This document shows, piece after piece, positions 1 through 64,000 of a DNA stretch of 64,000 bases. Source of the stretch: Aquimarina atlantica (GTDB lineage: Bacteria > Bacteroidota > Bacteroidia > Flavobacteriales > Flavobacteriaceae); contig NZ_AQRA01000014.1 in the NCBI RefSeq assembly GCF_000626715.1, positions 1 through 64,000 on the forward strand. Reading direction: 5' to 3'. Numbering within the stretch: the first letter of the stretch is position 1; every line of letters starts with the position of its first letter. The notes below the pieces were generated by a model, which worked only from the letters and a program-made list of their open reading frames with translations, was not told where the DNA came from and made no database searches. Both the position numbers and the translations under genes were made by a program.

Positions 1-3000
1 AGTGTGATTACAGACTTAACGTTAACTCGTAATCCAATAACTTTATCGATAGGCCCAGCTGATCCATGTGGAGTTTCTGCTGCAGAACGCCAGGCATTAA
101 TTGATTTATACAATAGTACAAATGGAGCAAATTGGACCAATACAACAGCAAATAATCAACCATGGTTGATTAATGATCCTACTTCTAAAGTATGTGATTG
201 GTATGGAGTTACTGTTGCTAATGATGAAGTAAGAGGTTTATCACTTACTAATAATAACTTAAATGGAAGTATACCTACAAGCATTGGTAATATGCCAAAT
301 CTATCATCATTATATCTGAATTTTAATAATTTATCAGGAAACATTCCAACAAATATTGGAACTTTATCTAAGTTAAGATATTTGTATTTAAACTCTAATC
401 AATTAACAGGAAACATACCGGCAGAACTAGGTAATCTACCAGATTTACTTGATCTGATGCTCTATAGTAATAAATTAACCGGGAGTATTCCTCCAGAATT
501 AGGAAACTTATCAAGTTTAAGAGATTTGAATTTATTGCGAAACCAATTATCGGGTTCGATACCACCAGAACTAGGACAACTTTCTGCCAGTCTTTTTAGG
601 ATTAATATAGCAGAAAACTATAATTTGAGTGGTAAAATCCCATCTTCCCTGAAAAATTTATCAGGTTTAACAACTTTTAGATTTAATACAAATAAGTTTA
701 TTTTTTCAGATGTTGAAGCCGATTTTAATGACTTAAACGCAAAAGTGAATATATTTAATTATTCTCCTCAAGCCAAAGTAGATCAAACACAAACCTTATC
801 GGTTATTAAAAACGGAAATATAACCTTAACCAGTACAGTATTAACCAGTACAAATAACAGTTATCAATGGTATAAAGATGGGGTTGCAATTACCGGAGCA
901 ACAAACAAAGATTTGATCATTTCTAATGCTACAGATGCAGATGCAGGAGTATATCATTTTACTGCCACCAATAGTGTAGTCACTGGATTAACATTAACTC
1001 GTAACCCAATAACCTTATCGATAAGCCCGGCAGATGGTTGTGGAGTTTCTGCAGTAGAAAAACAAGCACTAATTGATTTATACAATAGTACAAATGGAGC
1101 CAATTGGACCAATAATTCAAATTGGTTATCTGTTACAGTTCCGGTTTGTGATTGGTATGGTGTTACTGTAATAGATGGTAAAGTTATTGCGGTAGAGTTA
1201 GTTAGTAATAATTTGGTGGGTGACATTCCAGCTGGAATAAATGGGCTGGTAAACCTGATCAAGTTAAACCTGGAAACGAATCAACTTACAGGAACAATTC
1301 CTGTAGAGATGGGACAGTTAGCAAATCTTGAGTTTTTATCTCTAAATCAAAATGACTTGTATGAGGAGATTCCTACAGAATTAGAATTATTAAGTAAGTT
1401 AAGATCCCTGTATTTAGGGCACAATAAATTAACAGGAACTATTCCTGTTTCTTTATCTAAACTTAGTAACCTTAGATATTTACACCTTCAGGGAAATAAA
1501 CTATCTGGAGAGATTCCCGTAGCATTGGGAATTTTATCTAACCTTACAGATTTAAACCTTTATAGCAATGCTCTTACAGGAAATATTCCGGTAGAATTAG
1601 GACAATTGTTAAATCTAAAATCACTGCATTTAGATAATAACCAACTTTCCGGGAGTATTCCGGTAACCTTTGGGGAATTACTTAATTTGGTAGATTTAAA
1701 TCTATATAACAATAGTCTTTCAGGTAGTATTCCTGAAGAGTTGGGGAATCTATCAAAGTTACAATCTTTATATATTTATAATAATCAACTGTCAGGAGGT
1801 ATTCCGGTTACATTCGGCCGGTTATCAAATCTAAAAGCATTGGATGCTCACAGTAATGAACTTACAGGTGGGGTTCCAGATGCTATAAGTGAATTGTCAA
1901 ACCTGGAGTCTTTATGGTTACAGGATAATCAACTTTCAGGAAAAATACCTTCTACCTTAATTACATTACCTAAACTTCAATTAGTATACCTCAACGATAA
2001 TCAATTTGTGTTTTCTGATCTTGAATCAGAGTTCAATGCATACAATTTAAGATTAGGATCAGGGTTCAAATATTTCCCACAGGGCAAAGTCGATTTGGAA
2101 GAAGAACAACCGGTTGTACTAGGTGATGAAATTATTTTAGGAACCAAGGCACTTACCAGTAGTAATAATAGCTATCAATGGTATAAGAATGGAGCAGCAA
2201 TATCGGGAGCTATAAATAGTACATATAAAATAACAGCAGCCAAACAAAGTGATGCGGGAGTATATCATTTTGAAGCGACCAACTCTATTGTACATGACTT
2301 GATTTTAGAACGTAACCCTATTACTTTGAAAGTTACGTCGGATGTGTGCTCAGTATCTGCTCGAGAAAAGCAAGGGCTTATCGATTTTTACACACAAACC
2401 GGGGGAGCGGGTTGGACTACAAAAACGAATTGGTTAACAGATACTCCAGTATGTAATTGGTATGGAGTAACCGTAGTAAACGGAAAAGTGACAGAAGTAA
2501 AATTAGGGAATAACAATTTGACAGGAAGTTTATCAACTTCTTTGATAGAATTGACTAATTTAAAACAACTCGATCTGTCTAATAATCAATTAGAAGGAAG
2601 AATTCCTGTTGAAATTATACAGCTAACAAACTTAGAGCAGATTATATTGTCTGATAATAATTTTATAGGAAACCTACCGAAAGAATTAGGGCAGTTGACA
2701 CAATTAAAAAACCTACAACTAAATAATAATCAACTTACAGGGAATATCCCGGTTGAGTATACTCAATTAACCAGTTTAGAAGAGTTAGGAATAAGTAATA
2801 ATCAACTTGCCGGTGGTATCCCTTCAGGATTTGATCAACTAGTTGGATTTACAAAATTTGCTATTTTCGATAATCAATTTGTGTTCTCAGAAATAGAGCC
2901 GGCGTTTATAGCTTTACAAACGAAACTAGCAGCTAATTTTGTCTATAGTCCACAAGCCAAAGTAGATCAGGAAGAAATAATATCTGCAGCAGTAGGAGAA

Positions 3001-6000
3001 CCTATTACCTTAACTAGCATTGCCTTGACCAGTACAAATAATACGTATCAATGGTATAAAGACAATGTAGCAATCGCAGGAGCAACAGATAAGAATTTTG
3101 TAATCGCTTCTGCCAGTGAAGCAGATGCTGGGATTTATCATTTTACATCAACAAATAGTGTAGTTGCCGGACTAACATTAACACGTCATCAAGTAAAATT
3201 AGAAGTAGGTACCTCTTCTTGTGAAATATCGGCAGCAGAACGTCAGGCTTTAATCGATATCTATAATACTACGAATGGAGCTAATTGGGCTAATACTTTG
3301 TCAAATAACAAGCCCTGGTTAATCAATGATCCTAATTCTAAAGTATGCGATTGGTATGGAGTAAAGGTGACTAATGGAAAAGTAACCTCATTAAGGTTAG
3401 TAAACAATACCCTGGCAGGTAATATTCCTTCTTCTTTGTTTCAATTGGTTGGTCTGCAAGATGTTCAGCTTTCAGATAATCAGCTTACAGGGAAGATTCC
3501 TTTAGAATTACTAACCTTAATCAAGTTACAGACATTGAATTTAAGTAACAATCAATTAGAGGGAGAAATCCCCGAAAACATTGATCAATTATCAAATTTA
3601 GAGCATTTATTATTATCCAACAATAGTTTTATAGGGGGTATACCAAAATCATTAGGACAATTAATAAAACTCGAAGATCTTCAGTTAAATTCAAATCAAC
3701 TTACGGGTAGTATTCCAGAAGAGTTAGGAGGGTTGAGTAATTTAAGATCAATAGCAATATCTAATAACCAATTATCAGGTAACATTCCTGTTACATTTAC
3801 TCAATTAACCAAATTAGAGATATTTAAAATAGATAATAATCTATTTTCTGGTACCATCCCTACCGGATTGGATCAATTTGTTGGATTTAGAAACTTCGCC
3901 ATTTTTGATAATAAATTTATATTCTCAGAAATAGAACCTACGTTTACTGCTCTAAAAGCTAAACTAGGAGTAGGTTTTATTCATAACCCACAAGCTAAAG
4001 TTGATGAAATTGAATCTAGAACTGTTGTTGCTGGTTTGCAAGCAACTTTAACATCGAATATACTTACCAGTACGAATAATAGCTACCAATGGTATAAAGA
4101 TGGTGTAGCTATTCCGGGAGCTACTAATAAAGAATTAGTATTTAATGCTATTAGTGAAAGTGATGCGGGAGTTTATCATTTTACAGCAACCAATAGTATC
4201 GTAACAGAACTAACAATAGAACGTAATTCGATAACCATATCAATAGCTCCGGCTGATTCTTGTGGAGTATCGGCAGCAGAAAAGCAAGGACTAATAGATT
4301 TTTATAATACTACAAATGGAGCAGGATGGACCAATAATACAAATTGGTTATCGGCTACAGTTTCGGTTTGTGATTGGTATGGAGTTACCGTTGTAGATGG
4401 GAAAGTAACAGCTTTGTCATTACCAAAAAATAATGTAGCAGGAGAAATCCCTGCTTCAATTTCTCAGTTAATTAATCTTACCACATTACGACTAAATGAT
4501 AATAAATTATCAAGTGATATTCCATCTACTTTAGGAAAAGTATTAAGTCTGGAACATTTATATCTTTCCTGGAATCATTTAACAGGAGAAATCCCATCTG
4601 CTTTAGGAAAATTAAAAGGCTTAAAAACCTTAGAAGCAATGGGGAACCAACTTACAGGAAATATACCTGTAGAACTGGGTAATCTTACAAGTCTGGAAAG
4701 ACTTAGCTTGTATCGTAATCTATTAACAGGAACAATTCCTGTTGAGCTAAGTAACTTATTAAACTTGAGGTATCTTAGTCTAAGTGATAATCAATTATCA
4801 GGAAGTATTCCTGCATCATTAGGTAACCTTACTAAATTAGAAGAACTTAGTTTATTTAGAAACCAGCTTACAGAAAGTATTCCTGTTCAATTAGGACAAT
4901 TAAGCAGTTTAAAACACCTTTATTTAAATCATAATCAACTTACAGGAAGTATACCAGTGGAGTTTGGAGCATTAAGCAATCTTCAATTTTTATGGTTGAG
5001 TACTAATGAATTGACCAATACTATTCCTGCAGAATTAGGAAACCTAAGAAAATTACAAGATTTTAAAGCAAATGATAACCAACTCTCAGGAAGCATACCT
5101 ATTGCTTTAGGAAATGTATCAAGCCTTAAATACCTCGAATTAGCGAGAAACCAATTGTCTGGACCAATCCCAGTTCAATTTGGGCAATTAACAAATTTAC
5201 AGCAATTATATCTTAGTGATAATCAACTTTCGGGAAGAGTACCTACGGCATTAAGTCAGTTGACTAGTTTAAAACATCTGATGATTGATTCGAACAGATT
5301 TGTTTTTTGGAATGTAGAACCAGAATTTAATACTTACGTAACAAATCTTATTAGCTTTTTGTACATTCCTCAGGCAAAAGTTGATCTGGTAGAAAATCAT
5401 ACTATTTACACGGGTAAATCTATAACCTTTACCAGTAATGCACTTACAAGTACTAATAATAGTTATCAGTGGTATAAAAATAATATTGCAATACCAGGAG
5501 CAACAAATAAAGATTTAATAATAACCAGTGCAACTGCTGCTGACGCTGGAGTATATCATTTTACAGCTACGAATAGTGTTGTTACAGGATTAACTTTGGT
5601 ACGTAATTCTATCACCCTTTCTGTACTTGTGCCTAATTGGGATTCGACTCAATCTTTTTGTAGCTCTGAGAAAATTCCAACAATAAGTGATTTAGTATCT
5701 CCGATTCCTAATACACCAACAGTTACTTGGTATGAAACGCAAACAGGAGGAACAGCTTTAGTTGGATCTACAGAATTAGAAGCTATAGTATATTGGGCTG
5801 AAGGAAATTCAAGTGACCCTAGAGTAGGCGTAAAAGTAAACTTGAATGAAGGTGCTCCGGGAGTTGAAGAAGAAGGTTATCAGGCATTTTCAATAGTATC
5901 AAACTCTAAAATAAAAGACCTTAAGATCACAGGAACAAATATTAACTGGTATAGTACACCTACTGGAGGAATGCCTCTTGACATAAATACGGTATTAGAA

Positions 6001-7677
6001 GACGGAAAATCATATTTTGCGCAGCAAGGCTCTGTTAGCTGTAGATTTGAAGTTGTTGTTGCTGTAAAAGTATTTGAACCAGAAGGAGACGGATGGCAAT
6101 ATTTCTGTAAATCAACGGGTCCTACTATAGCTGATCTTGGGGCTAGATATACAATTTTAAGTGGCCATACATTGGTATGGTACAAAGCAGCTACCGGAAC
6201 AGAAACATATGTATCTACAGAAGGTTTGGTTGATAAAGGAGTATATTATTTAGTTCAGAGAGATGCATTAAATAATGAAAGTACCAGGAAAAGAATTACC
6301 GTTTCTATTTTTGATGTCCCTGCACCAATTGTAACCAATAAAAATCAGATTTTTTATACAAATGATCCAGTATATGTTTCAGATTTGGTAGCTACAGGAA
6401 ATAATATCCTATGGTATGATGCAGCTTTTGGAGGAACGGCATATAATCCTACAGAAAAACTTGTTGATGGAAGAACTTATTATGCAGCCCAAACAGATAT
6501 AAACTGTACACCAGGTGATATAGGTTGCTGTACAAGTACATTTAGAGAAGAAGTGACAGTAACAATAAGAGAAGAACTGCCACCTTCATTGATCGGATGC
6601 GAAAGATTTCGTCCTCAACCGGGAGAACGTTATGTAATAAGTGCGTGGGTGCGAGAAGATGGATTATTGGCAATTAACCCGGTAACCAGAAACTTTAGTG
6701 AAGTAAGTAATGTATTTACAGATTTATTAAATCATATTGTGAAAGACAAGGTTTTGGCCCCGGTAATAGCAGATAGGCATATCCCAGAAGTATATGTTCC
6801 AAAACCTGATACTCGCGAATTTGATGTATTAGTTCCTTTTATTAAAAATGCTGTGGATAAAAACTTAACCATATATGATTTTGAATATGTAAAAGAAAGA
6901 CAGAATGGAGTAGGACCAGAGAGAACGGTGGGATTTGAATTTTCATTGGTTCCGGGTAAAAAACATACACCTCAATTTAAATATAGAACACCAAATGTGA
7001 AAGGGTATAACTATCCCTATCCACTTCTAAATAATCCTACTCTTACTTTAAACTTTACTGGAACTTCTGTATGTGGTACTAAATTTTGTATGAATTCGTC
7101 TTTTAAAATTGATGGAGGATCATTGTCCTATAACAGAAATAATATTGTAAATACTAGTTATAGAACATCGGGAATGTTTTCTAATATTACTAAATATACC
7201 TACACTATAGATCCCGATTATCAGGCTATGGAATATGTAAATTCATTATTGCGATTACGATATCGAAATAAAGATGGAGTTGATATTATTCCTCAAAATA
7301 GAACAGATATAGAGTTTAAACCAAAGGGAGAGATAGTAGATGGTTGGCAAAGAGTTTCGGCTGATTTCACAATCCCTATAGACGCTACAAATATGCAGAT
7401 TCATTTAGAAAGCAATATTCAGGGAGATGGATTAGAGCAGCTAAACGTATATTTTGATGATGTGAGAATACATCCTTTTAAAGGTAATATGAAAACTTTT
7501 GTATATGATCCTATTACCCAAAGATTGAAATCAGAATTAGATGAAAACAATTATGCAACTTTTTATGAATATGATCAGGAAGGTGGTCTGATACGTGTCA
7601 AAAAAGAGACAGAAAGAGGAGTCTTTACCATTCAGGAAACACGTTCAGGAAACTCTAAACTTAATGGGCAGAAATAA
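1..7677 (+). CDS. Giant LRR / Ig-like repeat protein with YD-type C-terminal tail (5' partial)
   Basis: The window opens inside this gene. The GTG at position 4 falls in the end of an Ig-like domain and is not a credible start, so the true start lies upstream. The visible 2557 residues contain five super-repeats, each a cap with a CxVSAxE(K/R)Q motif and a C(D/N)WYGV motif, then plant-type leucine-rich repeats (LxxNxLxGxIP), then an Ig-like domain (YQWYK...DAGVYHF). Caps start near residues 22, 347, 780, 1075 and 1419. Around residues 1880-2200 there are three FC/WY-type Ig-like modules typical of flavobacterial surface proteins. Near 2445-2500 a carbohydrate-binding-like segment leads into a short YD-repeat-like tail (VYDPITQRL, FYEYDQEG). 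No type IX sorting domain is visible. It precedes a secreted protein and an RHS toxin on the same strand, which suggests a surface-exposed adhesion or delivery partner. The domain calls are firm; the function is inferred. Confidence 0.5.
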   Translation, partial: SVITDLTLTRNPITLSIGPADPCGVSAAERQALIDLYNSTNGANWTNTTANNQPWLINDPTSKVCDWYGVTVANDEVRGLSLTNNNLNGSIPTSIGNMPNLSSLYLNFNNLSGNIPTNIGTLSKLRYLYLNSNQLTGNIPAELGNLPDLLDLMLYSNKLTGSIPPELGNLSSLRDLNLLRNQLSGSIPPELGQLSASLFRINIAENYNLSGKIPSSLKNLSGLTTFRFNTNKFIFSDVEADFNDLNAKVNIFNYSPQAKVDQTQTLSVIKNGNITLTSTVLTSTNNSYQWYKDGVAITGATNKDLIISNATDADAGVYHFTATNSVVTGLTLTRNPITLSISPADGCGVSAVEKQALIDLYNSTNGANWTNNSNWLSVTVPVCDWYGVTVIDGKVIAVELVSNNLVGDIPAGINGLVNLIKLNLETNQLTGTIPVEMGQLANLEFLSLNQNDLYEEIPTELELLSKLRSLYLGHNKLTGTIPVSLSKLSNLRYLHLQGNKLSGEIPVALGILSNLTDLNLYSNALTGNIPVELGQLLNLKSLHLDNNQLSGSIPVTFGELLNLVDLNLYNNSLSGSIPEELGNLSKLQSLYIYNNQLSGGIPVTFGRLSNLKALDAHSNELTGGVPDAISELSNLESLWLQDNQLSGKIPSTLITLPKLQLVYLNDNQFVFSDLESEFNAYNLRLGSGFKYFPQGKVDLEEEQPVVLGDEIILGTKALTSSNNSYQWYKNGAAISGAINSTYKITAAKQSDAGVYHFEATNSIVHDLILERNPITLKVTSDVCSVSAREKQGLIDFYTQTGGAGWTTKTNWLTDTPVCNWYGVTVVNGKVTEVKLGNNNLTGSLSTSLIELTNLKQLDLSNNQLEGRIPVEIIQLTNLEQIILSDNNFIGNLPKELGQLTQLKNLQLNNNQLTGNIPVEYTQLTSLEELGISNNQLAGGIPSGFDQLVGFTKFAIFDNQFVFSEIEPAFIALQTKLAANFVYSPQAKVDQEEIISAAVGEPITLTSIALTSTNNTYQWYKDNVAIAGATDKNFVIASASEADAGIYHFTSTNSVVAGLTLTRHQVKLEVGTSSCEISAAERQALIDIYNTTNGANWANTLSNNKPWLINDPNSKVCDWYGVKVTNGKVTSLRLVNNTLAGNIPSSLFQLVGLQDVQLSDNQLTGKIPLELLTLIKLQTLNLSNNQLEGEIPENIDQLSNLEHLLLSNNSFIGGIPKSLGQLIKLEDLQLNSNQLTGSIPEELGGLSNLRSIAISNNQLSGNIPVTFTQLTKLEIFKIDNNLFSGTIPTGLDQFVGFRNFAIFDNKFIFSEIEPTFTALKAKLGVGFIHNPQAKVDEIESRTVVAGLQATLTSNILTSTNNSYQWYKDGVAIPGATNKELVFNAISESDAGVYHFTATNSIVTELTIERNSITISIAPADSCGVSAAEKQGLIDFYNTTNGAGWTNNTNWLSATVSVCDWYGVTVVDGKVTALSLPKNNVAGEIPASISQLINLTTLRLNDNKLSSDIPSTLGKVLSLEHLYLSWNHLTGEIPSALGKLKGLKTLEAMGNQLTGNIPVELGNLTSLERLSLYRNLLTGTIPVELSNLLNLRYLSLSDNQLSGSIPASLGNLTKLEELSLFRNQLTESIPVQLGQLSSLKHLYLNHNQLTGSIPVEFGALSNLQFLWLSTNELTNTIPAELGNLRKLQDFKANDNQLSGSIPIALGNVSSLKYLELARNQLSGPIPVQFGQLTNLQQLYLSDNQLSGRVPTALSQLTSLKHLMIDSNRFVFWNVEPEFNTYVTNLISFLYIPQAKVDLVENHTIYTGKSITFTSNALTSTNNSYQWYKNNIAIPGATNKDLIITSATAADAGVYHFTATNSVVTGLTLVRNSITLSVLVPNWDSTQSFCSSEKIPTISDLVSPIPNTPTVTWYETQTGGTALVGSTELEAIVYWAEGNSSDPRVGVKVNLNEGAPGVEEEGYQAFSIVSNSKIKDLKITGTNINWYSTPTGGMPLDINTVLEDGKSYFAQQGSVSCRFEVVVAVKVFEPEGDGWQYFCKSTGPTIADLGARYTILSGHTLVWYKAATGTETYVSTEGLVDKGVYYLVQRDALNNESTRKRITVSIFDVPAPIVTNKNQIFYTNDPVYVSDLVATGNNILWYDAAFGGTAYNPTEKLVDGRTYYAAQTDINCTPGDIGCCTSTFREEVTVTIREELPPSLIGCERFRPQPGERYVISAWVREDGLLAINPVTRNFSEVSNVFTDLLNHIVKDKVLAPVIADRHIPEVYVPKPDTREFDVLVPFIKNAVDKNLTIYDFEYVKERQNGVGPERTVGFEFSLVPGKKHTPQFKYRTPNVKGYNYPYPLLNNPTLTLNFTGTSVCGTKFCMNSSFKIDGGSLSYNRNNIVNTSYRTSGMFSNITKYTYTIDPDYQAMEYVNSLLRLRYRNKDGVDIIPQNRTDIEFKPKGEIVDGWQRVSADFTIPIDATNMQIHLESNIQGDGLEQLNVYFDDVRIHPFKGNMKTFVYDPITQRLKSELDENNYATFYEYDQEGGLIRVKKETERGVFTIQETRSGNSKLNGQK

Positions 7678-7751
7678 TGAGAGCGCGCAGCGATTACACG
7701 GGGTCTCAATTTTTAATTGATTGATTTCAAATAATTAAAAATATTAAACGC

Positions 7752-8471
7752 ATGAAAAAAACATATAAATATATTATCATTTTATTATGTTGTATTGGAA
7801 GTATACAGCAAAATAATGCGCAAAATATAAACATAAAAAATCTCTTTAAAAAGGTAGCACAATCATACAATGATAAAAAGCAATATCAGATTGATGTCAC
7901 CTATACTATGTATAGAGGGTTAACAGGAAATACGATTACAGAATCTTACCAGGGAAAAATGGTTAAGAACAATGAGTTTTCTCAAATGACGGTATTAAAT
8001 TCAGAAATTCTTCAATTTCCAGGAGGGCAATTAAATATTGATCATACTTCAAAAACAGCAACTTACATAGGTTCAAAAGGGACTTCTTCAAAGAATCAGC
8101 TATTGGATATTAATAGTTTTCTGGATTTTTATGATAAAGTAAAAGTTACAGAAAAGAATGGAGTTTTGGTCTGCGAGATGGTATCTGCCAAACCAAATAT
8201 TCAGAATCAATATGGTAAAGTAATACTATATATTAATAAAGAGAAGTATTTGATAGAAAAACAGGAATTGTTCTTCTCTACATTAATACCATTTGTAGAC
8301 GGTAATACCAAAAAAATGGATTATGGGCGCTTGATAGTTCATTTAAAAAACAGAGAATTAGAGAGTTCTGCTGCACCCGTTCTCAAGGATTATATCCATG
8401 TTTTATCAAAACAGAATATCACATTAGCAGAACAATATAAAGAGTATCACTTAACCAATCAGGCACACTAA
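7752..8471 (+). CDS. Secreted LolA-like protein of the LRR-RHS gene trio
   Basis: A 239-residue protein with a clean signal peptide: KK near the N-terminus, a hydrophobic core of about 15 residues, and likely cleavage after NNA before Q. The mature part is rich in beta-strand-type sequence (YQGKMVKN, GKVILYINKEKYLIEKQELFF), resembling the LolA/RseB-like fold that binds lipid or lipoprotein acyl chains; this is a fold impression, not a proven hit. No lipobox or membrane anchor is visible. It lies 74 bp after the LRR protein and 15 bp before the RHS protein on the same strand, so co-transcription is likely. A role as periplasmic chaperone or export helper for its giant neighbours is inference. 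Confidence 0.5.
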   Translation: MKKTYKYIIILLCCIGSIQQNNAQNINIKNLFKKVAQSYNDKKQYQIDVTYTMYRGLTGNTITESYQGKMVKNNEFSQMTVLNSEILQFPGGQLNIDHTSKTATYIGSKGTSSKNQLLDINSFLDFYDKVKVTEKNGVLVCEMVSAKPNIQNQYGKVILYINKEKYLIEKQELFFSTLIPFVDGNTKKMDYGRLIVHLKNRELESSAAPVLKDYIHVLSKQNITLAEQYKEYHLTNQAH

Positions 8472-8486
8472 AAAGAAAATGTATTT

Positions 8487-11400
8487 ATGAAGAATACGAA
8501 CACATATCTTAAGCTTTTTATCTTATTTTTTGTTATAACTTTTGGTTATAGCCAGGATAGATCAGAATATAATCCATCAGAAATTAGTAGTGCAATTACT
8601 TCTAATACTGCACTAGTATTTAGTCCGGATCTTGGATCATTAGCGAATACTACTACAGTTTCTGCAGCTACCAGTATAATTTTGAATGTAAATTCGGATC
8701 AGCCTCCATATGGTTGGTTTCGATATACAATACAACTGAATGTAACTCCTAGGTTGGCTAACGGAAATTTTGATGATGCAAATACATATCAGGTAGAATT
8801 ATCTGTAGAGCATAATGTGATTCCCGGATCAGGAAATAGTGGAGTCGATGTAAGAAAACATATTATAAAAGATAGGTATGGAGCTCGGATAGCTGTACAA
8901 CAAGGTACTTATGAAGATTTGGGAGCAGGTCAGTCACCAGATATCAATGGGTATATTCCCGAAAATATACGATTAGCGGCACAGTTAGATATAGAAAACT
9001 ATAAACAACTTTCAGATACAAGCCCTCTTCTTCAAGCAGTACATGATAACGTAAGAAACGAATTGACAGTAAAATGGCCTGTGATTGAAGGAGTGGATAA
9101 TTATCAATTAGAATGGACATGGATCGATAGTTATGGAGATACTTTTGAAACGACACGTACTCCAGACCTTATTAGGTTTAACACCAGAGATTTTGAACAA
9201 AACAGTACACGTGTTCAAACCATAAATAACGAATACAATATTCCGTTGATTTATAGCAAAGGGTATATTATTTATAGAGTAAGAGCTGTAGGCCGCTATC
9301 AAGAGAATGTATCTAAATATAAATATGGCAGATGGAGTAGTGGGACTAATGAGAAAACCACTGTTGCGAGTTGGCCAGATGTCTATCAAGTAACAGAAGA
9401 TCATGAAACTGGAAAAAACTGGCAGTTTCAGGCAAGTTATGCAGAAGAAGGCAAGAAAAAAGAAGTGGTGAGCTATTTTGATGGTACGTTACGAAACCGT
9501 CAGACCGTTACAAAAATCAATTCAGACGATAATACTATTATAGGCGAAGTGATTTATGACGCACAAGGTCGTCCTGCAATAGAAGTATTACCAGTTCCCA
9601 CAACACAAAAACAAATAGGGTATGTTAGAGATTTTAATCAAAGTACCTTACAACCAGGGACACCATATGATTATAAAGATTTTGATCTGAACAGTCAAAA
9701 TGTTTTGGATCAACCGACTGCAGAAAAAGCAATGGCTACTGCAAATGGAGCAAGTAAATACTATTCTGCAGCAAATGATACTAATGGTGATTTTAGAGAT
9801 CGGATACCTGATGCAGAGGGACATCCATTCTCTCAGATCGAATATATGCCTGATAACACAGGACGTATACGAAGAAAAAGTGGTGTAGGAGTTACTCATC
9901 AATTGGGTAGTGGTCAGGAGATGGAGTATTATTATGGTACCCCAGAGCAGAAAGAATTAAACCGCTTGTTTGGTTATAGTGTAGGGAATAAAGCACATTA
10001 TAAAAAGAATATGGTAATTGACCCTAATGGCCAGGCGAGTATTAGTTATATCGACCCTCAGGGCAGAACTATTGCTACTGCTTTATCAGGGTATTCACCG
10101 CAGAATCTGATAGGACTTCCTGATGAGGCCGATGCTAGCGGATTACATAAAGAGCTAAACGTTGATCTGTTGGGTAAGTTATCCAGAGATGCCAAAGACA
10201 CTAACACCGATAATAATATAAAAACTGCTACACAAAACTATGGAGCATCAGAAGATGCCTTAGAATATGCAGGAACTAAAGTTTCTCCTTTTGAAGAAAA
10301 CAGAACGTTTAACTATACAGTTGCTAATGATCCGTTTTTTGAATATGCCTGTACTACCACAAATAATGTACAATATCCGTTAGTATATGACCTGGCTATT
10401 AATGTATTAGATATAGATGGGAATTCTCTAATGACGGTGCCGGTAAAAGAAAAAATAGATTTAAGTAAAGGAACTCCAGGAACATTTGTATTACCAGAAT
10501 TTGTAGCACCAGTAAAGAGAGGAAGTTACAGCATTACCAAAAGTTTGGTGGTGAGTAGAGAAGCTTTAGAAGAGTATGCAGATGCATATGTAAAAAAACT
10601 TCAGGATAAAAACGATGCTTGTTATATCAGCCCCGAAGAGGTAACGAATTTACCCGTATTAAGTTTTGAAGGTTGTTTTGTGACTTGCAAAGAATGTGAG
10701 GATGCTTTAGTTGCAGATTATGGAGGAAGAGCTTCTTATGTAACTACTCAGGTAGCCAATTATGATTATTCAAAATTGGATTACCTGTCTGCTACAGAAT
10801 TAGCCAATGAAAAGATAAGATTGGGCGATGTGTTTGGTATCCAATGGGATGCTTTGGTAAGAGCTTGTAATGCACCATGTGCAGATGGTACTATTGATAC
10901 AGGTGATACCACAGAGGATATCGTAGCCAATTCAATTAGTTGTGGTATAGCAGCATCAGCATTGCTTAATGATATGAAACCATTGGGACAGTATGGTGCA
11001 TATACAGCAAATATATATAATAACCAAGCTTCAGGAGCATCTACTTCTGCAAATAATGCTAAGCTGAATATTTATAATGAAGCAAATGAATTGTATAGCG
11101 CCAAAACTTCTTCGGGAGTATTTAATAGCTGGCGTAATCCTCGCCATGCAAAATATGATGCCGCACCAAGCGGAACAGGAGTATACACAAAAGGACACTA
11201 TTATAATGAAGAAGGTACCATAAGTTATGTAAAAATAAAACAAACGATTACTATTACCACTACTGATGCTGGAGAGGTGCAAGAAGAGATTAGCTATGCT
11301 CCAGCATTACAAGAAGGTGCTGTTATTATAGAAAAGCCAGGCGATCCAGAGTTTGTGTATGTAGAGCCGCAATACCTCGCTAATGTATCAGATTTTCTAA

Positions 11401-14400
11401 GTGATGACATCTGGCAAGAGCAATGGGCAGAATCATTGATTGTATATCATCCCGAATACTGCTACCTCGAATATGCAAATGCCGTTTGCGAAGTCACAGC
11501 AACAGTTAGTGGAGCTAAAATGAATTCTGATGGATTTGATATGTATCTGCAATCAGTTAAAACATTTGCAGATGCAAAAACAGCAGGTTTACTAGGAACT
11601 TTAGAAACGTTATCAAGTAGAGACCCTTATTTTTCGAGTGTTATCCCAAGAGTAGAAAACACAACCTCTCAAGGAGCACGAAAGGATATTATTAGAGAAT
11701 CTCTTACCCAGAATTACAATGGCAGTGATAAGAATGTAATGGAGTTTACTTTGGGAACTCTGGTATGTAACAGTATCTCGAGTTGTGATTTGGGATTAGG
11801 AGCCAATCCAACAGCAGGGGCTATTGTAGCTAAGGTAGATACATTTACCGATGTTGCTAAAAAAGATCAGTTCTGGAATACGTATAAAGCTAATTATGCC
11901 ACTGCCAAGCAAACGATCCAAAGTTTATTTGGTAATATTTATGCTATAAACAAAGGATGTTATAACGGCTGTATAGGTACACAGGCACCACCCACTACTT
12001 TGCTTACCGTACTATCCAACTATAGTACTACTGTAAATAATAAAGTAGAAGGATTAATTACAGGTACAGCTAATGGATTGTGTAAAGATGTACATGTAGC
12101 ACAATATGAGAAAAAAGAAAAACGCTTTAAACCATCTGATAATTTATACAACTCGGGGGATAATTCCAGAGATATTTATGATGACCTGGCAAACTTTACC
12201 AATTATGAGTATTATGTAGCAACAGGTGTATGTCCCAAGGCCAGGGATTTAGAGATGTACCTTACCTATTATTTTAAGGAATATAGTTCAGGGATTAGTA
12301 CCTCCAATGCCTATACAGGTGCTTATCTGAGTCCGGCATTATTTACTGATTTAGGAGGAGAACACCCCACAGATGTTGCTATTACTGTAAAAAATGCAAA
12401 GATAAATGGTGATAGAACGTTACAGATTCGATTTAACCAAAATAATCAGGATGTTGGCGATATTCCGATTGAAGTAAACTTACCGTCAGCATCGGTTTTT
12501 GGGAAGACATGGAATGACTATCGTGCATCCGACTGGATGATTACCAATATTAAACAAATCTATCCTAGTTATGATAGCACCGCCAAAGTATTTAAATATA
12601 GCCTGGTGGCCGAGGTGCGTATAGGTACCGGTAGTACTGCCACTACCCAGGAGATTATTTTAACAGGTACTACTCAGGCTCGAATTTCTAATTGTAGTAT
12701 TACTGATGCCGATGGAATAGGGGAATATATTGGTGATGGTAGCGGTACAGATATCTCTGGGTGTAATAATACCTCTCGTTTTGAAACAGCATTACGTAAC
12801 CTGTTATATGAACTCGAAACGAACAATACCATCAATAATGCTAGTGTAGCTCTGAATGGTTTAGAATCCTATACCGGGATGTATCTTGATACATTTTTTG
12901 GTGGAGGCACTGCTGTTTGGAAAACAGGCCCTGTAGGCACGTATACGATAGAAGTAGCTGGAGTAACCAAATTTACAATGGTATTGGAGAATGCTTTAGA
13001 CGCAGCAACCATAAAAATTATTACAGGAGCCAATGTAAACTATACCTATACAGATACGGGAGAGATTAAGGAACAACAATTAAATATTACCTATCGCGAA
13101 GCAGATCATTTTCCTAAGGTAGTAACCGCCAAGTTGTATGAATCTTGTGATACCACAACAGGTAAATGCAGATTGATTAACCTGTTATGTTGTGGGGATA
13201 TTAATGATTTGGTAGGGGATGATCTTACAGAAGTAGTTGCTTGTCCTGATCAGGCAGATGGAGAAAAGTTGTTAGAGAATCATATGTTACAAGTCCTAAA
13301 TGATGGAATAACTAATGTTGCAGAGAGTACTTCTTTTACCACTTACAGTTCTGCTATCATCAATGAATTTAAAACAGCAGCAAAACTTAAGGATCGTTTT
13401 AAAGCAGATATTGCCTCATCGACGAATGCGAATGAGACTTTTGATATTTCGATTACTCAGATCAAACACACGTCTTCTAGTGCAGGAAAATTTGAAATTA
13501 GATTCTCTGGTAGCGAAGATGTGTTTGCCAAAGCGGCTATTATTGCAGTTGATTTTTCAACATTTGATACTACATCTTCAGCAATTACAGAAATAGTATC
13601 GTTCGATATTCGTGAGTTTAAGGAGATAGGCGGTGGTGGATTAGATCTCCCTACTCCTGTGGCTTTAGTTCGAATAACCTATAAAAATGAGTTAGGTATC
13701 ATACAAACTAGAGATGTAAGCCTTTCTATTAGATATATAACTCCAGGTTTAGAATTACCAGAATATACCAGAGATTATTGCAAATTCTTTGAAGAACCTC
13801 CTGTGGGTCCAGTTTGTATAGATACCGATTCAACTCTACAGCAGTTTATTAAAGATTTCCTTCCATTGGTTAATGAGTTTTTTGCAGAAAACACAGTTTT
13901 AGAGAATACCCAAGAACTACTTGTTTCTGCGAAGACTTTACAAAATTACAATCAATTTCTTCAGGAATTCTTTACATTAAATAGTGGAAAATCCTGTTAC
14001 CATAATAGAAGTTGTATTGATAATGCTGCTGTAGATTTTGCGAATTTGGATCAAATTAAAATTGGTGTTATAAGATCATATAGTTCAGGCAGGATATATC
14101 ATAGATTTGTTGTGCAGTTTTCTGATATTCATTTCTTTATGTTTAATCTTCTTGATGCTAATGTCATTAATGGTTTGGAAAGAATGATTTCAATGGATCC
14201 TATAAAATATAATAATAATAATACCCATCCATTGTATTATTTTTCTACAAAATATATAGTTAACGGTAACGAAGTTACAAGTGATATGTATAATATTCAA
14301 TCTAGATGGAATATTCATAATTATCAGGGTTCCCCTTACACATATGGTTTACTTTTTAAGTGTTCATTATATGATAATTATGGTAATCTTCCTATACAAG

Positions 14401-17400
14401 AAAACCCAGAAATGATTGATAATAATGATGCTGATGCCTGTTCGGAAAATATTATTGAAGAGAATACATTTGAAAATCAATTAAAAATTATTTTTAATAG
14501 AGCAGTCAGTCAAGTAAAAAATGATGGGATTACTGATGATGTTTTTGAAATAGATTTTAACAATCAAGAAATAACAAACAATTTTGAGATTCAAACTGGT
14601 TTTAATAGAAAAATGAAACTATTAAACAGTACTTCAAATACTGATAATTCTTATGGAATTTTTAATGGAAAATTAAAAATCAGTTATAGGAGAGTTCTTG
14701 CAACTCAAACCGCGTTTTGGAACCAAAATTTTGGAAACTTTTATTTTGAGTTTATTACGGAAGATACTAACGGTATTGAGACCGGAAGAAATCAAATTCG
14801 GATAAGGTTTGAAGATGATTTTCCTTCAATTTTCGAAATTGGATCAATTTCTGAAATAATGATTCTGAGAAATCAATTTATGACTGTTAGATACATCGAT
14901 AATTTGGGTAATTCGAAAATCGCTAAAAATATTCCAATTCAATTCTTTAGAACAGGTTTTTCAGGAGATGGATTGAGTGAAGATTTTTGTACATTATTTG
15001 GATCAGGTGTAGTATCTACTTTGACAAATCAATCAAGAAATACTTTGTTTGCAGAAAAATCCGCCACTGTTATCGCAGACGAAACCATACCTTGTGGTCC
15101 TAGCGTTTGTATCCCACCAGTGGTGCCTCCTGTAAGTTGTACAGAGAAGTATACTACCTATACCACAGTAATGAACGGTATCGCAGATAAAGAAGAAGGA
15201 GATGTGGTATCAGAAGAGGAATTTTGTAAAAACTCTTTGCAATACCTGGTTGATGATTATAAGTATTACCTCACCAAATTCGGAATTACCTCGACCTTAG
15301 ATCTGCATTATATGTCTATGGCTCGTTTTGGAGCTACCGAGTTTAATTTTGGATATCCTGGTATGCGACAAGCGTACAAAGGTAAGCCAGCTATTATCGA
15401 TTTGTATTTTACACATACGAGTGGTAGTGGTACAATAAAAACCTGGGCGGCATTTACCACAGATTATCTTAATCAACCGGGGAACGAAGATATCTGCGTA
15501 CCTAGAGCATTCCCTACAGATTTTAGTGATGTTACTATAGAGGTGCCAGACGATACAGATTGCGAACAATTTGTAAAAAGTGTACGCGCAGCATATACCA
15601 GAGATGCTTACGAAAGTTTTATCACGATCAAACGAGAAGAATTTGTTAAAGGATATATCAAAAAAGCAATCGATGATGCCGTAGAGACCTTTGATATGAA
15701 GTATTTTGATAAAGAATATCAATATACCTTGTATTATTACGATCAGTCGGGGAACCTGTTACAAACCGTTCCTCCAGAAGGTGTCGACCGTTTTACCAAT
15801 GCAGAACTAATGGCAACGAATACATCGGGGATAACACTTAATGATCAGATCAATCAACATCGGGCAAATAACATTGCCACAGAAAGTACAAACCTCTTGC
15901 CAAATCATGAGTTGCTTACGCAATATCGTTACAATTCTCTTAACCAGCTGGTATGGCAAAAAACACCAGATGGGGGCATTACACGCTTTGCTTATGATAA
16001 ATTGGGTAGGATTATAGCTTCTCAAAATGCAAAACAACGTATTAATAACAGATTTAGCTATACTACCTATGATGAGTTGGGTAGAATCACTGAAGCGGGA
16101 GAACTCATACCAGATACTGCGATCAGTATTAATGATACTACGGGTAAATTAGTATATACTAGTGGTGGTAACGAAGTTCCTGCACGGGTAGAGGATAATT
16201 ACCCCGTTAATATAGCTGCAAATCGAGTAGAAGTAACCCGTACACGATATAATGATTTACAAATCGCAGCAACAGAGATTTTTGAGACGGTGCTGGATGC
16301 AGATAATTATGCAAGCACGACTCGTAATCGTGTATCTGCAATTTATTACTACGATACCTATGGTTCTGGTACCATAGAGCGCCAATATAACCATGCGATT
16401 TTCTATACCTACGATATCCACGGTAATGTAAAAGAACTGGTACAGCATAATAAGCAAATGGCATTAACGCTAGATGATCCTACCTCGGGTATGAAACGCA
16501 CCCGGTATGCCTATGACTTGATTAGTGGTAACGTAAATACAGTAACCTATCAAAAAGGGAAGCCAGATCAGTTTATCCATAAGTATCAATATGATGCAGA
16601 TAACCGTATTGTTAATGTACAAACTTCTGATCAAGGAATGATCTGGGAACAGGATGCCAGCTATCAATACTTTGCGCATGGCCCACTGGCCAGGACAGTA
16701 CTTGGGGATAAGAAAGTACAGGGGATGGATTATGCATACACCTTACAAGGATGGCTAAAAGGAGTGAACTCAGAAAACCTAAGCCCGGATACCGATATGG
16801 GAGGAGATGGAGCCAATGGTGCTACCGTAGCCAAAGATGCTATGGGGTATTCTCTAAGTTACTATACCGGTGATTATAAATCTGTAGGTACGACCAATGC
16901 GACCTCTTTTGCGTATAGCAATACCTCTGGACTACAAAGCAGTAAAAACCTATATAATGGTAATATCAAGCAGATGGTGACCAGCCTGATTGATAATAAT
17001 GAGTCTATGCTCGCATCACAGAGCAACCATTATGAGTATGACCAGCTTAACCGTATTAAGGCTATGCAAAGTAATAAGGTGGTTGGTACTACGGCTAGTC
17101 CTACCTATAATACCAGTTATAGTTATGACAATAATGGTAATTTAAAAACCTTACAACGATCTGCAGTAAATAGCCAGGGTACGGTAGTAAATATGGATGA
17201 CCTTACCTATACGTATAAAAAGGTTACTGATCCCGATACGGGGTTACAAAAACGCTCTAACCAGTTAGGGCATGTAGATGATGCCATTACAGGTAGTTCG
17301 TTTAATGACCTCGAAGATCAGAATCCTAATAACTATGAGTATGATGCTATAGGACAACTGATTTCTGATAAAAAAGAAGGAATTACCAATATCGAGTGGC

Positions 17401-18929
17401 GCGTAGATGGCAAAGTAAAACAGATTACTAAAAGTAATGGTACGACCATAAGCTTTGCTTATGATGGTCTGGGAAATCGTATTTCTAAAACAGTACTACC
17501 AGAAAACAAAACCACGTTGTATGCACGCGATGCACAGGGGAATACAATGGGCGTATACGAAGCCAATACCAGTGGATCTGTCGCTACCGATATGCGTTTA
17601 CGCGAGCATCATATCTATGGTAGTAGTCGATTAGGGTTAGAAGAAAAAAACATACTGCTCACAACTACAGATACACCAGCTACCATTACTTTTAGTAATA
17701 CTGTAGGAGATAAGCGATATGAGTTAAGTAACCATTTAGGTAATATAATGAGTGTAGTAAGCGACCGTAAGAATGCAGTTACTACAGGAAATTTAACTAC
17801 CTTTACCCCAGACGTTCTTACATTTAGTGATTACTATCCTTTTGGGATGTTATTACCTAATAGGCATGGGAACTCTGGAGATTACAGATATGGTTTCCAG
17901 GGACAGGAAATGGATAACGAAGTTAAAGGAGAAGGGAATTCTGTAAACTACAAATATAGAATGCATGATCCAAGGGTTGGTAGGTTCTTTGTGGTGGATC
18001 CTTTATTTAAAGAATATCCTTGGAACTCTGTTTATGCCTTTAGCGAGAATAGGGTGATACACATGGTAGAATTAGAAGGTTTAGAATCTGTTTTTTCTGA
18101 AGAGTTTTGGTGGAAGGTTGGTACAAAACTTTCAATAATTGATGTTAATCATCCTAAAAATAATCCTCATAGCTTTAGAGCAAGAGATCCTTTGGGGTGG
18201 GAACTTGAAAATGCTCCAAGCCACACAGCTAATAGGCCGACAAAAAATATAACAGGTAATTATCTTTTTGATGCAGCTTTGATGTTAGGAGGGTATGATA
18301 CATTCAGACGAGCATACAAAGGTGACCGTAAAGCTCAAGCACAAGTTATAATGGGAACAATTTTATCTTTTGATGGTATCCCTGAACAGAGTTTTCTTGC
18401 TAATGGATTTAGACGTGGTGGTATCAGAAATCGAATAGGGGGAAATCTTGAAAAATACCTTACAAGATCAGAATTCGCATTATCTACTAAAAGAGCTCAA
18501 ACGTTGAGTAGACAAATAAATAAACTTGGAGGTAAGAGTAACTGTTTGCTTTGCGCTTCAGAAGCCCATGCTTCTGCTTTAGGAGAATTTTTTGAATCCG
18601 CCAAAATAGTAAAAAATCCAGCAGGATTAACTTTTGAAGAGGCAAATTCATTCTTGAAAACTAGATTTAAAAATGTGTCAAGTGAAGTAATGAATTTGGG
18701 GTCTATGATTAATGATTTGAATAGTTTTATACCAGAGAGTCGAGGAGCTGCAATAATTATTGGAAAATTTAATACACCTTTGCCTGATGGGGCGACTCAT
18801 CATGCTCTTAATGCAGTTAAAAGAGATGGAAAATGGTATTTTGAAGATTATCAGTCAGGTAAATCTTATACTCAATATTACATTAAAAAGACATTTTCTT
18901 CTATGAAGATGATTGATGCACACAATTAA
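8487..18929 (+). CDS. Giant YD-repeat/RHS polymorphic toxin with papain-like C-terminal domain
   Basis: A 3480-residue secreted protein. The signal peptide is residues 1-22 (ends FGYSQ). A DUF6443-like N-terminal region of Bacteroidota RHS proteins lies roughly at 295-535 ([16 protein letters not shown]). A long middle of repeated Cys-containing modules spans about 600-2400. YD repeats run from about 2410 to 3005 (YDKLGRI, YDELGRI, YDNNGNL, YDGLGNR). The RHS core is at about 3130-3200 ([27 protein letters not shown]). As known for polymorphic toxins, the conserved core is followed by a variable effector tip, here about 280 residues with a papain-like catalytic set (C3353, H3439, D3454). The RHS shell is expected to enclose the toxin until delivery. 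The next gene starts 9 bases after this stop, as immunity genes do. Base composition drops at the tip and in an internal segment near 13.8-15.06 kb. The exact target of the tip is unknown. Confidence 0.5.
18070..18929 (+). other. Variable toxin tip: papain-fold (Tox-PL-like) domain
   Basis: This marks the part of the RHS protein downstream of the conserved core (about residues 3195-3480). The last 130 residues show a papain-like layout: N3352-C3353 followed by LLC (C3356) and a helix-like stretch; H3438-H3439 in HHALNAV followed by a beta hairpin ([10 protein letters not shown]); and D3454-x-Q3456. This Cys, His, Asp-x-Gln order matches Tox-PL/papain-like deamidase or protease toxins described in bacterial polymorphic toxins and some type III effectors. 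Known members act by deamidating Gln or cleaving host or competitor proteins; which of these applies here cannot be told. The tip has a lower GC feel than the RHS core, consistent with module swapping. Confidence 0.5.
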
Positions 18930-18938
18930 TATTAAAAA

Positions 18939-19574
18939 ATGGAAAGAATTAATAATGATTTTTATAGTAAACTTATAAAAAAAGAGTTTCCAGATGAAAA
19001 CTTTAAATATTATAAAATTTATACTTTAGATGACTCTATATACGTATTCTTCTGTTATCATAAATTATTTTATCCATTAGGTCATGATTTGTTTTGGCAT
19101 GTTCTTAATCGAGGGCCTATATTGATTGATGATATTAGTACACCAAAATATAAACTTTTAACATATCAGGAATTTATGTCTGATCATTTTGAAATACTCA
19201 AGCAAGAATTAGATAATGAGTTTATTTTTTTAGAAAGCTTTGATTTTTCAGATAAAACCTATGAATTTGTTGTTGATGTGATTAAGGAAAGAAGATATAT
19301 AGATATATCAGATGTTAAACCTATTGCTGTTTTTAACAATTTGGATGAATCTAAAATTAGATTTAACAGTCCAAATTTTAATAAAGAACTCCCTCGCACT
19401 TCTGATGATGAATTAACACTGTATCTTTATGATGAGCTTTCGTTGGAATGCTATTTGAAATTAGCAAAAGATGTTGGATTAAGGTATCAGATAGAAAAAA
19501 AAGATTTTATTATCTTAAGAATAGATAGACATTTAGAAGATGTAAATCCAGATAATTGCCTTAGCTCATCCTAG
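18939..19574 (+). CDS. Candidate immunity protein for the adjacent RHS toxin
   Basis: A 211-residue protein without signal peptide or membrane segment, hence probably cytoplasmic, and rich in acidic and aromatic residues. I recognise no family. It begins 9 bases after the toxin stop codon, with an A-rich stretch before the ATG. It shares the low-GC, AT-rich codon use of the toxin tip (many TTT, AAT, GAT codons). Position and composition are what is expected of the cognate immunity gene in a polymorphic-toxin locus. It is followed by a short direct repeat, REP-like palindromes and a terminator, so the toxin transcription unit probably ends there. The immunity role is inferred from context only. 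Confidence 0.5.
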   Translation: MERINNDFYSKLIKKEFPDENFKYYKIYTLDDSIYVFFCYHKLFYPLGHDLFWHVLNRGPILIDDISTPKYKLLTYQEFMSDHFEILKQELDNEFIFLESFDFSDKTYEFVVDVIKERRYIDISDVKPIAVFNNLDESKIRFNSPNFNKELPRTSDDELTLYLYDELSLECYLKLAKDVGLRYQIEKKDFIILRIDRHLEDVNPDNCLSSS

Positions 19575-19591
19575 TATGCCGTAAAAGCTAG

Positions 19592-19612
19592 TGCTAGTTT
19601 GTGCCTTAAATC
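19592..19612 (+). repeat. Direct repeat, copy A (tgctagtttgtgcct core)
   Basis: A 21-base sequence starting TGCTAGTTTGTGCCT and ending AAATC, 18 bp after the immunity gene stop. A second copy at 21145-21165 matches at 20 of 21 bases (T/A at one position), also shortly after a gene end. Both copies are followed about 100-30 bp later by near-identical terminators. Confidence 0.5.
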
Positions 19613-19670
19613 GTGCCGTATCAGCTGTCTCGTCTTAAAAAAAGTTTACATATTTATACTTAACCCGATA

Positions 19671-19691
19671 GCGCGGATTTATAATCCGTGC
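19671..19691. repeat. REP-like palindrome
   Basis: An inverted repeat with 9-bp arms (GCGCGGATT / AATCCGTGC, one G-T wobble) around the loop TAT. It is GC-rich in an AT-rich surrounding. Compact palindromes of this form are typical of REP elements mobilised by IS200-like RAYT transposases in Bacteroidota; no transposase is present here. A damaged relative with arms CACGA/TCGTG lies at 19945-19962. Confidence 0.5.
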
Positions 19692-19726
19692 GGTTAATAA
19701 AATCAGAGACATAGATAATGTAAGAT

Positions 19727-19760
19727 AAAAGCTACTTTTTATAGTAGCTTTTGTTGTTTT
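19727..19760 (+). terminator. Rho-independent terminator after the toxin/immunity unit
   Basis: Perfect 10-bp stem AAAAGCTACT / AGTAGCTTTT (19727-19736, 19743-19752) with a 6-base loop, followed by GTTGTTTT. Stem, flanking AAGAT and tail recur almost exactly at 21195-21230, so this terminator belongs to a duplicated block. Confidence 0.5.
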
Positions 19761-19944
19761 AAGCAAAGGAGTGATAATGCTCCCGATACATCTTTGGCAA
19801 GTAGATTCTGGTATACTAAGAAAATGCTATCCATATCATAGATAAGTGCATACCCTCAAAATACATAATTATTGTAAAAAAATATTTCCCAGTTCCGAAA
19901 AATGAAACTGAGAGCTACTATTATTGCATCAGCAATTGTAATAA

Positions 19945-19962
19945 CACGAATTTATAATCGTG
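19945..19962. repeat. Decayed REP-like palindrome
   Basis: CACGA, then ATTTATAA, then TCGTG. The layout matches the palindrome at 19671-19691 apart from lost G/C bases in the stem, suggesting an old, mutated copy. Confidence is low because the remaining stem is only 5 bp. Confidence 0.5.
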
Positions 19963-20259
19963 CTATTATAATTCGAAGGATATCCACTGTTAGCGCTCGT
20001 CTGTGACGGGTGCCATATCAGATTGGTTTATGAGTAAGAGTAATAAAATAGGTAATATAATATAAGAGCTTCCTTATACCATGTGAAAATAAAAAGAAGG
20101 AAATATTGAAAACATAAGAAACAAAAGATTCAGGCTAATTATTAGCAAGTTCATGTTAATGTAGTTTCATAAAAATCAGAATAATAATAAAACATGGTCT
20201 TTTTTAGGATTATATAAGATAAATATTGTAAAATTTTAAACAACAAATAAGAATAAAAG

Positions 20260-21108
20260 ATGAGTAGAGTATTAAAGTACATAGGAGCAGTATTGATTCA
20301 GGTTTTAGTATTTCAATCCTGTAGTAAGGATGATAGCAGTAATGAGCTTGAAAATCAGGACGTACCAACGCTAAGTGTTAAAGATTTTACATTGACGCGT
20401 GGGGAGGCCAATTATAGCCCTTCGATAGGTAAGATAGAAACGATCTCTAACCAAAAAGATATAGTGTATAAATTAATATCTCAAGAACCAGAAGGAGCAT
20501 TGAGTATCGATACAGAAAGTGGAGATTTAAAAGTAGGAGATATATCTTATTTTGATTATGAGTTTTTTCCAGTACTAACAGGAGAAGTTGAAGTGTCCGC
20601 AGGGGGTCTTACAAAAAAGGTTTCAGTAACGATTACTTTAACAGACGAAGAGGAATCAGGATCTAAGGTTTTTAGATATCAAAATGAGTCTTATAGTTTA
20701 AAAACGTATAAAGAGAGAACTTTTGGAAGAATAGAAATACTGTCTTCAGGTGTTGAATATGGCTCAGGAAGTCAAGGTCTTAGAGGTAAGGGTAATGTAT
20801 TGCGTTTTTCTATTATTGATAAGCTAAATAATATATCAGAAGGAGTAGTGCATACTTTTACTAAGAAAGATATTGATAATGATTATGTTGGTATTGCAAT
20901 TGATCACGATTTTGATGCAGATAGTAGTATGCCGAGTTCAGGTACCAAAAACATCACAGAAGCAAAGATACTTTATAAGAAGAAGCATAATGATTTTTAT
21001 GATCCGAATGCCAATTATTATATATTCAATGTGCATTTTATGTTCAAGTTTTCAGATAATACCACGCTAACAGGAACATATAATGGAGGAGGAAGTGAGG
21101 CTCGTTAA
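20260..21108 (+). CDS. Surface lipoprotein with cadherin-like domain
   Basis: A 282-residue lipoprotein. The signal sequence ends in the lipobox VFQSC, followed by SKDDSSNE, a Ser/Asp-rich tail of the kind that directs Bacteroidota lipoproteins to the cell surface. Residues about 35-130 resemble cadherin-like or Ig-like repeats (AxYSPSIGKIETIS, GALSIDTESGDLKVGD, VSVTITLTD). The C-terminal half is a beta-rich domain of unknown family with a DHDFDAD segment that could bind Ca2+. It stands alone between two copies of a direct-repeat/terminator block, so it behaves like a cassette. Function is unknown; adhesion or polysaccharide binding is a guess. Confidence 0.5.
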   Translation: MSRVLKYIGAVLIQVLVFQSCSKDDSSNELENQDVPTLSVKDFTLTRGEANYSPSIGKIETISNQKDIVYKLISQEPEGALSIDTESGDLKVGDISYFDYEFFPVLTGEVEVSAGGLTKKVSVTITLTDEEESGSKVFRYQNESYSLKTYKERTFGRIEILSSGVEYGSGSQGLRGKGNVLRFSIIDKLNNISEGVVHTFTKKDIDNDYVGIAIDHDFDADSSMPSSGTKNITEAKILYKKKHNDFYDPNANYYIFNVHFMFKFSDNTTLTGTYNGGGSEAR

Positions 21109-21144
21109 AAAGTTGCTTTCAGCTCAGCGAAGAGTGATCACTAC

Positions 21145-21165
21145 TGCTAGTTTGTGCCTAAAATC
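21145..21165 (+). repeat. Direct repeat, copy B
   Basis: Matches copy A at 19592-19612 at 20 of 21 positions. It lies 36 bp after the lipoprotein stop codon. The two copies are 1.55 kb apart in the same orientation and bracket the lipoprotein gene. Confidence 0.5.
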
Positions 21166-21194
21166 CGAGAGGAAATAAAAGAAGATAATAAGAT

Positions 21195-21230
21195 AAAAGC
21201 TACTGTAACAAGTAGCTTTTGTTGTTTTAA
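21195..21230 (+). terminator. Rho-independent terminator after the lipoprotein gene
   Basis: Perfect 10-bp stem AAAAGCTACT / AGTAGCTTTT (21195-21204, 21211-21220), loop GTAACA, tail GTTGTTTTAA. The stem and tail are identical to those at 19727-19760; only the loop differs. Confidence 0.5.
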
Positions 21231-21417
21231 TAAAAGTAATGATGATGAGATTTCTTACTACTATCAAGAATCTCAAATTATTCTGTGGCATGATATATGT
21301 TATGTTAAAAACAGTAGTCCTATTAAGTCAACTTTTAAAATAATAGCAAATCAATATTGTTAGAGTTTTGAAAACAGCTTATGAAATTATAAATTTGAAC
21401 ACCTAAAATAATTTGCC

Positions 21418-22035
21418 ATGATCTACAAAATAAACATACAGAACCTAAAGAAAATAGTACTTATGCTAGTGATGTCTTGCTTTTTTATGCAAGCGAATGC
21501 ACAAAATGAACTCATTTCTATACAACCTATTAGTGATCAGGAGTTTGAAGTAAGAAGCCTTAATGGTATACCTTTTACGATAGTTTTGGAAGAAAGTAAT
21601 AATGATGGACAATTTCATTTAGGAATTAATAACAGTCTTACTTTTAAGACTGGTGATCTGATTGGTAAAAGAAGTACCCTTAGGATTGTATTCGAGGATG
21701 AATTATATCACTCTTTAGAGAATAAATTGATTAAGCAATACCAAACAGATTTGCAATGGATTGAAAACTTACTCGGAGTTAAAGAAGGAGAATTTAAAAA
21801 ATTACCTTCCCGCCCTGTCTTTACTGATAATGGTTTAGAGAAATTAAAAGGGACAGTATTTGAGTATGTTAACACTGATAAAAAAGAAGAAGACTTCTAT
21901 AAATGGATAGAAAAAATAAACTATTCTGTTGGCGCAGTGAAATATTTTAGAGATTTATATGCTGCATCTAATGGTGAAAATAATGAGCAGAGACGTCATT
22001 TTTTACCAATTAATATATACGACGCACTTCAATAA
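21418..22035 (+). CDS. Secreted protein of unknown function
   Basis: A 205-residue protein with a signal peptide (lysines at 4 and 11-12, hydrophobic core, likely cut after QANA before Q). The mature part has a beta-rich N-terminal section and a helical C-terminal section ending RRHFLPINIYDALQ. No lipobox, membrane helix after the signal, or recognised family. It is followed by a strong terminator at 22070, so it appears to be a single-gene unit. Exported location is well supported; function cannot be assigned. Confidence 0.5.
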   Translation: MIYKINIQNLKKIVLMLVMSCFFMQANAQNELISIQPISDQEFEVRSLNGIPFTIVLEESNNDGQFHLGINNSLTFKTGDLIGKRSTLRIVFEDELYHSLENKLIKQYQTDLQWIENLLGVKEGEFKKLPSRPVFTDNGLEKLKGTVFEYVNTDKKEEDFYKWIEKINYSVGAVKYFRDLYAASNGENNEQRRHFLPINIYDALQ

Positions 22036-22069
22036 AATAGATAGAGTTATCATACTTATCTAAAAGAGA

Positions 22070-22107
22070 ATCGATACTTTAAAATAAATAAGGTATCGAT
22101 TTTTTTT
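22070..22107 (+). terminator. Rho-independent terminator
   Basis: 9-bp stem ATCGATACT / GGTATCGAT (one wobble) with a 13-base AT-rich loop, followed directly by a run of seven or more T. It ends the transcript of the secreted protein at 21418-22035. Confidence 0.5.
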
Positions 22108-22114
22108 GCTTTTT

Positions 22115-22204
22115 AGTGGCCTCTACATCAAGCTAAAAGGAGAGGTTTGGTTAGAAAGCGAAATAGGCAAGGGTACTACATTCTATTTTACGATTAGCAA
22201 ATAG
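22115..22204 (+). pseudogene. Remnant of a histidine kinase ATPase domain
   Basis: Read from 22115, the frame encodes SGLYIKLKGEVWLESEIG followed by KGTTFYFTISK and a stop at 22202-22204. This is the G2-box end of a HATPase_c domain (GxxxxxESxxGxGTTFxFxI), that is, the last 29 residues of a sensor histidine kinase. No upstream part is present: the frame closes just before, and the secreted-protein terminator abuts it. It is therefore a gene scrap left by a deletion or rearrangement. Confidence 0.5.
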
Positions 22205-22363
22205 ATAATCCATTAAAAAAATGGGGCATGTTTAGGTCATTAGTAGGTAAAATAGTAGTACAAATCATCGTGATTTCCTTTAATCAGATCTATGCTATCT
22301 ATTAAGATATTCTTAACAAAGAGAACCTGCACAACACTTATTTAACTTTATAAGCCCTCCAAA

Positions 22364-22640
22364 CCCACTTGTTATAGTGGGAGGGGAGACTTATATAAGT
22401 ACCCTGTCTAATAGTTCATGTCAAGTAGGGGTACTTAGTGTAGTAGGGGTGTTATGGTAAATACCTGGCTAGGGGGTACTTCAAATGTAGGGAGGGGGTA
22501 CTTCAAACAGAGGTAGCACCTGTGTCGAACAGAAGTGTGCCCTGTGTTTAACACAGGGCACACTAGTCTTTGTACTGGGGGGGAGAGTAGTTCTCAAGTA
22601 GGGAGGGGGTACTTGCGAAGTACCCTTTAGGGTATCATAA
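22364..22640. repeat. G-rich repeat and hairpin patch
   Basis: A GC-rich, strand-asymmetric patch with many runs of 3-7 G. AGGGGGTACTTCAAA occurs at 22471-22485 and 22493-22507. The 17-mer GTAGGGAGGGGGTACTT occurs at 22487-22503 and 22598-22614. Inverted repeats include CCCACT/AGTGGG at 22364-22381, the 13-bp hairpin at 22535-22563 and GGGTACTT/AAGTACCC at 22607-22625. No gene is convincing on either strand. It lies between the kinase remnant and the minus-strand aminotransferase gene. Confidence 0.5.
22535..22563. repeat. Perfect 13-bp hairpin
   Basis: Arms GTGTGCCCTGTGT (22535-22547) and ACACAGGGCACAC (22551-22563) are exactly complementary around TTA. No T-run follows on either strand, so it is not an ordinary terminator. 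Confidence 0.5.
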
Positions 22641-22743
22641 CATGTTAATTTTTTAACAAATAAGGCGTGTTTACAACTAGAAAGAACATGATTTAAAAAC
22701 ACATTTAGAGTATGATCCAAAAAAACAGAAAGGCAAGAAATGG

Positions 22744-23895
22744 TTATAACCATTTCTTGCCTTTCATTTTATCAAATAAAAAACTTATGTCATCCTCAGA
22801 TCCCATAGTTACTCGTGCCCAATTCGATTTTGTTGGCCAACCCCCGGCAAGTAAAATTTTATTTTTTAACATAAGCTCTTTGTAAGCTTTAAAATTTTTA
22901 ACATCAAAATATACGAAGTTGGCTTCACTACTAATGTAATTGAAGCCAAGTTTTTCAAGCTCATTGCAAAATGCATTTCGTATTTTGATATTGTTATTCT
23001 TTGATGTTTCTAAGAAGGCATCATCTTTTAGTGAAGTAATTGCAGATGCAACACTAAGTGAATTAGGCATGTTACCCGGAAACCCTAAAGTGAATTTTTT
23101 CTCCATTTCTGCTATAAGCGATTCTGGCCCTAACATAAAACCAATTCGCAAACCTGCTAAACCGTATATCTTAGAGAAAGTACGAGTAACAAGAACATTT
23201 TTTCCTTCTGCAATCAGAGGTGCCATTGACTTATTTCGCCAGGAATTCATAAAATGAATATATGCTTCATCAACAAGTACAGTAGTCTTATCTGATACAA
23301 GTCTGCAAAACGATTTTAATTTTTCGGTCTCTATGATAGTCCCCGTAGGGTTATTAGGATTACAGAGTGTTAAAAGGCTGGTTTCAGCACTAATTCTGGA
23401 CTCCATTTCTGTTAAATTCATTTTGAAATCCGAATCTACTTCAACTGGTGTAACTTTTGCCCCAATCTTTCTGGCAAAAAGTCCAATTACATCAAATGTT
23501 GGGCTGGGCACAATTATGTGTTCCCCTTTACTTCCAAAATGAGTCGCAGTCCATATCAACGGCTCAAAAGATCCATGGCCCAGTAGCACATTCTCGGGCT
23601 TCAGACCCTCTTGCTTTGCTATCAATTGTTTTAAGGCTTTTGCATCATATTCATAAAAAGTAGAGTATCGATTGCTACGAAATATAACTTCCTTAATTAT
23701 ATGTTCTACATTTTTACTCGGACCAAGATGGTTTTCATTGTAAAGTAATCTTCTTACATCACTTTTGTTAGTATTGTGATCTTTTCTATAATGATCTTCA
23801 TTATTTTCAGCAAAAGCATTCAAAGGAAATAGACTTAAACCTGCAGATGTTGCCAAAGAATTTTTTAACCATTGTCTTCTATTTATTGTATCCAT
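22744..23895 (-). CDS. Tat-exported class I/II aminotransferase, HisC-like
   Basis: 383 residues. The N-terminus carries NRRQWLKNS, a twin-arginine-type signal, followed by a hydrophobic stretch and an AFA cut site near residue 29. The rest is a fold-type I PLP enzyme closest in look to histidinol-phosphate aminotransferase: NPNNPTG substrate/PLP loop, DEAYIHF, and the Schiff-base lysine K242 in TFSKIYGLAGLRIGF. HisC itself is cytoplasmic, so an exported copy suggests a different role, such as amino-acid or phosphonate-type substrate turnover in the periplasm; this is speculative. It stands upstream of, and on the same strand as, the G-rich patch. A membrane AraC regulator gene is encoded immediately upstream on the same strand. 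Confidence 0.5.
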   Translation of the reverse strand: MDTINRRQWLKNSLATSAGLSLFPLNAFAENNEDHYRKDHNTNKSDVRRLLYNENHLGPSKNVEHIIKEVIFRSNRYSTFYEYDAKALKQLIAKQEGLKPENVLLGHGSFEPLIWTATHFGSKGEHIIVPSPTFDVIGLFARKIGAKVTPVEVDSDFKMNLTEMESRISAETSLLTLCNPNNPTGTIIETEKLKSFCRLVSDKTTVLVDEAYIHFMNSWRNKSMAPLIAEGKNVLVTRTFSKIYGLAGLRIGFMLGPESLIAEMEKKFTLGFPGNMPNSLSVASAITSLKDDAFLETSKNNNIKIRNAFCNELEKLGFNYISSEANFVYFDVKNFKAYKELMLKNKILLAGGWPTKSNWARVTMGSEDDISFLFDKMKGKKWL

Positions 23896-23982
23896 AATTT
23901 TTAAAGTTTTTTCTAAATCAACTAAAAATTAGGCGTACTGTCTATCGAATTCATGAATCCAATAGAGATTTAATAGTAAATA

Positions 23983-25008
23983 TTAAGAAACTATTCGGGT
24001 AATATTTTTTAATCGATATTCAGATGGGGTAGATTTTGTAAATGACTTGAATGCTACATTAAAAGAAGAAAGACTGTTGAAACCTGAATCTAAGGCAATA
24101 GCTAAGATTTTTGTATCCGGATGGCTGGTACTTAGGAACTCCTTTGCCTTTTTTATTCTATATTCATTGATGAAACTTGAAAAATTCTTGTCGGCGTGTT
24201 TATTTATGATCATAGAAATATCTTTGGGAGATAAATTAAGTCGGGGAGATAAGGATGCTAATTTTAAATTAGGATCTAAATAAAGATCATTTTCCTCTAT
24301 TAACTTTCTGATCCGGTTTAAGTGAATCTCACCATCTTCTATGGTAATATTAGAATTAAGATATTTTTCTTTATAGGTATTATCAAATATTCCTTTTCTA
24401 TCGAAAGCTAAAAAAAGGATGATAAACATTAGAATAGAGAAAGCAACTACACCTGCAGAGTAGACAGGAATTAGATTCATGAATATTAAAGCATAAACTA
24501 TCCATACCAGACAAAGCGCAGACACCAATAGAATGTACCATTCTTTTACTTTTTTGTTAACTGTAATTTGTTGTTTCTGAGAGATAAACAAACTTGCTAT
24601 CACATATGAAAAAGAATGTACTAAAATGAAACTATAACTTAATTTCCAAAAAGCACTATTAATGTCATTAGGGATAACGTTACAAAAAATTGCATAAATA
24701 GAACATGGGATAAAATGAAATAGTACTGATCTTAATTGAGGCTTTGTTTTTATGAAGAGTGAACGCCCATAGATATATAATAAGGGACCTACTGCTAAAT
24801 TGGCTGCCAACCCCAGGTTCTTAATAAAAACAGGAAGTTCTATATAGTTATAAAAAACGGATTTGGTGATCCTTAACGTTAGCGCTATAAGTAATATTCC
24901 TAATATTGTGTTCTGTACTTTTTTAAGTCTAAGTAAATAAATTCCAAAAAATAAACTTATTCCAAGTCCAATACCACTTATGATTGCTATTAATAATTTG
25001 ATTATCAT
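23983..25008 (-). CDS. Membrane-anchored AraC-family transcriptional regulator
   Basis: About 341 residues. The N-terminal 200 residues contain roughly six to seven hydrophobic helices (for example LLIAIISGIGLGISLFFGIY). The C-terminal 100 residues form an AraC/XylS HTH pair (ISMIINKHADKNFSSFINEY, LAIALDSGFNSLSSFNVAFK, SPSEYR). This architecture is common in Flavobacteria. The longest frame begins with TTG at 25017; the ATG at 25008 gives a cleaner start (MIIKLLIAI). It presumably senses a membrane or periplasmic signal; the aminotransferase gene 88 bp downstream is a plausible target or operon partner. Confidence 0.5.
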   Translation of the reverse strand: MIIKLLIAIISGIGLGISLFFGIYLLRLKKVQNTILGILLIALTLRITKSVFYNYIELPVFIKNLGLAANLAVGPLLYIYGRSLFIKTKPQLRSVLFHFIPCSIYAIFCNVIPNDINSAFWKLSYSFILVHSFSYVIASLFISQKQQITVNKKVKEWYILLVSALCLVWIVYALIFMNLIPVYSAGVVAFSILMFIILFLAFDRKGIFDNTYKEKYLNSNITIEDGEIHLNRIRKLIEENDLYLDPNLKLASLSPRLNLSPKDISMIINKHADKNFSSFINEYRIKKAKEFLSTSHPDTKILAIALDSGFNSLSSFNVAFKSFTKSTPSEYRLKNITRIVS

Positions 25009-25017
25009 ATTTTTCAA

Positions 25018-25606
25018 AAGCTACCCTTAAAGATAAAATTATCAAGCTACAAAAATTGAATTTCACCACTATTTTTTACTTTTTGTTAACTATTTGTAAT
25101 AAGTAAAGTTTTTTAAGTAATTGATTGTCAGGTTTATTGTTGCTTAAATAATGTCAGGTTAATGTTCTATATAATATGAAATTTTGAAAAAATAGTTGTA
25201 CAAAAAAGTTTTGGTGTTACTTTTTTATTACATTTGATATTATCAATAATGAGTTTGTACAATCAAACACATTGCCTAAACAAAATGGAATCTTTTTTCA
25301 GATTCGGGCTTAGGAGAATAAAGAAGTCTACTCCAAAAGCTGCCCTAGGGATAGGGAACCGAATTCTCAGGCTGACTTCTAAAAAGTATACGATTGCTCT
25401 TCAATTCTTTGAACGGATAAAATTCGTTCCTCACACTATATCAATTATTCGGATATGAGAATAGATTGATCCGAATGGCTTAGCCATTTGTCTTATCAAT
25501 TTATAATTTTTTAAATCTCGTATTATGAAATGATCCATAGGACTTTCAGGCTGTATACGTCTGTGTTTTTATTGGTGAATTTCATCTGTAAAACAAAACC
25601 GAATAG
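25018..25606 (+). promoter_or_regulatory. Long intergenic leader with clustered hairpins before the polyamine operon
   Basis: 589 bp with no convincing gene. A possible promoter is TTG at 25211-25213 and TAcaTTTG at 25229-25236 (short 15-bp spacer, weak call), giving a leader of about 360 nt. From about 25285 to 25500 the sequence is richer in GC and in self-complementarity: GAATCT/AGATTC (25288-25305), an extended pairing of GGCTT-A-GGAG with CTCC and AAGC (25307-25340), CCCTA/TAGGG (25343-25356), ATTCGGAT/ATCCGAAT (25447-25476), and ATGGC/GCCAT (25475-25487). It may be a cis-regulatory RNA or a small RNA gene. I could not match it to a known riboswitch by eye. Confidence 0.5.
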
Positions 25607-27064
25607 ATGAAAACTAAATATATCGATCTTATCGACCAAACCTTTTATTTTCCCCAAGAAGAATTTAGTTTGGAAAATAACCAGTTACAATTTCATGGCA
25701 TCAACTTAATGGCATTGATAGCTCAGTATGGAGCACCTTTAAAATTTACCTACCTCCCTAAAATATCTGAAAATATTAATAAAGCCAAAACGTGGTTCGA
25801 CAACGCCATTAAAGCAAATAACTATGCAGGTACTTATAACTATTGTTATTGTACCAAAAGCTCTCATTTTCAGCATGTATTAAATGAAGCATTAAAAAAT
25901 GATATACATATCGAAACGTCTTCTGCCTTTGATATGGATATCGTTGAAAATCTAAAAGCTCAGGGTAAAATTAATGACGATACTTATGTGATCTGTAATG
26001 GTTTTAAAAGAGATCAATACATCCAAAATATTGCCCGATTAATTAACTATGGGCATCAAAAGTGTATTCCTATTATTGATAACTATGAAGAATTATCGTT
26101 ATTAAGCGACACAATTGATGGTAAATTTCAAGTAGGTATTCGTATAGCTTCAGAAGAAGAACCAAAGTTTGAGTTTTATACCTCTCGTTTAGGAATCGGA
26201 TATCGTAATATTGTTCCTTTTTATAATAATCAAATTAAAGAAAATTCCAAGGTAGAGTTAAAGATGCTGCATTTCTTTATCAATACAGGTATTCGTGATA
26301 CTGCCTATTATTGGAATGAACTCTTAAAATGTTTAAAGGTTTATATCAACCTAAAGAAAATATGTCCATCTCTGGATAGCTTAAATATCGGTGGTGGTTT
26401 CCCAATTAAAAACTCATTAGCATTCAATTATGACTATGAGTATATGATTAATGAGATTGTAAACCAAATCCAAATTGCCTGTGAAGAAGCTCAGGTAGAT
26501 GTCCCTAATATATTCACAGAATTTGGAAGCTTTACCGTAGGTGAAAGTGGAGGAGCTATTTATGAAGTATTGTATCAAAAACAACAAAATGACCGTGAAA
26601 AATGGAATATGATCAACTCTTCTTTTATTACTACTCTTCCTGATACCTGGGCCATCAACAAACGATTTATAATGCTGGCGGTGAATAGATGGGATGATGA
26701 ATATGAGCGTGTATTACTTGGCGGTCTTACTTGCGATAGCGATGATTATTATAATTCTGAGCAACATATGAATGCCATTTATCTACCCAAGTATAAAAAA
26801 GAAAAACCATTATATATCGGATTTTTTAATACAGGCGCCTATCAGGAAACCATCGGAGGATTTGGTGGATTACAACATTGCCTTATACCACAACCTAAGC
26901 ATATTATTATTGATAGAGATAAAGAAGGTAATTTGATTACTTCTGTTTTTTCAGAACAACAAACCTCAGAACAATTGCTATCGATTCTGGGATACCGAAA
27001 ACAATACCCAGAGATTATGAAATCTTTTGAGAGTAATGAACAAGAGTTAATAACCATTTTATAA
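25607..27064 (+). CDS. speA: Arginine decarboxylase, alanine-racemase-fold PLP enzyme
   Basis: 485 residues, group IV (ODC/DapDC-like) decarboxylase. A PLP lysine is predicted at K84 in CYCTKSSHF, the glycine-rich phosphate loop is GGGFP (262-266), and TEFGSFTVGESGG lies in the active-site region. Flavobacterial proteins of this type are generally called arginine decarboxylase, which makes agmatine from arginine. The immediate downstream agmatinase fits that assignment well. It is shorter than E. coli SpeA (about 630 residues), so a related specificity (for example carboxyspermidine-type substrates) is not excluded. It is the first gene of a tightly spaced plus-strand cluster and is preceded by a long structured-looking leader. 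Confidence 0.5.
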   Translation: MKTKYIDLIDQTFYFPQEEFSLENNQLQFHGINLMALIAQYGAPLKFTYLPKISENINKAKTWFDNAIKANNYAGTYNYCYCTKSSHFQHVLNEALKNDIHIETSSAFDMDIVENLKAQGKINDDTYVICNGFKRDQYIQNIARLINYGHQKCIPIIDNYEELSLLSDTIDGKFQVGIRIASEEEPKFEFYTSRLGIGYRNIVPFYNNQIKENSKVELKMLHFFINTGIRDTAYYWNELLKCLKVYINLKKICPSLDSLNIGGGFPIKNSLAFNYDYEYMINEIVNQIQIACEEAQVDVPNIFTEFGSFTVGESGGAIYEVLYQKQQNDREKWNMINSSFITTLPDTWAINKRFIMLAVNRWDDEYERVLLGGLTCDSDDYYNSEQHMNAIYLPKYKKEKPLYIGFFNTGAYQETIGGFGGLQHCLIPQPKHIIIDRDKEGNLITSVFSEQQTSEQLLSILGYRKQYPEIMKSFESNEQELITIL

Positions 27065-27086
27065 AACAACATTTAATTTTTTCGAA

Positions 27087-28028
27087 ATGAAAAATAAAAC
27101 CTATGCAGGGATACCTGAAGAATATGGAAAATTGGAAACCGCTAAGATCGTTTTAATACCAGTTCCTTATGACAGAACAAGTACTTGGCAAAAAGGAGCT
27201 GATAAGGGACCTGAGGCTTTTTTAGAAGCTTCAGAAAATATGGAATTGTATGATATAGAAACAGACTCAGAGGTATATAAAAATGGGATTTATCTTGCCG
27301 AACCAGTGACTGTAGACGCAACTCCCGAGGCAATGGTAGATGCTGTTCATCAAGAAACTAAAAGATTTATAAAAAAGAAAAAGTTTGTAACTGTTTTTGG
27401 GGGCGAGCATTCGGTGTCAATTGGTACCATTAGAGCTTTTAATGAAGTTTTTGATAACCTAACGGTATTGCATATAGATGCTCACGCCGATTTAAGAAAA
27501 TCGTATGAAGGTAGTAGCTGCAATCATGCTTGTGCAATGTATGAAGCGAGTCAAAATACCAATTTAATTCAAGTCGGGATTCGTTCTATGGATATACAGG
27601 AAAAACCTGTAATGGATTATGACAAGGTTTATTTTGCTCATGAAATGGCAATAGATGATAACTGGATGGATTCGGTTATTGAGCAAATGACAGATAATGT
27701 ATTTATTACGTTTGACTTAGATGCTTTAGATCCTTCAATTTTACCAAGTACAGGAACACCAGAACCAGGTGGTCTGTTTTGGTATGAAACTTTAGACTTT
27801 TTAAAGCTGGTATTTAATGAGAAAAATGTGGTTGGTTTTGATATTGTTGAATTATGCCCTAATAAAAATGATAAATCTTCTGATTTTCTTGCGGCTAAAT
27901 TATACTACAAGATGTTAAGTTATAAGTTTCAGGACAATACAGAGGAGTTGGAAGATGAATATAACATTATAGAAAACGAAACTTTAAAAAAATTCAAATC
28001 TAATTACGAAGAATACGATGAAAGGTAA
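27087..28028 (+). CDS. speB: Agmatinase (ureohydrolase family)
   Basis: 313 residues, the usual agmatinase length. Mn2+ ligands of the arginase/agmatinase family are all visible: H108 in GGEHS, D131, H133 and D135 in HIDAHAD, and D210 and D212 in TFDLDALDPS. It would hydrolyse agmatine to putrescine and urea in the cytoplasm, directly after the arginine decarboxylase step encoded 22 bp upstream. Its 3' end overlaps the next gene by 11 bases, indicating translational coupling. Confidence 0.5.
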   Translation: MKNKTYAGIPEEYGKLETAKIVLIPVPYDRTSTWQKGADKGPEAFLEASENMELYDIETDSEVYKNGIYLAEPVTVDATPEAMVDAVHQETKRFIKKKKFVTVFGGEHSVSIGTIRAFNEVFDNLTVLHIDAHADLRKSYEGSSCNHACAMYEASQNTNLIQVGIRSMDIQEKPVMDYDKVYFAHEMAIDDNWMDSVIEQMTDNVFITFDLDALDPSILPSTGTPEPGGLFWYETLDFLKLVFNEKNVVGFDIVELCPNKNDKSSDFLAAKLYYKMLSYKFQDNTEELEDEYNIIENETLKKFKSNYEEYDER

Positions 28029-28992
28029 AGGTGAAATTTCAAAATTTATAGAAAAGTATTTTCTTCATTTCAATGCAGCTACACTTGTTGATGCGGCAAA
28101 AGCATATGAATCTCAATTAGCAAATGGTGGGAAAATGTTGGTTTCCCTTGCAGGTGCAATGAGTACAGCAGAACTCGGAAAAATCTTTGCCGAAATGATT
28201 CGTCAAGATAAAATACATATTATTTCCTGTACTGGTGCCAATCTCGAAGAAGATATTATGAATCTGGTAGCGCACAGTCATTATAAAAGAGTACCTAATT
28301 ATAGAGATTTAACCCCCCAACAAGAGTGGGAATTATTAGAAAAAGGATTAAATCGGGTAACCGATACATGTATTCCAGAGGAAGAAGCTTTTAGAAGGTT
28401 ACAAAAACACATTTTCAAAATCTGGAAAGATGCCGAAGAAGCCGAAGAACGTTATTTCCCACATGAGTTTATGTATAAACTATTGCTATCAGGAGTTCTT
28501 GAAGAATACTATGAGATTGATATTAAAGATTCGTGGATGTATGCAGCTGCTCAAGCAAATTTGCCAATGGTAGTCCCTGGCTGGGAAGATAGTACAATGG
28601 GAAACATTTTTGCAAGCTACGTAATGAAAGGAGAGCTTAAGGCGAGTACAATGAAATCGGGTATCGAGTATATGACTTTTTTAGCTGACTGGTATACTGA
28701 AAATTCTGAAAAAGGTATAGGGTTCTTTCAAATTGGAGGTGGTATTGCCGGTGACTTTCCTATTTGCGTTGTTCCAATGCTGTATCAGGATTTAGAGAGA
28801 ACAGATACTCCTTTTTGGAATTATTTCTGCCAAATAAGTGACTCTACTACAAGTTATGGATCTTATTCTGGCGCAGTGCCTAATGAAAAGATTACCTGGG
28901 GTAAATTGGATATAGATACTCCCAAGTTTGTTATAGAAAGCGATGCAACCATTGTAGCTCCATTAGTATTTGGCTACTTATTAGATATGTAA
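28018..28992 (+). CDS. Deoxyhypusine synthase-family enzyme
   Basis: 324 residues. Deoxyhypusine-synthase hallmarks are visible: an NAD-binding SLAGAMSTAELG segment, GANLEEDI (equivalent to GGVEEDL), and the catalytic-type lysine K296 in TWGKLDID. Eukaryotic and archaeal enzymes transfer the aminobutyl group of spermidine to a lysine of eIF5A. Bacteria lack eIF5A, and several bacterial homologues are known to make homospermidine or related polyamines instead. The position after speA and speB therefore argues for a polyamine product, with protein modification as the alternative. The start ATG overlaps the agmatinase end by 11 bases. Confidence 0.5.
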   Translation: MKGKGEISKFIEKYFLHFNAATLVDAAKAYESQLANGGKMLVSLAGAMSTAELGKIFAEMIRQDKIHIISCTGANLEEDIMNLVAHSHYKRVPNYRDLTPQQEWELLEKGLNRVTDTCIPEEEAFRRLQKHIFKIWKDAEEAEERYFPHEFMYKLLLSGVLEEYYEIDIKDSWMYAAAQANLPMVVPGWEDSTMGNIFASYVMKGELKASTMKSGIEYMTFLADWYTENSEKGIGFFQIGGGIAGDFPICVVPMLYQDLERTDTPFWNYFCQISDSTTSYGSYSGAVPNEKITWGKLDIDTPKFVIESDATIVAPLVFGYLLDM

Positions 28993-28995
28993 AAA

Positions 28996-29301
28996 ATGAA
29001 AACACGACGAAACTCAAATTTGAAAAAAATTATTGTTGATTATAAAAAGCTTAACAACGATATTCTTGATCTCCTGGTGACTAAATATCCTGATGGATAC
29101 GAAGATGAACATATTATCAAGTTCAAAAATGCTAAAAATGAAATCGTTGAATGTGTCGAAGTAGAAACTGAAGATACATTATATCTTGTAAAAGTAAGCA
29201 AACGTCTCGTTACAGCTATGGAAGATTTTGACGAAACGAACGATAGCAAGATTGAAAGAGAACAGGATCTCCCAGGTGAACCAGAAATTGATGAAGATTA
29301 A
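28996..29301 (+). CDS. Small acidic protein of unknown function
   Basis: 101 residues, charged throughout, with a basic N-terminus (KTRRNSNLKK) and a very acidic C-terminus (PGEPEIDED). No signal peptide or membrane segment. I recognise no family. It starts 3 bp after the deoxyhypusine-synthase-like gene and ends 11 bp before the VOC gene, so it is a genuine operon member. Confidence 0.5.
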   Translation: MKTRRNSNLKKIIVDYKKLNNDILDLLVTKYPDGYEDEHIIKFKNAKNEIVECVEVETEDTLYLVKVSKRLVTAMEDFDETNDSKIEREQDLPGEPEIDED

Positions 29302-29312
29302 AATTTAAAAAA

Positions 29313-29729
29313 ATGAGAAAAGCAGAATTTCATCTTGCTCTTCCATGCGAAGATCTCGATAAAGTAAAGGATTTTTATGTAAATATTCTTGGCGCAGAAT
29401 TAGGTAGAAGCACGGATACTTGGATCGATATTAATCTATATCAGAACCAAATTACTTTTACCAGATCAGGTAGTTTTAACTTTGATTTTAAAAATTATAG
29501 ATTGGGAGATAAGATTCTGCCATCCTTTCATTTTGGAGTAATTATCGATGTAGAATTATGGGGTGTATTGTATGCTAAACTCTTCAAAATGGATCTTGAG
29601 GTTACTACAGAAGCAGTATTTATGGAGAAAAAAGTTGGGGAACACTTGTCTTTTTTTATTAAGGACCCTAATGGATATATGGTAGAGTTTAAAAGCTTTA
29701 AAGATCACGGAGAGATATTTACCGTGTAG
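29313..29729 (+). CDS. VOC (glyoxalase/bleomycin-resistance) family protein
   Basis: 138 residues. It shows the paired beta-alpha-beta-beta-beta layout of the vicinal oxygen chelate fold: FHLALPCEDLDKVKDFYVNI at the start, then FHFGVIID, then FIKDPNGYMVEFKSF at the end. The first His and the final Glu (H6, E127 region) are candidate metal ligands. Substrate is unknown. It sits mid-cluster with gaps of 11 and 4 bp. Confidence 0.5.
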   Translation: MRKAEFHLALPCEDLDKVKDFYVNILGAELGRSTDTWIDINLYQNQITFTRSGSFNFDFKNYRLGDKILPSFHFGVIIDVELWGVLYAKLFKMDLEVTTEAVFMEKKVGEHLSFFIKDPNGYMVEFKSFKDHGEIFTV

Positions 29730-29733
29730 GGAA

Positions 29734-30513
29734 ATGACAAAGGAGGTATATGCCGTACAAATTGCTGATGCAATTTCTATCAAAAATTGTAAAAACAATT
29801 TCGAAGAGGAGTTATTATTTCATGATAGTGATGAATTGTTTTATGAACGATTTCAGGGACAATATATTTATATTTTTAAATATGGAGTAGTTTGTTTTTA
29901 TAACATAAATAGAGATGAAATAGAACAAATTTGTAATGAAATATTGATGTACGCTAAGAATATTGTTATGACAGATATTTCAGAGAATGTTAATATTGTT
30001 CTGGGGAAAACTACCAATAAAGTATCTTTTGGAACTATTACGTTAAGGGAGTTTGATGTAGAATCTTTACGGTTAGTAATGCTTAATACTTCACAATCGG
30101 TGGCACTAGACAATTATACTAATATTTCAGAACAGATTTTGGAAGATACTAAATCCCATACTTCCTATCTTGAAGAAAATGGGAGGTTAGATATTAGTGG
30201 TAAAAAACTAAAGAAGTATATCGGACGAGTACTAAACATCAAGAATAAAATTTCGGAAAACCTTTACATCTTTGACTCTCCTGATATTACCTGGGATGAT
30301 GAAAATTTAAATAAATTAAATCAAGATCTTAAACGAATATTTGATTTAAAAGATCGCTATCGTAGCGTTCATGATCAGGTAGAAATCATTAAAGAAAACC
30401 TGGAACTTTTTAAAGACATCATGTTTCATAAAGAAAGTAGTAAACTAGAATGGATTATTATCATTCTAATTCTGGTAGAAGTGATGGATCTTTTTATTCA
30501 AAAATTAACATAA
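29734..30513 (+). CDS. RMND1/YagE (DUF155) family membrane protein
   Basis: 259 residues. The central section (FKYGVVCFYNI, FGTITLREFDVESLRLVM, ALDNYTNISEQIL) followed by a helical stretch (LKRIFDLKDRYRSVHDQVEI) and a single C-terminal transmembrane helix (WIIIILILVEVMDLFI) is the standard DUF155/RMND1/Sif2 architecture. Eukaryotic RMND1 supports mitochondrial translation; bacterial roles are not settled. It starts 4 bp after the VOC gene. Confidence 0.5.
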   Translation: MTKEVYAVQIADAISIKNCKNNFEEELLFHDSDELFYERFQGQYIYIFKYGVVCFYNINRDEIEQICNEILMYAKNIVMTDISENVNIVLGKTTNKVSFGTITLREFDVESLRLVMLNTSQSVALDNYTNISEQILEDTKSHTSYLEENGRLDISGKKLKKYIGRVLNIKNKISENLYIFDSPDITWDDENLNKLNQDLKRIFDLKDRYRSVHDQVEIIKENLELFKDIMFHKESSKLEWIIIILILVEVMDLFIQKLT

Positions 30514-30530
30514 TAAAGAAAACCAATTAA

Positions 30531-31919
30531 GTGATTGAAAATATAACAAATAACGAACTAGAAGTAATTGGAAGCGAAGAATGGTGTGTCTTTGATGAAT
30601 TTGGTATTCCTGCTATTAAAGCAAGGGTAGATTCTGGAGCTAAGACCTCTTCTATTCAGGCTAATAACATCAAATTAATCCATAAAGGAACCGAAGAATG
30701 GGTACGCTTTGAGGTAAATCCTATTCAGGATAATAGAAGTATCGTCATAAGATGCGAAACCAAACTTCACGATAAGCGTGTGGTAAAGAGTTCATCAGGA
30801 ATTGCAGAAGAACGATTTGTAATCAAAACACCTGTCACTATTGGAGATAAAACCTTTGCTATTGAACTTACATTAGCTAATCGTGATGCAATGGAATATA
30901 GAATGCTTCTGGGACGAGAGGCGTTAATTAATAGATATATTGTAAATCCATCGGTAAGTTTTGCTCAACAGGATTTTACAAAAGATGAGATTCAAACAAA
31001 ATATAAACCGTTTCTTAAAGAAAAATCAGGATTAAAAATTGCATTACTAGCTAGTAACCCCAATTTATATAGTAACAAGCGTATACTAGAAGCTGGTATT
31101 GCCAGAGGTCACGAGATGGTATTTCTTAATGTAGAACAAGCTTATATGAAACTGGATGCTGCAGAACCAGAAATACGCTATCGAGGAGGAAATATCATTG
31201 ACGAGTTCGATGCGATTATTCCTAGAATAAAACCTTCAATGACGTTCTATGCATGTGCATTGATAAGACAATTTGATTCTATGGGTGCATATTGCCTGAA
31301 CTCATCTGAAGCCATTAAACAATCCAGAGATAAGCTATTGGCTACTCAGCTTTTTGCAAAAAACGATATTCATATCCCTATTACCGGATTTGCAAAATCT
31401 CCCTTAGATACTAAGGACCTAATTAAAATGGTTAATGGAGCTCCTTTAATCATTAAATTACTAGAAAGTACACAAGGAAAAGGTGTGGTACTGGCAGAAA
31501 CCAATAAAGCTGCAGAGAGTGTAATCAATGCTTTCAAAAGTGTACAGACCAACATTCTGGTACAAGAGTTTATTAAAGAAGCTAATGGGCAAGATATCAG
31601 ATGTTTTGTTGTAAATGGAAAAGTAGTAGCATCAATGCAAAGACAAGCTGCAAAAGGAGAATTTAGAGCAAACATTCATCAAGGTGGATCTGCTTCTAAG
31701 ATTAAAATTACTTCTGAAGAGCGAAAACTGGCGATCAAAGCCGCCAAAATATTGAATTTACCTGTTGCTGGTGTAGATCTTATTCGATCTAATAAAGGAC
31801 CCCTTTTGTTAGAAGTGAATTCATCACCAGGCCTTGAAGGTATCGAAAATGCTACAGGGTTGGATATTGCTAATATTATGATTGAAGCTATAGAAAAGAA
31901 GCTAAAATTTAAACGATGA
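30531..31919 (+). CDS. rimK: RimK-type ATP-grasp ligase fused to a RimB-like aspartic protease domain
   Basis: 462 residues with a GTG start. Residues about 14-150 match the ATP-dependent zinc protease / RimB-type family (Zn_protease, retropepsin-like; [24 protein letters not shown]). Residues about 165-462 are a RimK ATP-grasp ligase ([48 protein letters not shown]). RimK adds glutamates to the C-terminus of ribosomal protein S6 in E. coli; in Pseudomonas a separate RimB protease trims it. Here both activities are one polypeptide. The downstream SET-domain gene overlaps the stop by four bases (ATGA). Confidence 0.5.
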
Positions 31920-32503
31920 TACATCCCTATACCGAAATAAGGTTTATAAGTGATGAAGTTGGCTATGGTGTTGTAGCCAAAGAATTAATTCCTAAAGGAA
32001 CAATCACCTGGGTATTAGATAAATTTGATCGTGAGTTTACTCCAGATCAATATGAAATATTAGAACCCATTTATAAAAACATTTTAGAAACATATGCTTA
32101 TAAAAACAATCTGGGTAATCTGGTGTTATGTTGGGATAATGGACGTTTTGTGAACCATAGCTTTAATGCTAATTGCCTTACTACTGCATATAATTTTGAG
32201 TTAGCTGTGCGAGATATTCGTCCTGGAGAACAGTTAACAGATGATTACGGCTACCTCAATATTGATACTCCTTTTAGAGGAATTGATGAAGGAACCAAAA
32301 GAAAAATCGTATATCCAAATGATTTATTAAAGTATCACAAATCCTGGGATAAAAAATTAATAAAAGCTTTTAAATATGTATCCAAGGTAAAACAACCTTT
32401 AATTGGATTGCTGGAAGAAGAGCTATGGCAATTAGTAGTACAGATTGAAAAAGGAGAAAAAGAGATGGCTTCGATATTAGAAAATTACCACCAAAGGGCA
32501 TAA
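31916..32503 (+). CDS. SET-domain protein (putative lysine methyltransferase)
   Basis: 195 residues. SET-domain motifs are in order: [14 protein letters not shown] near residue 20, [12 protein letters not shown] (the NH-x-x-x-N-C cofactor motif) near 77-88, and [17 protein letters not shown] near 96-112. No pre-SET or post-SET Cys cluster is seen. SET proteins methylate lysines; bacterial members often act on ribosomal or other cytoplasmic proteins. The ATGA overlap with the RimK fusion suggests a shared target or pathway; that is inference. Confidence 0.5.
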
Positions 32504-32551
32504 AAAGAGTAATAAAGAAACATGTGTTGTTTAATTTAATAGCAACTGCCT

Positions 32552-32968
32552 ATGAAAATCAAAAAACATAAAGAAAAATCTCGACTAATCGTTTATCAGG
32601 GAGATGAGCTTTTAGTGCTTCAAAAACATACTAAAGATCTTGAGTATGGACTTATAGGAGGATTTCTTGAAAAAGGAGAGTCTCCTGAAACCGCATTGAT
32701 ACGAGAAGCTTTTGAAGAAGCCGAAATTCAACTATGTGAACAAGATATGGAGTATCAATGTTCAATAACCATAGAGTTAAAAAATAAACAAAAGCTTTCT
32801 AAACATTATTTTGTATGTAGTGATTATACAAAGCCATTTGCACTGGCAGAACCACACAAGTTTAGAAAAATTGAATGGGTATACTGGAAAGATACCTTAG
32901 ATTTTTTAAGTAAGTCAGATAAAAAAGTAGTGAAATCTCTTTTTAAACCGTGTAAACTTAACTATTAA
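32552..32968 (+). CDS. Nudix hydrolase
   Basis: 138 residues. A complete Nudix box GX5EX7REXXEEXXU is visible (GGFLEKGES, then REAFEEAEI) near residues 35-58. The family cleaves nucleoside diphosphates linked to other moieties with Mg2+ or Mn2+. Substrate cannot be predicted. It is 48 bp after the SET gene and 11 bp before a small gene. Confidence 0.5.
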   Translation: MKIKKHKEKSRLIVYQGDELLVLQKHTKDLEYGLIGGFLEKGESPETALIREAFEEAEIQLCEQDMEYQCSITIELKNKQKLSKHYFVCSDYTKPFALAEPHKFRKIEWVYWKDTLDFLSKSDKKVVKSLFKPCKLNY

Positions 32969-32979
32969 AATGAATAAAG

Positions 32980-33234
32980 ATGAATGGTAATATTATTAAT
33001 CAAAATGTAGAGCACGGAGTATTTAAAAAATACTATGATGGGTACTATCAATTTGAAATGGAAAACGGCGAGACTATTGTATTTGAAGAAGTATCTCATT
33101 CTGTGGTCAAAAAATTCGATCTTAAATCTGATACATGTATAGGTAAAAGTTTTGAAATTACTTATTCAGAATATGTCGAAGATGATGATGAAGACTTCGT
33201 ATCCTTTAAAATTGAAAAATTGAAACTTTTGTAA
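32980..33234 (+). CDS. Small protein of unknown function
   Basis: 84 residues, predicted all-beta with a central acidic loop (EYVEDDDEDF). No signal peptide or known family. It closes the plus-strand cluster and is followed by the convergent mnmE gene 48 bp later. Moderately confident as a gene because of tight spacing to the Nudix gene and typical codon use. Confidence 0.5.
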   Translation: MNGNIINQNVEHGVFKKYYDGYYQFEMENGETIVFEEVSHSVVKKFDLKSDTCIGKSFEITYSEYVEDDDEDFVSFKIEKLKLL

Positions 33235-33282
33235 ACGAAGTCTAACAAAGAATGATAAAAGCATGTTAAAAGGAAAATATAA

Positions 33283-34674
33283 TTACTTCCCAATACAAAA
33301 ATTAGCAAAGATATTTCCTAGTAAATCATCACTGGTAATTTCTCCTGTAATTTCACCAAAATGATATAACGCCTGGCGAATATCTATTGCCATTAGATCT
33401 CCAGAAAGCCCGGTATCTAATCCATATTGTACTTTCTGTATTTCTTCTAAAGCTTTTAATAAAGCATCATAGTGACGAGAGTTGGTTACAATAGTCTCAT
33501 TATTGCGCAGAGCTCCAGTGTTTACATACTCAAGGAGTTTGTTTTGTAAGGCTTCGACACCTATATTTTGCTTTGCAGAAAGTAAGTGGATATTTTCGAT
33601 TTCAGATGTTAGTGTCGAAGTTTGATCATCATCTAGTTTATCTACTTTATTAGCAACAATAATCAGAGGTTTTTGAGGATACTTATTTTTTATCTTTCCT
33701 ATTTCAGTTTTTAACTCCTGTAAACTATCAGCAGTCAATATAGAACTATCAACCAAATAGATAACTACCTGTGCCTGTTCGATTTTTTCGAATGTTTTTT
33801 GTATCCCGATACTTTCGACTACATCTTTGGTTTCCCGTATACCTGCTGTATCAATAAATCGAAATCCAATACCGCCAATAGTAATTTCATCTTCTATAGT
33901 ATCGCGAGTTGTTCCTGCTATATCCGATACGATGGCTCTTTCTTCGTTTAGTAATGCATTAAGCAACGTAGATTTTCCAACATTAGGTTCCCCGACAATG
34001 GCTACCGGAATTCCGTTTTTGATAACATTACCTACGGCAAAAGAATCAATAAGGCGTTTTAATACATTTGTAATTCTGGCGATTAGATCTTTAAACTGAG
34101 TGCGATCTGCAAATTCTACATCTTCTTCGGCAAAATCTAACTCTAACTCTATCAAAGAAGCAAAATTAAGGAGTTCATCTCTCAGCTTTTGAATCTCATT
34201 AGAAAAACCACCTCGCATTTGTTGCATTGCAATTTGATGAGAAGCTTCAGAATCAGACGCAATAAGATCGGCTACAGCTTCGGCTTGAGAAAGATCTAGT
34301 TTTCCATTAATAAATGCACGTAGTGTAAACTCTCCGGCATTAGCCATTCTACAACCTTTCCGTAGTAGTAACTGAATAATTTCTTGTTGGATATATACAG
34401 AACCGTGACAGGAAATCTCTATAGTGGGTTCTCCGGTGTATGAATTAGAACCTTTAAAAATAGAAATCAAAACTTCATCCAGTATTCTGTTTTCGTCAAC
34501 AATATGTCCCAGGTGTATAGTATGACTTTTTTGAGCACTTAATTCTTTTCCGCTCACAGATCGAAATAAAGGAGAACAGATCGTAATAGCTTCTTTTCCA
34601 GATACGCGAATGACCGCTATAGCCCCGGCTCCTGATGGGGTTGCTAATGCTACTATGGTATCTTGTGCGATCAT
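33283..34674 (-). CDS. mnmE: tRNA uridine-5-carboxymethylaminomethyl GTPase MnmE
   Basis: 463 residues, full length for MnmE/TrmE. N-terminal folate-binding domain (DTIVALATPSGAGAIAVIRVSG), GTPase domain with G1 (GEPNVGKSTLLN), G2/G3 (GTTRDTIEDE, DTAGIRET), G4 (ANKVDK), and the C-terminal FCIGK containing the essential Cys. With MnmG it makes cmnm5U34 in tRNAs. Single gene, convergent with the preceding cluster. Confidence 0.5.
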   Translation of the reverse strand: MIAQDTIVALATPSGAGAIAVIRVSGKEAITICSPLFRSVSGKELSAQKSHTIHLGHIVDENRILDEVLISIFKGSNSYTGEPTIEISCHGSVYIQQEIIQLLLRKGCRMANAGEFTLRAFINGKLDLSQAEAVADLIASDSEASHQIAMQQMRGGFSNEIQKLRDELLNFASLIELELDFAEEDVEFADRTQFKDLIARITNVLKRLIDSFAVGNVIKNGIPVAIVGEPNVGKSTLLNALLNEERAIVSDIAGTTRDTIEDEITIGGIGFRFIDTAGIRETKDVVESIGIQKTFEKIEQAQVVIYLVDSSILTADSLQELKTEIGKIKNKYPQKPLIIVANKVDKLDDDQTSTLTSEIENIHLLSAKQNIGVEALQNKLLEYVNTGALRNNETIVTNSRHYDALLKALEEIQKVQYGLDTGLSGDLMAIDIRQALYHFGEITGEITSDDLLGNIFANFCIGK

Positions 34675-34981
34675 ATATTTTATCTATAAAAGAGCAAAAA
34701 TAGGTATTAATACATGTATTTTAAATTTTGATTGCATACTTTTTTGAGGAGTTGATTTTCTTTTCTATCTTGTAGCAGGAAGAAGAAGAAATACTTCAGT
34801 ATTAACCAACTTATTTCCTTCGGAAAAAAAGAATAGGAAAAAAACCGCTGGTTTTTGATTAATTAAAAATTAGATGACCAGTTAGTGGAATACAATTTTG
34901 TAGCAATTAAAGATGCTGCAAGAGTTTTTGTACTAACTAAATTTAATGTCTAATCTAATAAATTTTTTTAATCTTATTCTT

Positions 34982-37399
34982 ATGAACTCAAACAACACAA
35001 ACTCAATTCACATTTACAGGTATCCTGTACATCGAATATGTATGCTGCTATGCATCATTTTTATGTTGATACCCTATATTAATTTTGCTCAGGATGAACT
35101 GCCACGACATTATACGAAGTATAATATGGAGATAAAACCTGATGGCAATCAGAGTAAAAATAGTTCACAAATTGTTACAGAAACCATATCAGAAAAAGGA
35201 GCTACTTGGTTACGTTTATTTCTTAAAGATGTAAATCTTGGAAACAAGAGTACGTTAACCATTACATCAGCGTTAGACGGAGCTACCCAAACATTAACAT
35301 CAAAGACCATCAAGGAGTGGAAGAATAGTACAGCGTATTTTAATGGTGATAAAATAACGCTAAAACTAACGGTAGCACCAGGAGAAGCAGCTATAGGTTT
35401 TACTATTCATGAAGTAGGAGTTGGTGAAAATGATCCGGGATCAAAATCCCAATGTGGTTCGACTGATGATAGAGTCGATTCTACTGATGATGCGATCGGA
35501 CGAATAGTACCTATCGGATGTACGGGTTGGATTATTACTAATGGTAGATTAGTTACTGCCGGGCATTGCGTAGGGAACAGGGCGCAACTTATAGAATTTA
35601 ATGTACCTAAGTCTAATCCTGATCGTACCATTGTACATCCTGGACCAGAAGATCAGTATCCAATAGGTAATTTTGTAACTAACTTTGTAAGAGGGAGACC
35701 CGAGACTGATTGGGCGGTATTTACTGCAAGTGCCAATTCGCAAACGGGTCAAACACCTATACAGGCGCAGGGTAAATCATTTAATGTAGTACGAAGCGCT
35801 CCCGGAAATAATATAACCATAACAGGCTTTGGTACAGATACTGGTATTGATAATCAAACGCAGCAAACACATACTGGGCCATTATCATCGGTTGATAATA
35901 CGTTTGTAAGATATAGAACAGATACGACAGGAGGAAACTCTGGAAGTCCGATAATAGACGCCGCAACAGGAAATGCGGTTGGGGTTCATGCCTATGGTGG
36001 ATGCTCGGGATCGGGAGGTTCTAACTTTGGAGAAAGAGCAACCATACCCGATTTTTGGGATGCTATGGGGCTGGATGGAAACCCACCACCAACCGATGAA
36101 TGTACAGGTGATATTGCTTCTTTCCCTTACAACGAAAGTTTTGAAGGTAATATAGGAGATTGGAAACAAGCTAGCGGAGATGATTTGGATTGGACTGTAA
36201 ATTCTAATGGTACTCCTTCTAATGGTACCGGGCCAAGTGGCGCAGTAGATGGTAATTCATATATATATGTAGAAGCATCTGGAAACGGAACAGGATTCCC
36301 TTCTAAAAGAGCGATCTTAAATTCTCCTTGCTTAAATTTTACAAGTCTTACAACGCCTAAACTAAGTTTTCAATATCATATGATAGGTAACGCAGTGGGA
36401 ACATTAACTGTAGAAGCCAGAACAAATAATACAGGAAGCTGGTCAAGTGTGTTTACCAAATCAGGAGCGCAAGGAACAGATTGGAACGCAGCCGATATAG
36501 ATCTCTCTTCATATGCCGGTAATGCAAGCGTGCAGTTAAGATTAAATGTCGTGACAGGAAGCAGTTGGCAAGGAGATATTACTATCGATGCCCTAAACAT
36601 ATCTAATGGTACGGTAACACCCCCTGTATGTACAGCTTTAGATTTTAATGATTTTACAATCACAGCATTCTCTAATCAGGATTCTGCAGGTAATTTCTCT
36701 ATCCAAAGCGGGGGAGCTGCACTTTCTTTACAAAATAATACATGGAAATATATTGCTATGAATTATACAGTAACTGCAAATACAGTAATAGAATTTGATT
36801 TTAGCAGTACTTCTGAAGGCGAAATTCACGGAGTTGGTTTTGAAAATGATAATACATTAACCTCTACCAGGTACTTTAAAGTTCATGGTACTCAAAATTA
36901 TGGAGTAACCAATTTTGATGATTATGCTAGCGGGACAAAAAAGTATGTCATTCCGGTAGGGAATTTCTATACTGGTAGTATGGATAGACTGGTTTTTATA
37001 AATGATAATGATGCTGGTAGTGGTAATACCTCTGTTTTTAGTAATGTGAAAATATATGAAGGTTCTTGTGGGCGATCAGCAACTTCAGAAAGTTTAATAG
37101 CTCAGTTAGAATCAGTTTCACCAATTCTTGGAGACGAGAATGAAGGTGATCTTGCAGGGCTAAGTATTAAGCCAAACCCTGCAAAAGATGTCTTTTCGTT
37201 GCATCTAAATCAATATATAAAAGGAAATGTAACTGCAACGATTTATACGATTCTGGGAAGTAAAAAAGCCAGAATAAATATGCAACCAGGTATCAATACA
37301 ATTTCTGCCCGAAACCTATCATTGGGTAAAGGGATTTATCTAATTAAAATTGATAGTAGTACCGGGGAATCTGCTACCAAGAAACTAATCGTGAATTAA
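34982..37399 (+). CDS. Secreted trypsin-like serine protease with type IX sorting domain
   Basis: About 805 residues. I start at the second ATG (34982) because the first (34946) only adds an AT-rich preface ahead of a long signal peptide that ends NFAQ. The S1-family triad is visible: H195 in TAGHC, D243 in TDWAVF, and S320 in GGNSGSP. A beta-rich region with MAM- or jelly-roll-like character follows (YNESFEGNIGDW, SVQLRLN), then another beta domain. The last 75 residues are a T9SS type A sorting domain (IKPNPAKDVFSL, GIYLIKI, KKLIVN). It is therefore exported through the outer membrane and cleaved or anchored. A terminator follows at 37438. Confidence 0.5.
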   Translation: MNSNNTNSIHIYRYPVHRICMLLCIIFMLIPYINFAQDELPRHYTKYNMEIKPDGNQSKNSSQIVTETISEKGATWLRLFLKDVNLGNKSTLTITSALDGATQTLTSKTIKEWKNSTAYFNGDKITLKLTVAPGEAAIGFTIHEVGVGENDPGSKSQCGSTDDRVDSTDDAIGRIVPIGCTGWIITNGRLVTAGHCVGNRAQLIEFNVPKSNPDRTIVHPGPEDQYPIGNFVTNFVRGRPETDWAVFTASANSQTGQTPIQAQGKSFNVVRSAPGNNITITGFGTDTGIDNQTQQTHTGPLSSVDNTFVRYRTDTTGGNSGSPIIDAATGNAVGVHAYGGCSGSGGSNFGERATIPDFWDAMGLDGNPPPTDECTGDIASFPYNESFEGNIGDWKQASGDDLDWTVNSNGTPSNGTGPSGAVDGNSYIYVEASGNGTGFPSKRAILNSPCLNFTSLTTPKLSFQYHMIGNAVGTLTVEARTNNTGSWSSVFTKSGAQGTDWNAADIDLSSYAGNASVQLRLNVVTGSSWQGDITIDALNISNGTVTPPVCTALDFNDFTITAFSNQDSAGNFSIQSGGAALSLQNNTWKYIAMNYTVTANTVIEFDFSSTSEGEIHGVGFENDNTLTSTRYFKVHGTQNYGVTNFDDYASGTKKYVIPVGNFYTGSMDRLVFINDNDAGSGNTSVFSNVKIYEGSCGRSATSESLIAQLESVSPILGDENEGDLAGLSIKPNPAKDVFSLHLNQYIKGNVTATIYTILGSKKARINMQPGINTISARNLSLGKGIYLIKIDSSTGESATKKLIVN

Positions 37400-37437
37400 T
37401 ACTTTATATAGAAGACATTAAATTTAGTAATTAGTAA

Positions 37438-37469
37438 ACACCTTGGCTTTGTGTCGAGGTGTTTTTTTT
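37438..37469 (+). terminator. Rho-independent terminator
   Basis: 8-bp stem ACACCTTG / CGAGGTGT with one G-T pair, loop GCTTTGTGT, then a run of eight T. It follows the secreted protease gene. Confidence 0.5.
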
Positions 37470-37591
37470 GATCAAATAATAAGATGTTAGTACCGTTACT
37501 GTAACAAAATGCTATTTTTATCGTCATATAAATATAGATTGCTAATATTTTTAGCAACTCAATCAATCATCAACCAAAAAACGTAGAAATC

Positions 37592-37930
37592 ATGAAACAG
37601 GACAGATCATTATTAGTTATTACCCATTTATCACAATTATTAGACCTTATCACAGGGTTTGGAGGATTTATAGTACCCTTAATATTGTGGTTAACCCAGA
37701 GAGAAAGAGTTTTGGCAATGGATGAGCATGGAAAATCAATTATGAATTTTCAGATAAGTATGTTTATTTATGCAATCGTATGTGTTCCTTTAATCTTATT
37801 ATTTGGACTGGGATTATTAGGATTAGCTCTTATTGCACTTTTATGCTTTGTATTTCCTATCATTAATGCTGTAAAAGCAAATAATGGAGAAGAACCTTCA
37901 TATCCTTTATCTATGCAAATCATTAAATAA
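37592..37930 (+). CDS. DUF4870 membrane protein
   Basis: 112 residues with three predicted membrane helices (about 15-30, 52-75, 80-98) and the typical signature of DUF4870 (LWLTQRERV, DEHGKSIMNFQISM). Function of the family is unknown. Stand-alone gene flanked by terminators on both sides. Confidence 0.5.
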   Translation: MKQDRSLLVITHLSQLLDLITGFGGFIVPLILWLTQRERVLAMDEHGKSIMNFQISMFIYAIVCVPLILLFGLGLLGLALIALLCFVFPIINAVKANNGEEPSYPLSMQIIK

Positions 37931-37983
37931 TTGCTAATATGAAGTAATTATAATATTATACGCAGAAGCTGCATCAATAGATT

Positions 37984-38010
37984 GCCTGAATATTTATTCA
38001 GGCTTTTTTT
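37984..38010 (+). terminator. Rho-independent terminator
   Basis: Inverted repeat GCCTGAATA / TATTCAGGC with a very short loop, followed by seven T. Ends the DUF4870 transcript. Confidence 0.5.
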
Positions 38011-38188
38011 ATGCAATTTTTTGACTCTTCAGGAATGATAAAACCCTAAAAAATAACAGGATAACATAATTTTTTTAAGAGTTAATGATAAAAATATGTT
38101 GTTTTTGTACTGGAAAACCGTAAAATAATATAGAAATAAGCAGATATTGTTTTATATTGTTGTAATGGTTTTTTTGATAATATGGGGT

Positions 38189-40414
38189 ATGTGTGTGAAA
38201 TTTTTTAAAATAAATATAATTATTTTGTTAATTTTTTGGAGTATTGATAGTCTTGCCCAAAAAAAAGAAATGGTTGAGAAATCAACTTTAGAAATTGATA
38301 ATACCATTTATCGTTTGATAAGGAATGATAGTATTGTCGAGGCCAGAATTTTTTTAGATACAATTTTTAATCATAAGAAATCAGAATCTGATGATGAGTT
38401 TTTGTTGTCCTATAATTATAACTACGGACTGATTTTTATGACTTCGGGAAAACCTAATGCAGCAGCAAATTACATATTTAAAGCCAAGGAAATTTCAAAA
38501 AGGATACCAGGTAATTCTTATGAGTCAAAAATCAAAGTAGTTGTACTAAGATTGTTTAGAGAAACAAATAGGTATAAAGAGCTAGATAGTTTATATCAGA
38601 AGTATATCGATTATAATAAGAAGAGTAAAAACGGTATTATATTCTTTCATCATCTGGATTATATTATAAGTGAAATGAATAGAAGTAACTTTAAACAAGT
38701 GATTTCTATTTCCAGAAAGGTACTATCCGATCTTGATGATTATGATTATACAAAGATGTCAAAGGAAAGTATACATGTCATTAATGATGTTGTGAGAAAC
38801 GAGCTAAAGATATATTTCGCAATGGCATTAATGGAAAAAGGTATAGATTATGAGAAATCGTATCGGTTACTAAATGAAACAGAAAGAGATTCTCTCTTTT
38901 TTGTACAAAGAGAACGGGATGAATACTTAAGATTGATACAACAATACAAAGCACGCTATTTTTATGAGTATGATAAAAACATGGACTCGGTGTCTTATTA
39001 CCAGGCGTTATCAAATAAATATCAGGAGACCTATATTAAAAAACTAAAAAGACGCGCTTCTAATGCTGATATTTTTATTTATGAAATTGCTAAGAATAAA
39101 AAGGATATCGAGCAACTTTCTATTATCAATGAAAAAAATATTCAGATTCAAAAAAGTTATTTTCAGGTTAGTTTTTTGACAGGGTTTTTGTTGTTGTTGG
39201 CAATTATTTTTAGTGTCTATGTATATAGATCTAACAATCATAAGCATAGAATTAATCAAGAGTTGAAAGAAAAAAACGCCGAGCTATTAACGGTTGATGA
39301 AGAACGTAATCAGTTTTTTTCTATAATGAGTCATGAATTAAGAACCCCCATTTATACCATACAAGGATTGGTAGAAATCATAGAAAATACAAAGAACCAA
39401 AAACAGAGGAAAGAATTTTTAAGTACACTAAAATTTTCGAATAATCATTTATCAGGATTGGTAAATAATGCTTTAGAATATTCTAAGTTCCGCCTGGGAA
39501 ATGTGAGGTTAAATAAAGATGCTTTTTCCTTAGATGAAATGCTAACGAATATTTGTAATTCGTTTTCATATCAATTACGTAAGAGTAATACAAAATTGCA
39601 TATCAATATAGCAGAAGGTGTAGAAACCAATGTTCTGGATGATCGTTTAAAGCTTTCTCAGATTTTTATCAACCTTATTTCTAATGCTATTAAATTTACT
39701 ACAGATGGAAATATCTGGATAGAACTTGTGCAAATTGCAAGTTTCGAAAATATGATCAGGCTCCGTTTTACTGTGAGAGATGACGGGATAGGAATTAAAA
39801 AAGAATTGATATCAGATGTATTTGACGGATTTAAGGGGATACATCATATAGATAAACACAAAGGAGGCTCTGGGTTAGGGTTGTATATCGTAAAACGGTT
39901 TATAGAAGATTTGTATAAATCCTCAATAGTTGTAGAATCTGAAGAGGGGAAAGGAACTTCGTTTTCTTTCGAGATTGAAATGGAACGAAACCTAAAGAAT
40001 ACAAAAGTACCGATTGTAAATGATGAAGATTATGCCAATGTATTAGACGGTTATAACATGCTGGTTGTAGATGATAATACAATTAATCTAATGATTACAA
40101 AAAAGATTTTAGAAAGTGCGGGAGCGATATGTACAACAGTAGATAATGGTTTTGATGCTGTGTTATTGACACAAAAAAATGACTACGATGTGGTTTTTAT
40201 GGATATTCATATGCCAGAACAGGATGGTTTTGAAACGACCCAAAAAATAAGAGAGTTTAATAAAGATGTTATTATTATGGCATTAACAGCCGTTGATTTA
40301 GAAAGGGTGATCACAAAGGTTCATCAATCTGGTATGGATGGAATTGTTGCTAAACCATACAAACGAAGTGATTTATTTCAAAAGATCTTATCCTTTTCTC
40401 TAAAGAAAGATTAA
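38189..40414 (+). CDS. Hybrid sensor histidine kinase with TPR-like sensor and receiver domain
   Basis: About 741 residues. The longest frame starts at TTG; the ATG at 38189 gives a clean signal peptide (CVKFFKINIIILLIFWSIDSLAQ). A helical, TPR-like periplasmic sensor of about 300 residues precedes a membrane helix (FLTGFLLLLAIIFSVYVY). Then come HisKA with phospho-His H382 in SHELRTP, HATPase_c (N, DDGIG, GGSGLGLYIV, GKGTSF), and a receiver domain with phospho-Asp D672 in VVFMDIHMPEQDG and conserved K in AKPYKR. No DNA-binding output is attached and no response regulator lies next to it, so the phosphorelay partner is elsewhere. The ligand is unknown. Confidence 0.5.
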   Translation: MCVKFFKINIIILLIFWSIDSLAQKKEMVEKSTLEIDNTIYRLIRNDSIVEARIFLDTIFNHKKSESDDEFLLSYNYNYGLIFMTSGKPNAAANYIFKAKEISKRIPGNSYESKIKVVVLRLFRETNRYKELDSLYQKYIDYNKKSKNGIIFFHHLDYIISEMNRSNFKQVISISRKVLSDLDDYDYTKMSKESIHVINDVVRNELKIYFAMALMEKGIDYEKSYRLLNETERDSLFFVQRERDEYLRLIQQYKARYFYEYDKNMDSVSYYQALSNKYQETYIKKLKRRASNADIFIYEIAKNKKDIEQLSIINEKNIQIQKSYFQVSFLTGFLLLLAIIFSVYVYRSNNHKHRINQELKEKNAELLTVDEERNQFFSIMSHELRTPIYTIQGLVEIIENTKNQKQRKEFLSTLKFSNNHLSGLVNNALEYSKFRLGNVRLNKDAFSLDEMLTNICNSFSYQLRKSNTKLHINIAEGVETNVLDDRLKLSQIFINLISNAIKFTTDGNIWIELVQIASFENMIRLRFTVRDDGIGIKKELISDVFDGFKGIHHIDKHKGGSGLGLYIVKRFIEDLYKSSIVVESEEGKGTSFSFEIEMERNLKNTKVPIVNDEDYANVLDGYNMLVVDDNTINLMITKKILESAGAICTTVDNGFDAVLLTQKNDYDVVFMDIHMPEQDGFETTQKIREFNKDVIIMALTAVDLERVITKVHQSGMDGIVAKPYKRSDLFQKILSFSLKKD

Positions 40415-40450
40415 AAAATGAGCTTTCTAAATACGATCAGAAAGCTCATT
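40413..40450 (-). terminator. Bidirectional terminator between kinase and amt
   Basis: 12-bp perfect stem AATGAGCTTTCT / AGAAAGCTCATT (40417-40428, 40439-40450). On the minus strand it is followed by TTTTTTAA, so it is the terminator of amt. It may also stop the convergent kinase transcript. Confidence 0.5.
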
Positions 40451-40482
40451 GATTAAAAAGCAGTTTGGATCTTTACTGTTTT

Positions 40483-41733
40483 TTAATGTTGGTTAATTCT
40501 AAAGTCAGGATAAGCATCCATACCATGTTCGTGATTGTCTAATCCGTCAATTTCTTCTTTTTCTGAAACTCGGATTCCTATAGTTTTTTTAAGTATAAAT
40601 ATGATGACAAAAGCGGTTATTAAGCAAAATGCTCCTACAATAAGAACGCCAAGTCCTTGAACCATGAATTGATCAAACCCAGCTTTCGTTCCAAAAATCC
40701 CTACAGCTATAGTTCCCCAGATGCCACAGATTAAATGAACAGCTATGGCACCTACAGGATCGTCTAGTTTTAATTTGTCTACCAATGCTACACCGAGTAC
40801 GATAATAATACCTGCACATAAACCAATAATTACAGCTTCGTTCGGGGACATGAGATCAGCTCCGGCCGTTATCCCTACCAATCCTCCCAGAATACCATTT
40901 AAGAACATCGTAAGATCATAGTTTTTGTATAAGATGGTAGAAAGTACAAATGCCCCAACACCACCTGCTGCCGCTGCAAGACAGGTAGTTACTAATACTA
41001 ATGAAGTGCCGGCAGGATCTGCAGAGAGTACAGATCCACCATTAAAACCAAACCATCCTAGCCAAAGAATAAGCACACCAGCAGCAGCTATAGGGATATT
41101 GTGTCCAGGGATAGCTTGTGGTTTTCCTTCAGAGCTATATTTGCCTATTCTTGCACCTAATAGAATAATGGCTACCATGGCAGCCCATCCACCAACAGAG
41201 TGTACAAGTGTAGAACCCGCAAAGTCATAAAACCCTTCAGCTTCACCAATTTTAAAAGTAGATAAAAATCCGCTTCCCCATTGCCAGGAACCTACTATAG
41301 GATATACCAAACCTACATAAAGTATAGTAAATATCATAAATGCTCCTAACTTAATACGTTCTGCTACCGCACCAGAAACTATAGTAGCGGCTGTAGCGGC
41401 AAACATTCCCTGAAATAGGAAATCTGTCCACCAGGTATAGCCTCCGCTGGCGTATTCCGGAGTCATTCCATTCTCGGGGGCAGCGATGCCAAACCCTGCA
41501 AATTTTAGAAAACCGATATCTCCATCCTCGAATCCCGGATACATAAGGTTGAAACCACCGATATAGTATAATAATAAACCTATACAGATGATAAATACAT
41601 TTTTAAATAATATGTTAATTGTGTTTTTTTGACGAGTTAGTCCTATTTCTAAAAAGGAAAATCCTAAGTGCATGAAAAATACAAGTGCTGTACACACCAT
41701 CATCCATACATTATTTGTGGTTAAAAGTTCCAT
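40483..41733 (-). CDS. amt: Ammonium transporter
   Basis: 416 residues with eleven or so hydrophobic helices. The Amt signature (DFAGSTLVHSVGGWAAMV) carries the first pore His; the second is in AIAVHLICGIWGTIAVGIF. It imports ammonium across the inner membrane. The PII gene glnK is 66 bp upstream on the same strand, the classical glnK-amt pair in reversed gene order relative to most Proteobacteria only in strand, and divergent from gltBD. PII is expected to plug the channel when nitrogen is plentiful. Confidence 0.5.
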   Translation of the reverse strand: MELLTTNNVWMMVCTALVFFMHLGFSFLEIGLTRQKNTINILFKNVFIICIGLLLYYIGGFNLMYPGFEDGDIGFLKFAGFGIAAPENGMTPEYASGGYTWWTDFLFQGMFAATAATIVSGAVAERIKLGAFMIFTILYVGLVYPIVGSWQWGSGFLSTFKIGEAEGFYDFAGSTLVHSVGGWAAMVAIILLGARIGKYSSEGKPQAIPGHNIPIAAAGVLILWLGWFGFNGGSVLSADPAGTSLVLVTTCLAAAAGGVGAFVLSTILYKNYDLTMFLNGILGGLVGITAGADLMSPNEAVIIGLCAGIIIVLGVALVDKLKLDDPVGAIAVHLICGIWGTIAVGIFGTKAGFDQFMVQGLGVLIVGAFCLITAFVIIFILKKTIGIRVSEKEEIDGLDNHEHGMDAYPDFRINQH

Positions 41734-41799
41734 AGTTTAATTACTATTAAAGTTGTTTTTAGTTTTTGATTGGTTAATTTTTTTGAGTAATAGGAAATA

Positions 41800-42138
41800 T
41801 TAGTTTAATGTTTCTGCACCTTTTTCCGAAGTGCGAATTCTATACGCTTCTTTGATGTCTGAAACAAAGATTTTTCCGTCACCAACCTCTCCTGTTTTTG
41901 CAGCTTCTAGAATTGCAGAGATTGCAACTTCTTCAAAATCATCATTTACAACAATCGATAAATATCTTCTCTGAATATCTGTGGTACTATAAGAAATCCC
42001 TCTATAAACACTTCCTTTTTGTTCATGCCCCACTCCGGTAACATCCCAATAGGAGAAAAACATAACACCTTTATTGTGTAAAGCCTCTTTTACAACCCGG
42101 TATTTTGATCTCCTGATAATTGCTTCTATTTTCTTCAT
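41800..42138 (-). CDS. glnK: Nitrogen regulatory protein PII
   Basis: 112 residues, standard PII size. Opens KKIEAIIRRSKYRVVKEAL; the T-loop GHEQKGSVYRGISYSTTD keeps a Tyr at the position of uridylylated Tyr51, although the loop sequence differs from the enterobacterial KQKGHTEIYRGAEY. The C-terminal GDGKIFV and R-x-R motifs contribute to ATP/2-oxoglutarate binding. It senses 2-oxoglutarate and adenylate charge and controls Amt and nitrogen enzymes. First gene of a two-gene unit with amt. Confidence 0.5.
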   Translation of the reverse strand: MKKIEAIIRRSKYRVVKEALHNKGVMFFSYWDVTGVGHEQKGSVYRGISYSTTDIQRRYLSIVVNDDFEEVAISAILEAAKTGEVGDGKIFVSDIKEAYRIRTSEKGAETLN

Positions 42139-42248
42139 AAAGAATAAAAGTTAAAATTAATATTGAATTACATTCAAAAATATACTATTTTGAAATATAC
42201 TATATAAAAAATAGGGTATTTATGTATGTTTTTATCATTTATTGTTTT

Positions 42249-42273
42249 TTAACCCTATTAAAATTAGGGTTAA
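42249..42273. promoter_or_regulatory. Inverted repeat, candidate operator
   Basis: Perfect 9-bp arms TTAACCCTA and TAGGGTTAA separated by 7 bases. It lies 111 bp upstream of the glnK start codon and could bind a dimeric regulator of the nitrogen genes; no regulator is identified. Confidence 0.5.
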
Positions 42274-42329
42274 GTGTTTTTTATGTTGAAAAAATAATGA
42301 TTTAATACTCGGGAGGGGCGAAATATTTT

Positions 42330-42343
42330 CGAAAACGTTTTCG
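42330..42343. promoter_or_regulatory. Perfect palindrome resembling a LacI-family operator
   Basis: CGAAAACGTTTTCG is fully self-complementary with a central CG, the shape of LacI/GalR-family operators. It sits 242 bp before gltB. No LacI-type gene is present in the window, so the link is inference. Confidence 0.5.
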
Positions 42344-42584
42344 TTAAAATTGGTTGATAATCAGTTGTCTGTGATTTGGTGCTAATTCTTGATTTATTTA
42401 GTTTTTTTGCCTGAAAACGCATTGTCAAATTCATAATTAGAAGCTCTTATTTTGTGATTATTTTATTCTGAAGGGGCTTTTTTTATGTAGCTCAGAAAAG
42501 TGATTGCGAAAGCAGTTTTTTTCTTTCTCTGTACTTAATGATTTGTTAATTTCATCTGCTTGAAACACTTTTAGATCAGAAAAT

Positions 42585-45500
42585 ATGATGAAGAAACAAG
42601 GAATGTATCTACCAGAATTTGAGCATGACGCATGTGGTGCAGGATTCATTTGTAGCTTAGAAGGAAAGAAATCAAACGATATTATTCATAAAGCATTAGA
42701 GATTCTTGAAAAGCTAGAGCATAGAGGTGCTGTAAGTGCTGATGGAAAAACAGGAGATGGCGCCGGAATCCTAATTGATATACCACATGATTTTTTTACT
42801 GAGCATTGTGATTTTAAATTACCAGCTGCTGGAGAATATGCGGTAAGCAATGTTTTCTTACCTAAGAAAGAAAATCAAAGGCAGTTTTGTATAGATACCT
42901 TCGAACAAAATATTATTGATCAGGGGCTTGTTTTATTAGGATGGAGAGATGTTCCCGTGGATCATATTCATATTGGTGAAATTGCAGCCACAACAGAGCC
43001 ATTTATAAAACAAATATTTATAGGTAAAGGAAATGAAAATCAAAGCTATTTTGATTTTAACCTAAAACTATTTATAGCAAGGAAGGTGACAGAACATACT
43101 ATATATGAATCTAAATTGTCAGAAAGCAAGTTTTTCTATCTACCTAGTTTGTCTACAAAAACCTTGATATTTAAAGGTTTATTGATGCCAGAAGATATTA
43201 AGTTGTATTATAAAGATTTATTGAATCCAAAAGTAGTCACCCGATTGGCTTTGGTGCATCAGCGCTTCTCGACCAATACATTTCCAACCTGGGATCTGGC
43301 ACAGCCTTTTCGGTATATGTGTCATAATGGTGAGATTAATACCCTAAGAGGGAATGTAACCAGGATGCGATCTAGAGAAGAGTTGTTAGAAAGTGATTGG
43401 TTTGGGGAGGATATCAAAAAAGTACTTCCGGTGGTATTGAAGGGTAAATCAGATTCAGCCTCTATGGATATGGTAGTAGAACTGTTATTAATGACAGGTA
43501 GATCTTTGCCAGAGGTGATGATGATGATGGTGCCAGAGGCCTGGGAGAAAAATCCTGAAATGTCTGAAGCTAAGAAAGCTTTTTATGAATATAATTCTTG
43601 TGCTATGGAACCATGGGATGGCCCTGCTTCGATCCCTTTTACAGATGGTAATTATATTGGGGCGGTACTAGATAGAAATGGATTAAGACCTTCTCGTTAT
43701 AGCGTAACCAAAGATGGTTATGTAATCATGTCTTCAGAAACGGGAGTAGTAGACATTAAACCAGATAATATCGAATATCACGGAAGATTAGAACCAGGGA
43801 AAATGTTTCTGGTTAATATGGATGAAGGTAGAATTATAAATGATGAAGAAATTAAAGAGGAAATTGCAGCAAAGCATCCTTATCGAGAATGGTTGGATGA
43901 TAATCTGGTGCACTTAAAAGATATACCATATAATGATTGCCCTTTGTTTTTGGGAGAAGAAACTGTTGCTAAACGAAAAGAAGTATTTGGATATACTCAA
44001 GAAGATATAGATACTATTATTTCTCCTATGGGGCAATTGGGTAAAGAACCTATTGGTTCTATGGGTTCTGATACTCCAATTGCAATACTTTCTGAGCGTC
44101 CGCAATTGATCTATAACTATTTTAAACAATTATTTGCACAGGTAACAAACCCACCATTAGATGGTATTCGTGAAGAACTGATTACCGATATAAGTTTAAC
44201 TCTGGGGTCTGATCATAATATATTTGATATTAATGAGAAACATTGTAATAAACTAAAAATCCAAAACCCTGTAATATCAAAAGAAGATCTGGATAAGATT
44301 AAAACCTACACAGGTAAAGGGTTTAAATCTACTTCTGTGCCGATGTTGTATAACATTAATAGAGGATTAAATGGTCTTGAAGATGCATTAGAAATACTAC
44401 TCAAAAATGTGTCAGAAGCTATTGATGAAGGAACGAATATCATCATACTTTCTGATAGAAATGTGAGTAAACACAGAGCGCCAATTCCTGCTTTATTAGC
44501 ATGCTCCTATGTTAATAGTGGATTACAAAAACTAGGAAAACGATCCAAAGTCAGTACTATTATCGAATCTGCAGAACCAAGAGAAGTACATCACTTTGCT
44601 TTGTTATTTGGGTACGGAGCTAGTGCAATTAATCCATATATGGTAAATGAGATTATAGGAGAAGAAATTAAAGAAAATAATATTTCGGGACTCACTTTTG
44701 AAAATGCCATATATAACTATAATAAGGCTGTAGGTAAAGGAGTCTTGAAAGTGATGAATAAAATAGGGATTTCTACCTTAAACTCTTACAGAAGTTCTCA
44801 ACTGTTCGAATGTATAGGTATTAATACCAAAGTTGTTGATCAATATTTTCCAAATACTGCTACACGTATAGAAGGAATAGGGTTATATGAAATCGAAAAA
44901 GAGATCTCTAAACGCCATAAAAGAGCTTATATAGGGCAAGAAGTAGCTGCAAATTTAAGCTTAGAGATAGGAGGACAATACCGATGGAGGCGTAATGGGG
45001 AAAAACACCAGTTTAATCCTTTATCGGTAGCTAAACTACAAAAATCGGTTCGGGATAATGATCCCGAAACGTATGCAGAATATGCCAAATTGATCAACGA
45101 GCAATCAAAGGCACTGATGACCATTAGAGGAATGCTGGAGTTTTCTAATTATGATCCTATTTCGATAGATGAGGTAGAACCTTGGACAGAGATCGTAAAA
45201 CGTTTTAAAACAGGAGCTATGTCATACGGGTCTATTAGCCAGGAAGCACATGAAAACCTTGCTGTAGCAATGAACCGTATAGGAGGAAAAAGTAACTCTG
45301 GGGAAGGAGGAGAAAATCCACTTCGCTTCTATAAAGATGTAAATGGTGATTGGAAAAACAGTGCAATTAAGCAAGTAGCTTCTGGTCGATTTGGAGTGTC
45401 TTCTAACTATTTAACGAATGCTGCCGAGATTCAAATTAAAATGGCTCAGGGCGCTAAACCAGGAGAAGGAGGACAGTTACCAGGGCCAAAAGTAAATCCC

Positions 45501-47087
45501 GAAATAGCCAAAACCCGTAATTCTACACCTTATGTGGGATTAATTTCACCACCACCACATCACGATATTTATTCTATCGAAGATTTGTCACAGTTAATTT
45601 ATGATCTAAAATCTGCAAATAGGAATGCCAGAATAAATGTAAAATTAGTATCAGAAGTTGGTGTAGGAACTGTTGCAGCAGGAGTAGCCAAAGCAAAAGC
45701 AGATGTGGTGCTAATTTCTGGATTTGATGGAGGTACCGGAGCATCACCATTAACATCGCTAAAACATGCTGGACTCCCATGGGAACTTGGTATTGCTGAA
45801 GCGCAGCAAACATTAGTAGGTAATAACCTGCGCAGTCGTATTGTGCTAGAGTGTGACGGACAGTTAAAAACCGGTCGGGATGTTGCGATAGCATGCCTCC
45901 TGGGAGCAGAAGAATTTGGTTTTGCAACAGCACCTCTGGTAGCATCAGGGTGTGTAATGATGCGTGTATGTCACTTAAATACCTGCCCGGTTGGTATAGC
46001 TACGCAAAACCCAGAACTGCGCAAAAAATTTAAAGGAAAACCAGAACATGTCGTAAATTATATGTATTTCGTAGCTCAGGAGTTGCGAGAGATTATGGCA
46101 CAACTAGGATTTCGTACCATCAATGAAATGATAGGACAGGTAAGTAAGTTGGATCATAAAAAAGCGATTGATCATTATAAAGCTGCAGGAGTAGATCTTA
46201 CACCTATTCTTCATCAGGTAGAGACGCCTTCGGGAGTAGATATCTATAATACCGAAAATCAGGATCATGGTTTAGAGAAGTCTATAGATTTTGAAATCAT
46301 AGAACAAGCACATCCGGCACTTTTCCGTAAAGAAAAAACCGCATTAGATTTTGATATTTGTAATACCGATCGAGCAGTAGGCGCTATCTTAAGTAATGAA
46401 ATATCAAAAATATATGGCGCACAAGGATTGCCCGATAATACCTTGAAACTAAACTTTACCGGGGCAGCCGGGCAAAGTTTTGGAGCATTTGCTACCAAAG
46501 GATTGACTATGGTCGTAAATGGGAACACCAATGACTACCTCGGAAAAGGGCTTTCGGGAGCAAAACTCATTATTAAAGTACCCGAAGAAGCTACTATAAT
46601 TCCCGAAAATAATGTGATCACAGGTAATGTAACCCTGTATGGAGCTACAGCAGGAGAAGTGTATATTAATGGTAAAGCGGGAGAGCGATTCTGTGTGCGT
46701 AACTCTGGAGCAAAAGCTGTAGTTGAAGGAATTGGTGATCATGGATGTGAATATATGACCGGAGGTATTGCTGTAATTCTGGGAGAAGTAGGAAGAAATT
46801 TTGGAGCAGGGATGTCTGGTGGAATTGCGTATATCTATGATGAGAAAAAGACATTTGAAATGCATTGTAATAAAGAGGCGTTAAATCTAGATCCTGTGAT
46901 AGAGGAGAAAGATATTGAAGAGTTAAAAGCCTTAATAGAGAACCATTACAATACTACTTTAAGTCCTTTGGCTCAAAGAATTTTGGAAAACTGGGGGAGC
47001 GAATTACCAAAATTTATCAAAATTTTCCCTGAAGAATATAAGCAAGCATTAAAACGATTAAAAGAAGAAAAACTAGCACAAGTATAA
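42585..47087 (+). CDS. gltB: Glutamate synthase (NADPH) large subunit
   Basis: 1500 residues, full length. A short propeptide precedes C17 in DACGAGF, the N-terminal nucleophile of the class II glutamine amidotransferase domain (17 to about 420). Central and FMN-binding synthase domains follow (AMSYGSISQEAHENLA, GGKSNSGEGGEN, SGFDGGTGASPLTSLKHAG). Cys residues for the [3Fe-4S] cluster appear in CVMMRVCHLNTCPVG, and a C-terminal GXGXG beta-helix domain begins near GAAGQSFGAF. It converts glutamine and 2-oxoglutarate to two glutamates with the GltD flavoprotein. It forms a two-gene unit with gltD and is divergent from glnK-amt, so ammonium uptake and assimilation are grouped. Confidence 0.5.
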   Translation: MMKKQGMYLPEFEHDACGAGFICSLEGKKSNDIIHKALEILEKLEHRGAVSADGKTGDGAGILIDIPHDFFTEHCDFKLPAAGEYAVSNVFLPKKENQRQFCIDTFEQNIIDQGLVLLGWRDVPVDHIHIGEIAATTEPFIKQIFIGKGNENQSYFDFNLKLFIARKVTEHTIYESKLSESKFFYLPSLSTKTLIFKGLLMPEDIKLYYKDLLNPKVVTRLALVHQRFSTNTFPTWDLAQPFRYMCHNGEINTLRGNVTRMRSREELLESDWFGEDIKKVLPVVLKGKSDSASMDMVVELLLMTGRSLPEVMMMMVPEAWEKNPEMSEAKKAFYEYNSCAMEPWDGPASIPFTDGNYIGAVLDRNGLRPSRYSVTKDGYVIMSSETGVVDIKPDNIEYHGRLEPGKMFLVNMDEGRIINDEEIKEEIAAKHPYREWLDDNLVHLKDIPYNDCPLFLGEETVAKRKEVFGYTQEDIDTIISPMGQLGKEPIGSMGSDTPIAILSERPQLIYNYFKQLFAQVTNPPLDGIREELITDISLTLGSDHNIFDINEKHCNKLKIQNPVISKEDLDKIKTYTGKGFKSTSVPMLYNINRGLNGLEDALEILLKNVSEAIDEGTNIIILSDRNVSKHRAPIPALLACSYVNSGLQKLGKRSKVSTIIESAEPREVHHFALLFGYGASAINPYMVNEIIGEEIKENNISGLTFENAIYNYNKAVGKGVLKVMNKIGISTLNSYRSSQLFECIGINTKVVDQYFPNTATRIEGIGLYEIEKEISKRHKRAYIGQEVAANLSLEIGGQYRWRRNGEKHQFNPLSVAKLQKSVRDNDPETYAEYAKLINEQSKALMTIRGMLEFSNYDPISIDEVEPWTEIVKRFKTGAMSYGSISQEAHENLAVAMNRIGGKSNSGEGGENPLRFYKDVNGDWKNSAIKQVASGRFGVSSNYLTNAAEIQIKMAQGAKPGEGGQLPGPKVNPEIAKTRNSTPYVGLISPPPHHDIYSIEDLSQLIYDLKSANRNARINVKLVSEVGVGTVAAGVAKAKADVVLISGFDGGTGASPLTSLKHAGLPWELGIAEAQQTLVGNNLRSRIVLECDGQLKTGRDVAIACLLGAEEFGFATAPLVASGCVMMRVCHLNTCPVGIATQNPELRKKFKGKPEHVVNYMYFVAQELREIMAQLGFRTINEMIGQVSKLDHKKAIDHYKAAGVDLTPILHQVETPSGVDIYNTENQDHGLEKSIDFEIIEQAHPALFRKEKTALDFDICNTDRAVGAILSNEISKIYGAQGLPDNTLKLNFTGAAGQSFGAFATKGLTMVVNGNTNDYLGKGLSGAKLIIKVPEEATIIPENNVITGNVTLYGATAGEVYINGKAGERFCVRNSGAKAVVEGIGDHGCEYMTGGIAVILGEVGRNFGAGMSGGIAYIYDEKKTFEMHCNKEALNLDPVIEEKDIEELKALIENHYNTTLSPLAQRILENWGSELPKFIKIFPEEYKQALKRLKEEKLAQV

Positions 47088-47100
47088 AACGATATTGAAC

Positions 47101-48564
47101 ATGGGAAAGATAACTGGATTTTTAGAATTTGAAAGAGAGATAGAAGGGTACCAACCAGTAAAAGATCGTATCAAAGGGTATAAAGAGTTTACTGTAGAAA
47201 TGCCCGAAGGAAAACTCAAAAATCAAGGAGCACGTTGTATGGATTGTGGAATACCATTTTGTCATAGCGGGTGCCCATTAGGTAACTTGATTCCTGATTT
47301 TAATGATGCTGTGTATCGCGGTCGATGGAAAAAAGCAGCAGACATTTTGCATTCAACTAATAATTTTCCTGAGTTTACAGGTAGATTATGCCCTGCACCA
47401 TGCGAAGAAGCTTGTGTATTAGGTATAAACGAAAACCCGGTGACTATTGAGAATATTGAAAAAAATATCGTAGAACAAGCTTTTCAAAATGATTGGATTA
47501 AACCTAATCCTCCAAAAGAAAGAACGGGTAAAACGGTGGCTGTGATTGGATCTGGCCCTGCTGGATTAGCAACTGCACAACAATTAAATCGTGTAGGGCA
47601 TTTGGTGACCGTTTTTGAAAGAGATGAAAAAGTAGGAGGATTATTGCGCTATGGTATTCCTGATTTTAAAATGGAAAAATATGTGATCGATCGTCGTGTC
47701 GCTATTTTAGAAAAAGAAGGTATTATCTTTAAAACAAATACGCATATCGGAAAAGAGATCAAAGCAGATACGTTAAAAGCTGATTTTGATGCAGTAGTAT
47801 TGTGTACAGGAGCTACAGTTCGTCGCAATTTGCCTGTTAAAGGGGCTGATCTTAAAGGAGTAGTACAGGCTATGGATTTTTTACCTCAAAATAATAGAAG
47901 AGTCGATGGTATAAAAGATTTGGGAGAAGAAATTCTGGCTACAGAAAAAGATGTGATCGTAATTGGAGGAGGAGATACAGGATCAGATTGTATTGGTACT
48001 TCTGTACGACAGGGAGCAACTTCTGTAACTAATTTTGAGATTATGGGTAAAGGAACCATAGATCGCCCTGCACATCAACCCTGGCCATTTTGGCCAATGC
48101 GTTTGCGTACAAGCTCATCTCATCAAGAAGGAGTAACTCGTAATTGGAGTATCTCTACCAAAGAGTTTTTGGGGGATAAAAACGGAAATCTAAAAGGTTT
48201 AATCACTACAGAAGTAGAATGGGTAAAAGAAAATGGTCGTTTTACACTAAAAGAAATTCTGGGTACAGAGAAAGAATGGAAATGTGAATTAGCATTGTTG
48301 GCTTTAGGGTTTACAGGATCAGAGCCTACTATTGCAGAACAGTTAGGGGTGGATATGGATGCAAGAACCAATATTAAAGCAAGTGAGCAAAATTATGCAA
48401 CCAATGTAAAAGGGGTTTTTGCAGCAGGTGATACTCGTAGAGGGCAATCTTTGATTGTATGGGCAATTGCAGAAGGTAGGCAAGCTGCATATCATGTTGA
48501 TGCCTATTTAATGGGAAGTTCTAATCTACCGCTTAAAGGGGAGGGGGATTTACCTAGGGTATAA
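47101..48564 (+). CDS. gltD: Glutamate synthase (NADPH) small subunit
   Basis: About 487 residues. The frame can be opened at a TTG six bases earlier, but ATG at 47101 (MGKITGFLEFER) is the usual GltD start. N-terminal Cys clusters for two [4Fe-4S] centres (CMDCGIPFCHSGCPLGN, CPAPCEEAC), an FAD-binding GSGPAGLATAQQL near 150, and an NADPH-binding GGGDTGSDC. C-terminus retains AAGDTRRGQSLIVWAIAEGRQAA. Starts 13 bp after gltB. Confidence 0.5.
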   Translation: MGKITGFLEFEREIEGYQPVKDRIKGYKEFTVEMPEGKLKNQGARCMDCGIPFCHSGCPLGNLIPDFNDAVYRGRWKKAADILHSTNNFPEFTGRLCPAPCEEACVLGINENPVTIENIEKNIVEQAFQNDWIKPNPPKERTGKTVAVIGSGPAGLATAQQLNRVGHLVTVFERDEKVGGLLRYGIPDFKMEKYVIDRRVAILEKEGIIFKTNTHIGKEIKADTLKADFDAVVLCTGATVRRNLPVKGADLKGVVQAMDFLPQNNRRVDGIKDLGEEILATEKDVIVIGGGDTGSDCIGTSVRQGATSVTNFEIMGKGTIDRPAHQPWPFWPMRLRTSSSHQEGVTRNWSISTKEFLGDKNGNLKGLITTEVEWVKENGRFTLKEILGTEKEWKCELALLALGFTGSEPTIAEQLGVDMDARTNIKASEQNYATNVKGVFAAGDTRRGQSLIVWAIAEGRQAAYHVDAYLMGSSNLPLKGEGDLPRV

Positions 48565-48709
48565 AAGATAATTGAAATTTAGTATTTGATTGTTTTTTAA
48601 CATTTTAAATTAAATATTAGCAAGTTTGGTATTGTTATGTGGTAATATAATGTAATTATAAAGTTAAATAATTATATAATTTTCAATGGTAATTTTAAAC
48701 TATATAATT

Positions 48710-49531
48710 ATGTTAACACACAAATTCAAACTCAGTATTTTTTTGGCCACTATTTTATTATGTACAAGTTGTCAAAATGATGGTTTAGATCAGGACGATT
48801 TAAATCAAGAACGACCATTATCTAAAGAGGCTACAGCAACTTTGGATTATTTGATTGAAAAAGGATTTTCTAAAGAAGATCTTAAACCAAATTTTGAGGA
48901 TGAAGCTTTCATGCATGGTGACATGATGATTCCTTTTACATTAAAAAGTAATAAAGATGCAAACCCACCTAAAGAAGGAAGCATTCAGGAGAAAAACAGA
49001 TGGTTTTTTGGCGGAGTTGGAGTATACTATAGTAACTCTAGAGATGTTAGATATTACGTAGAAAATAACTATCCAAGAAACTTAGAGTATGCACTTTCGT
49101 GGGCTGCTTGGCATTGGAGTGTTTCAAGTCGTAATATTAATATAAGTAGAACGTATAATAGATCGAGTGCAGATATTTTGGTAGGATCCTGGTATAACTC
49201 TAATGAAGGTGCATGGGCAAGAGCACTGTTGCCTGATGGTAGAGGGAATGTTGGTGCTTGGATGAGGGTTAATACAGCTAAACCCCATCCAGGTGACGAA
49301 TCTACAATGGCTTTGTTAATACATGAGTTAGGACATAATCTTGGTTATCACCACTCTGATCAGACTTATGGAGGTCATATACCAGGTACTAATGGTGTAG
49401 CTTATCATCAAAGCAATAATTGTGGATCTGTCATGAAAAGTTCAATATATACATGCAATTGGAGATTCAGCTCAACACCAGGATGGTCGAGAGATGATAG
49501 AACGGCTATCACGTGGGCGTATGGGAATTAG
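48710..49531 (+). CDS. Lipoprotein zinc metalloprotease (M57/matrixin-like)
   Basis: About 273 residues. I prefer the ATG at 48710, which begins a lipoprotein signal (LATILLCTSC) followed by QNDGLDQDD. Zinc-binding motif HExxHxxGxxH is complete: H205, E206, H209, G212, H215 (HELGHNLGYHHSD), and a Met-turn-like SVMKSS follows. The sequence resembles the HEIGH metallopeptidase family M57 known in Bacteroidota. The acidic tail after the Cys suggests surface display. Substrate unknown. Single gene with its own terminator. Confidence 0.5.
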   Translation: MLTHKFKLSIFLATILLCTSCQNDGLDQDDLNQERPLSKEATATLDYLIEKGFSKEDLKPNFEDEAFMHGDMMIPFTLKSNKDANPPKEGSIQEKNRWFFGGVGVYYSNSRDVRYYVENNYPRNLEYALSWAAWHWSVSSRNINISRTYNRSSADILVGSWYNSNEGAWARALLPDGRGNVGAWMRVNTAKPHPGDESTMALLIHELGHNLGYHHSDQTYGGHIPGTNGVAYHQSNNCGSVMKSSIYTCNWRFSSTPGWSRDDRTAITWAYGN

Positions 49532-49584
49532 CAAGTTAATTTATAGGATATTTATTATTTAAATACCTTTATAATTTTAATTAA

Positions 49585-49625
49585 GATGGCTCTATGATCA
49601 TAATCATAGAGCCATCCCGTTTTTT
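49585..49625 (+). terminator. Rho-independent terminator
   Basis: 14-bp perfect stem GATGGCTCTATGAT / ATCATAGAGCCATC, loop CATA, followed by CCCGTTTTTT. Lies between the metalloprotease and the convergent blaR1 gene. Confidence 0.5.
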
Positions 49626-49660
49626 GATTGATTGAATTTTGGCTAGTGTATCCTATATAT

Positions 49661-52333
49661 TTAAAAATGAATTTTGATTCTAATGGCTTGCTCTAGCGAA
49701 ACATCTTTGTCCTGTTCTTTTAAGGACTTAATAAACTCTGGTGTAACATTATGAATCTTAAGGCTTTTTGCCTGATCAGCAGTTATATTTTTAAATCCAA
49801 TATCTTTAAAAGATTGTACAAACTCTGGTGTAACCCTATGAATTTTAAAACTCATGATATCATCTAGAGGAAGGTCTCCGAATTCTGTCTTTTTGAACTC
49901 TTTAATATACTCGGGAGTTACATTATGAATCTTTAGAGATATTAACTTACTCAAAGAAATATTAGAATATCCTATTTTTGAATAGTCTGAAGCAGTACTG
50001 GGAGACACGTTATGTATCTTTAATGATTTAGCTTCGTCTAAAGAGATATTTTTATACCCAGCTTTTTTAAACGAATCAATAAAATCCGGAGTTACGTTAT
50101 GGATTTTTAAAGCTACAACATCATCAAGAGGAATGTTGTTGTATCCAGCTTTATTGAACATTTTGATAAATTCTGGTGTAACATTATGTATTTTTAATTT
50201 GATGATATCATCAATTGGTACATTATCATAACCAAGTTGTTTAAATTGTTTTATAAAATCATTTGGCGTTTGTTGATCATCTTGCGAGACACCACGACTA
50301 TTGGTAGAACTCGATAAAGTATTTTGATCTCTTTTGCTTTTTGAGGAAGAAAAACCTTTGGCTGTTTTTACCTGACCCGGTGTGATATCATGAATCTTTA
50401 GTTTTATAGCTTCTTGTAATGAAATGTTATTTTGCCCAGCTTTTTTATAAGCTTGTATAAGCTCTGGAGTTACTCCGTGAATTTTTAATTTTTTAGCTTC
50501 CTGTAAAGTGATATTAGGATATCCAGCTTTCTTAAAATTATTTATGTAAACAGGAGTAACGTTATGAATTTTAAGATTTTTAGCTTCTCGTACAGTGATA
50601 TTAGTATGCCCGGCCTTTTTGAATGACTCAATAAAATCTGGAGTCACATCATGAATCTTTAATTTCATATAATCATCAAGAGACAGGTTGCCATAACCAT
50701 TATTTCGATATGATGTAACGAATTCAGAAGATACATTATGGATTTTAGCTTTTGTAATCTTTTTTAATGATGTTTTATTTCCATTTAAGGTGTTGATAAA
50801 TGAGATATAAGCAACATCAACATTAAATAAATTAAGCTTACTTATCTCTTCTATTGTATAATTCTCATAACCTAATCGAGTAAGTTCTTTTCTGTACATT
50901 TTTAATTTATCAAGCGGAAGTGATTTATGAATAATATCTTCAAAATCATCTTGATCGATTTTTAGATTTTCACGTTTTAAATAACTAAGGTAATTGTTGT
51001 CAAAACCAGTAAGGAAACAATGCACCAAATCTTTATTGTCGACATGTAAACCATAGGCCTTGAGCGATTTAATAAACGACTCATTGGGAGTAAATTCATA
51101 TCTTCCATCACCTATTTTGTTATCAAACTGACCTACATAAGTCATAGTCCCGGCATCTTTGGTGATTTTAAACTGTTGTCGATCTCCGCTAGGAAAATCT
51201 TTAAAGTATATAGGGTTATAGCATCTGGTCATAGACCAGAAATTTCGCTTAAGTGGCTCTGCACTTCTATACATGATACATAATTTACCTCCTCCAACTT
51301 CGGCATCCCATACTCCTTTGGTAAAATTATTCTGAGCACTAGATGATATAGATTCTTTTCTCGAATCTATAGTCGTATCTATAAGGTCTTTATCATGATC
51401 GACTAATGTTTCATTGGGTTTTACCGGATTAAAAGAAAATACGGTGATAGCTAGTAGTGGAATAATGATTAGGTATTTCCACCCTGATTTTGATGTTGAT
51501 TTTTTAGAATTCATCATAAGGATTCGTTTTTTGAGAAATGATTGATTGTAACTTGTGGCCAAACCTGTTGGCATATTTGGGGTGGAGACTTTTAGGAGAT
51601 TCATTTGATAAATTTCTCTGTCTTCACCTATATTAAGCATATTATTGTCGGTTAGGTATTCTAGATTATTATCGATAGCTCTGCGATATAACCAGGCAAA
51701 AGGATTAAACCATTGCATCATCACTAATAATTCTACTAATAACATATCGATACTATGCCTACCTTTGATATGTACCTGTTCGTGTTTTAGGATTTGTAAA
51801 TATGTATCAGGATTATATTGACTGGGGTTCATAAATATTCGATTCCAGAACGAATAGGGGGCATGTTTTTTATCGGTTTCTACAATTTTATAATCATCAA
51901 CTTCTATGGTTGGGTATTTAGAAATTCGATATAATAAAACTCCTAATTGGATGATAAAATGAATACCAAATACCAATATACCTAATACATAAATGTATAA
52001 CAGAACTGTTTCCCAGTCTAAAGATTTGCTAACAGAAGTTGTATTGATGCCAGAAGTATCGGTGGTTGATATATTTTCAATTTGTGTAGCTGTTTCTGGT
52101 ATTGTATAATCTGTAACAACAGCGTTTGAAGGTTGTATTTCTACTTCTTGAAATAAAGCACTTTTAAATGATAAACTTTCGGGAACCGTAATAAAGGGTA
52201 AAGTGAATGAAAGTACAACTAATGATAACAATACCCATCTGTTTAAATGGTAAAAAGTCTCTTTGGAAAGAAAAAATCTATAAATAATGTAAGATAATCC
52301 TATTAATGCCGAGCTATGTATGATATAGTTCAT
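49661..52333 (-). CDS. blaR1: BlaR1/MecR1-type M56 sensor protease with tandem KIH repeats
   Basis: 890 residues. The N-terminal ~300 residues are the M56 membrane protease: several hydrophobic helices and HEQVH with downstream E in NLEYLTD (gluzincin-type zinc site). A helix (IPLLAITVFSFN) near 290 is followed by an extracytoplasmic section of about 200 residues and then about 12 copies of a 25-residue repeat (KIHNVTPEFI...FKKAGYxNIxL) from about 528 to the end. No penicillin-binding sensor domain is evident, so the stimulus need not be a beta-lactam. Family logic: signal triggers proteolysis that inactivates BlaI. Start and blaI stop overlap (TAATG), so the two are translationally coupled. 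Confidence 0.5.
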   Translation of the reverse strand: MNYIIHSSALIGLSYIIYRFFLSKETFYHLNRWVLLSLVVLSFTLPFITVPESLSFKSALFQEVEIQPSNAVVTDYTIPETATQIENISTTDTSGINTTSVSKSLDWETVLLYIYVLGILVFGIHFIIQLGVLLYRISKYPTIEVDDYKIVETDKKHAPYSFWNRIFMNPSQYNPDTYLQILKHEQVHIKGRHSIDMLLVELLVMMQWFNPFAWLYRRAIDNNLEYLTDNNMLNIGEDREIYQMNLLKVSTPNMPTGLATSYNQSFLKKRILMMNSKKSTSKSGWKYLIIIPLLAITVFSFNPVKPNETLVDHDKDLIDTTIDSRKESISSSAQNNFTKGVWDAEVGGGKLCIMYRSAEPLKRNFWSMTRCYNPIYFKDFPSGDRQQFKITKDAGTMTYVGQFDNKIGDGRYEFTPNESFIKSLKAYGLHVDNKDLVHCFLTGFDNNYLSYLKRENLKIDQDDFEDIIHKSLPLDKLKMYRKELTRLGYENYTIEEISKLNLFNVDVAYISFINTLNGNKTSLKKITKAKIHNVSSEFVTSYRNNGYGNLSLDDYMKLKIHDVTPDFIESFKKAGHTNITVREAKNLKIHNVTPVYINNFKKAGYPNITLQEAKKLKIHGVTPELIQAYKKAGQNNISLQEAIKLKIHDITPGQVKTAKGFSSSKSKRDQNTLSSSTNSRGVSQDDQQTPNDFIKQFKQLGYDNVPIDDIIKLKIHNVTPEFIKMFNKAGYNNIPLDDVVALKIHNVTPDFIDSFKKAGYKNISLDEAKSLKIHNVSPSTASDYSKIGYSNISLSKLISLKIHNVTPEYIKEFKKTEFGDLPLDDIMSFKIHRVTPEFVQSFKDIGFKNITADQAKSLKIHNVTPEFIKSLKEQDKDVSLEQAIRIKIHF

Positions 52334-52692
52334 TATTTCTTGTTTTTTATTAGTTGAATTATTTCTTCTAATTCGTCGGTATTTATCTTTTCTTCCTTGG
52401 CAAAAAATTTAACCAAAGCCAAAGGAGAATTGTCAAAATAGTTGTTTACTACCTCGCCTAATACTTCCTTTTGATACTCATCTTTTGATACTAAAGGGTA
52501 ATATTGAAAACTGTTGCCATACGCTACGTGACTAATAAAACCTTTTTCTTCTAAAATTTTTACAATCGTAGCAGTAGTATTATAATGTGGTTTAGGATCA
52601 GAAAGCTCTTCGATGATTTCTTTTATAAATGCCTTTTCCAATTTCCACAGACTTTGCATAATCTGTTCTTCTCTTTTGGCTAATTTCTGCAT
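52333..52692 (-). CDS. blaI: BlaI/MecI-family transcriptional repressor
   Basis: 119 residues from the ATG at 52692 (MQKLAKREEQIMQSLWKLEKA); an upstream TTG start would run into the promoter and is rejected. The winged-helix HTH (IKEIIEELSDPKPHYNTTATIVKILEEKGFI split across turns) and C-terminal dimerisation helices fit BlaI/MecI/CopY. It is expected to bind the three ACTAA-N4-TTAGT dyads directly upstream and repress its own operon with blaR1. Confidence 0.5.
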   Translation of the reverse strand: MQKLAKREEQIMQSLWKLEKAFIKEIIEELSDPKPHYNTTATIVKILEEKGFISHVAYGNSFQYYPLVSKDEYQKEVLGEVVNNYFDNSPLALVKFFAKEEKINTDELEEIIQLIKNKK

Positions 52693-52710
52693 AGTATTAA
52701 TTTTATAAAA

Positions 52711-52776
52711 CAAACTTACTACTAATCTTTTAGTTTTGCAACTAATTTATTAGTAGTGCAACTAATTAGTTAGTAG
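52711..52776 (-). promoter_or_regulatory. blaI promoter with three BlaI-type operator dyads
   Basis: On the minus strand TTG (52741-52739), a 20-bp spacer and TAAGTTTG (52718-52711) form a good Bacteroidota promoter. Three dyads ACTAA-N4-TTAGT lie at 52721-52734, 52741-52754 and 52761-52774, spaced exactly 20 bp. The first lies between the promoter boxes, the second touches the -33 box, and the third is upstream. This is a strong autoregulatory operator. Confidence 0.5.
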
Positions 52777-52947
52777 TTTTGTTGTGTAAACTGTTGATTT
52801 TAAAAGGTTTTTAGAGGGTGTTAAAAAAATGATAATGTATTTTAGAAAAATAAATTTCTAAGAAGTGCATTACGAATTTAAAAAATAATGATTGCTTTTT
52901 TTAGGATATTAGAGTACATATACCCGTTGTGTATTTTGATAAAATTC

Positions 52948-53066
52948 TGTCAATTCGAGTGAGTTTTACGATTGAAAATGAGTAAAATTTGTATCGAGAA
53001 TAAGAATTTTAACTTTTAAAGGGTTCTCGATACAATTTTTTTATCAAAAAACCACTCGAACTAACA
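52948..53066. repeat. Intergenic inverted-repeat element
   Basis: Outer arms TGTCAATTCGAGTG (52948-52961) and CACTCGAACTAACA (53053-53066) match at 12 of 14 positions when inverted. Inner arms TTGTATCGAGAA (52989-53000) and TTCTCGATACAA (53024-53035) are perfect, followed by seven T. Sequences of this look (GTATCGAGAAC, TCGAGTG) recur between genes in Flavobacteria as palindromic repeats, to my recollection. It could also terminate transcription rightward, though no plus-strand gene enters it. Confidence 0.5.
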
Positions 53067-53109
53067 TTTTAAAAACTGTTTTAGCTCTAAATGCATAACA
53101 GGTTATTAT

Positions 53110-53748
53110 CTACTCTAATAATAACCGCAATTCATCACGATTGAGTAGTTCAGGAGTATACTCTGTTATAATACCATAATTAAAAAATGCACTTTTCATT
53201 TTTGTGCTATCTTCAATCAGGTCAAATATATTGGTATAAAAATGTTCAACCTTATCATCTTTGGTATGCATAATAAGTGATGAAGCAGTAGTGATATATT
53301 CATCTTCCTGATATTCTTTTAACTTTAATAGTTTAAAATCGATCTTGGATGCAATTGATGTGATATTGGCTAACTCAATTGGTTTAGTATATGAAGTACA
53401 GTCAAAACAAACGATTAATTTTTTCTGATTCGATTTTAACCGATAGGTGATGGTGATTTCTTTATTGACTAATTTTTCAAAACCATCCATATCTACAAAT
53501 ACCAGGGTATCATTAGTTTTTGTTTTAACAGTGAGGACTGTCGTGAGGTAGTCATCAGGCATGATTAATATCTCTTCAACCGACAAAACTGTTGCTTTTA
53601 TAGTATTAATTTTGTCATCCTGACTACGAGTCGTAACCCCTTGTGTAGGCATTTTTAAGTTACTACTACTTTCTTTTGAATTTTTATTACTGTTACATGA
53701 GATACAACAAATCAAAATAATTGATAAAAGGGATGTAGGTATTTTCAC
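53110..53748 (-). CDS. Lipoprotein of unknown function
   Basis: 212 residues, GTG start. The lipoprotein signal is SIILICCISC followed by NSNKNSKESS, indicating an outer-membrane or surface lipoprotein. The mature part is mixed alpha/beta with no recognised family (FVDMDGFEKLV, LIVCFDCTSY). It sits alone between the inverted-repeat element and a spermidine-synthase-like gene on the same strand. Confidence 0.5.
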   Translation of the reverse strand: MKIPTSLLSIILICCISCNSNKNSKESSSNLKMPTQGVTTRSQDDKINTIKATVLSVEEILIMPDDYLTTVLTVKTKTNDTLVFVDMDGFEKLVNKEITITYRLKSNQKKLIVCFDCTSYTKPIELANITSIASKIDFKLLKLKEYQEDEYITTASSLIMHTKDDKVEHFYTNIFDLIEDSTKMKSAFFNYGIITEYTPELLNRDELRLLLE

Positions 53749-53915
53749 AGTATTGTTTTATATAATTGGTTGTAAATGTAATACATAAAAGCAATACGGG
53801 ATTACACTGTTTTCTGGGAAAATGATGTTATCATATTTTATGGGTAGGAAAAACAGAATATTACTAAGATCTATATTATTTCAGATTAAGAGTGCATTGA
53901 ATTTGTAAAAATATA

Positions 53916-54560
53916 CTATAGTTTTTTCTTTCCGATTAATAACGTGTTGGTACCTTGAACTTGATCGTGTTGTGAAAATTCGATATCGGGTTTAACTATA
54001 GATATAAGGGATTCGATTTTTATGTTTTCCTTCAAATTAATTCCGGCATTAAACACGATTTGTCCACCTGGTTTTAATAAGGGAATAAGGTTTTTCCAGA
54101 ATTGATTTTCATAAAACTTTTTGGGAACTTGATTATCAATAAAAATATCGATGATTATAATTTCAAATTGTGATACACAATGATCGACATAGAAAAAAGC
54201 ATCTTCACAAATGATTTCGAGATTGTGATTACTGGTTATATTAAATTCATTTTTAGCAATTTCAATAATTACTTTATCAATTTCTACAGCGGTAATTTTT
54301 CCTTGATGACCAAATGTATTTCTAAGGGGAGCTATTATACTCCCACCGCCAAGCCCTAGTAAAAGAATATTGCTATTGGCAGAAATATCTAGTAGTGAAA
54401 GTCCGTAACTAAGTAATTTTTGTAGCGACCCGTAGGAGTAATTTGCATTTTGACTATCCAGTACTTTTTTACCATTCATCCATGTGAGTTCTAATGTTCC
54501 ATTAATTTGTGAGGGAACTTCTTTGGTGAACGGCCACAGATAGCTTAATAATCTCTTCAT
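53916..54560 (-). CDS. Spermidine synthase-like methyltransferase-fold protein
   Basis: 214 residues. Rossmann-fold motifs of the spermidine synthase/class I methyltransferase type: LLLGLGGGSII, TAVEIDKVIIEIAKNEF, IICEDAFFYV, IIIIDIF, LLKPGGQIVFNAG. The N-terminal beta hairpin of true spermidine synthases seems shortened, and no SpeD neighbour exists, so it may act as a methyltransferase rather than aminopropyltransferase. Cytoplasmic. Its downstream partner is not clear. Confidence 0.5.
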   Translation of the reverse strand: MKRLLSYLWPFTKEVPSQINGTLELTWMNGKKVLDSQNANYSYGSLQKLLSYGLSLLDISANSNILLLGLGGGSIIAPLRNTFGHQGKITAVEIDKVIIEIAKNEFNITSNHNLEIICEDAFFYVDHCVSQFEIIIIDIFIDNQVPKKFYENQFWKNLIPLLKPGGQIVFNAGINLKENIKIESLISIVKPDIEFSQHDQVQGTNTLLIGKKKL

Positions 54561-54617
54561 GTATTTCTGGGCATAAAATCTGGTTATTTAATGCTTTGTA
54601 ATCAATGTTTTCTTTAG

Positions 54618-55028
54618 TTAGGCAAATATACTTAGCGCTGTAGCACCAGCTTCGGCCACAGCATGATCGTTTTCTATGCTGCTACCACTTACCCCAATAG
54701 CACCTATTATAGTTCCCGAATTGTTTTTAATAGGAACACCACCAGGAAAAGTAATCAGTCCGCCATTAGAATGTTCTATATTATATAAAGGCCCTCCAGG
54801 TTGTGACAGTTCTCCGATAACACCAGTATTTTTACCAAAAAGACAAGCCGTTCTGGCTTTTTTAATGGAAATATCAATAGAACCTATCCAGGCCTGATCC
54901 ATACGTGCAAAGGCAATAAGGTTTGCACCAGAATCTACTATTGCGATATTCATTTGAGTATGTATAGCTATTGCTTTTTCTTTTGCAGCGGTAATGATTT
55001 TTTCTGCTTGTTCTAGAGTGATGTTCAT
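54618..55028 (-). CDS. GlcG/HbpS family heme-binding-like protein
   Basis: 136 residues, no signal peptide. Matches the HbpS/GlcG/PduO-C fold ([58 protein letters not shown]). Family members bind heme or corrinoid-like ligands or act as sensors. It is 57 bp upstream of the spermidine-synthase-like gene on the same strand, so the two may be co-transcribed. Confidence 0.5.
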
Positions 55029-55379
55029 TATTTCTTGGTGTGTAATGATTCTAATTCAAAAGTAAAGTTAAAATGTATAATTTCTTGATGTTTTTTATAC
55101 TAATCTGTAAAATTTTATGATTGTAAAAAGAAAGGATTATTCGGCTTAAATATGAGTAGCATTGATAAGAAATGCTGCTTGATTACTTTTTTATTCATAA
55201 AGCTTAAGACTATTTCTCTTTTGATACTGCTCTCGTTTTTTAAGAATGTATACTGGTGTTTTAGATAGTTTTAACCCTGTATAAATCATACAAAACCTCA
55301 ATTTGTTTGTGTAATTCGCGTATTTAGTTATCAGTAATTTACATTAAATTTAGATGATATAAATTTAAATATATACACA
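55029..55379. other. Gene-free stretch before the Cys-rich peptide gene
   Basis: 351 bp between divergent genes. AT-rich, with no gene. It must carry the promoters of the HbpS-like gene and of the small peptide gene, but I found no convincing TAnnTTTG box, so none is marked. Confidence 0.5.
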
Positions 55380-55568
55380 ATGAAAAGTATTCTTAATTTA
55401 GCTGGAGTCACAAAACTCAGTAAAGAACAACAGCAAACTATTACAGGATCAAGTATGAGATGGGCTAGATGCTGCCCAACCGGGAGAGGTTGTCGAGTTG
55501 GCCCTCCAGGAGGAGGGTTCTGTGAACCGGGCTACTGTCGTCCTAATGGCTACTGCATCTTTGCATAG
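55380..55568 (+). CDS. Cys-rich RiPP/bacteriocin-like precursor peptide
   Basis: 62 residues. The N-terminal part MKSILNLAGVTKLSKEQQQ followed by TITGSS closely follows the Bacteroidota GG-type leader (MKxSILNLxGVxxLSKxEQxxINGG), with GS where GG is usual. The remaining core from about residue 26 is dense in Cys (31, 32, 38, 48, 53, 59), Gly and Pro, consistent with a disulfide-bonded or modified peptide. No maturase, peptidase-ABC exporter or immunity gene is nearby, so secretion would rely on genes elsewhere. It has its own terminator, which supports it being a real gene. Activity is unknown. Confidence 0.5.
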   Translation: MKSILNLAGVTKLSKEQQQTITGSSMRWARCCPTGRGCRVGPPGGGFCEPGYCRPNGYCIFA

Positions 55569-55577
55569 TACATACAA

Positions 55578-55612
55578 AGAGGGTAAACAGTATCGTTTGC
55601 CCTCTTTTTTTC
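55578..55612 (+). terminator. Rho-independent terminator of the peptide gene
   Basis: 11-bp stem AGAGGGTAAAC / GTTTGCCCTCT (one wobble), loop AGTATC, followed by seven or more T, 9 bp after the peptide stop codon. Confidence 0.5.
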
Positions 55613-55702
55613 TAATATTTGATTTACCCTTTTAGAATTAGTAGTAAGACTATATGATCAGTAAAGAAAAATCAATATAAGAATTATGCAGAATGGATGG
55701 CT

Positions 55703-56551
55703 CTATATAGCATCAAACCAGATTAAAGTTTTTGCCCAGAGGGTATGCTTAAATTTTCTGCTAAAAAAACCAAAATGTCCTATTTTGTCTGTTGGGATTT
55801 CATGTAGTTGTATCATTTTGATTTTTTTATCAGATTTTTTAAACAGATCATGTATTCGGCTAATTGCCGGTTCTGTTCCTATAGGATCATCTTCTACACC
55901 TAGAGTAAGAAGTTTTGAGGTACACGTATTGTAATAAAAAGTTATACCAATAGCTTCCATTTGTGTTTTCATATCGGCATGTCGCTTTCTGTTGTTCCAC
56001 TGTTTGATTACACCTTTAGGAACGTCTTCTAATAACCCTAGCTTTTTTCCGGGGAAATAACCAAATAGATATGTAATCATAGGAAAAACAATATGCCATA
56101 AAAAATAGATTTTGGTTCTCTGTTTCTTAGACCAATCTTTGTAATATGCTGTCTGTGCTCCAATATTAATAATTCCACTAATTTCATTACTCTTTTCGGT
56201 CATTCCGATAATTGTTCCTCCAATGCTATGACCAAGAGTTACTATTTTATGATCCGGAAACTTTTTTTTGGCATAATCGAGTACTCCAGAAAAATCTTTT
56301 TGCCCCCAATCAGTAAAAGAGGCTTTAAAACCACTAAGTTTTTTTGGCCTAGAACCCGCAATTCCTCTATAATCATAGGTAATTACCTGGTATCCATTTT
56401 TTGCCATGTAAGCAGCGTAGTGATGATATAATTTTTTGTCTACAGCTGTAGCCGAATTAATAATCAATACTTTGTTCTTATCAACGATTCCCTCACAAGG
56501 GTATACCTTTCCTGATAAGGAATAATTATCTATGGTAGGAATACTAATCAT
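55703..56551 (-). CDS. Alpha/beta hydrolase
   Basis: 282 residues, no signal peptide. Oxyanion/strand motif YDYRGIAGSRP and the nucleophile elbow GHSIGG (S109) are clear. A late Asp and His in GVEDDPIGT and KIGHFGFF complete the likely triad. Cytoplasmic esterase or lipase-type hydrolase, substrate unknown. It begins 24 bp after the M20 peptidase gene and is probably in one transcript with it. Confidence 0.5.
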   Translation of the reverse strand: MISIPTIDNYSLSGKVYPCEGIVDKNKVLIINSATAVDKKLYHHYAAYMAKNGYQVITYDYRGIAGSRPKKLSGFKASFTDWGQKDFSGVLDYAKKKFPDHKIVTLGHSIGGTIIGMTEKSNEISGIINIGAQTAYYKDWSKKQRTKIYFLWHIVFPMITYLFGYFPGKKLGLLEDVPKGVIKQWNNRKRHADMKTQMEAIGITFYYNTCTSKLLTLGVEDDPIGTEPAISRIHDLFKKSDKKIKMIQLHEIPTDKIGHFGFFSRKFKHTLWAKTLIWFDAI

Positions 56552-56575
56552 ATAAAGTATTTGATTATTGTAGTG

Positions 56576-58105
56576 TTACAGTTTTTGTGTTAATATTGCT
56601 GTAATTGTTTTAATACCGTCGATATAATTGCCTAGTCTAATATTTTCATTAGGGCTATGTTGGTTGTTATCTTTGTTTACAGTAGGGACAATAACAGCGG
56701 GAATATTTAGAGTATTTACAAATGGTGAAATGGGAATAGATCCTCCTCCGGTACGGATCTGCACAGGAAGTTTACCAAAGGCTCTTGTCATTGCCTTTCT
56801 TAACCATTTCCCTATCTCCGTATCAAAATCGGTTCTAAAGGCATCATAGGCGATTTGATAATTAAAACGGATAATTTTTGGATATTTCATTCGCTCTTCT
56901 TCAGTAGGAGTGCTATCTATAATATGATACCCCTGATCCAAAATATGTTGTTTTATCATATCTACCATATGCTGTGCGTTAGTTTCTTTAACCAGTCTGA
57001 TATTCATTTCGGCGATAGCACTAGAGGGGATTATTGTTCTTGTTTTGTTGCCTACCCAACCCGATTGTAGTCCCAGAATTCCTAAAGAAGGATATTGTAT
57101 AGATTCTTGATACGTATTTGCTATATTATCTATTGAAGCAATCCCAAGTTTTTTTCTAATTATTTTTTCATCATCCGGTACCTGGCTTAAGATTTTTTTT
57201 GTTTCCTCAGATATTTCAATTCCATCGTACCAACCAGGTATGGCAACTTTTCCGTCTTCTTGCATCATCGAACCTAATAGTTGAGAAAGCCGTAATGCAG
57301 GATTAGGAACATAATTACCATAATGACCACTATGTTGTGGTGCTTTGGGGCCAAAAACCTCGAGAGATAATGTTGTGATTCCTCTTGCTCCGTATACCAA
57401 AGTGGGTTGATTAGAAATATGCCTTGGACCATCAAAAATGACAAGCATATCCGAGGCCAATTCTTCTTTATAATCTAATACAGCTTTGGGTAACCTGGGA
57501 GAACTAATTTCTTCCTCAAAATCCATAATGACTTTAATGTTATAATTAGGCTCGTACTCAAATTTATTAATAATATCCATCGCTTTTAGAAACATAACAA
57601 CAGGCCCTTTGGCATCAGATGTTGATCTGGCAAAGATTCTCCAGTCGGGATTAATCTCACCAGTTAATTTATGCAATGAGATGGTGTTCCATTTTCCTGC
57701 ATTATCTTGTTCTTTTAGTACTGCTTTATATGGGTTTTCCTGAAACCATTTGGTCGTATCAACAGGTTGCCCATCTATCTGAAGGTAGACTAATACTGTC
57801 TTTTTTGCATCTTTATGTTGTCTACTTGCGAGTAGTAAGGGAATTTTTTCTGTTATGAGACGTTTAGATGTAAATCCACGGTCTTTAAATGCTTTTTCAC
57901 ACCACTTTATATTTTTTTCTATATCCTTTGGATAGTGTGCATCATTGGGTAAACCCAAAAGTTCTATCAACTCATTAAAAGAATCCCTGGCATAGGTGAG
58001 TGAAAGTTCATCTAATTCACTGTCCTGTAGCGATTGCGAAGTAGAGGAGAAGGTAAGAAAAAGTAGAGTAGTTGTAATAATATATCGAGCTATAATCATA
58101 TGCAT
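56576..58105 (-). CDS. Secreted M20-family metallopeptidase
   Basis: About 509 residues from the ATG at 58105, which opens a signal peptide (IIARYIITTTLLFLTFSSTSQS); the longer frame adds an unlikely preface. M20 features: TSDAKGP (bridging Asp), VIMDFEEEISSP (catalytic and metal Glu), RSTSD, and the late ligand His in NNQHSPNE. The first metal-ligand motif reads YLQIDGQPVD, with Gln where HxD is usual. Related Bacteroidota enzymes are dipeptidase-like exported peptidases. The downstream hydrolase gene is 24 bp away. Confidence 0.5.
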   Translation of the reverse strand: MHMIIARYIITTTLLFLTFSSTSQSLQDSELDELSLTYARDSFNELIELLGLPNDAHYPKDIEKNIKWCEKAFKDRGFTSKRLITEKIPLLLASRQHKDAKKTVLVYLQIDGQPVDTTKWFQENPYKAVLKEQDNAGKWNTISLHKLTGEINPDWRIFARSTSDAKGPVVMFLKAMDIINKFEYEPNYNIKVIMDFEEEISSPRLPKAVLDYKEELASDMLVIFDGPRHISNQPTLVYGARGITTLSLEVFGPKAPQHSGHYGNYVPNPALRLSQLLGSMMQEDGKVAIPGWYDGIEISEETKKILSQVPDDEKIIRKKLGIASIDNIANTYQESIQYPSLGILGLQSGWVGNKTRTIIPSSAIAEMNIRLVKETNAQHMVDMIKQHILDQGYHIIDSTPTEEERMKYPKIIRFNYQIAYDAFRTDFDTEIGKWLRKAMTRAFGKLPVQIRTGGGSIPISPFVNTLNIPAVIVPTVNKDNNQHSPNENIRLGNYIDGIKTITAILTQKL

Positions 58106-58224
58106 AGAAGAATTAGATGTTACCGATAATTGTAAATGTATATAAAAGATTAGAATAGCTATTTTTATTTTAAATAACCTTAACAAGTTTTCTTATATTC
58201 GATTCAAATTAAATCATTTAGGCT

Positions 58225-59160
58225 ATGCATACTTATAAAATAATCCTGGTTTCTTCATTTATATTAGCATTGTGTTTTTCTTGTAAAAAAGAAAAATCAC
58301 CCAATGTTATACAGGAAGTCGAAAAGTCTACTGTAGAATCTGTTGATAAAAAAGACCCTGTCACAACACTTTCGCAAAAAATGACCAATCAATATGAGAA
58401 AGCTCAACAGGATTTTCTGGCAGATTCAACTAATATAGATCATATCATTTGGTACGGAAGAAGAACTGCATATTTGGGAAAGTATAAAGAAGCCATTGCA
58501 ATTTACTCAAATGGAATCAAGAAGTATCCTAATGAAGCTCGGTTATACCGGCATAGAGGACATCGTTATATTTCGATAAGAGAATTTGATAAAGCAATAC
58601 ATGATTTAGAGTTTGCAACGACATTAATAGAAGGAAAGGAAAATACTATTGAGCCTGATGGGCTGCCTAATGCTATGAATATTCCTGTAAGCAGTCTGCA
58701 CGGAAACATATGGTATCACCTGGGATTAGCATATTACCTAAAAAACGATATGAAAAAAGCATATCATGCTTACCTTAATTGCAGAAATTTAAAATCTAAT
58801 GATGATAATACAGTCTCGAGTACAAACTGGTTATATATGATTCAAAGAAGAATAGGAAACAAAGACAAGGCTAATGAATTATTAGATATGATAACCAATG
58901 ATATGACAATTATCGAGAATACAAGTTATTATAATCTATCTAGATTCTATAAAAAGATAATTCCGATAGACTCGTTACAAACAGGAAAAGATGCACCTCA
59001 GGATGATGCAACTCGATATGGGATTGCCAATTGGTTTTTTTATAATGGAAATAAAGAGAAGGCAAAAATACACTTACAAAAAATCCTGGAAGGTAAATCA
59101 CGAAGCTCTTTTGGATATATTGCAGCAGAATCTGATTTTGCGAGATATTTTGATGAGTAA
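58225..59160 (+). CDS. TPR-repeat lipoprotein
   Basis: 311 residues. Lipoprotein signal ALCFSC followed by KKEKS. Tetratricopeptide-type helices are visible from about residue 70 (YKEAIAIYSNGIKKYPNEARL, REFDKAIHDLEFATTL, WYHLGLAYYLKNDMKKAYHAY). A scaffold protein in the periplasm or outer membrane; partner unknown. It is divergent from the M20 peptidase gene (about 120 bp apart). Confidence 0.5.
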   Translation: MHTYKIILVSSFILALCFSCKKEKSPNVIQEVEKSTVESVDKKDPVTTLSQKMTNQYEKAQQDFLADSTNIDHIIWYGRRTAYLGKYKEAIAIYSNGIKKYPNEARLYRHRGHRYISIREFDKAIHDLEFATTLIEGKENTIEPDGLPNAMNIPVSSLHGNIWYHLGLAYYLKNDMKKAYHAYLNCRNLKSNDDNTVSSTNWLYMIQRRIGNKDKANELLDMITNDMTIIENTSYYNLSRFYKKIIPIDSLQTGKDAPQDDATRYGIANWFFYNGNKEKAKIHLQKILEGKSRSSFGYIAAESDFARYFDE

Positions 59161-59222
59161 ACATTGTTTGTAGTTATAGAGATAAGGGGTTTAAACTGTT
59201 TTAATGTACAATTATCCCTTTG

Positions 59223-59576
59223 TTATTTCTTTCTAAAAAAAAATATTAGGATTAAGAAATTAAGTGAAATCCATGAAGAGAGAGACATCATCGAAAAAAT
59301 AATTTTCTTGCGAATAGGTTGAGATTCGTCTGGAAGAAAAAAGAAACACATACTTGTAACCAAAATACCAAAACCTAGGATAAGGCACATTGAAAATAGG
59401 TGAATGACTTTTGTGTTTTTTGTCTTTAATGTGTTTATAAGTAAGAGGAGTAGGCCAATTGATGCAGGAATCCAAGGAGTCATACGTATCACCTGAAATT
59501 GAAAATAATGCCCAATAAAACTAATAACACTACACAGGATTAGAATTATAGAGTAGATGTTTATGATACGTTTCAT
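59223..59576 (-). CDS. Small membrane protein
   Basis: 117 residues from the ATG at 59576 (MKRIINIYSIILILC). The alternative ATG at 59627 lies inside the terminator hairpin of the DinB gene and is less likely. Four hydrophobic segments and a basic C-terminus (FFRKK) predict an inner-membrane protein. No family recognised. The call is moderately secure. Confidence 0.5.
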   Translation of the reverse strand: MKRIINIYSIILILCSVISFIGHYFQFQVIRMTPWIPASIGLLLLLINTLKTKNTKVIHLFSMCLILGFGILVTSMCFFFLPDESQPIRKKIIFSMMSLSSWISLNFLILIFFFRKK

Positions 59577-59599
59577 CTTTATTAATATGTATTTGCTTA

Positions 59600-59632
59600 A
59601 AAATGGGAGATGAGGTGATATCGACATCTCCC
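59600..59632 (-). terminator. Rho-independent terminator of the DinB gene
   Basis: 8-bp stem CATCTCCC / GGGAGATG (59605-59612, 59625-59632); read on the minus strand it is followed by ATTTTTAAG. Lies 22 bp after the DinB-family stop codon. Confidence 0.5.
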
Positions 59633-59653
59633 GGATTCATTTTTATTTCAGAG

Positions 59654-60151
59654 TTAAGCAAATGGATTTACATCTGCTGTTGGGCCATAAATCGAAGGTA
59701 ATTTCTTGTTTAGTATCCTTAAATAAGTAGTTAGTTCTCCTCTATGATGATACCAGTGATTAAGAACAAAAGTTCTTATAAATGTATAGGTAGGCATTTC
59801 TGCTATTGGGTTTTGAGATTTTAGAAGTTTCCAATCGTTTTTTAACCAGGAGGTATCTTCTTCTTTAAGTAAAGCTCGTACAGAGTTCATACTCTCTTCA
59901 AAAGCAATTAGAATTTCTGCTTTACTAACAGGGGTAGGATGTTTAACAATAACTTCTGTTTCTACCTGACCATCCAGGGCAAATCTCAAATTTCTACCTG
60001 GGATGGTTGCGACATGAAAAGCAAGTTGACCAAGCGGCATTGCTTTTTCATGGGGTTTATAATGTAATCGATCTTCGGGAAGTATACCCAGAAGGTTTTT
60101 TGTTGAAACAAATTCTTGTTCCATTTCTATTAAAAGACTTGTAGCACTCAT
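59654..60151 (-). CDS. DinB-like protein
   Basis: 165 residues, four-helix DinB/YfiT-type fold. Candidate metal-binding His residues are seen in LAFHVATIPGRN and NHWYHHRGELTTYLR. The family includes thiol-dependent transferases and stress proteins; the individual role is unknown. Followed by a terminator at 59600-59632. Confidence 0.5.
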   Translation of the reverse strand: MSATSLLIEMEQEFVSTKNLLGILPEDRLHYKPHEKAMPLGQLAFHVATIPGRNLRFALDGQVETEVIVKHPTPVSKAEILIAFEESMNSVRALLKEEDTSWLKNDWKLLKSQNPIAEMPTYTFIRTFVLNHWYHHRGELTTYLRILNKKLPSIYGPTADVNPFA

Positions 60152-60239
60152 ATTTTATTTTTTATAAATGAATACTTCAAAGGTCAGTAAGTAATAAGGT
60201 ATAAAACGGTATCAAAAGATACACAGTGTCAAAAAAAAA

Positions 60240-60869
60240 TTATAGCAATTCTATCTCTGCTCTGTGTAAAACTAATTTTCCATCTATTTCAAATTGTTTT
60301 AGTATACGAGAAATCACCACTCTTGTTGTGCCTAACTCATTTGCTAATTGTTGGTGAGAAATTTTGATTCTAGTACTTTCTTGTTGTGATTTTCTATGTG
60401 CTAAATACGCAATAACTCTTTTGTCAATATGATCAAAGGCTACACTCTCAAAAGTATCCAGAAGCTCATCGTATCTTTTTCTAAACGTTTTAATTACAAA
60501 ATTGTTCCATGAATTATATTGTTTTTGCCATTGGGTAATAAATCTTGATGGTATAGCAAGAATATCGGTTTGAGTCATTGCTAGAGCTTGCGAAGGGCTT
60601 TGATTGTTAAAAAAACATGCCGATAATGACATCATACAGGTTTGGCTGGGTTCGACATAATAAAGTAAGATTTCTCTATCTTCTTTTGTCTGAAAAACCC
60701 GGATAAGACCAGAGATTACAATCGGTAATATCTTAACATATTGCCCTTCTCTAACAATTACATCTCCTTTTTTAAACGATAAGATTTCACCATGTTTAAG
60801 GATCTCTTTCCGAAGCTCGTTTTCTGTAATGAAATCTATTTTTTTAAGAATCTCTTTTTCGAAAATCAT
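60240..60869 (-). CDS. Crp/Fnr-family transcriptional regulator
   Basis: 209 residues. N-terminal cyclic-nucleotide-binding-type beta barrel (FKKGDVIVREGQYVKILPIV) followed by a dimer helix and a C-terminal winged helix (HQQLANELGTTRVVISRILKQFE). No Cys cluster for an iron-sulfur centre is visible at the N-terminus. Signal and targets are unknown. It sits 88 bp upstream of the DinB gene on the same strand. Confidence 0.5.
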   Translation of the reverse strand: MIFEKEILKKIDFITENELRKEILKHGEILSFKKGDVIVREGQYVKILPIVISGLIRVFQTKEDREILLYYVEPSQTCMMSLSACFFNNQSPSQALAMTQTDILAIPSRFITQWQKQYNSWNNFVIKTFRKRYDELLDTFESVAFDHIDKRVIAYLAHRKSQQESTRIKISHQQLANELGTTRVVISRILKQFEIDGKLVLHRAEIELL

Positions 60870-60960
60870 TTTTATGAATATTGAAATACAAAAATATGTA
60901 CTTGAGTAAGATATGAAATACCGAGGTTTTTTTAATAGCTTTTTACAATAGATCTATCTG

Positions 60961-61878
60961 CTAGTTTTGGTTTTTCTTTAGTTCAGATTCAATGTTTACC
61001 CACTTTACAGACCAATTTTTCTCGATATGATCACCAGTAGCAAAAAAGAGAAATTTATGATCTGGTGTTATGTAAGGGTTTCCTTGTCCAAGGGTATTAA
61101 CTTTTTCAGGTAGCTTCTTTGTATGTGTCCATTTACCATTTTTATCCATAAAACTTATGATTAAATCTAGCTGATTTCCAATAGAGGCAAAAATGATATA
61201 ATCTTCTTCGGGAGCAATATAAGGAGTGCATTTTCTAACTTTTGCATATTGAGGAACTATAAGTTTTTGAGCATTTTGGAATTTACCATTTACAGGTTTG
61301 GACGAATAGATGTCCATTTCACTATAATCTGTATTGCTTACATGAAAATAAAGTGTTCCCGAGTTGGTAACAGAAGGGTGGGATACTAACTTATCTCTTA
61401 AGTTAGGGATATCTATATATTCTGGAGTACTCCACACATTATCTTTCTTTTCTGATTTCCAGATATGCCATGTAGATGTAACTCCCTCGATATTAACTGG
61501 TCTGGTAGAACTAAAATAAAGTGATTTTCCATCAGAAGAAAAACTCATTCCGTGATCATTATAATCACTATTAAAAAATGCTTTTTTGGGCGTAGACCAT
61601 TTTCCATTTATTTTTTGAATACTATAAATAGTAAATTGTTGAAAGTTTTTATCAGAAATGGTATAATAATATTCTTCAAAGTTTGACGAAAAGACACCTC
61701 TATGTATTAGTTTATCTTTAGGAACTAAATCTTGTTTAAATGCTATAGGAATAGTATCCGGAATTTGATCTACCAAAAATTGCGTTTTATAGCTTTCTAT
61801 CAAATTTGAATTTTTGCAACTTAAAGCAGTTGTAATTATAAGTAGTATACTTAAAATTTGTTTTATGTTTTTAATCAT
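60961..61878 (-). CDS. Beta-propeller (WD40/PD40-like) lipoprotein
   Basis: 305 residues. Lipoprotein signal ITTALSC followed by KNSN. Repeated beta-strand motifs with SFSSDGKSLYFSSTRP, YIAPEEDYIIFAS and YITPDHKFLFFAT resemble PD40/TolB-type propeller blades. Such proteins bind peptides or glycans at the cell surface; role unknown. Upstream is dnaN with a terminator between. Confidence 0.5.
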   Translation of the reverse strand: MIKNIKQILSILLIITTALSCKNSNLIESYKTQFLVDQIPDTIPIAFKQDLVPKDKLIHRGVFSSNFEEYYYTISDKNFQQFTIYSIQKINGKWSTPKKAFFNSDYNDHGMSFSSDGKSLYFSSTRPVNIEGVTSTWHIWKSEKKDNVWSTPEYIDIPNLRDKLVSHPSVTNSGTLYFHVSNTDYSEMDIYSSKPVNGKFQNAQKLIVPQYAKVRKCTPYIAPEEDYIIFASIGNQLDLIISFMDKNGKWTHTKKLPEKVNTLGQGNPYITPDHKFLFFATGDHIEKNWSVKWVNIESELKKNQN

Positions 61879-61913
61879 GCAAATAAGTTAAGAAATTATA
61901 CGACATCCTTAAA

Positions 61914-61951
61914 AAGCAAAATTCCAACCATATCAATATGGTTGGAATTTT
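61914..61951 (-). terminator. Terminator of dnaN
   Basis: Perfect 16-bp inverted repeat AAAATTCCAACCATAT / ATATGGTTGGAATTTT (61918-61933, 61936-61951), followed on the minus strand by GCTTTTT. It lies 24 bp after the dnaN stop codon. Confidence 0.5.
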
Positions 61952-61975
61952 AGATACAAATAATTATTTATGACC

Positions 61976-63094
61976 TTAGTTATTCAACATTACGGGCATT
62001 ACCAACATAGTTACGTGTTCTCCTTCGTCTAATCCATCGATTGGAGTAAGGATTCCTGCTCTATTAGGTAATGACATTTCTAGTTGTACTTCATCTGCGT
62101 TAAGGTTATTTAGCATTTCACTTAAAAAGCGAGAATTAAAACCAATCTGCATATCATCACCTTGATAATCACATGTTAAGCGTTCTTCTGCTTTGTTAGA
62201 GTAATCGATATCTTCTGCAGATATATTTAATTCTGCTCCTGCAATTTTTAATCGAATCTGATGTGTTGTTTTATTAGAGAAAATAGAAACTCTACGTACA
62301 GAATTTAAAAACTGTGTTCGAGCTATTGTTAATTTATTAGGGTTCTCTTTTGGTATTACTGCTTCGTAATTAGGATATTTCCCGTCAATTAATCTACATA
62401 TTAATTGCGTTTCATCAAAAGAGAATTTAGCATTAGATTCATTGTATTCAATCAATACTTCACTATCGCTACCCGCCAAAATTCCTTTGAGCAAGTTTAA
62501 CGGTTTTTTAGGCATAATAAATTCTGCAGATTGAGAAGCTTTAATATCTTCTCTAGTATACTTAACCAATTTATGAGCGTCGGTAGCAACAAAAGTTAAA
62601 CCTTCTGTAGAGAATTGAAAAAAGACTCCACTCATTACTGGTCTTAAATCATCATTACCTGTTGCAAAAATAGTTTTACTTACTGCAGTGGCTAAAATAT
62701 CTCCTAGTAAATTGGTAGCACTAGGATCTTCTAATTCTACTGCTTTAGGAAACTCTTCACCGTTAGCATAGGCCAGGGCATACTTACCGTGATTAGAACT
62801 TATCTCTATTGTATTATTATCTGCAGCGACAAAAGTTAAAGGTTGCTCAGGAAAAGTTTTAAGCGTCTCTAGCAATAATTTAGCTGGTACTGCAATAGTA
62901 CCCTGATCAGAAGATTCTACTTCTAATTTCGCAGACATAGTGGTCTCTAAATCAGAGGCAGAAACAGTTAGTGCATTATTGTCTAATTCGAACAAAAAGT
63001 TGTCTAAAATTGGTAACGTATTGCTATTACTAATTACCCCTCCTAATACCTGTAGTTGCTTAAGTAAGTAAGAACTGGATACTATAAATTTCAT
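61976..63094 (-). CDS. dnaN: DNA polymerase III beta subunit (sliding clamp)
   Basis: 372 residues, the normal clamp length. Typical features: KFIVSSSYLLKQLQVLGGVI at the start, three clamp domains (ATDAHKLVKYTR in the middle), and the C-terminal groove end VTMLVMPVMLNN. It forms the ring clamp that holds replicative polymerase on DNA. In this window it is an isolated gene, with its own terminator downstream and no dnaA or recF next to it. Confidence 0.5.
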   Translation of the reverse strand: MKFIVSSSYLLKQLQVLGGVISNSNTLPILDNFLFELDNNALTVSASDLETTMSAKLEVESSDQGTIAVPAKLLLETLKTFPEQPLTFVAADNNTIEISSNHGKYALAYANGEEFPKAVELEDPSATNLLGDILATAVSKTIFATGNDDLRPVMSGVFFQFSTEGLTFVATDAHKLVKYTREDIKASQSAEFIMPKKPLNLLKGILAGSDSEVLIEYNESNAKFSFDETQLICRLIDGKYPNYEAVIPKENPNKLTIARTQFLNSVRRVSIFSNKTTHQIRLKIAGAELNISAEDIDYSNKAEERLTCDYQGDDMQIGFNSRFLSEMLNNLNADEVQLEMSLPNRAGILTPIDGLDEGEHVTMLVMPVMLNN

Positions 63095-63360
63095 CTGTTT
63101 TTTCTTTATTATTTTTTAGTTGTCAGATTTATGCTGATACCGATCAATATGAAATTTGCCAAAACTCATTTTAACTTAGCTACTGTGAGGTAAGTAAGAA
63201 TCAATGTAGTTGACATGACTTAATTTCATATATATGTGTGACTAATTACGTACAGTTTTACGCAAATATAATTGTAATCTATTTGGGATTTGGTATTGAG
63301 AAAACCATAGTTATTAACAAACCAAAGAGAGTTATTGACTATTTTATAAACTAAGGACAA

Positions 63361-63936
63361 TTAATTGGTGTCATCTTTCATAAGCTTATCGGTATAATGT
63401 GCTTTATGCTTGGGTGCGGCAAAGCGTTTTTGGTTGTAAGCTGTAGATTTTCCTTTTGGGATAGATAAACTTTGCCATTCTTTACCGACAATCATTTTTC
63501 CTATACTAACGATTTGTCCTATATGATATGAATAATGTGCCAATTGCCTATTTATTGCCTCGGTAATACTATGTTCTATATTGCGTATATAGATAGGCTG
63601 GTTAAAATTATCTTGATTAATACTTTCTAATGCTTCAAAAAGGCATTGCCACCCGTCATTCCATTTGGTTAGAAGATCTTCTTTAGATGCAATATCATTT
63701 TCAAATTCTGCATCACGTTGTCTCCATTCTTTTTCTCCATCGGTGGTTAAAAAGTCTGTCCACCGAGACTTCATATTTCCCCAGAGATGTTTTACAATAA
63801 TTGCTATACTATTACTCTCGTCGTTATATTGCCAAAAAAGTTTTTCGTCAGGAATTTGATTTATTGTTTTTTCTCCCAGAGATTTATAATATGCAAACTG
63901 TTTTTGTATTCCTTCTAGATATTCAGATGATTTCAT
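63361..63936 (-). CDS. DUF1572 (DinB-superfamily) protein
   Basis: 191 residues. DinB-superfamily helical bundle with IIVKHLWGNMKSRW and ITEAINRQLAHYSYHIGQIVSIGKM supplying candidate metal-binding His residues, then ending KGKSTAYNQKR, as in DUF1572. Function unknown. The 266 bp between it and dnaN show no gene. Confidence 0.5.
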   Translation of the reverse strand: MKSSEYLEGIQKQFAYYKSLGEKTINQIPDEKLFWQYNDESNSIAIIVKHLWGNMKSRWTDFLTTDGEKEWRQRDAEFENDIASKEDLLTKWNDGWQCLFEALESINQDNFNQPIYIRNIEHSITEAINRQLAHYSYHIGQIVSIGKMIVGKEWQSLSIPKGKSTAYNQKRFAAPKHKAHYTDKLMKDDTN

Positions 63937-64000
63937 AGCTGTAAACTTTTACTTTAAAGATAGGGTTTTAAATTAATACTTGATTTTTAATTATTTGAAA

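Follow-up and report, generated by a model that had tools for sequence, protein, structure and literature searches.

The Shigella glutamine deamidase OspI is a free effector acting on host Ubc13, and we know of no RHS shell or immunity gene that accompanies it. In the excerpt available of its published description, the residues singled out are C62, H145 and D160, together with N61, Q162 and a C62-C65 disulfide, and the target is a host protein (PMC3636029). A second point of reference is the Tox-PL1 family (PF15644, papain fold toxin 1), for which Zhang and co-workers described a conserved NC-H-DxQ signature and an occurrence in Bacteroidetes and Actinobacteria (PMC3482391, in excerpt). According to the text of that excerpt, the immunity family Imm35 accompanies no toxin but Tox-PL1; the tables of the paper, however, pair Imm35 with Ntox40 as well and list a conserved W and [ST] for it (PMC3482391). 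A third system, Cpe1-Cpi1, likewise joins a papain-fold toxin to an adjoining immunity gene, on RHS, VgrG, PAAR or CdiA carriers; by its partial description, however, Cpe1 stands apart from the protein considered here, being structurally aligned with the ComA and LahT peptidases and cutting GyrB and ParE (PMC12136450).

Here we describe a locus of Aquimarina atlantica contained in a stretch of 64,000 nucleotides, positions 1 to 64,000 of contig NZ_AQRA01000014.1, which we call the window. With good confidence, we read it as the exchangeable end of an RHS polymorphic toxin from the Bacteroidota, occupied by a putative toxin-immunity cassette that is made up of a PL1-type tip and a two-part immunity protein. 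Systems of this kind, i.e., an RHS toxin with a Tox-PL1 tip and Imm35-type immunity, are already known. What appears to be new, as judged from sequence comparison, is a two-part immunity variant lying outside the Pfam and NCBIfam models, of which the C-terminal half alone would be undescribed. A search of the open-access literature on Tox-PL1, Imm35, PF15644 and PF15567 retrieved no experimental study of a Tox-PL1 tip, of Imm35 or of a pair of the two, which is no proof that none exists.

The RHS gene and its exchanged end

The RHS protein presents, in this order, a signal-peptide-like start, DUF6443, RHS/YD repeats, the Rhs core and a variable C-terminal tip (Table 1), the repeats and the core thus standing ahead of a variable end as in other RHS polymorphic toxins. 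The end of the core had been placed near residue 3200, in good agreement with the TIGR03696 match, which spans residues 3116-3199. Relatives of the backbone were found at 66 loci of named genomes, the closest being that of Aquimarina sp. Aq78 (83% identity across query residues 16-183). By eye, the C-terminal ends at these 66 loci are mostly unlike one another, with five running off the contig and a few repeats among them. Two of the tips carried by the same backbone (L049 and L056) have a common W-H-K/A...D-R-x-T-G-like end, and each is followed by a 110-aa gene, the two genes being alike by eye; perhaps they constitute another small toxin-immunity type. Upstream of the RHS gene, positions 4-7677 encode a protein of 2557 aa in which leucine-rich repeats and immunoglobulin-like domains are numerous.

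The limits of the exchanged part are given by comparison with another genome of the genus (G019), which carries the same RHS gene and, at the same site, another PL1 tip and another immunity gene between common flanks. DNA identity between the window and G019 is 88% at 15049-18390, ends there, and resumes at 19829-21238 (94%) and 21280-22031 (89%). Because identity stops at 18390 and returns at 19829, we delimit the cassette as 18391-19828 and the tip as residues 3302-3480. Tip and downstream gene have thus been swapped jointly on a conserved backbone. The original prediction described a low-GC codon use common to the tip and the 211-aa gene; this is partly right, since GC drops from 0.393 in the backbone (15049-18390) to 0.334 in the tip and further to 0.259 in the gene behind it.

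Behind the immunity gene, a segment at 19588-19779 has a further copy at 21141-21247, behind a 282-aa gene and with a terminator-like hairpin, and G019 has a single copy in the compared stretch; this duplicated flank segment would fit a recombination scar. In addition, within the RHS gene, positions 13224-15048 (about residues 1580-2188) are unlike G019 at the DNA level, although both flanks match. GC there is 0.307 overall and dips to 0.26, and the shell may have in this stretch another portion that is open to exchange.

Table 1. Features of the RHS gene, its tip and the adjoining gene, with positions in the window
Feature	Position	Strand	Basis
RHS polymorphic toxin gene, 3480 aa	8487..18929	+	ORF call, TIGR03696, YD repeats, PF05593, PF20041
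Signal-peptide-like N-terminus, residues 1-23	8487..8555	+	By-eye reading of translation
RHS-associated core, residues 3116-3199	17832..18083	+	TIGR03696 33.4 bits, cut-off 32.5
Post-core linker, residues 3200-3301, part of the common backbone	18084..18389	+	Matches G019 as far as 18390 at 86-88% DNA identity
Variable tip, Tox-PL1/Gln_amidase-like papain-fold domain (putative), residues 3302-3480	18390..18929	+	Profile and tblastn comparisons
N3352-C3353-L-L-C3356, candidate catalytic cysteine and second cysteine	18540..18554	+	Compared with OspI N61, C62, C65
H3439, candidate catalytic histidine	18801..18803	+	Alignment
D3454-x-Q3456	18846..18854	+	Alignment
Candidate immunity gene, 211 aa, extended Imm35-like group	18939..19574	+	ORF call, profile comparisons
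Immunity protein N-terminal half, about residues 1-95, Imm35-like at group level	18939..19223	+	Profile-profile, group level only
Immunity protein C-terminal half, about residues 96-211, no known family	19224..19571	+	Imm35 E 0.32
Exchanged cassette: tip, immunity gene and about 250 bases	18391..19828	+	Absent from G019; flanks common
Partial extra copy of segment also at 21141-21247	19588..19779	.	One copy in compared stretch of G019

The tip in relation to Tox-PL1 and OspI

Scanned in isolation, the tip has only two Pfam matches, both below the cut-off and both to glutamine-deamidase models: PF15644, with 17.7 bits (E 0.008) against a cut-off of 24.1, and the OspI model PF21435, at E 0.02 (0.24 in another search). 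An NCBIfam scan gave no call for the tip, no relative of it was found among 5.8 billion proteins searched at lengths of 0.55-1.75 times the query, and a single-sequence structure model, with a pLDDT of 37.2, was too poor to speak for or against a papain fold. In turn, a tblastn search of 72,556 plasmid records retrieved two Streptomyces proteins matching 83% of the tip at 28% identity (E 5e-5 and 5e-4), and the C-terminal parts of both exceed the PF15644 cut-off, with 38.0 and 27.8 bits against 24.1.

Profile comparisons point in the same direction. When L087 and L088, members called by Pfam's own model, were compared with a profile of three tips, hhalign gave E 9.3e-5, the best of 100 shuffles being 0.015; in an hmmsearch with the profile of L087 and L088 only, the window tip ranked second of 70 (E 0.013, best decoy 0.061), the 70 being four related tips and 66 decoys, five of which run off the contig before the tip. 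These two comparisons, like the immunity tests with reduced sets reported below, leave out the rows found with the window. Broader profiles gave stronger values that lean towards the window: with four members passing the cut-off, including L089 and L090, which were found with the window tip itself, the tip ranked first of 70 (E 2.5e-9, best decoy 0.48), and with an 11-sequence tip profile that also takes in sequences found with the window it scored E 8.3e-10, or 7.4e-9 by hhalign against 0.023 for the best of 60 shuffles. Throughout, each hhalign E-value refers to one comparison, and all decoys are relatives of the window's RHS backbone rather than a random protein sample. L006 and L007, which came up with the first tip profile and which we take to be transglutaminase-like proteins, were dropped after reading as another family with a similar H-W-D pattern.

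C3353, H3439 and D3454-x-Q3456 do stand in the translated 3480-aa ORF at the places given by the original prediction, whose list missed C3356, the second cysteine that gives an NCxxC motif. Among 15 aligned tips, the window's included, N3345, C3353, H3439, N3442, D3454 and Q3456 are identical in all, N3352 is kept in 14, and C3356 is present in nine and missing in six. Because six letters are identical in 15 of 15 tips, the motif is not a product of chance. The window tip thus has N-C-x-x-C, H and D-x-Q in common with OspI (PF21435, PDB 3B21), at nearly equal spacing: 86 residues from C to H and 15 from H to D, the corresponding distances being 83 and 15 by the OspI positions in the excerpt cited (PMC3636029).

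On the grounds of the profile and tblastn links, the conserved letters, the OspI spacing and the published NC-H-DxQ signature, which is present in the window tip, we take the tip as a putative divergent Tox-PL1/Gln_amidase (PF15644) papain-fold domain short of the Pfam cut-off. The papain-fold, Tox-PL-type assignment of the original prediction is in this sense upheld, through the link to PF15644 members that pass the cut-off and the kept signature; the direct comparison with the Pfam profile that it proposed remained under threshold (17.7 against 24.1 bits), and it is the homology to those members that speaks in its favor. In common with Tox-PL1, moreover, the tip is the last domain of an RHS protein and its relatives adjoin an Imm35-type gene; it differs in its lower score and in grouping with L003, L004 and L138 on its own side of a branch.

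A separate matter is the reaction. The tip could be a true peptidase instead of a deamidase, killing by cutting an essential protein, a reading that concerns the reaction only and that we regard as possible, though doubtful. Indeed, in the accessible part of the original description Tox-PL1 counts as a peptidase and a possible role in peptidase inhibition is given to Imm35 (PMC3482391), a review, by its excerpt, considers that PF15644 members of toxin systems could be either a releasing peptidase or a poison (PMC10318531), and the excerpt on Cpe1 provides the precedent of a papain-like protease serving as antibacterial toxin by cutting GyrB and ParE (PMC12136450). Against this reading, the whole OspI set of N-C-x-x-C, H and D-x-Q is kept in the window tip, and the sole two Pfam matches, subthreshold as they are, concern glutamine-deamidase models. 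Because the OspI residue set is complete, glutamine deamidation would be somewhat more likely than proteolysis.

The adjoining gene in relation to Imm35

The 211-aa gene begins nine bases past the RHS stop, as had been stated. No Pfam or NCBIfam model fits its product, and a structure model was of low confidence. Two weak matches were discarded as chance and were not repeated in the scanned group members: VMAP-M14 for the window protein (E 0.0078, 16.5 bits, cut-off 27) and Drt3a for P0003 (18.9 bits, cut-off 200). In the 5.8 billion proteins, the 211-aa query retrieved itself and two relatives, 62% and 41% identical; the window subfamily consists of the window protein, P0002 and P0003, the last two lying on contigs of 1696 and 907 bases, respectively.

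Further relatives came from genome searches, in which the strongest places were read and weaker ones were left out: G018 and G016, the two weakest of six places in one search, G236 and G301 in another, and the seven weakest matches of a third (E 0.0096-0.092). In a search with 21 places, the window and 11 others were read, nine weaker ones were left out, and G374 was dropped for several stops. Within the genus (66 genomes in the set searched), PL1 tip relatives are found in G019, G038 and G459, and the genes behind them encode 184, 181 and 176 aa, respectively. The G459 gene stands directly behind the G459 tip, and each of the two was found by a separate search with no G459 row in the query. 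Behind the G038 toxin, at 12031-14173 of L092, there are four tandem genes of the extended type, one of them shorter and devoid of an inner stretch.

By hhalign, the window subfamily of three aligns with the eight other members of the group over 173 columns at E 6.3e-7, against 0.019 for the best of 60 shuffles. The window protein alone matches the group at E 3.9e-5, against 0.019 for the best of 52 other downstream genes, these decoys deriving from the 66 backbone loci, which contributed 57 toxin ends and, for 52 of them, an ORF downstream. The profile of the eight takes in sequences found with the window and thus leans towards it. The link is weaker when restricted to the five tip-linked members (E 4.6e-4, a figure given without shuffle controls); with three orphans it is 7.3e-5.

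As for Imm35 (PF15567), the N-terminal half of the extended group matches it at E 2.3e-6, the best of 60 shuffles being 0.026 and tip profiles used as decoys giving 0.15-0.6. The C-terminal half gave no match to Imm35 (E 0.32). The eight members without the window subfamily match at 3.5e-5, the group without G038 and the orphans at 0.0075, and the window subfamily alone at 0.075. Pfam's own Imm35 model is not listed at E up to 1 for the window protein, nor for eight group members. Among 58 single sequences compared with a 17-sequence Imm35 profile, P0003 and one G038 gene ranked first and second and the window protein 13th; with a 13-sequence profile, no extended member stood above the best decoy. 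Imm35 kinship is therefore likely for the extended group, and the window protein would have it only via the group, because its subfamily alone reaches 0.075, the protein itself ranks 13th of 58 and the reduced group falls to 0.0075.

These same values leave some room for a reading in which the 211-aa protein provides immunity through a fold that has no kinship with Imm35, its likeness being due to chance: the subfamily alone gives only 0.075, the window protein and P0002 as single sequences fall below decoys, and the predicted model is of low confidence. We consider it unlikely, given that the subfamily joins the other eight at E 6.3e-7, that those eight reach Imm35 at 3.5e-5 without it, and that the alignments place the same R-G-P/G-x-G-P stretch on the G-N-x-P of Imm35.

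We thus assign the gene next to the tip to a two-part group, members of which also stand behind related tips and are probably Imm35-like in their N-terminal half. It shares with Imm35 the association with Tox-PL1 toxins and, for the N-terminal half of the group, an alignment at the profile level; it differs in that the short genes behind PL1 tips have 92-119 aa, while the window protein has 211 aa, an extra C-terminal half and no Pfam call. The earlier statement that the immunity gene is of no recognised family, and the proposed comparison with all immunity families, can be appraised accordingly: no Pfam or NCBIfam model calls the protein, but relatives exist behind the nearest PL1 tips of three other genomes, and the resemblance of their N-terminal half to Imm35, probable as it is, appears at the level of the group profile only.

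Pairing across loci and proposed mode of action

The surroundings of 16 PL1-type tips were read, the window's included, and 15 of them are directly followed by an Imm35-like or an extended Imm35-like gene; the exception is the prophage-like PF15644 protein L147, with no such neighbor among the ORFs listed. The 11 PL1 tips outside the extended group (nine from the order and two from Streptomyces) each have a short gene at most 41 bases downstream. A profile from a 13-locus reference scores all 11 short genes between E 7.5e-32 and 1.7e-4, with the best decoy at 0.0092; the reference was drawn with Pfam's Imm35 model, only five of its loci pass the cut-off, and some are tandem neighbors of the L145, L146 and L148 toxins. 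All four tips of the group nearest to the window's carry the extended type. In a tree of 15 tips, a branch with 82/90 support, present in 87% of 200 bootstrap trees, has these four on one side and the others across it, L003 having a long branch and an unsure place. Because the four share one side, the tree suggests that toxin type and immunity type would have changed together. The window gene itself adjoins a Tox-PL1-type tip and, with such a neighbor next door in 15 of 16 cases, it is likely to be the immunity gene of the tip, as originally proposed.

In five effectors of about 760-880 aa (L144, L145, L146, L148 and L149), the PL1-like tip is more divergent and has no second cysteine; between one and three Imm35-like genes come after it.

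Genes of the extended type were found at 11 loci, counting the G038 row as one: four behind PL1 tips, two in an array of G337 and five away from any recognised toxin (G015, G026, C1:649341-649892 of this genome, G418 and G068). The original prediction had counted homologues repeatedly found away from RHS genes as evidence against the pair; they do occur in the broad group, at five of the 11 loci, the close subfamily being judged from the window locus alone. Polymorphic toxin systems commonly include orphan immunity genes, but the five could also have another function. The copy in the window's genome is a free-standing 182-aa relative at 2345-2893 on the minus strand of L141 (G000:C1:647000-655000), with neighbors as in G026. 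The G337 array (L160, G337:C30:1-14500) consists of RHS tail fragments and small genes, including the two extended-type relatives, and has no recognised PL1 tip; it looks like a store of exchanged cassettes.

The pairing also bears on what the tip would act upon. OspI, the best-studied relative, hits a host protein, by the excerpt cited (PMC3636029), and extended-type relatives are found alone as well, so one could imagine that the tip is directed at eukaryotic cells, like OspI, and that the downstream gene is not its immunity gene. This we hold to be quite improbable: a eukaryote-directed effector would have no need of an immunity gene, 15 of the 16 tips read have an Imm35-like or extended gene behind them, and at one site tip and gene are swapped jointly. 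Even less probable is that the tip is an auto-processing peptidase, itself no toxin, that frees the RHS shell or another toxin. Such is the role thought, in the accessible part of the family's description, for internal Tox-PL1 domains of other proteins (PMC3482391); the window tip, on the contrary, is the last domain, lies in the exchanged part and is followed by an immunity-type gene.

Under the preferred reading of a toxin with its immunity protein, the RHS protein would be exported via its putative signal peptide and, by what holds for the family, the shell would carry the tip. After entry into a rival bacterium, the Cys-His-Asp site would attack a target protein there, at a side-chain amide or at a peptide bond; an attack on an amide bond is what would be expected of an active site that is intact. 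By analogy with the OspI C62-C65 disulfide, C3356 might hold C3353 in a disulfide until the tip meets a reducing cytosol, which is a guess, because C3356 is missing in six of the 15 tips. In the cell that makes the toxin, and in its kin, the 211-aa protein would bind and block the tip.

A plausible though tentative extension is that an Imm35-like core acquired the C-terminal half, as a new immunity module, while one PL1 clade was diverging, toxin and inhibitor being rebuilt together, and that the free-standing copies, one of them in this genome, guard against the tips of neighbors. Cassette exchange at the end of the conserved backbone would give related strains different tips with matching immunity, and the window and G019, which come from two species, differ at one site by a clean exchange of tip and immunity gene. 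The pair and its sister cassettes in three related genomes constitute a set suited to telling deamidation from proteolysis and to probing what the second cysteine does. Furthermore, the pair suggests how an immunity family may grow as its toxin diverges.
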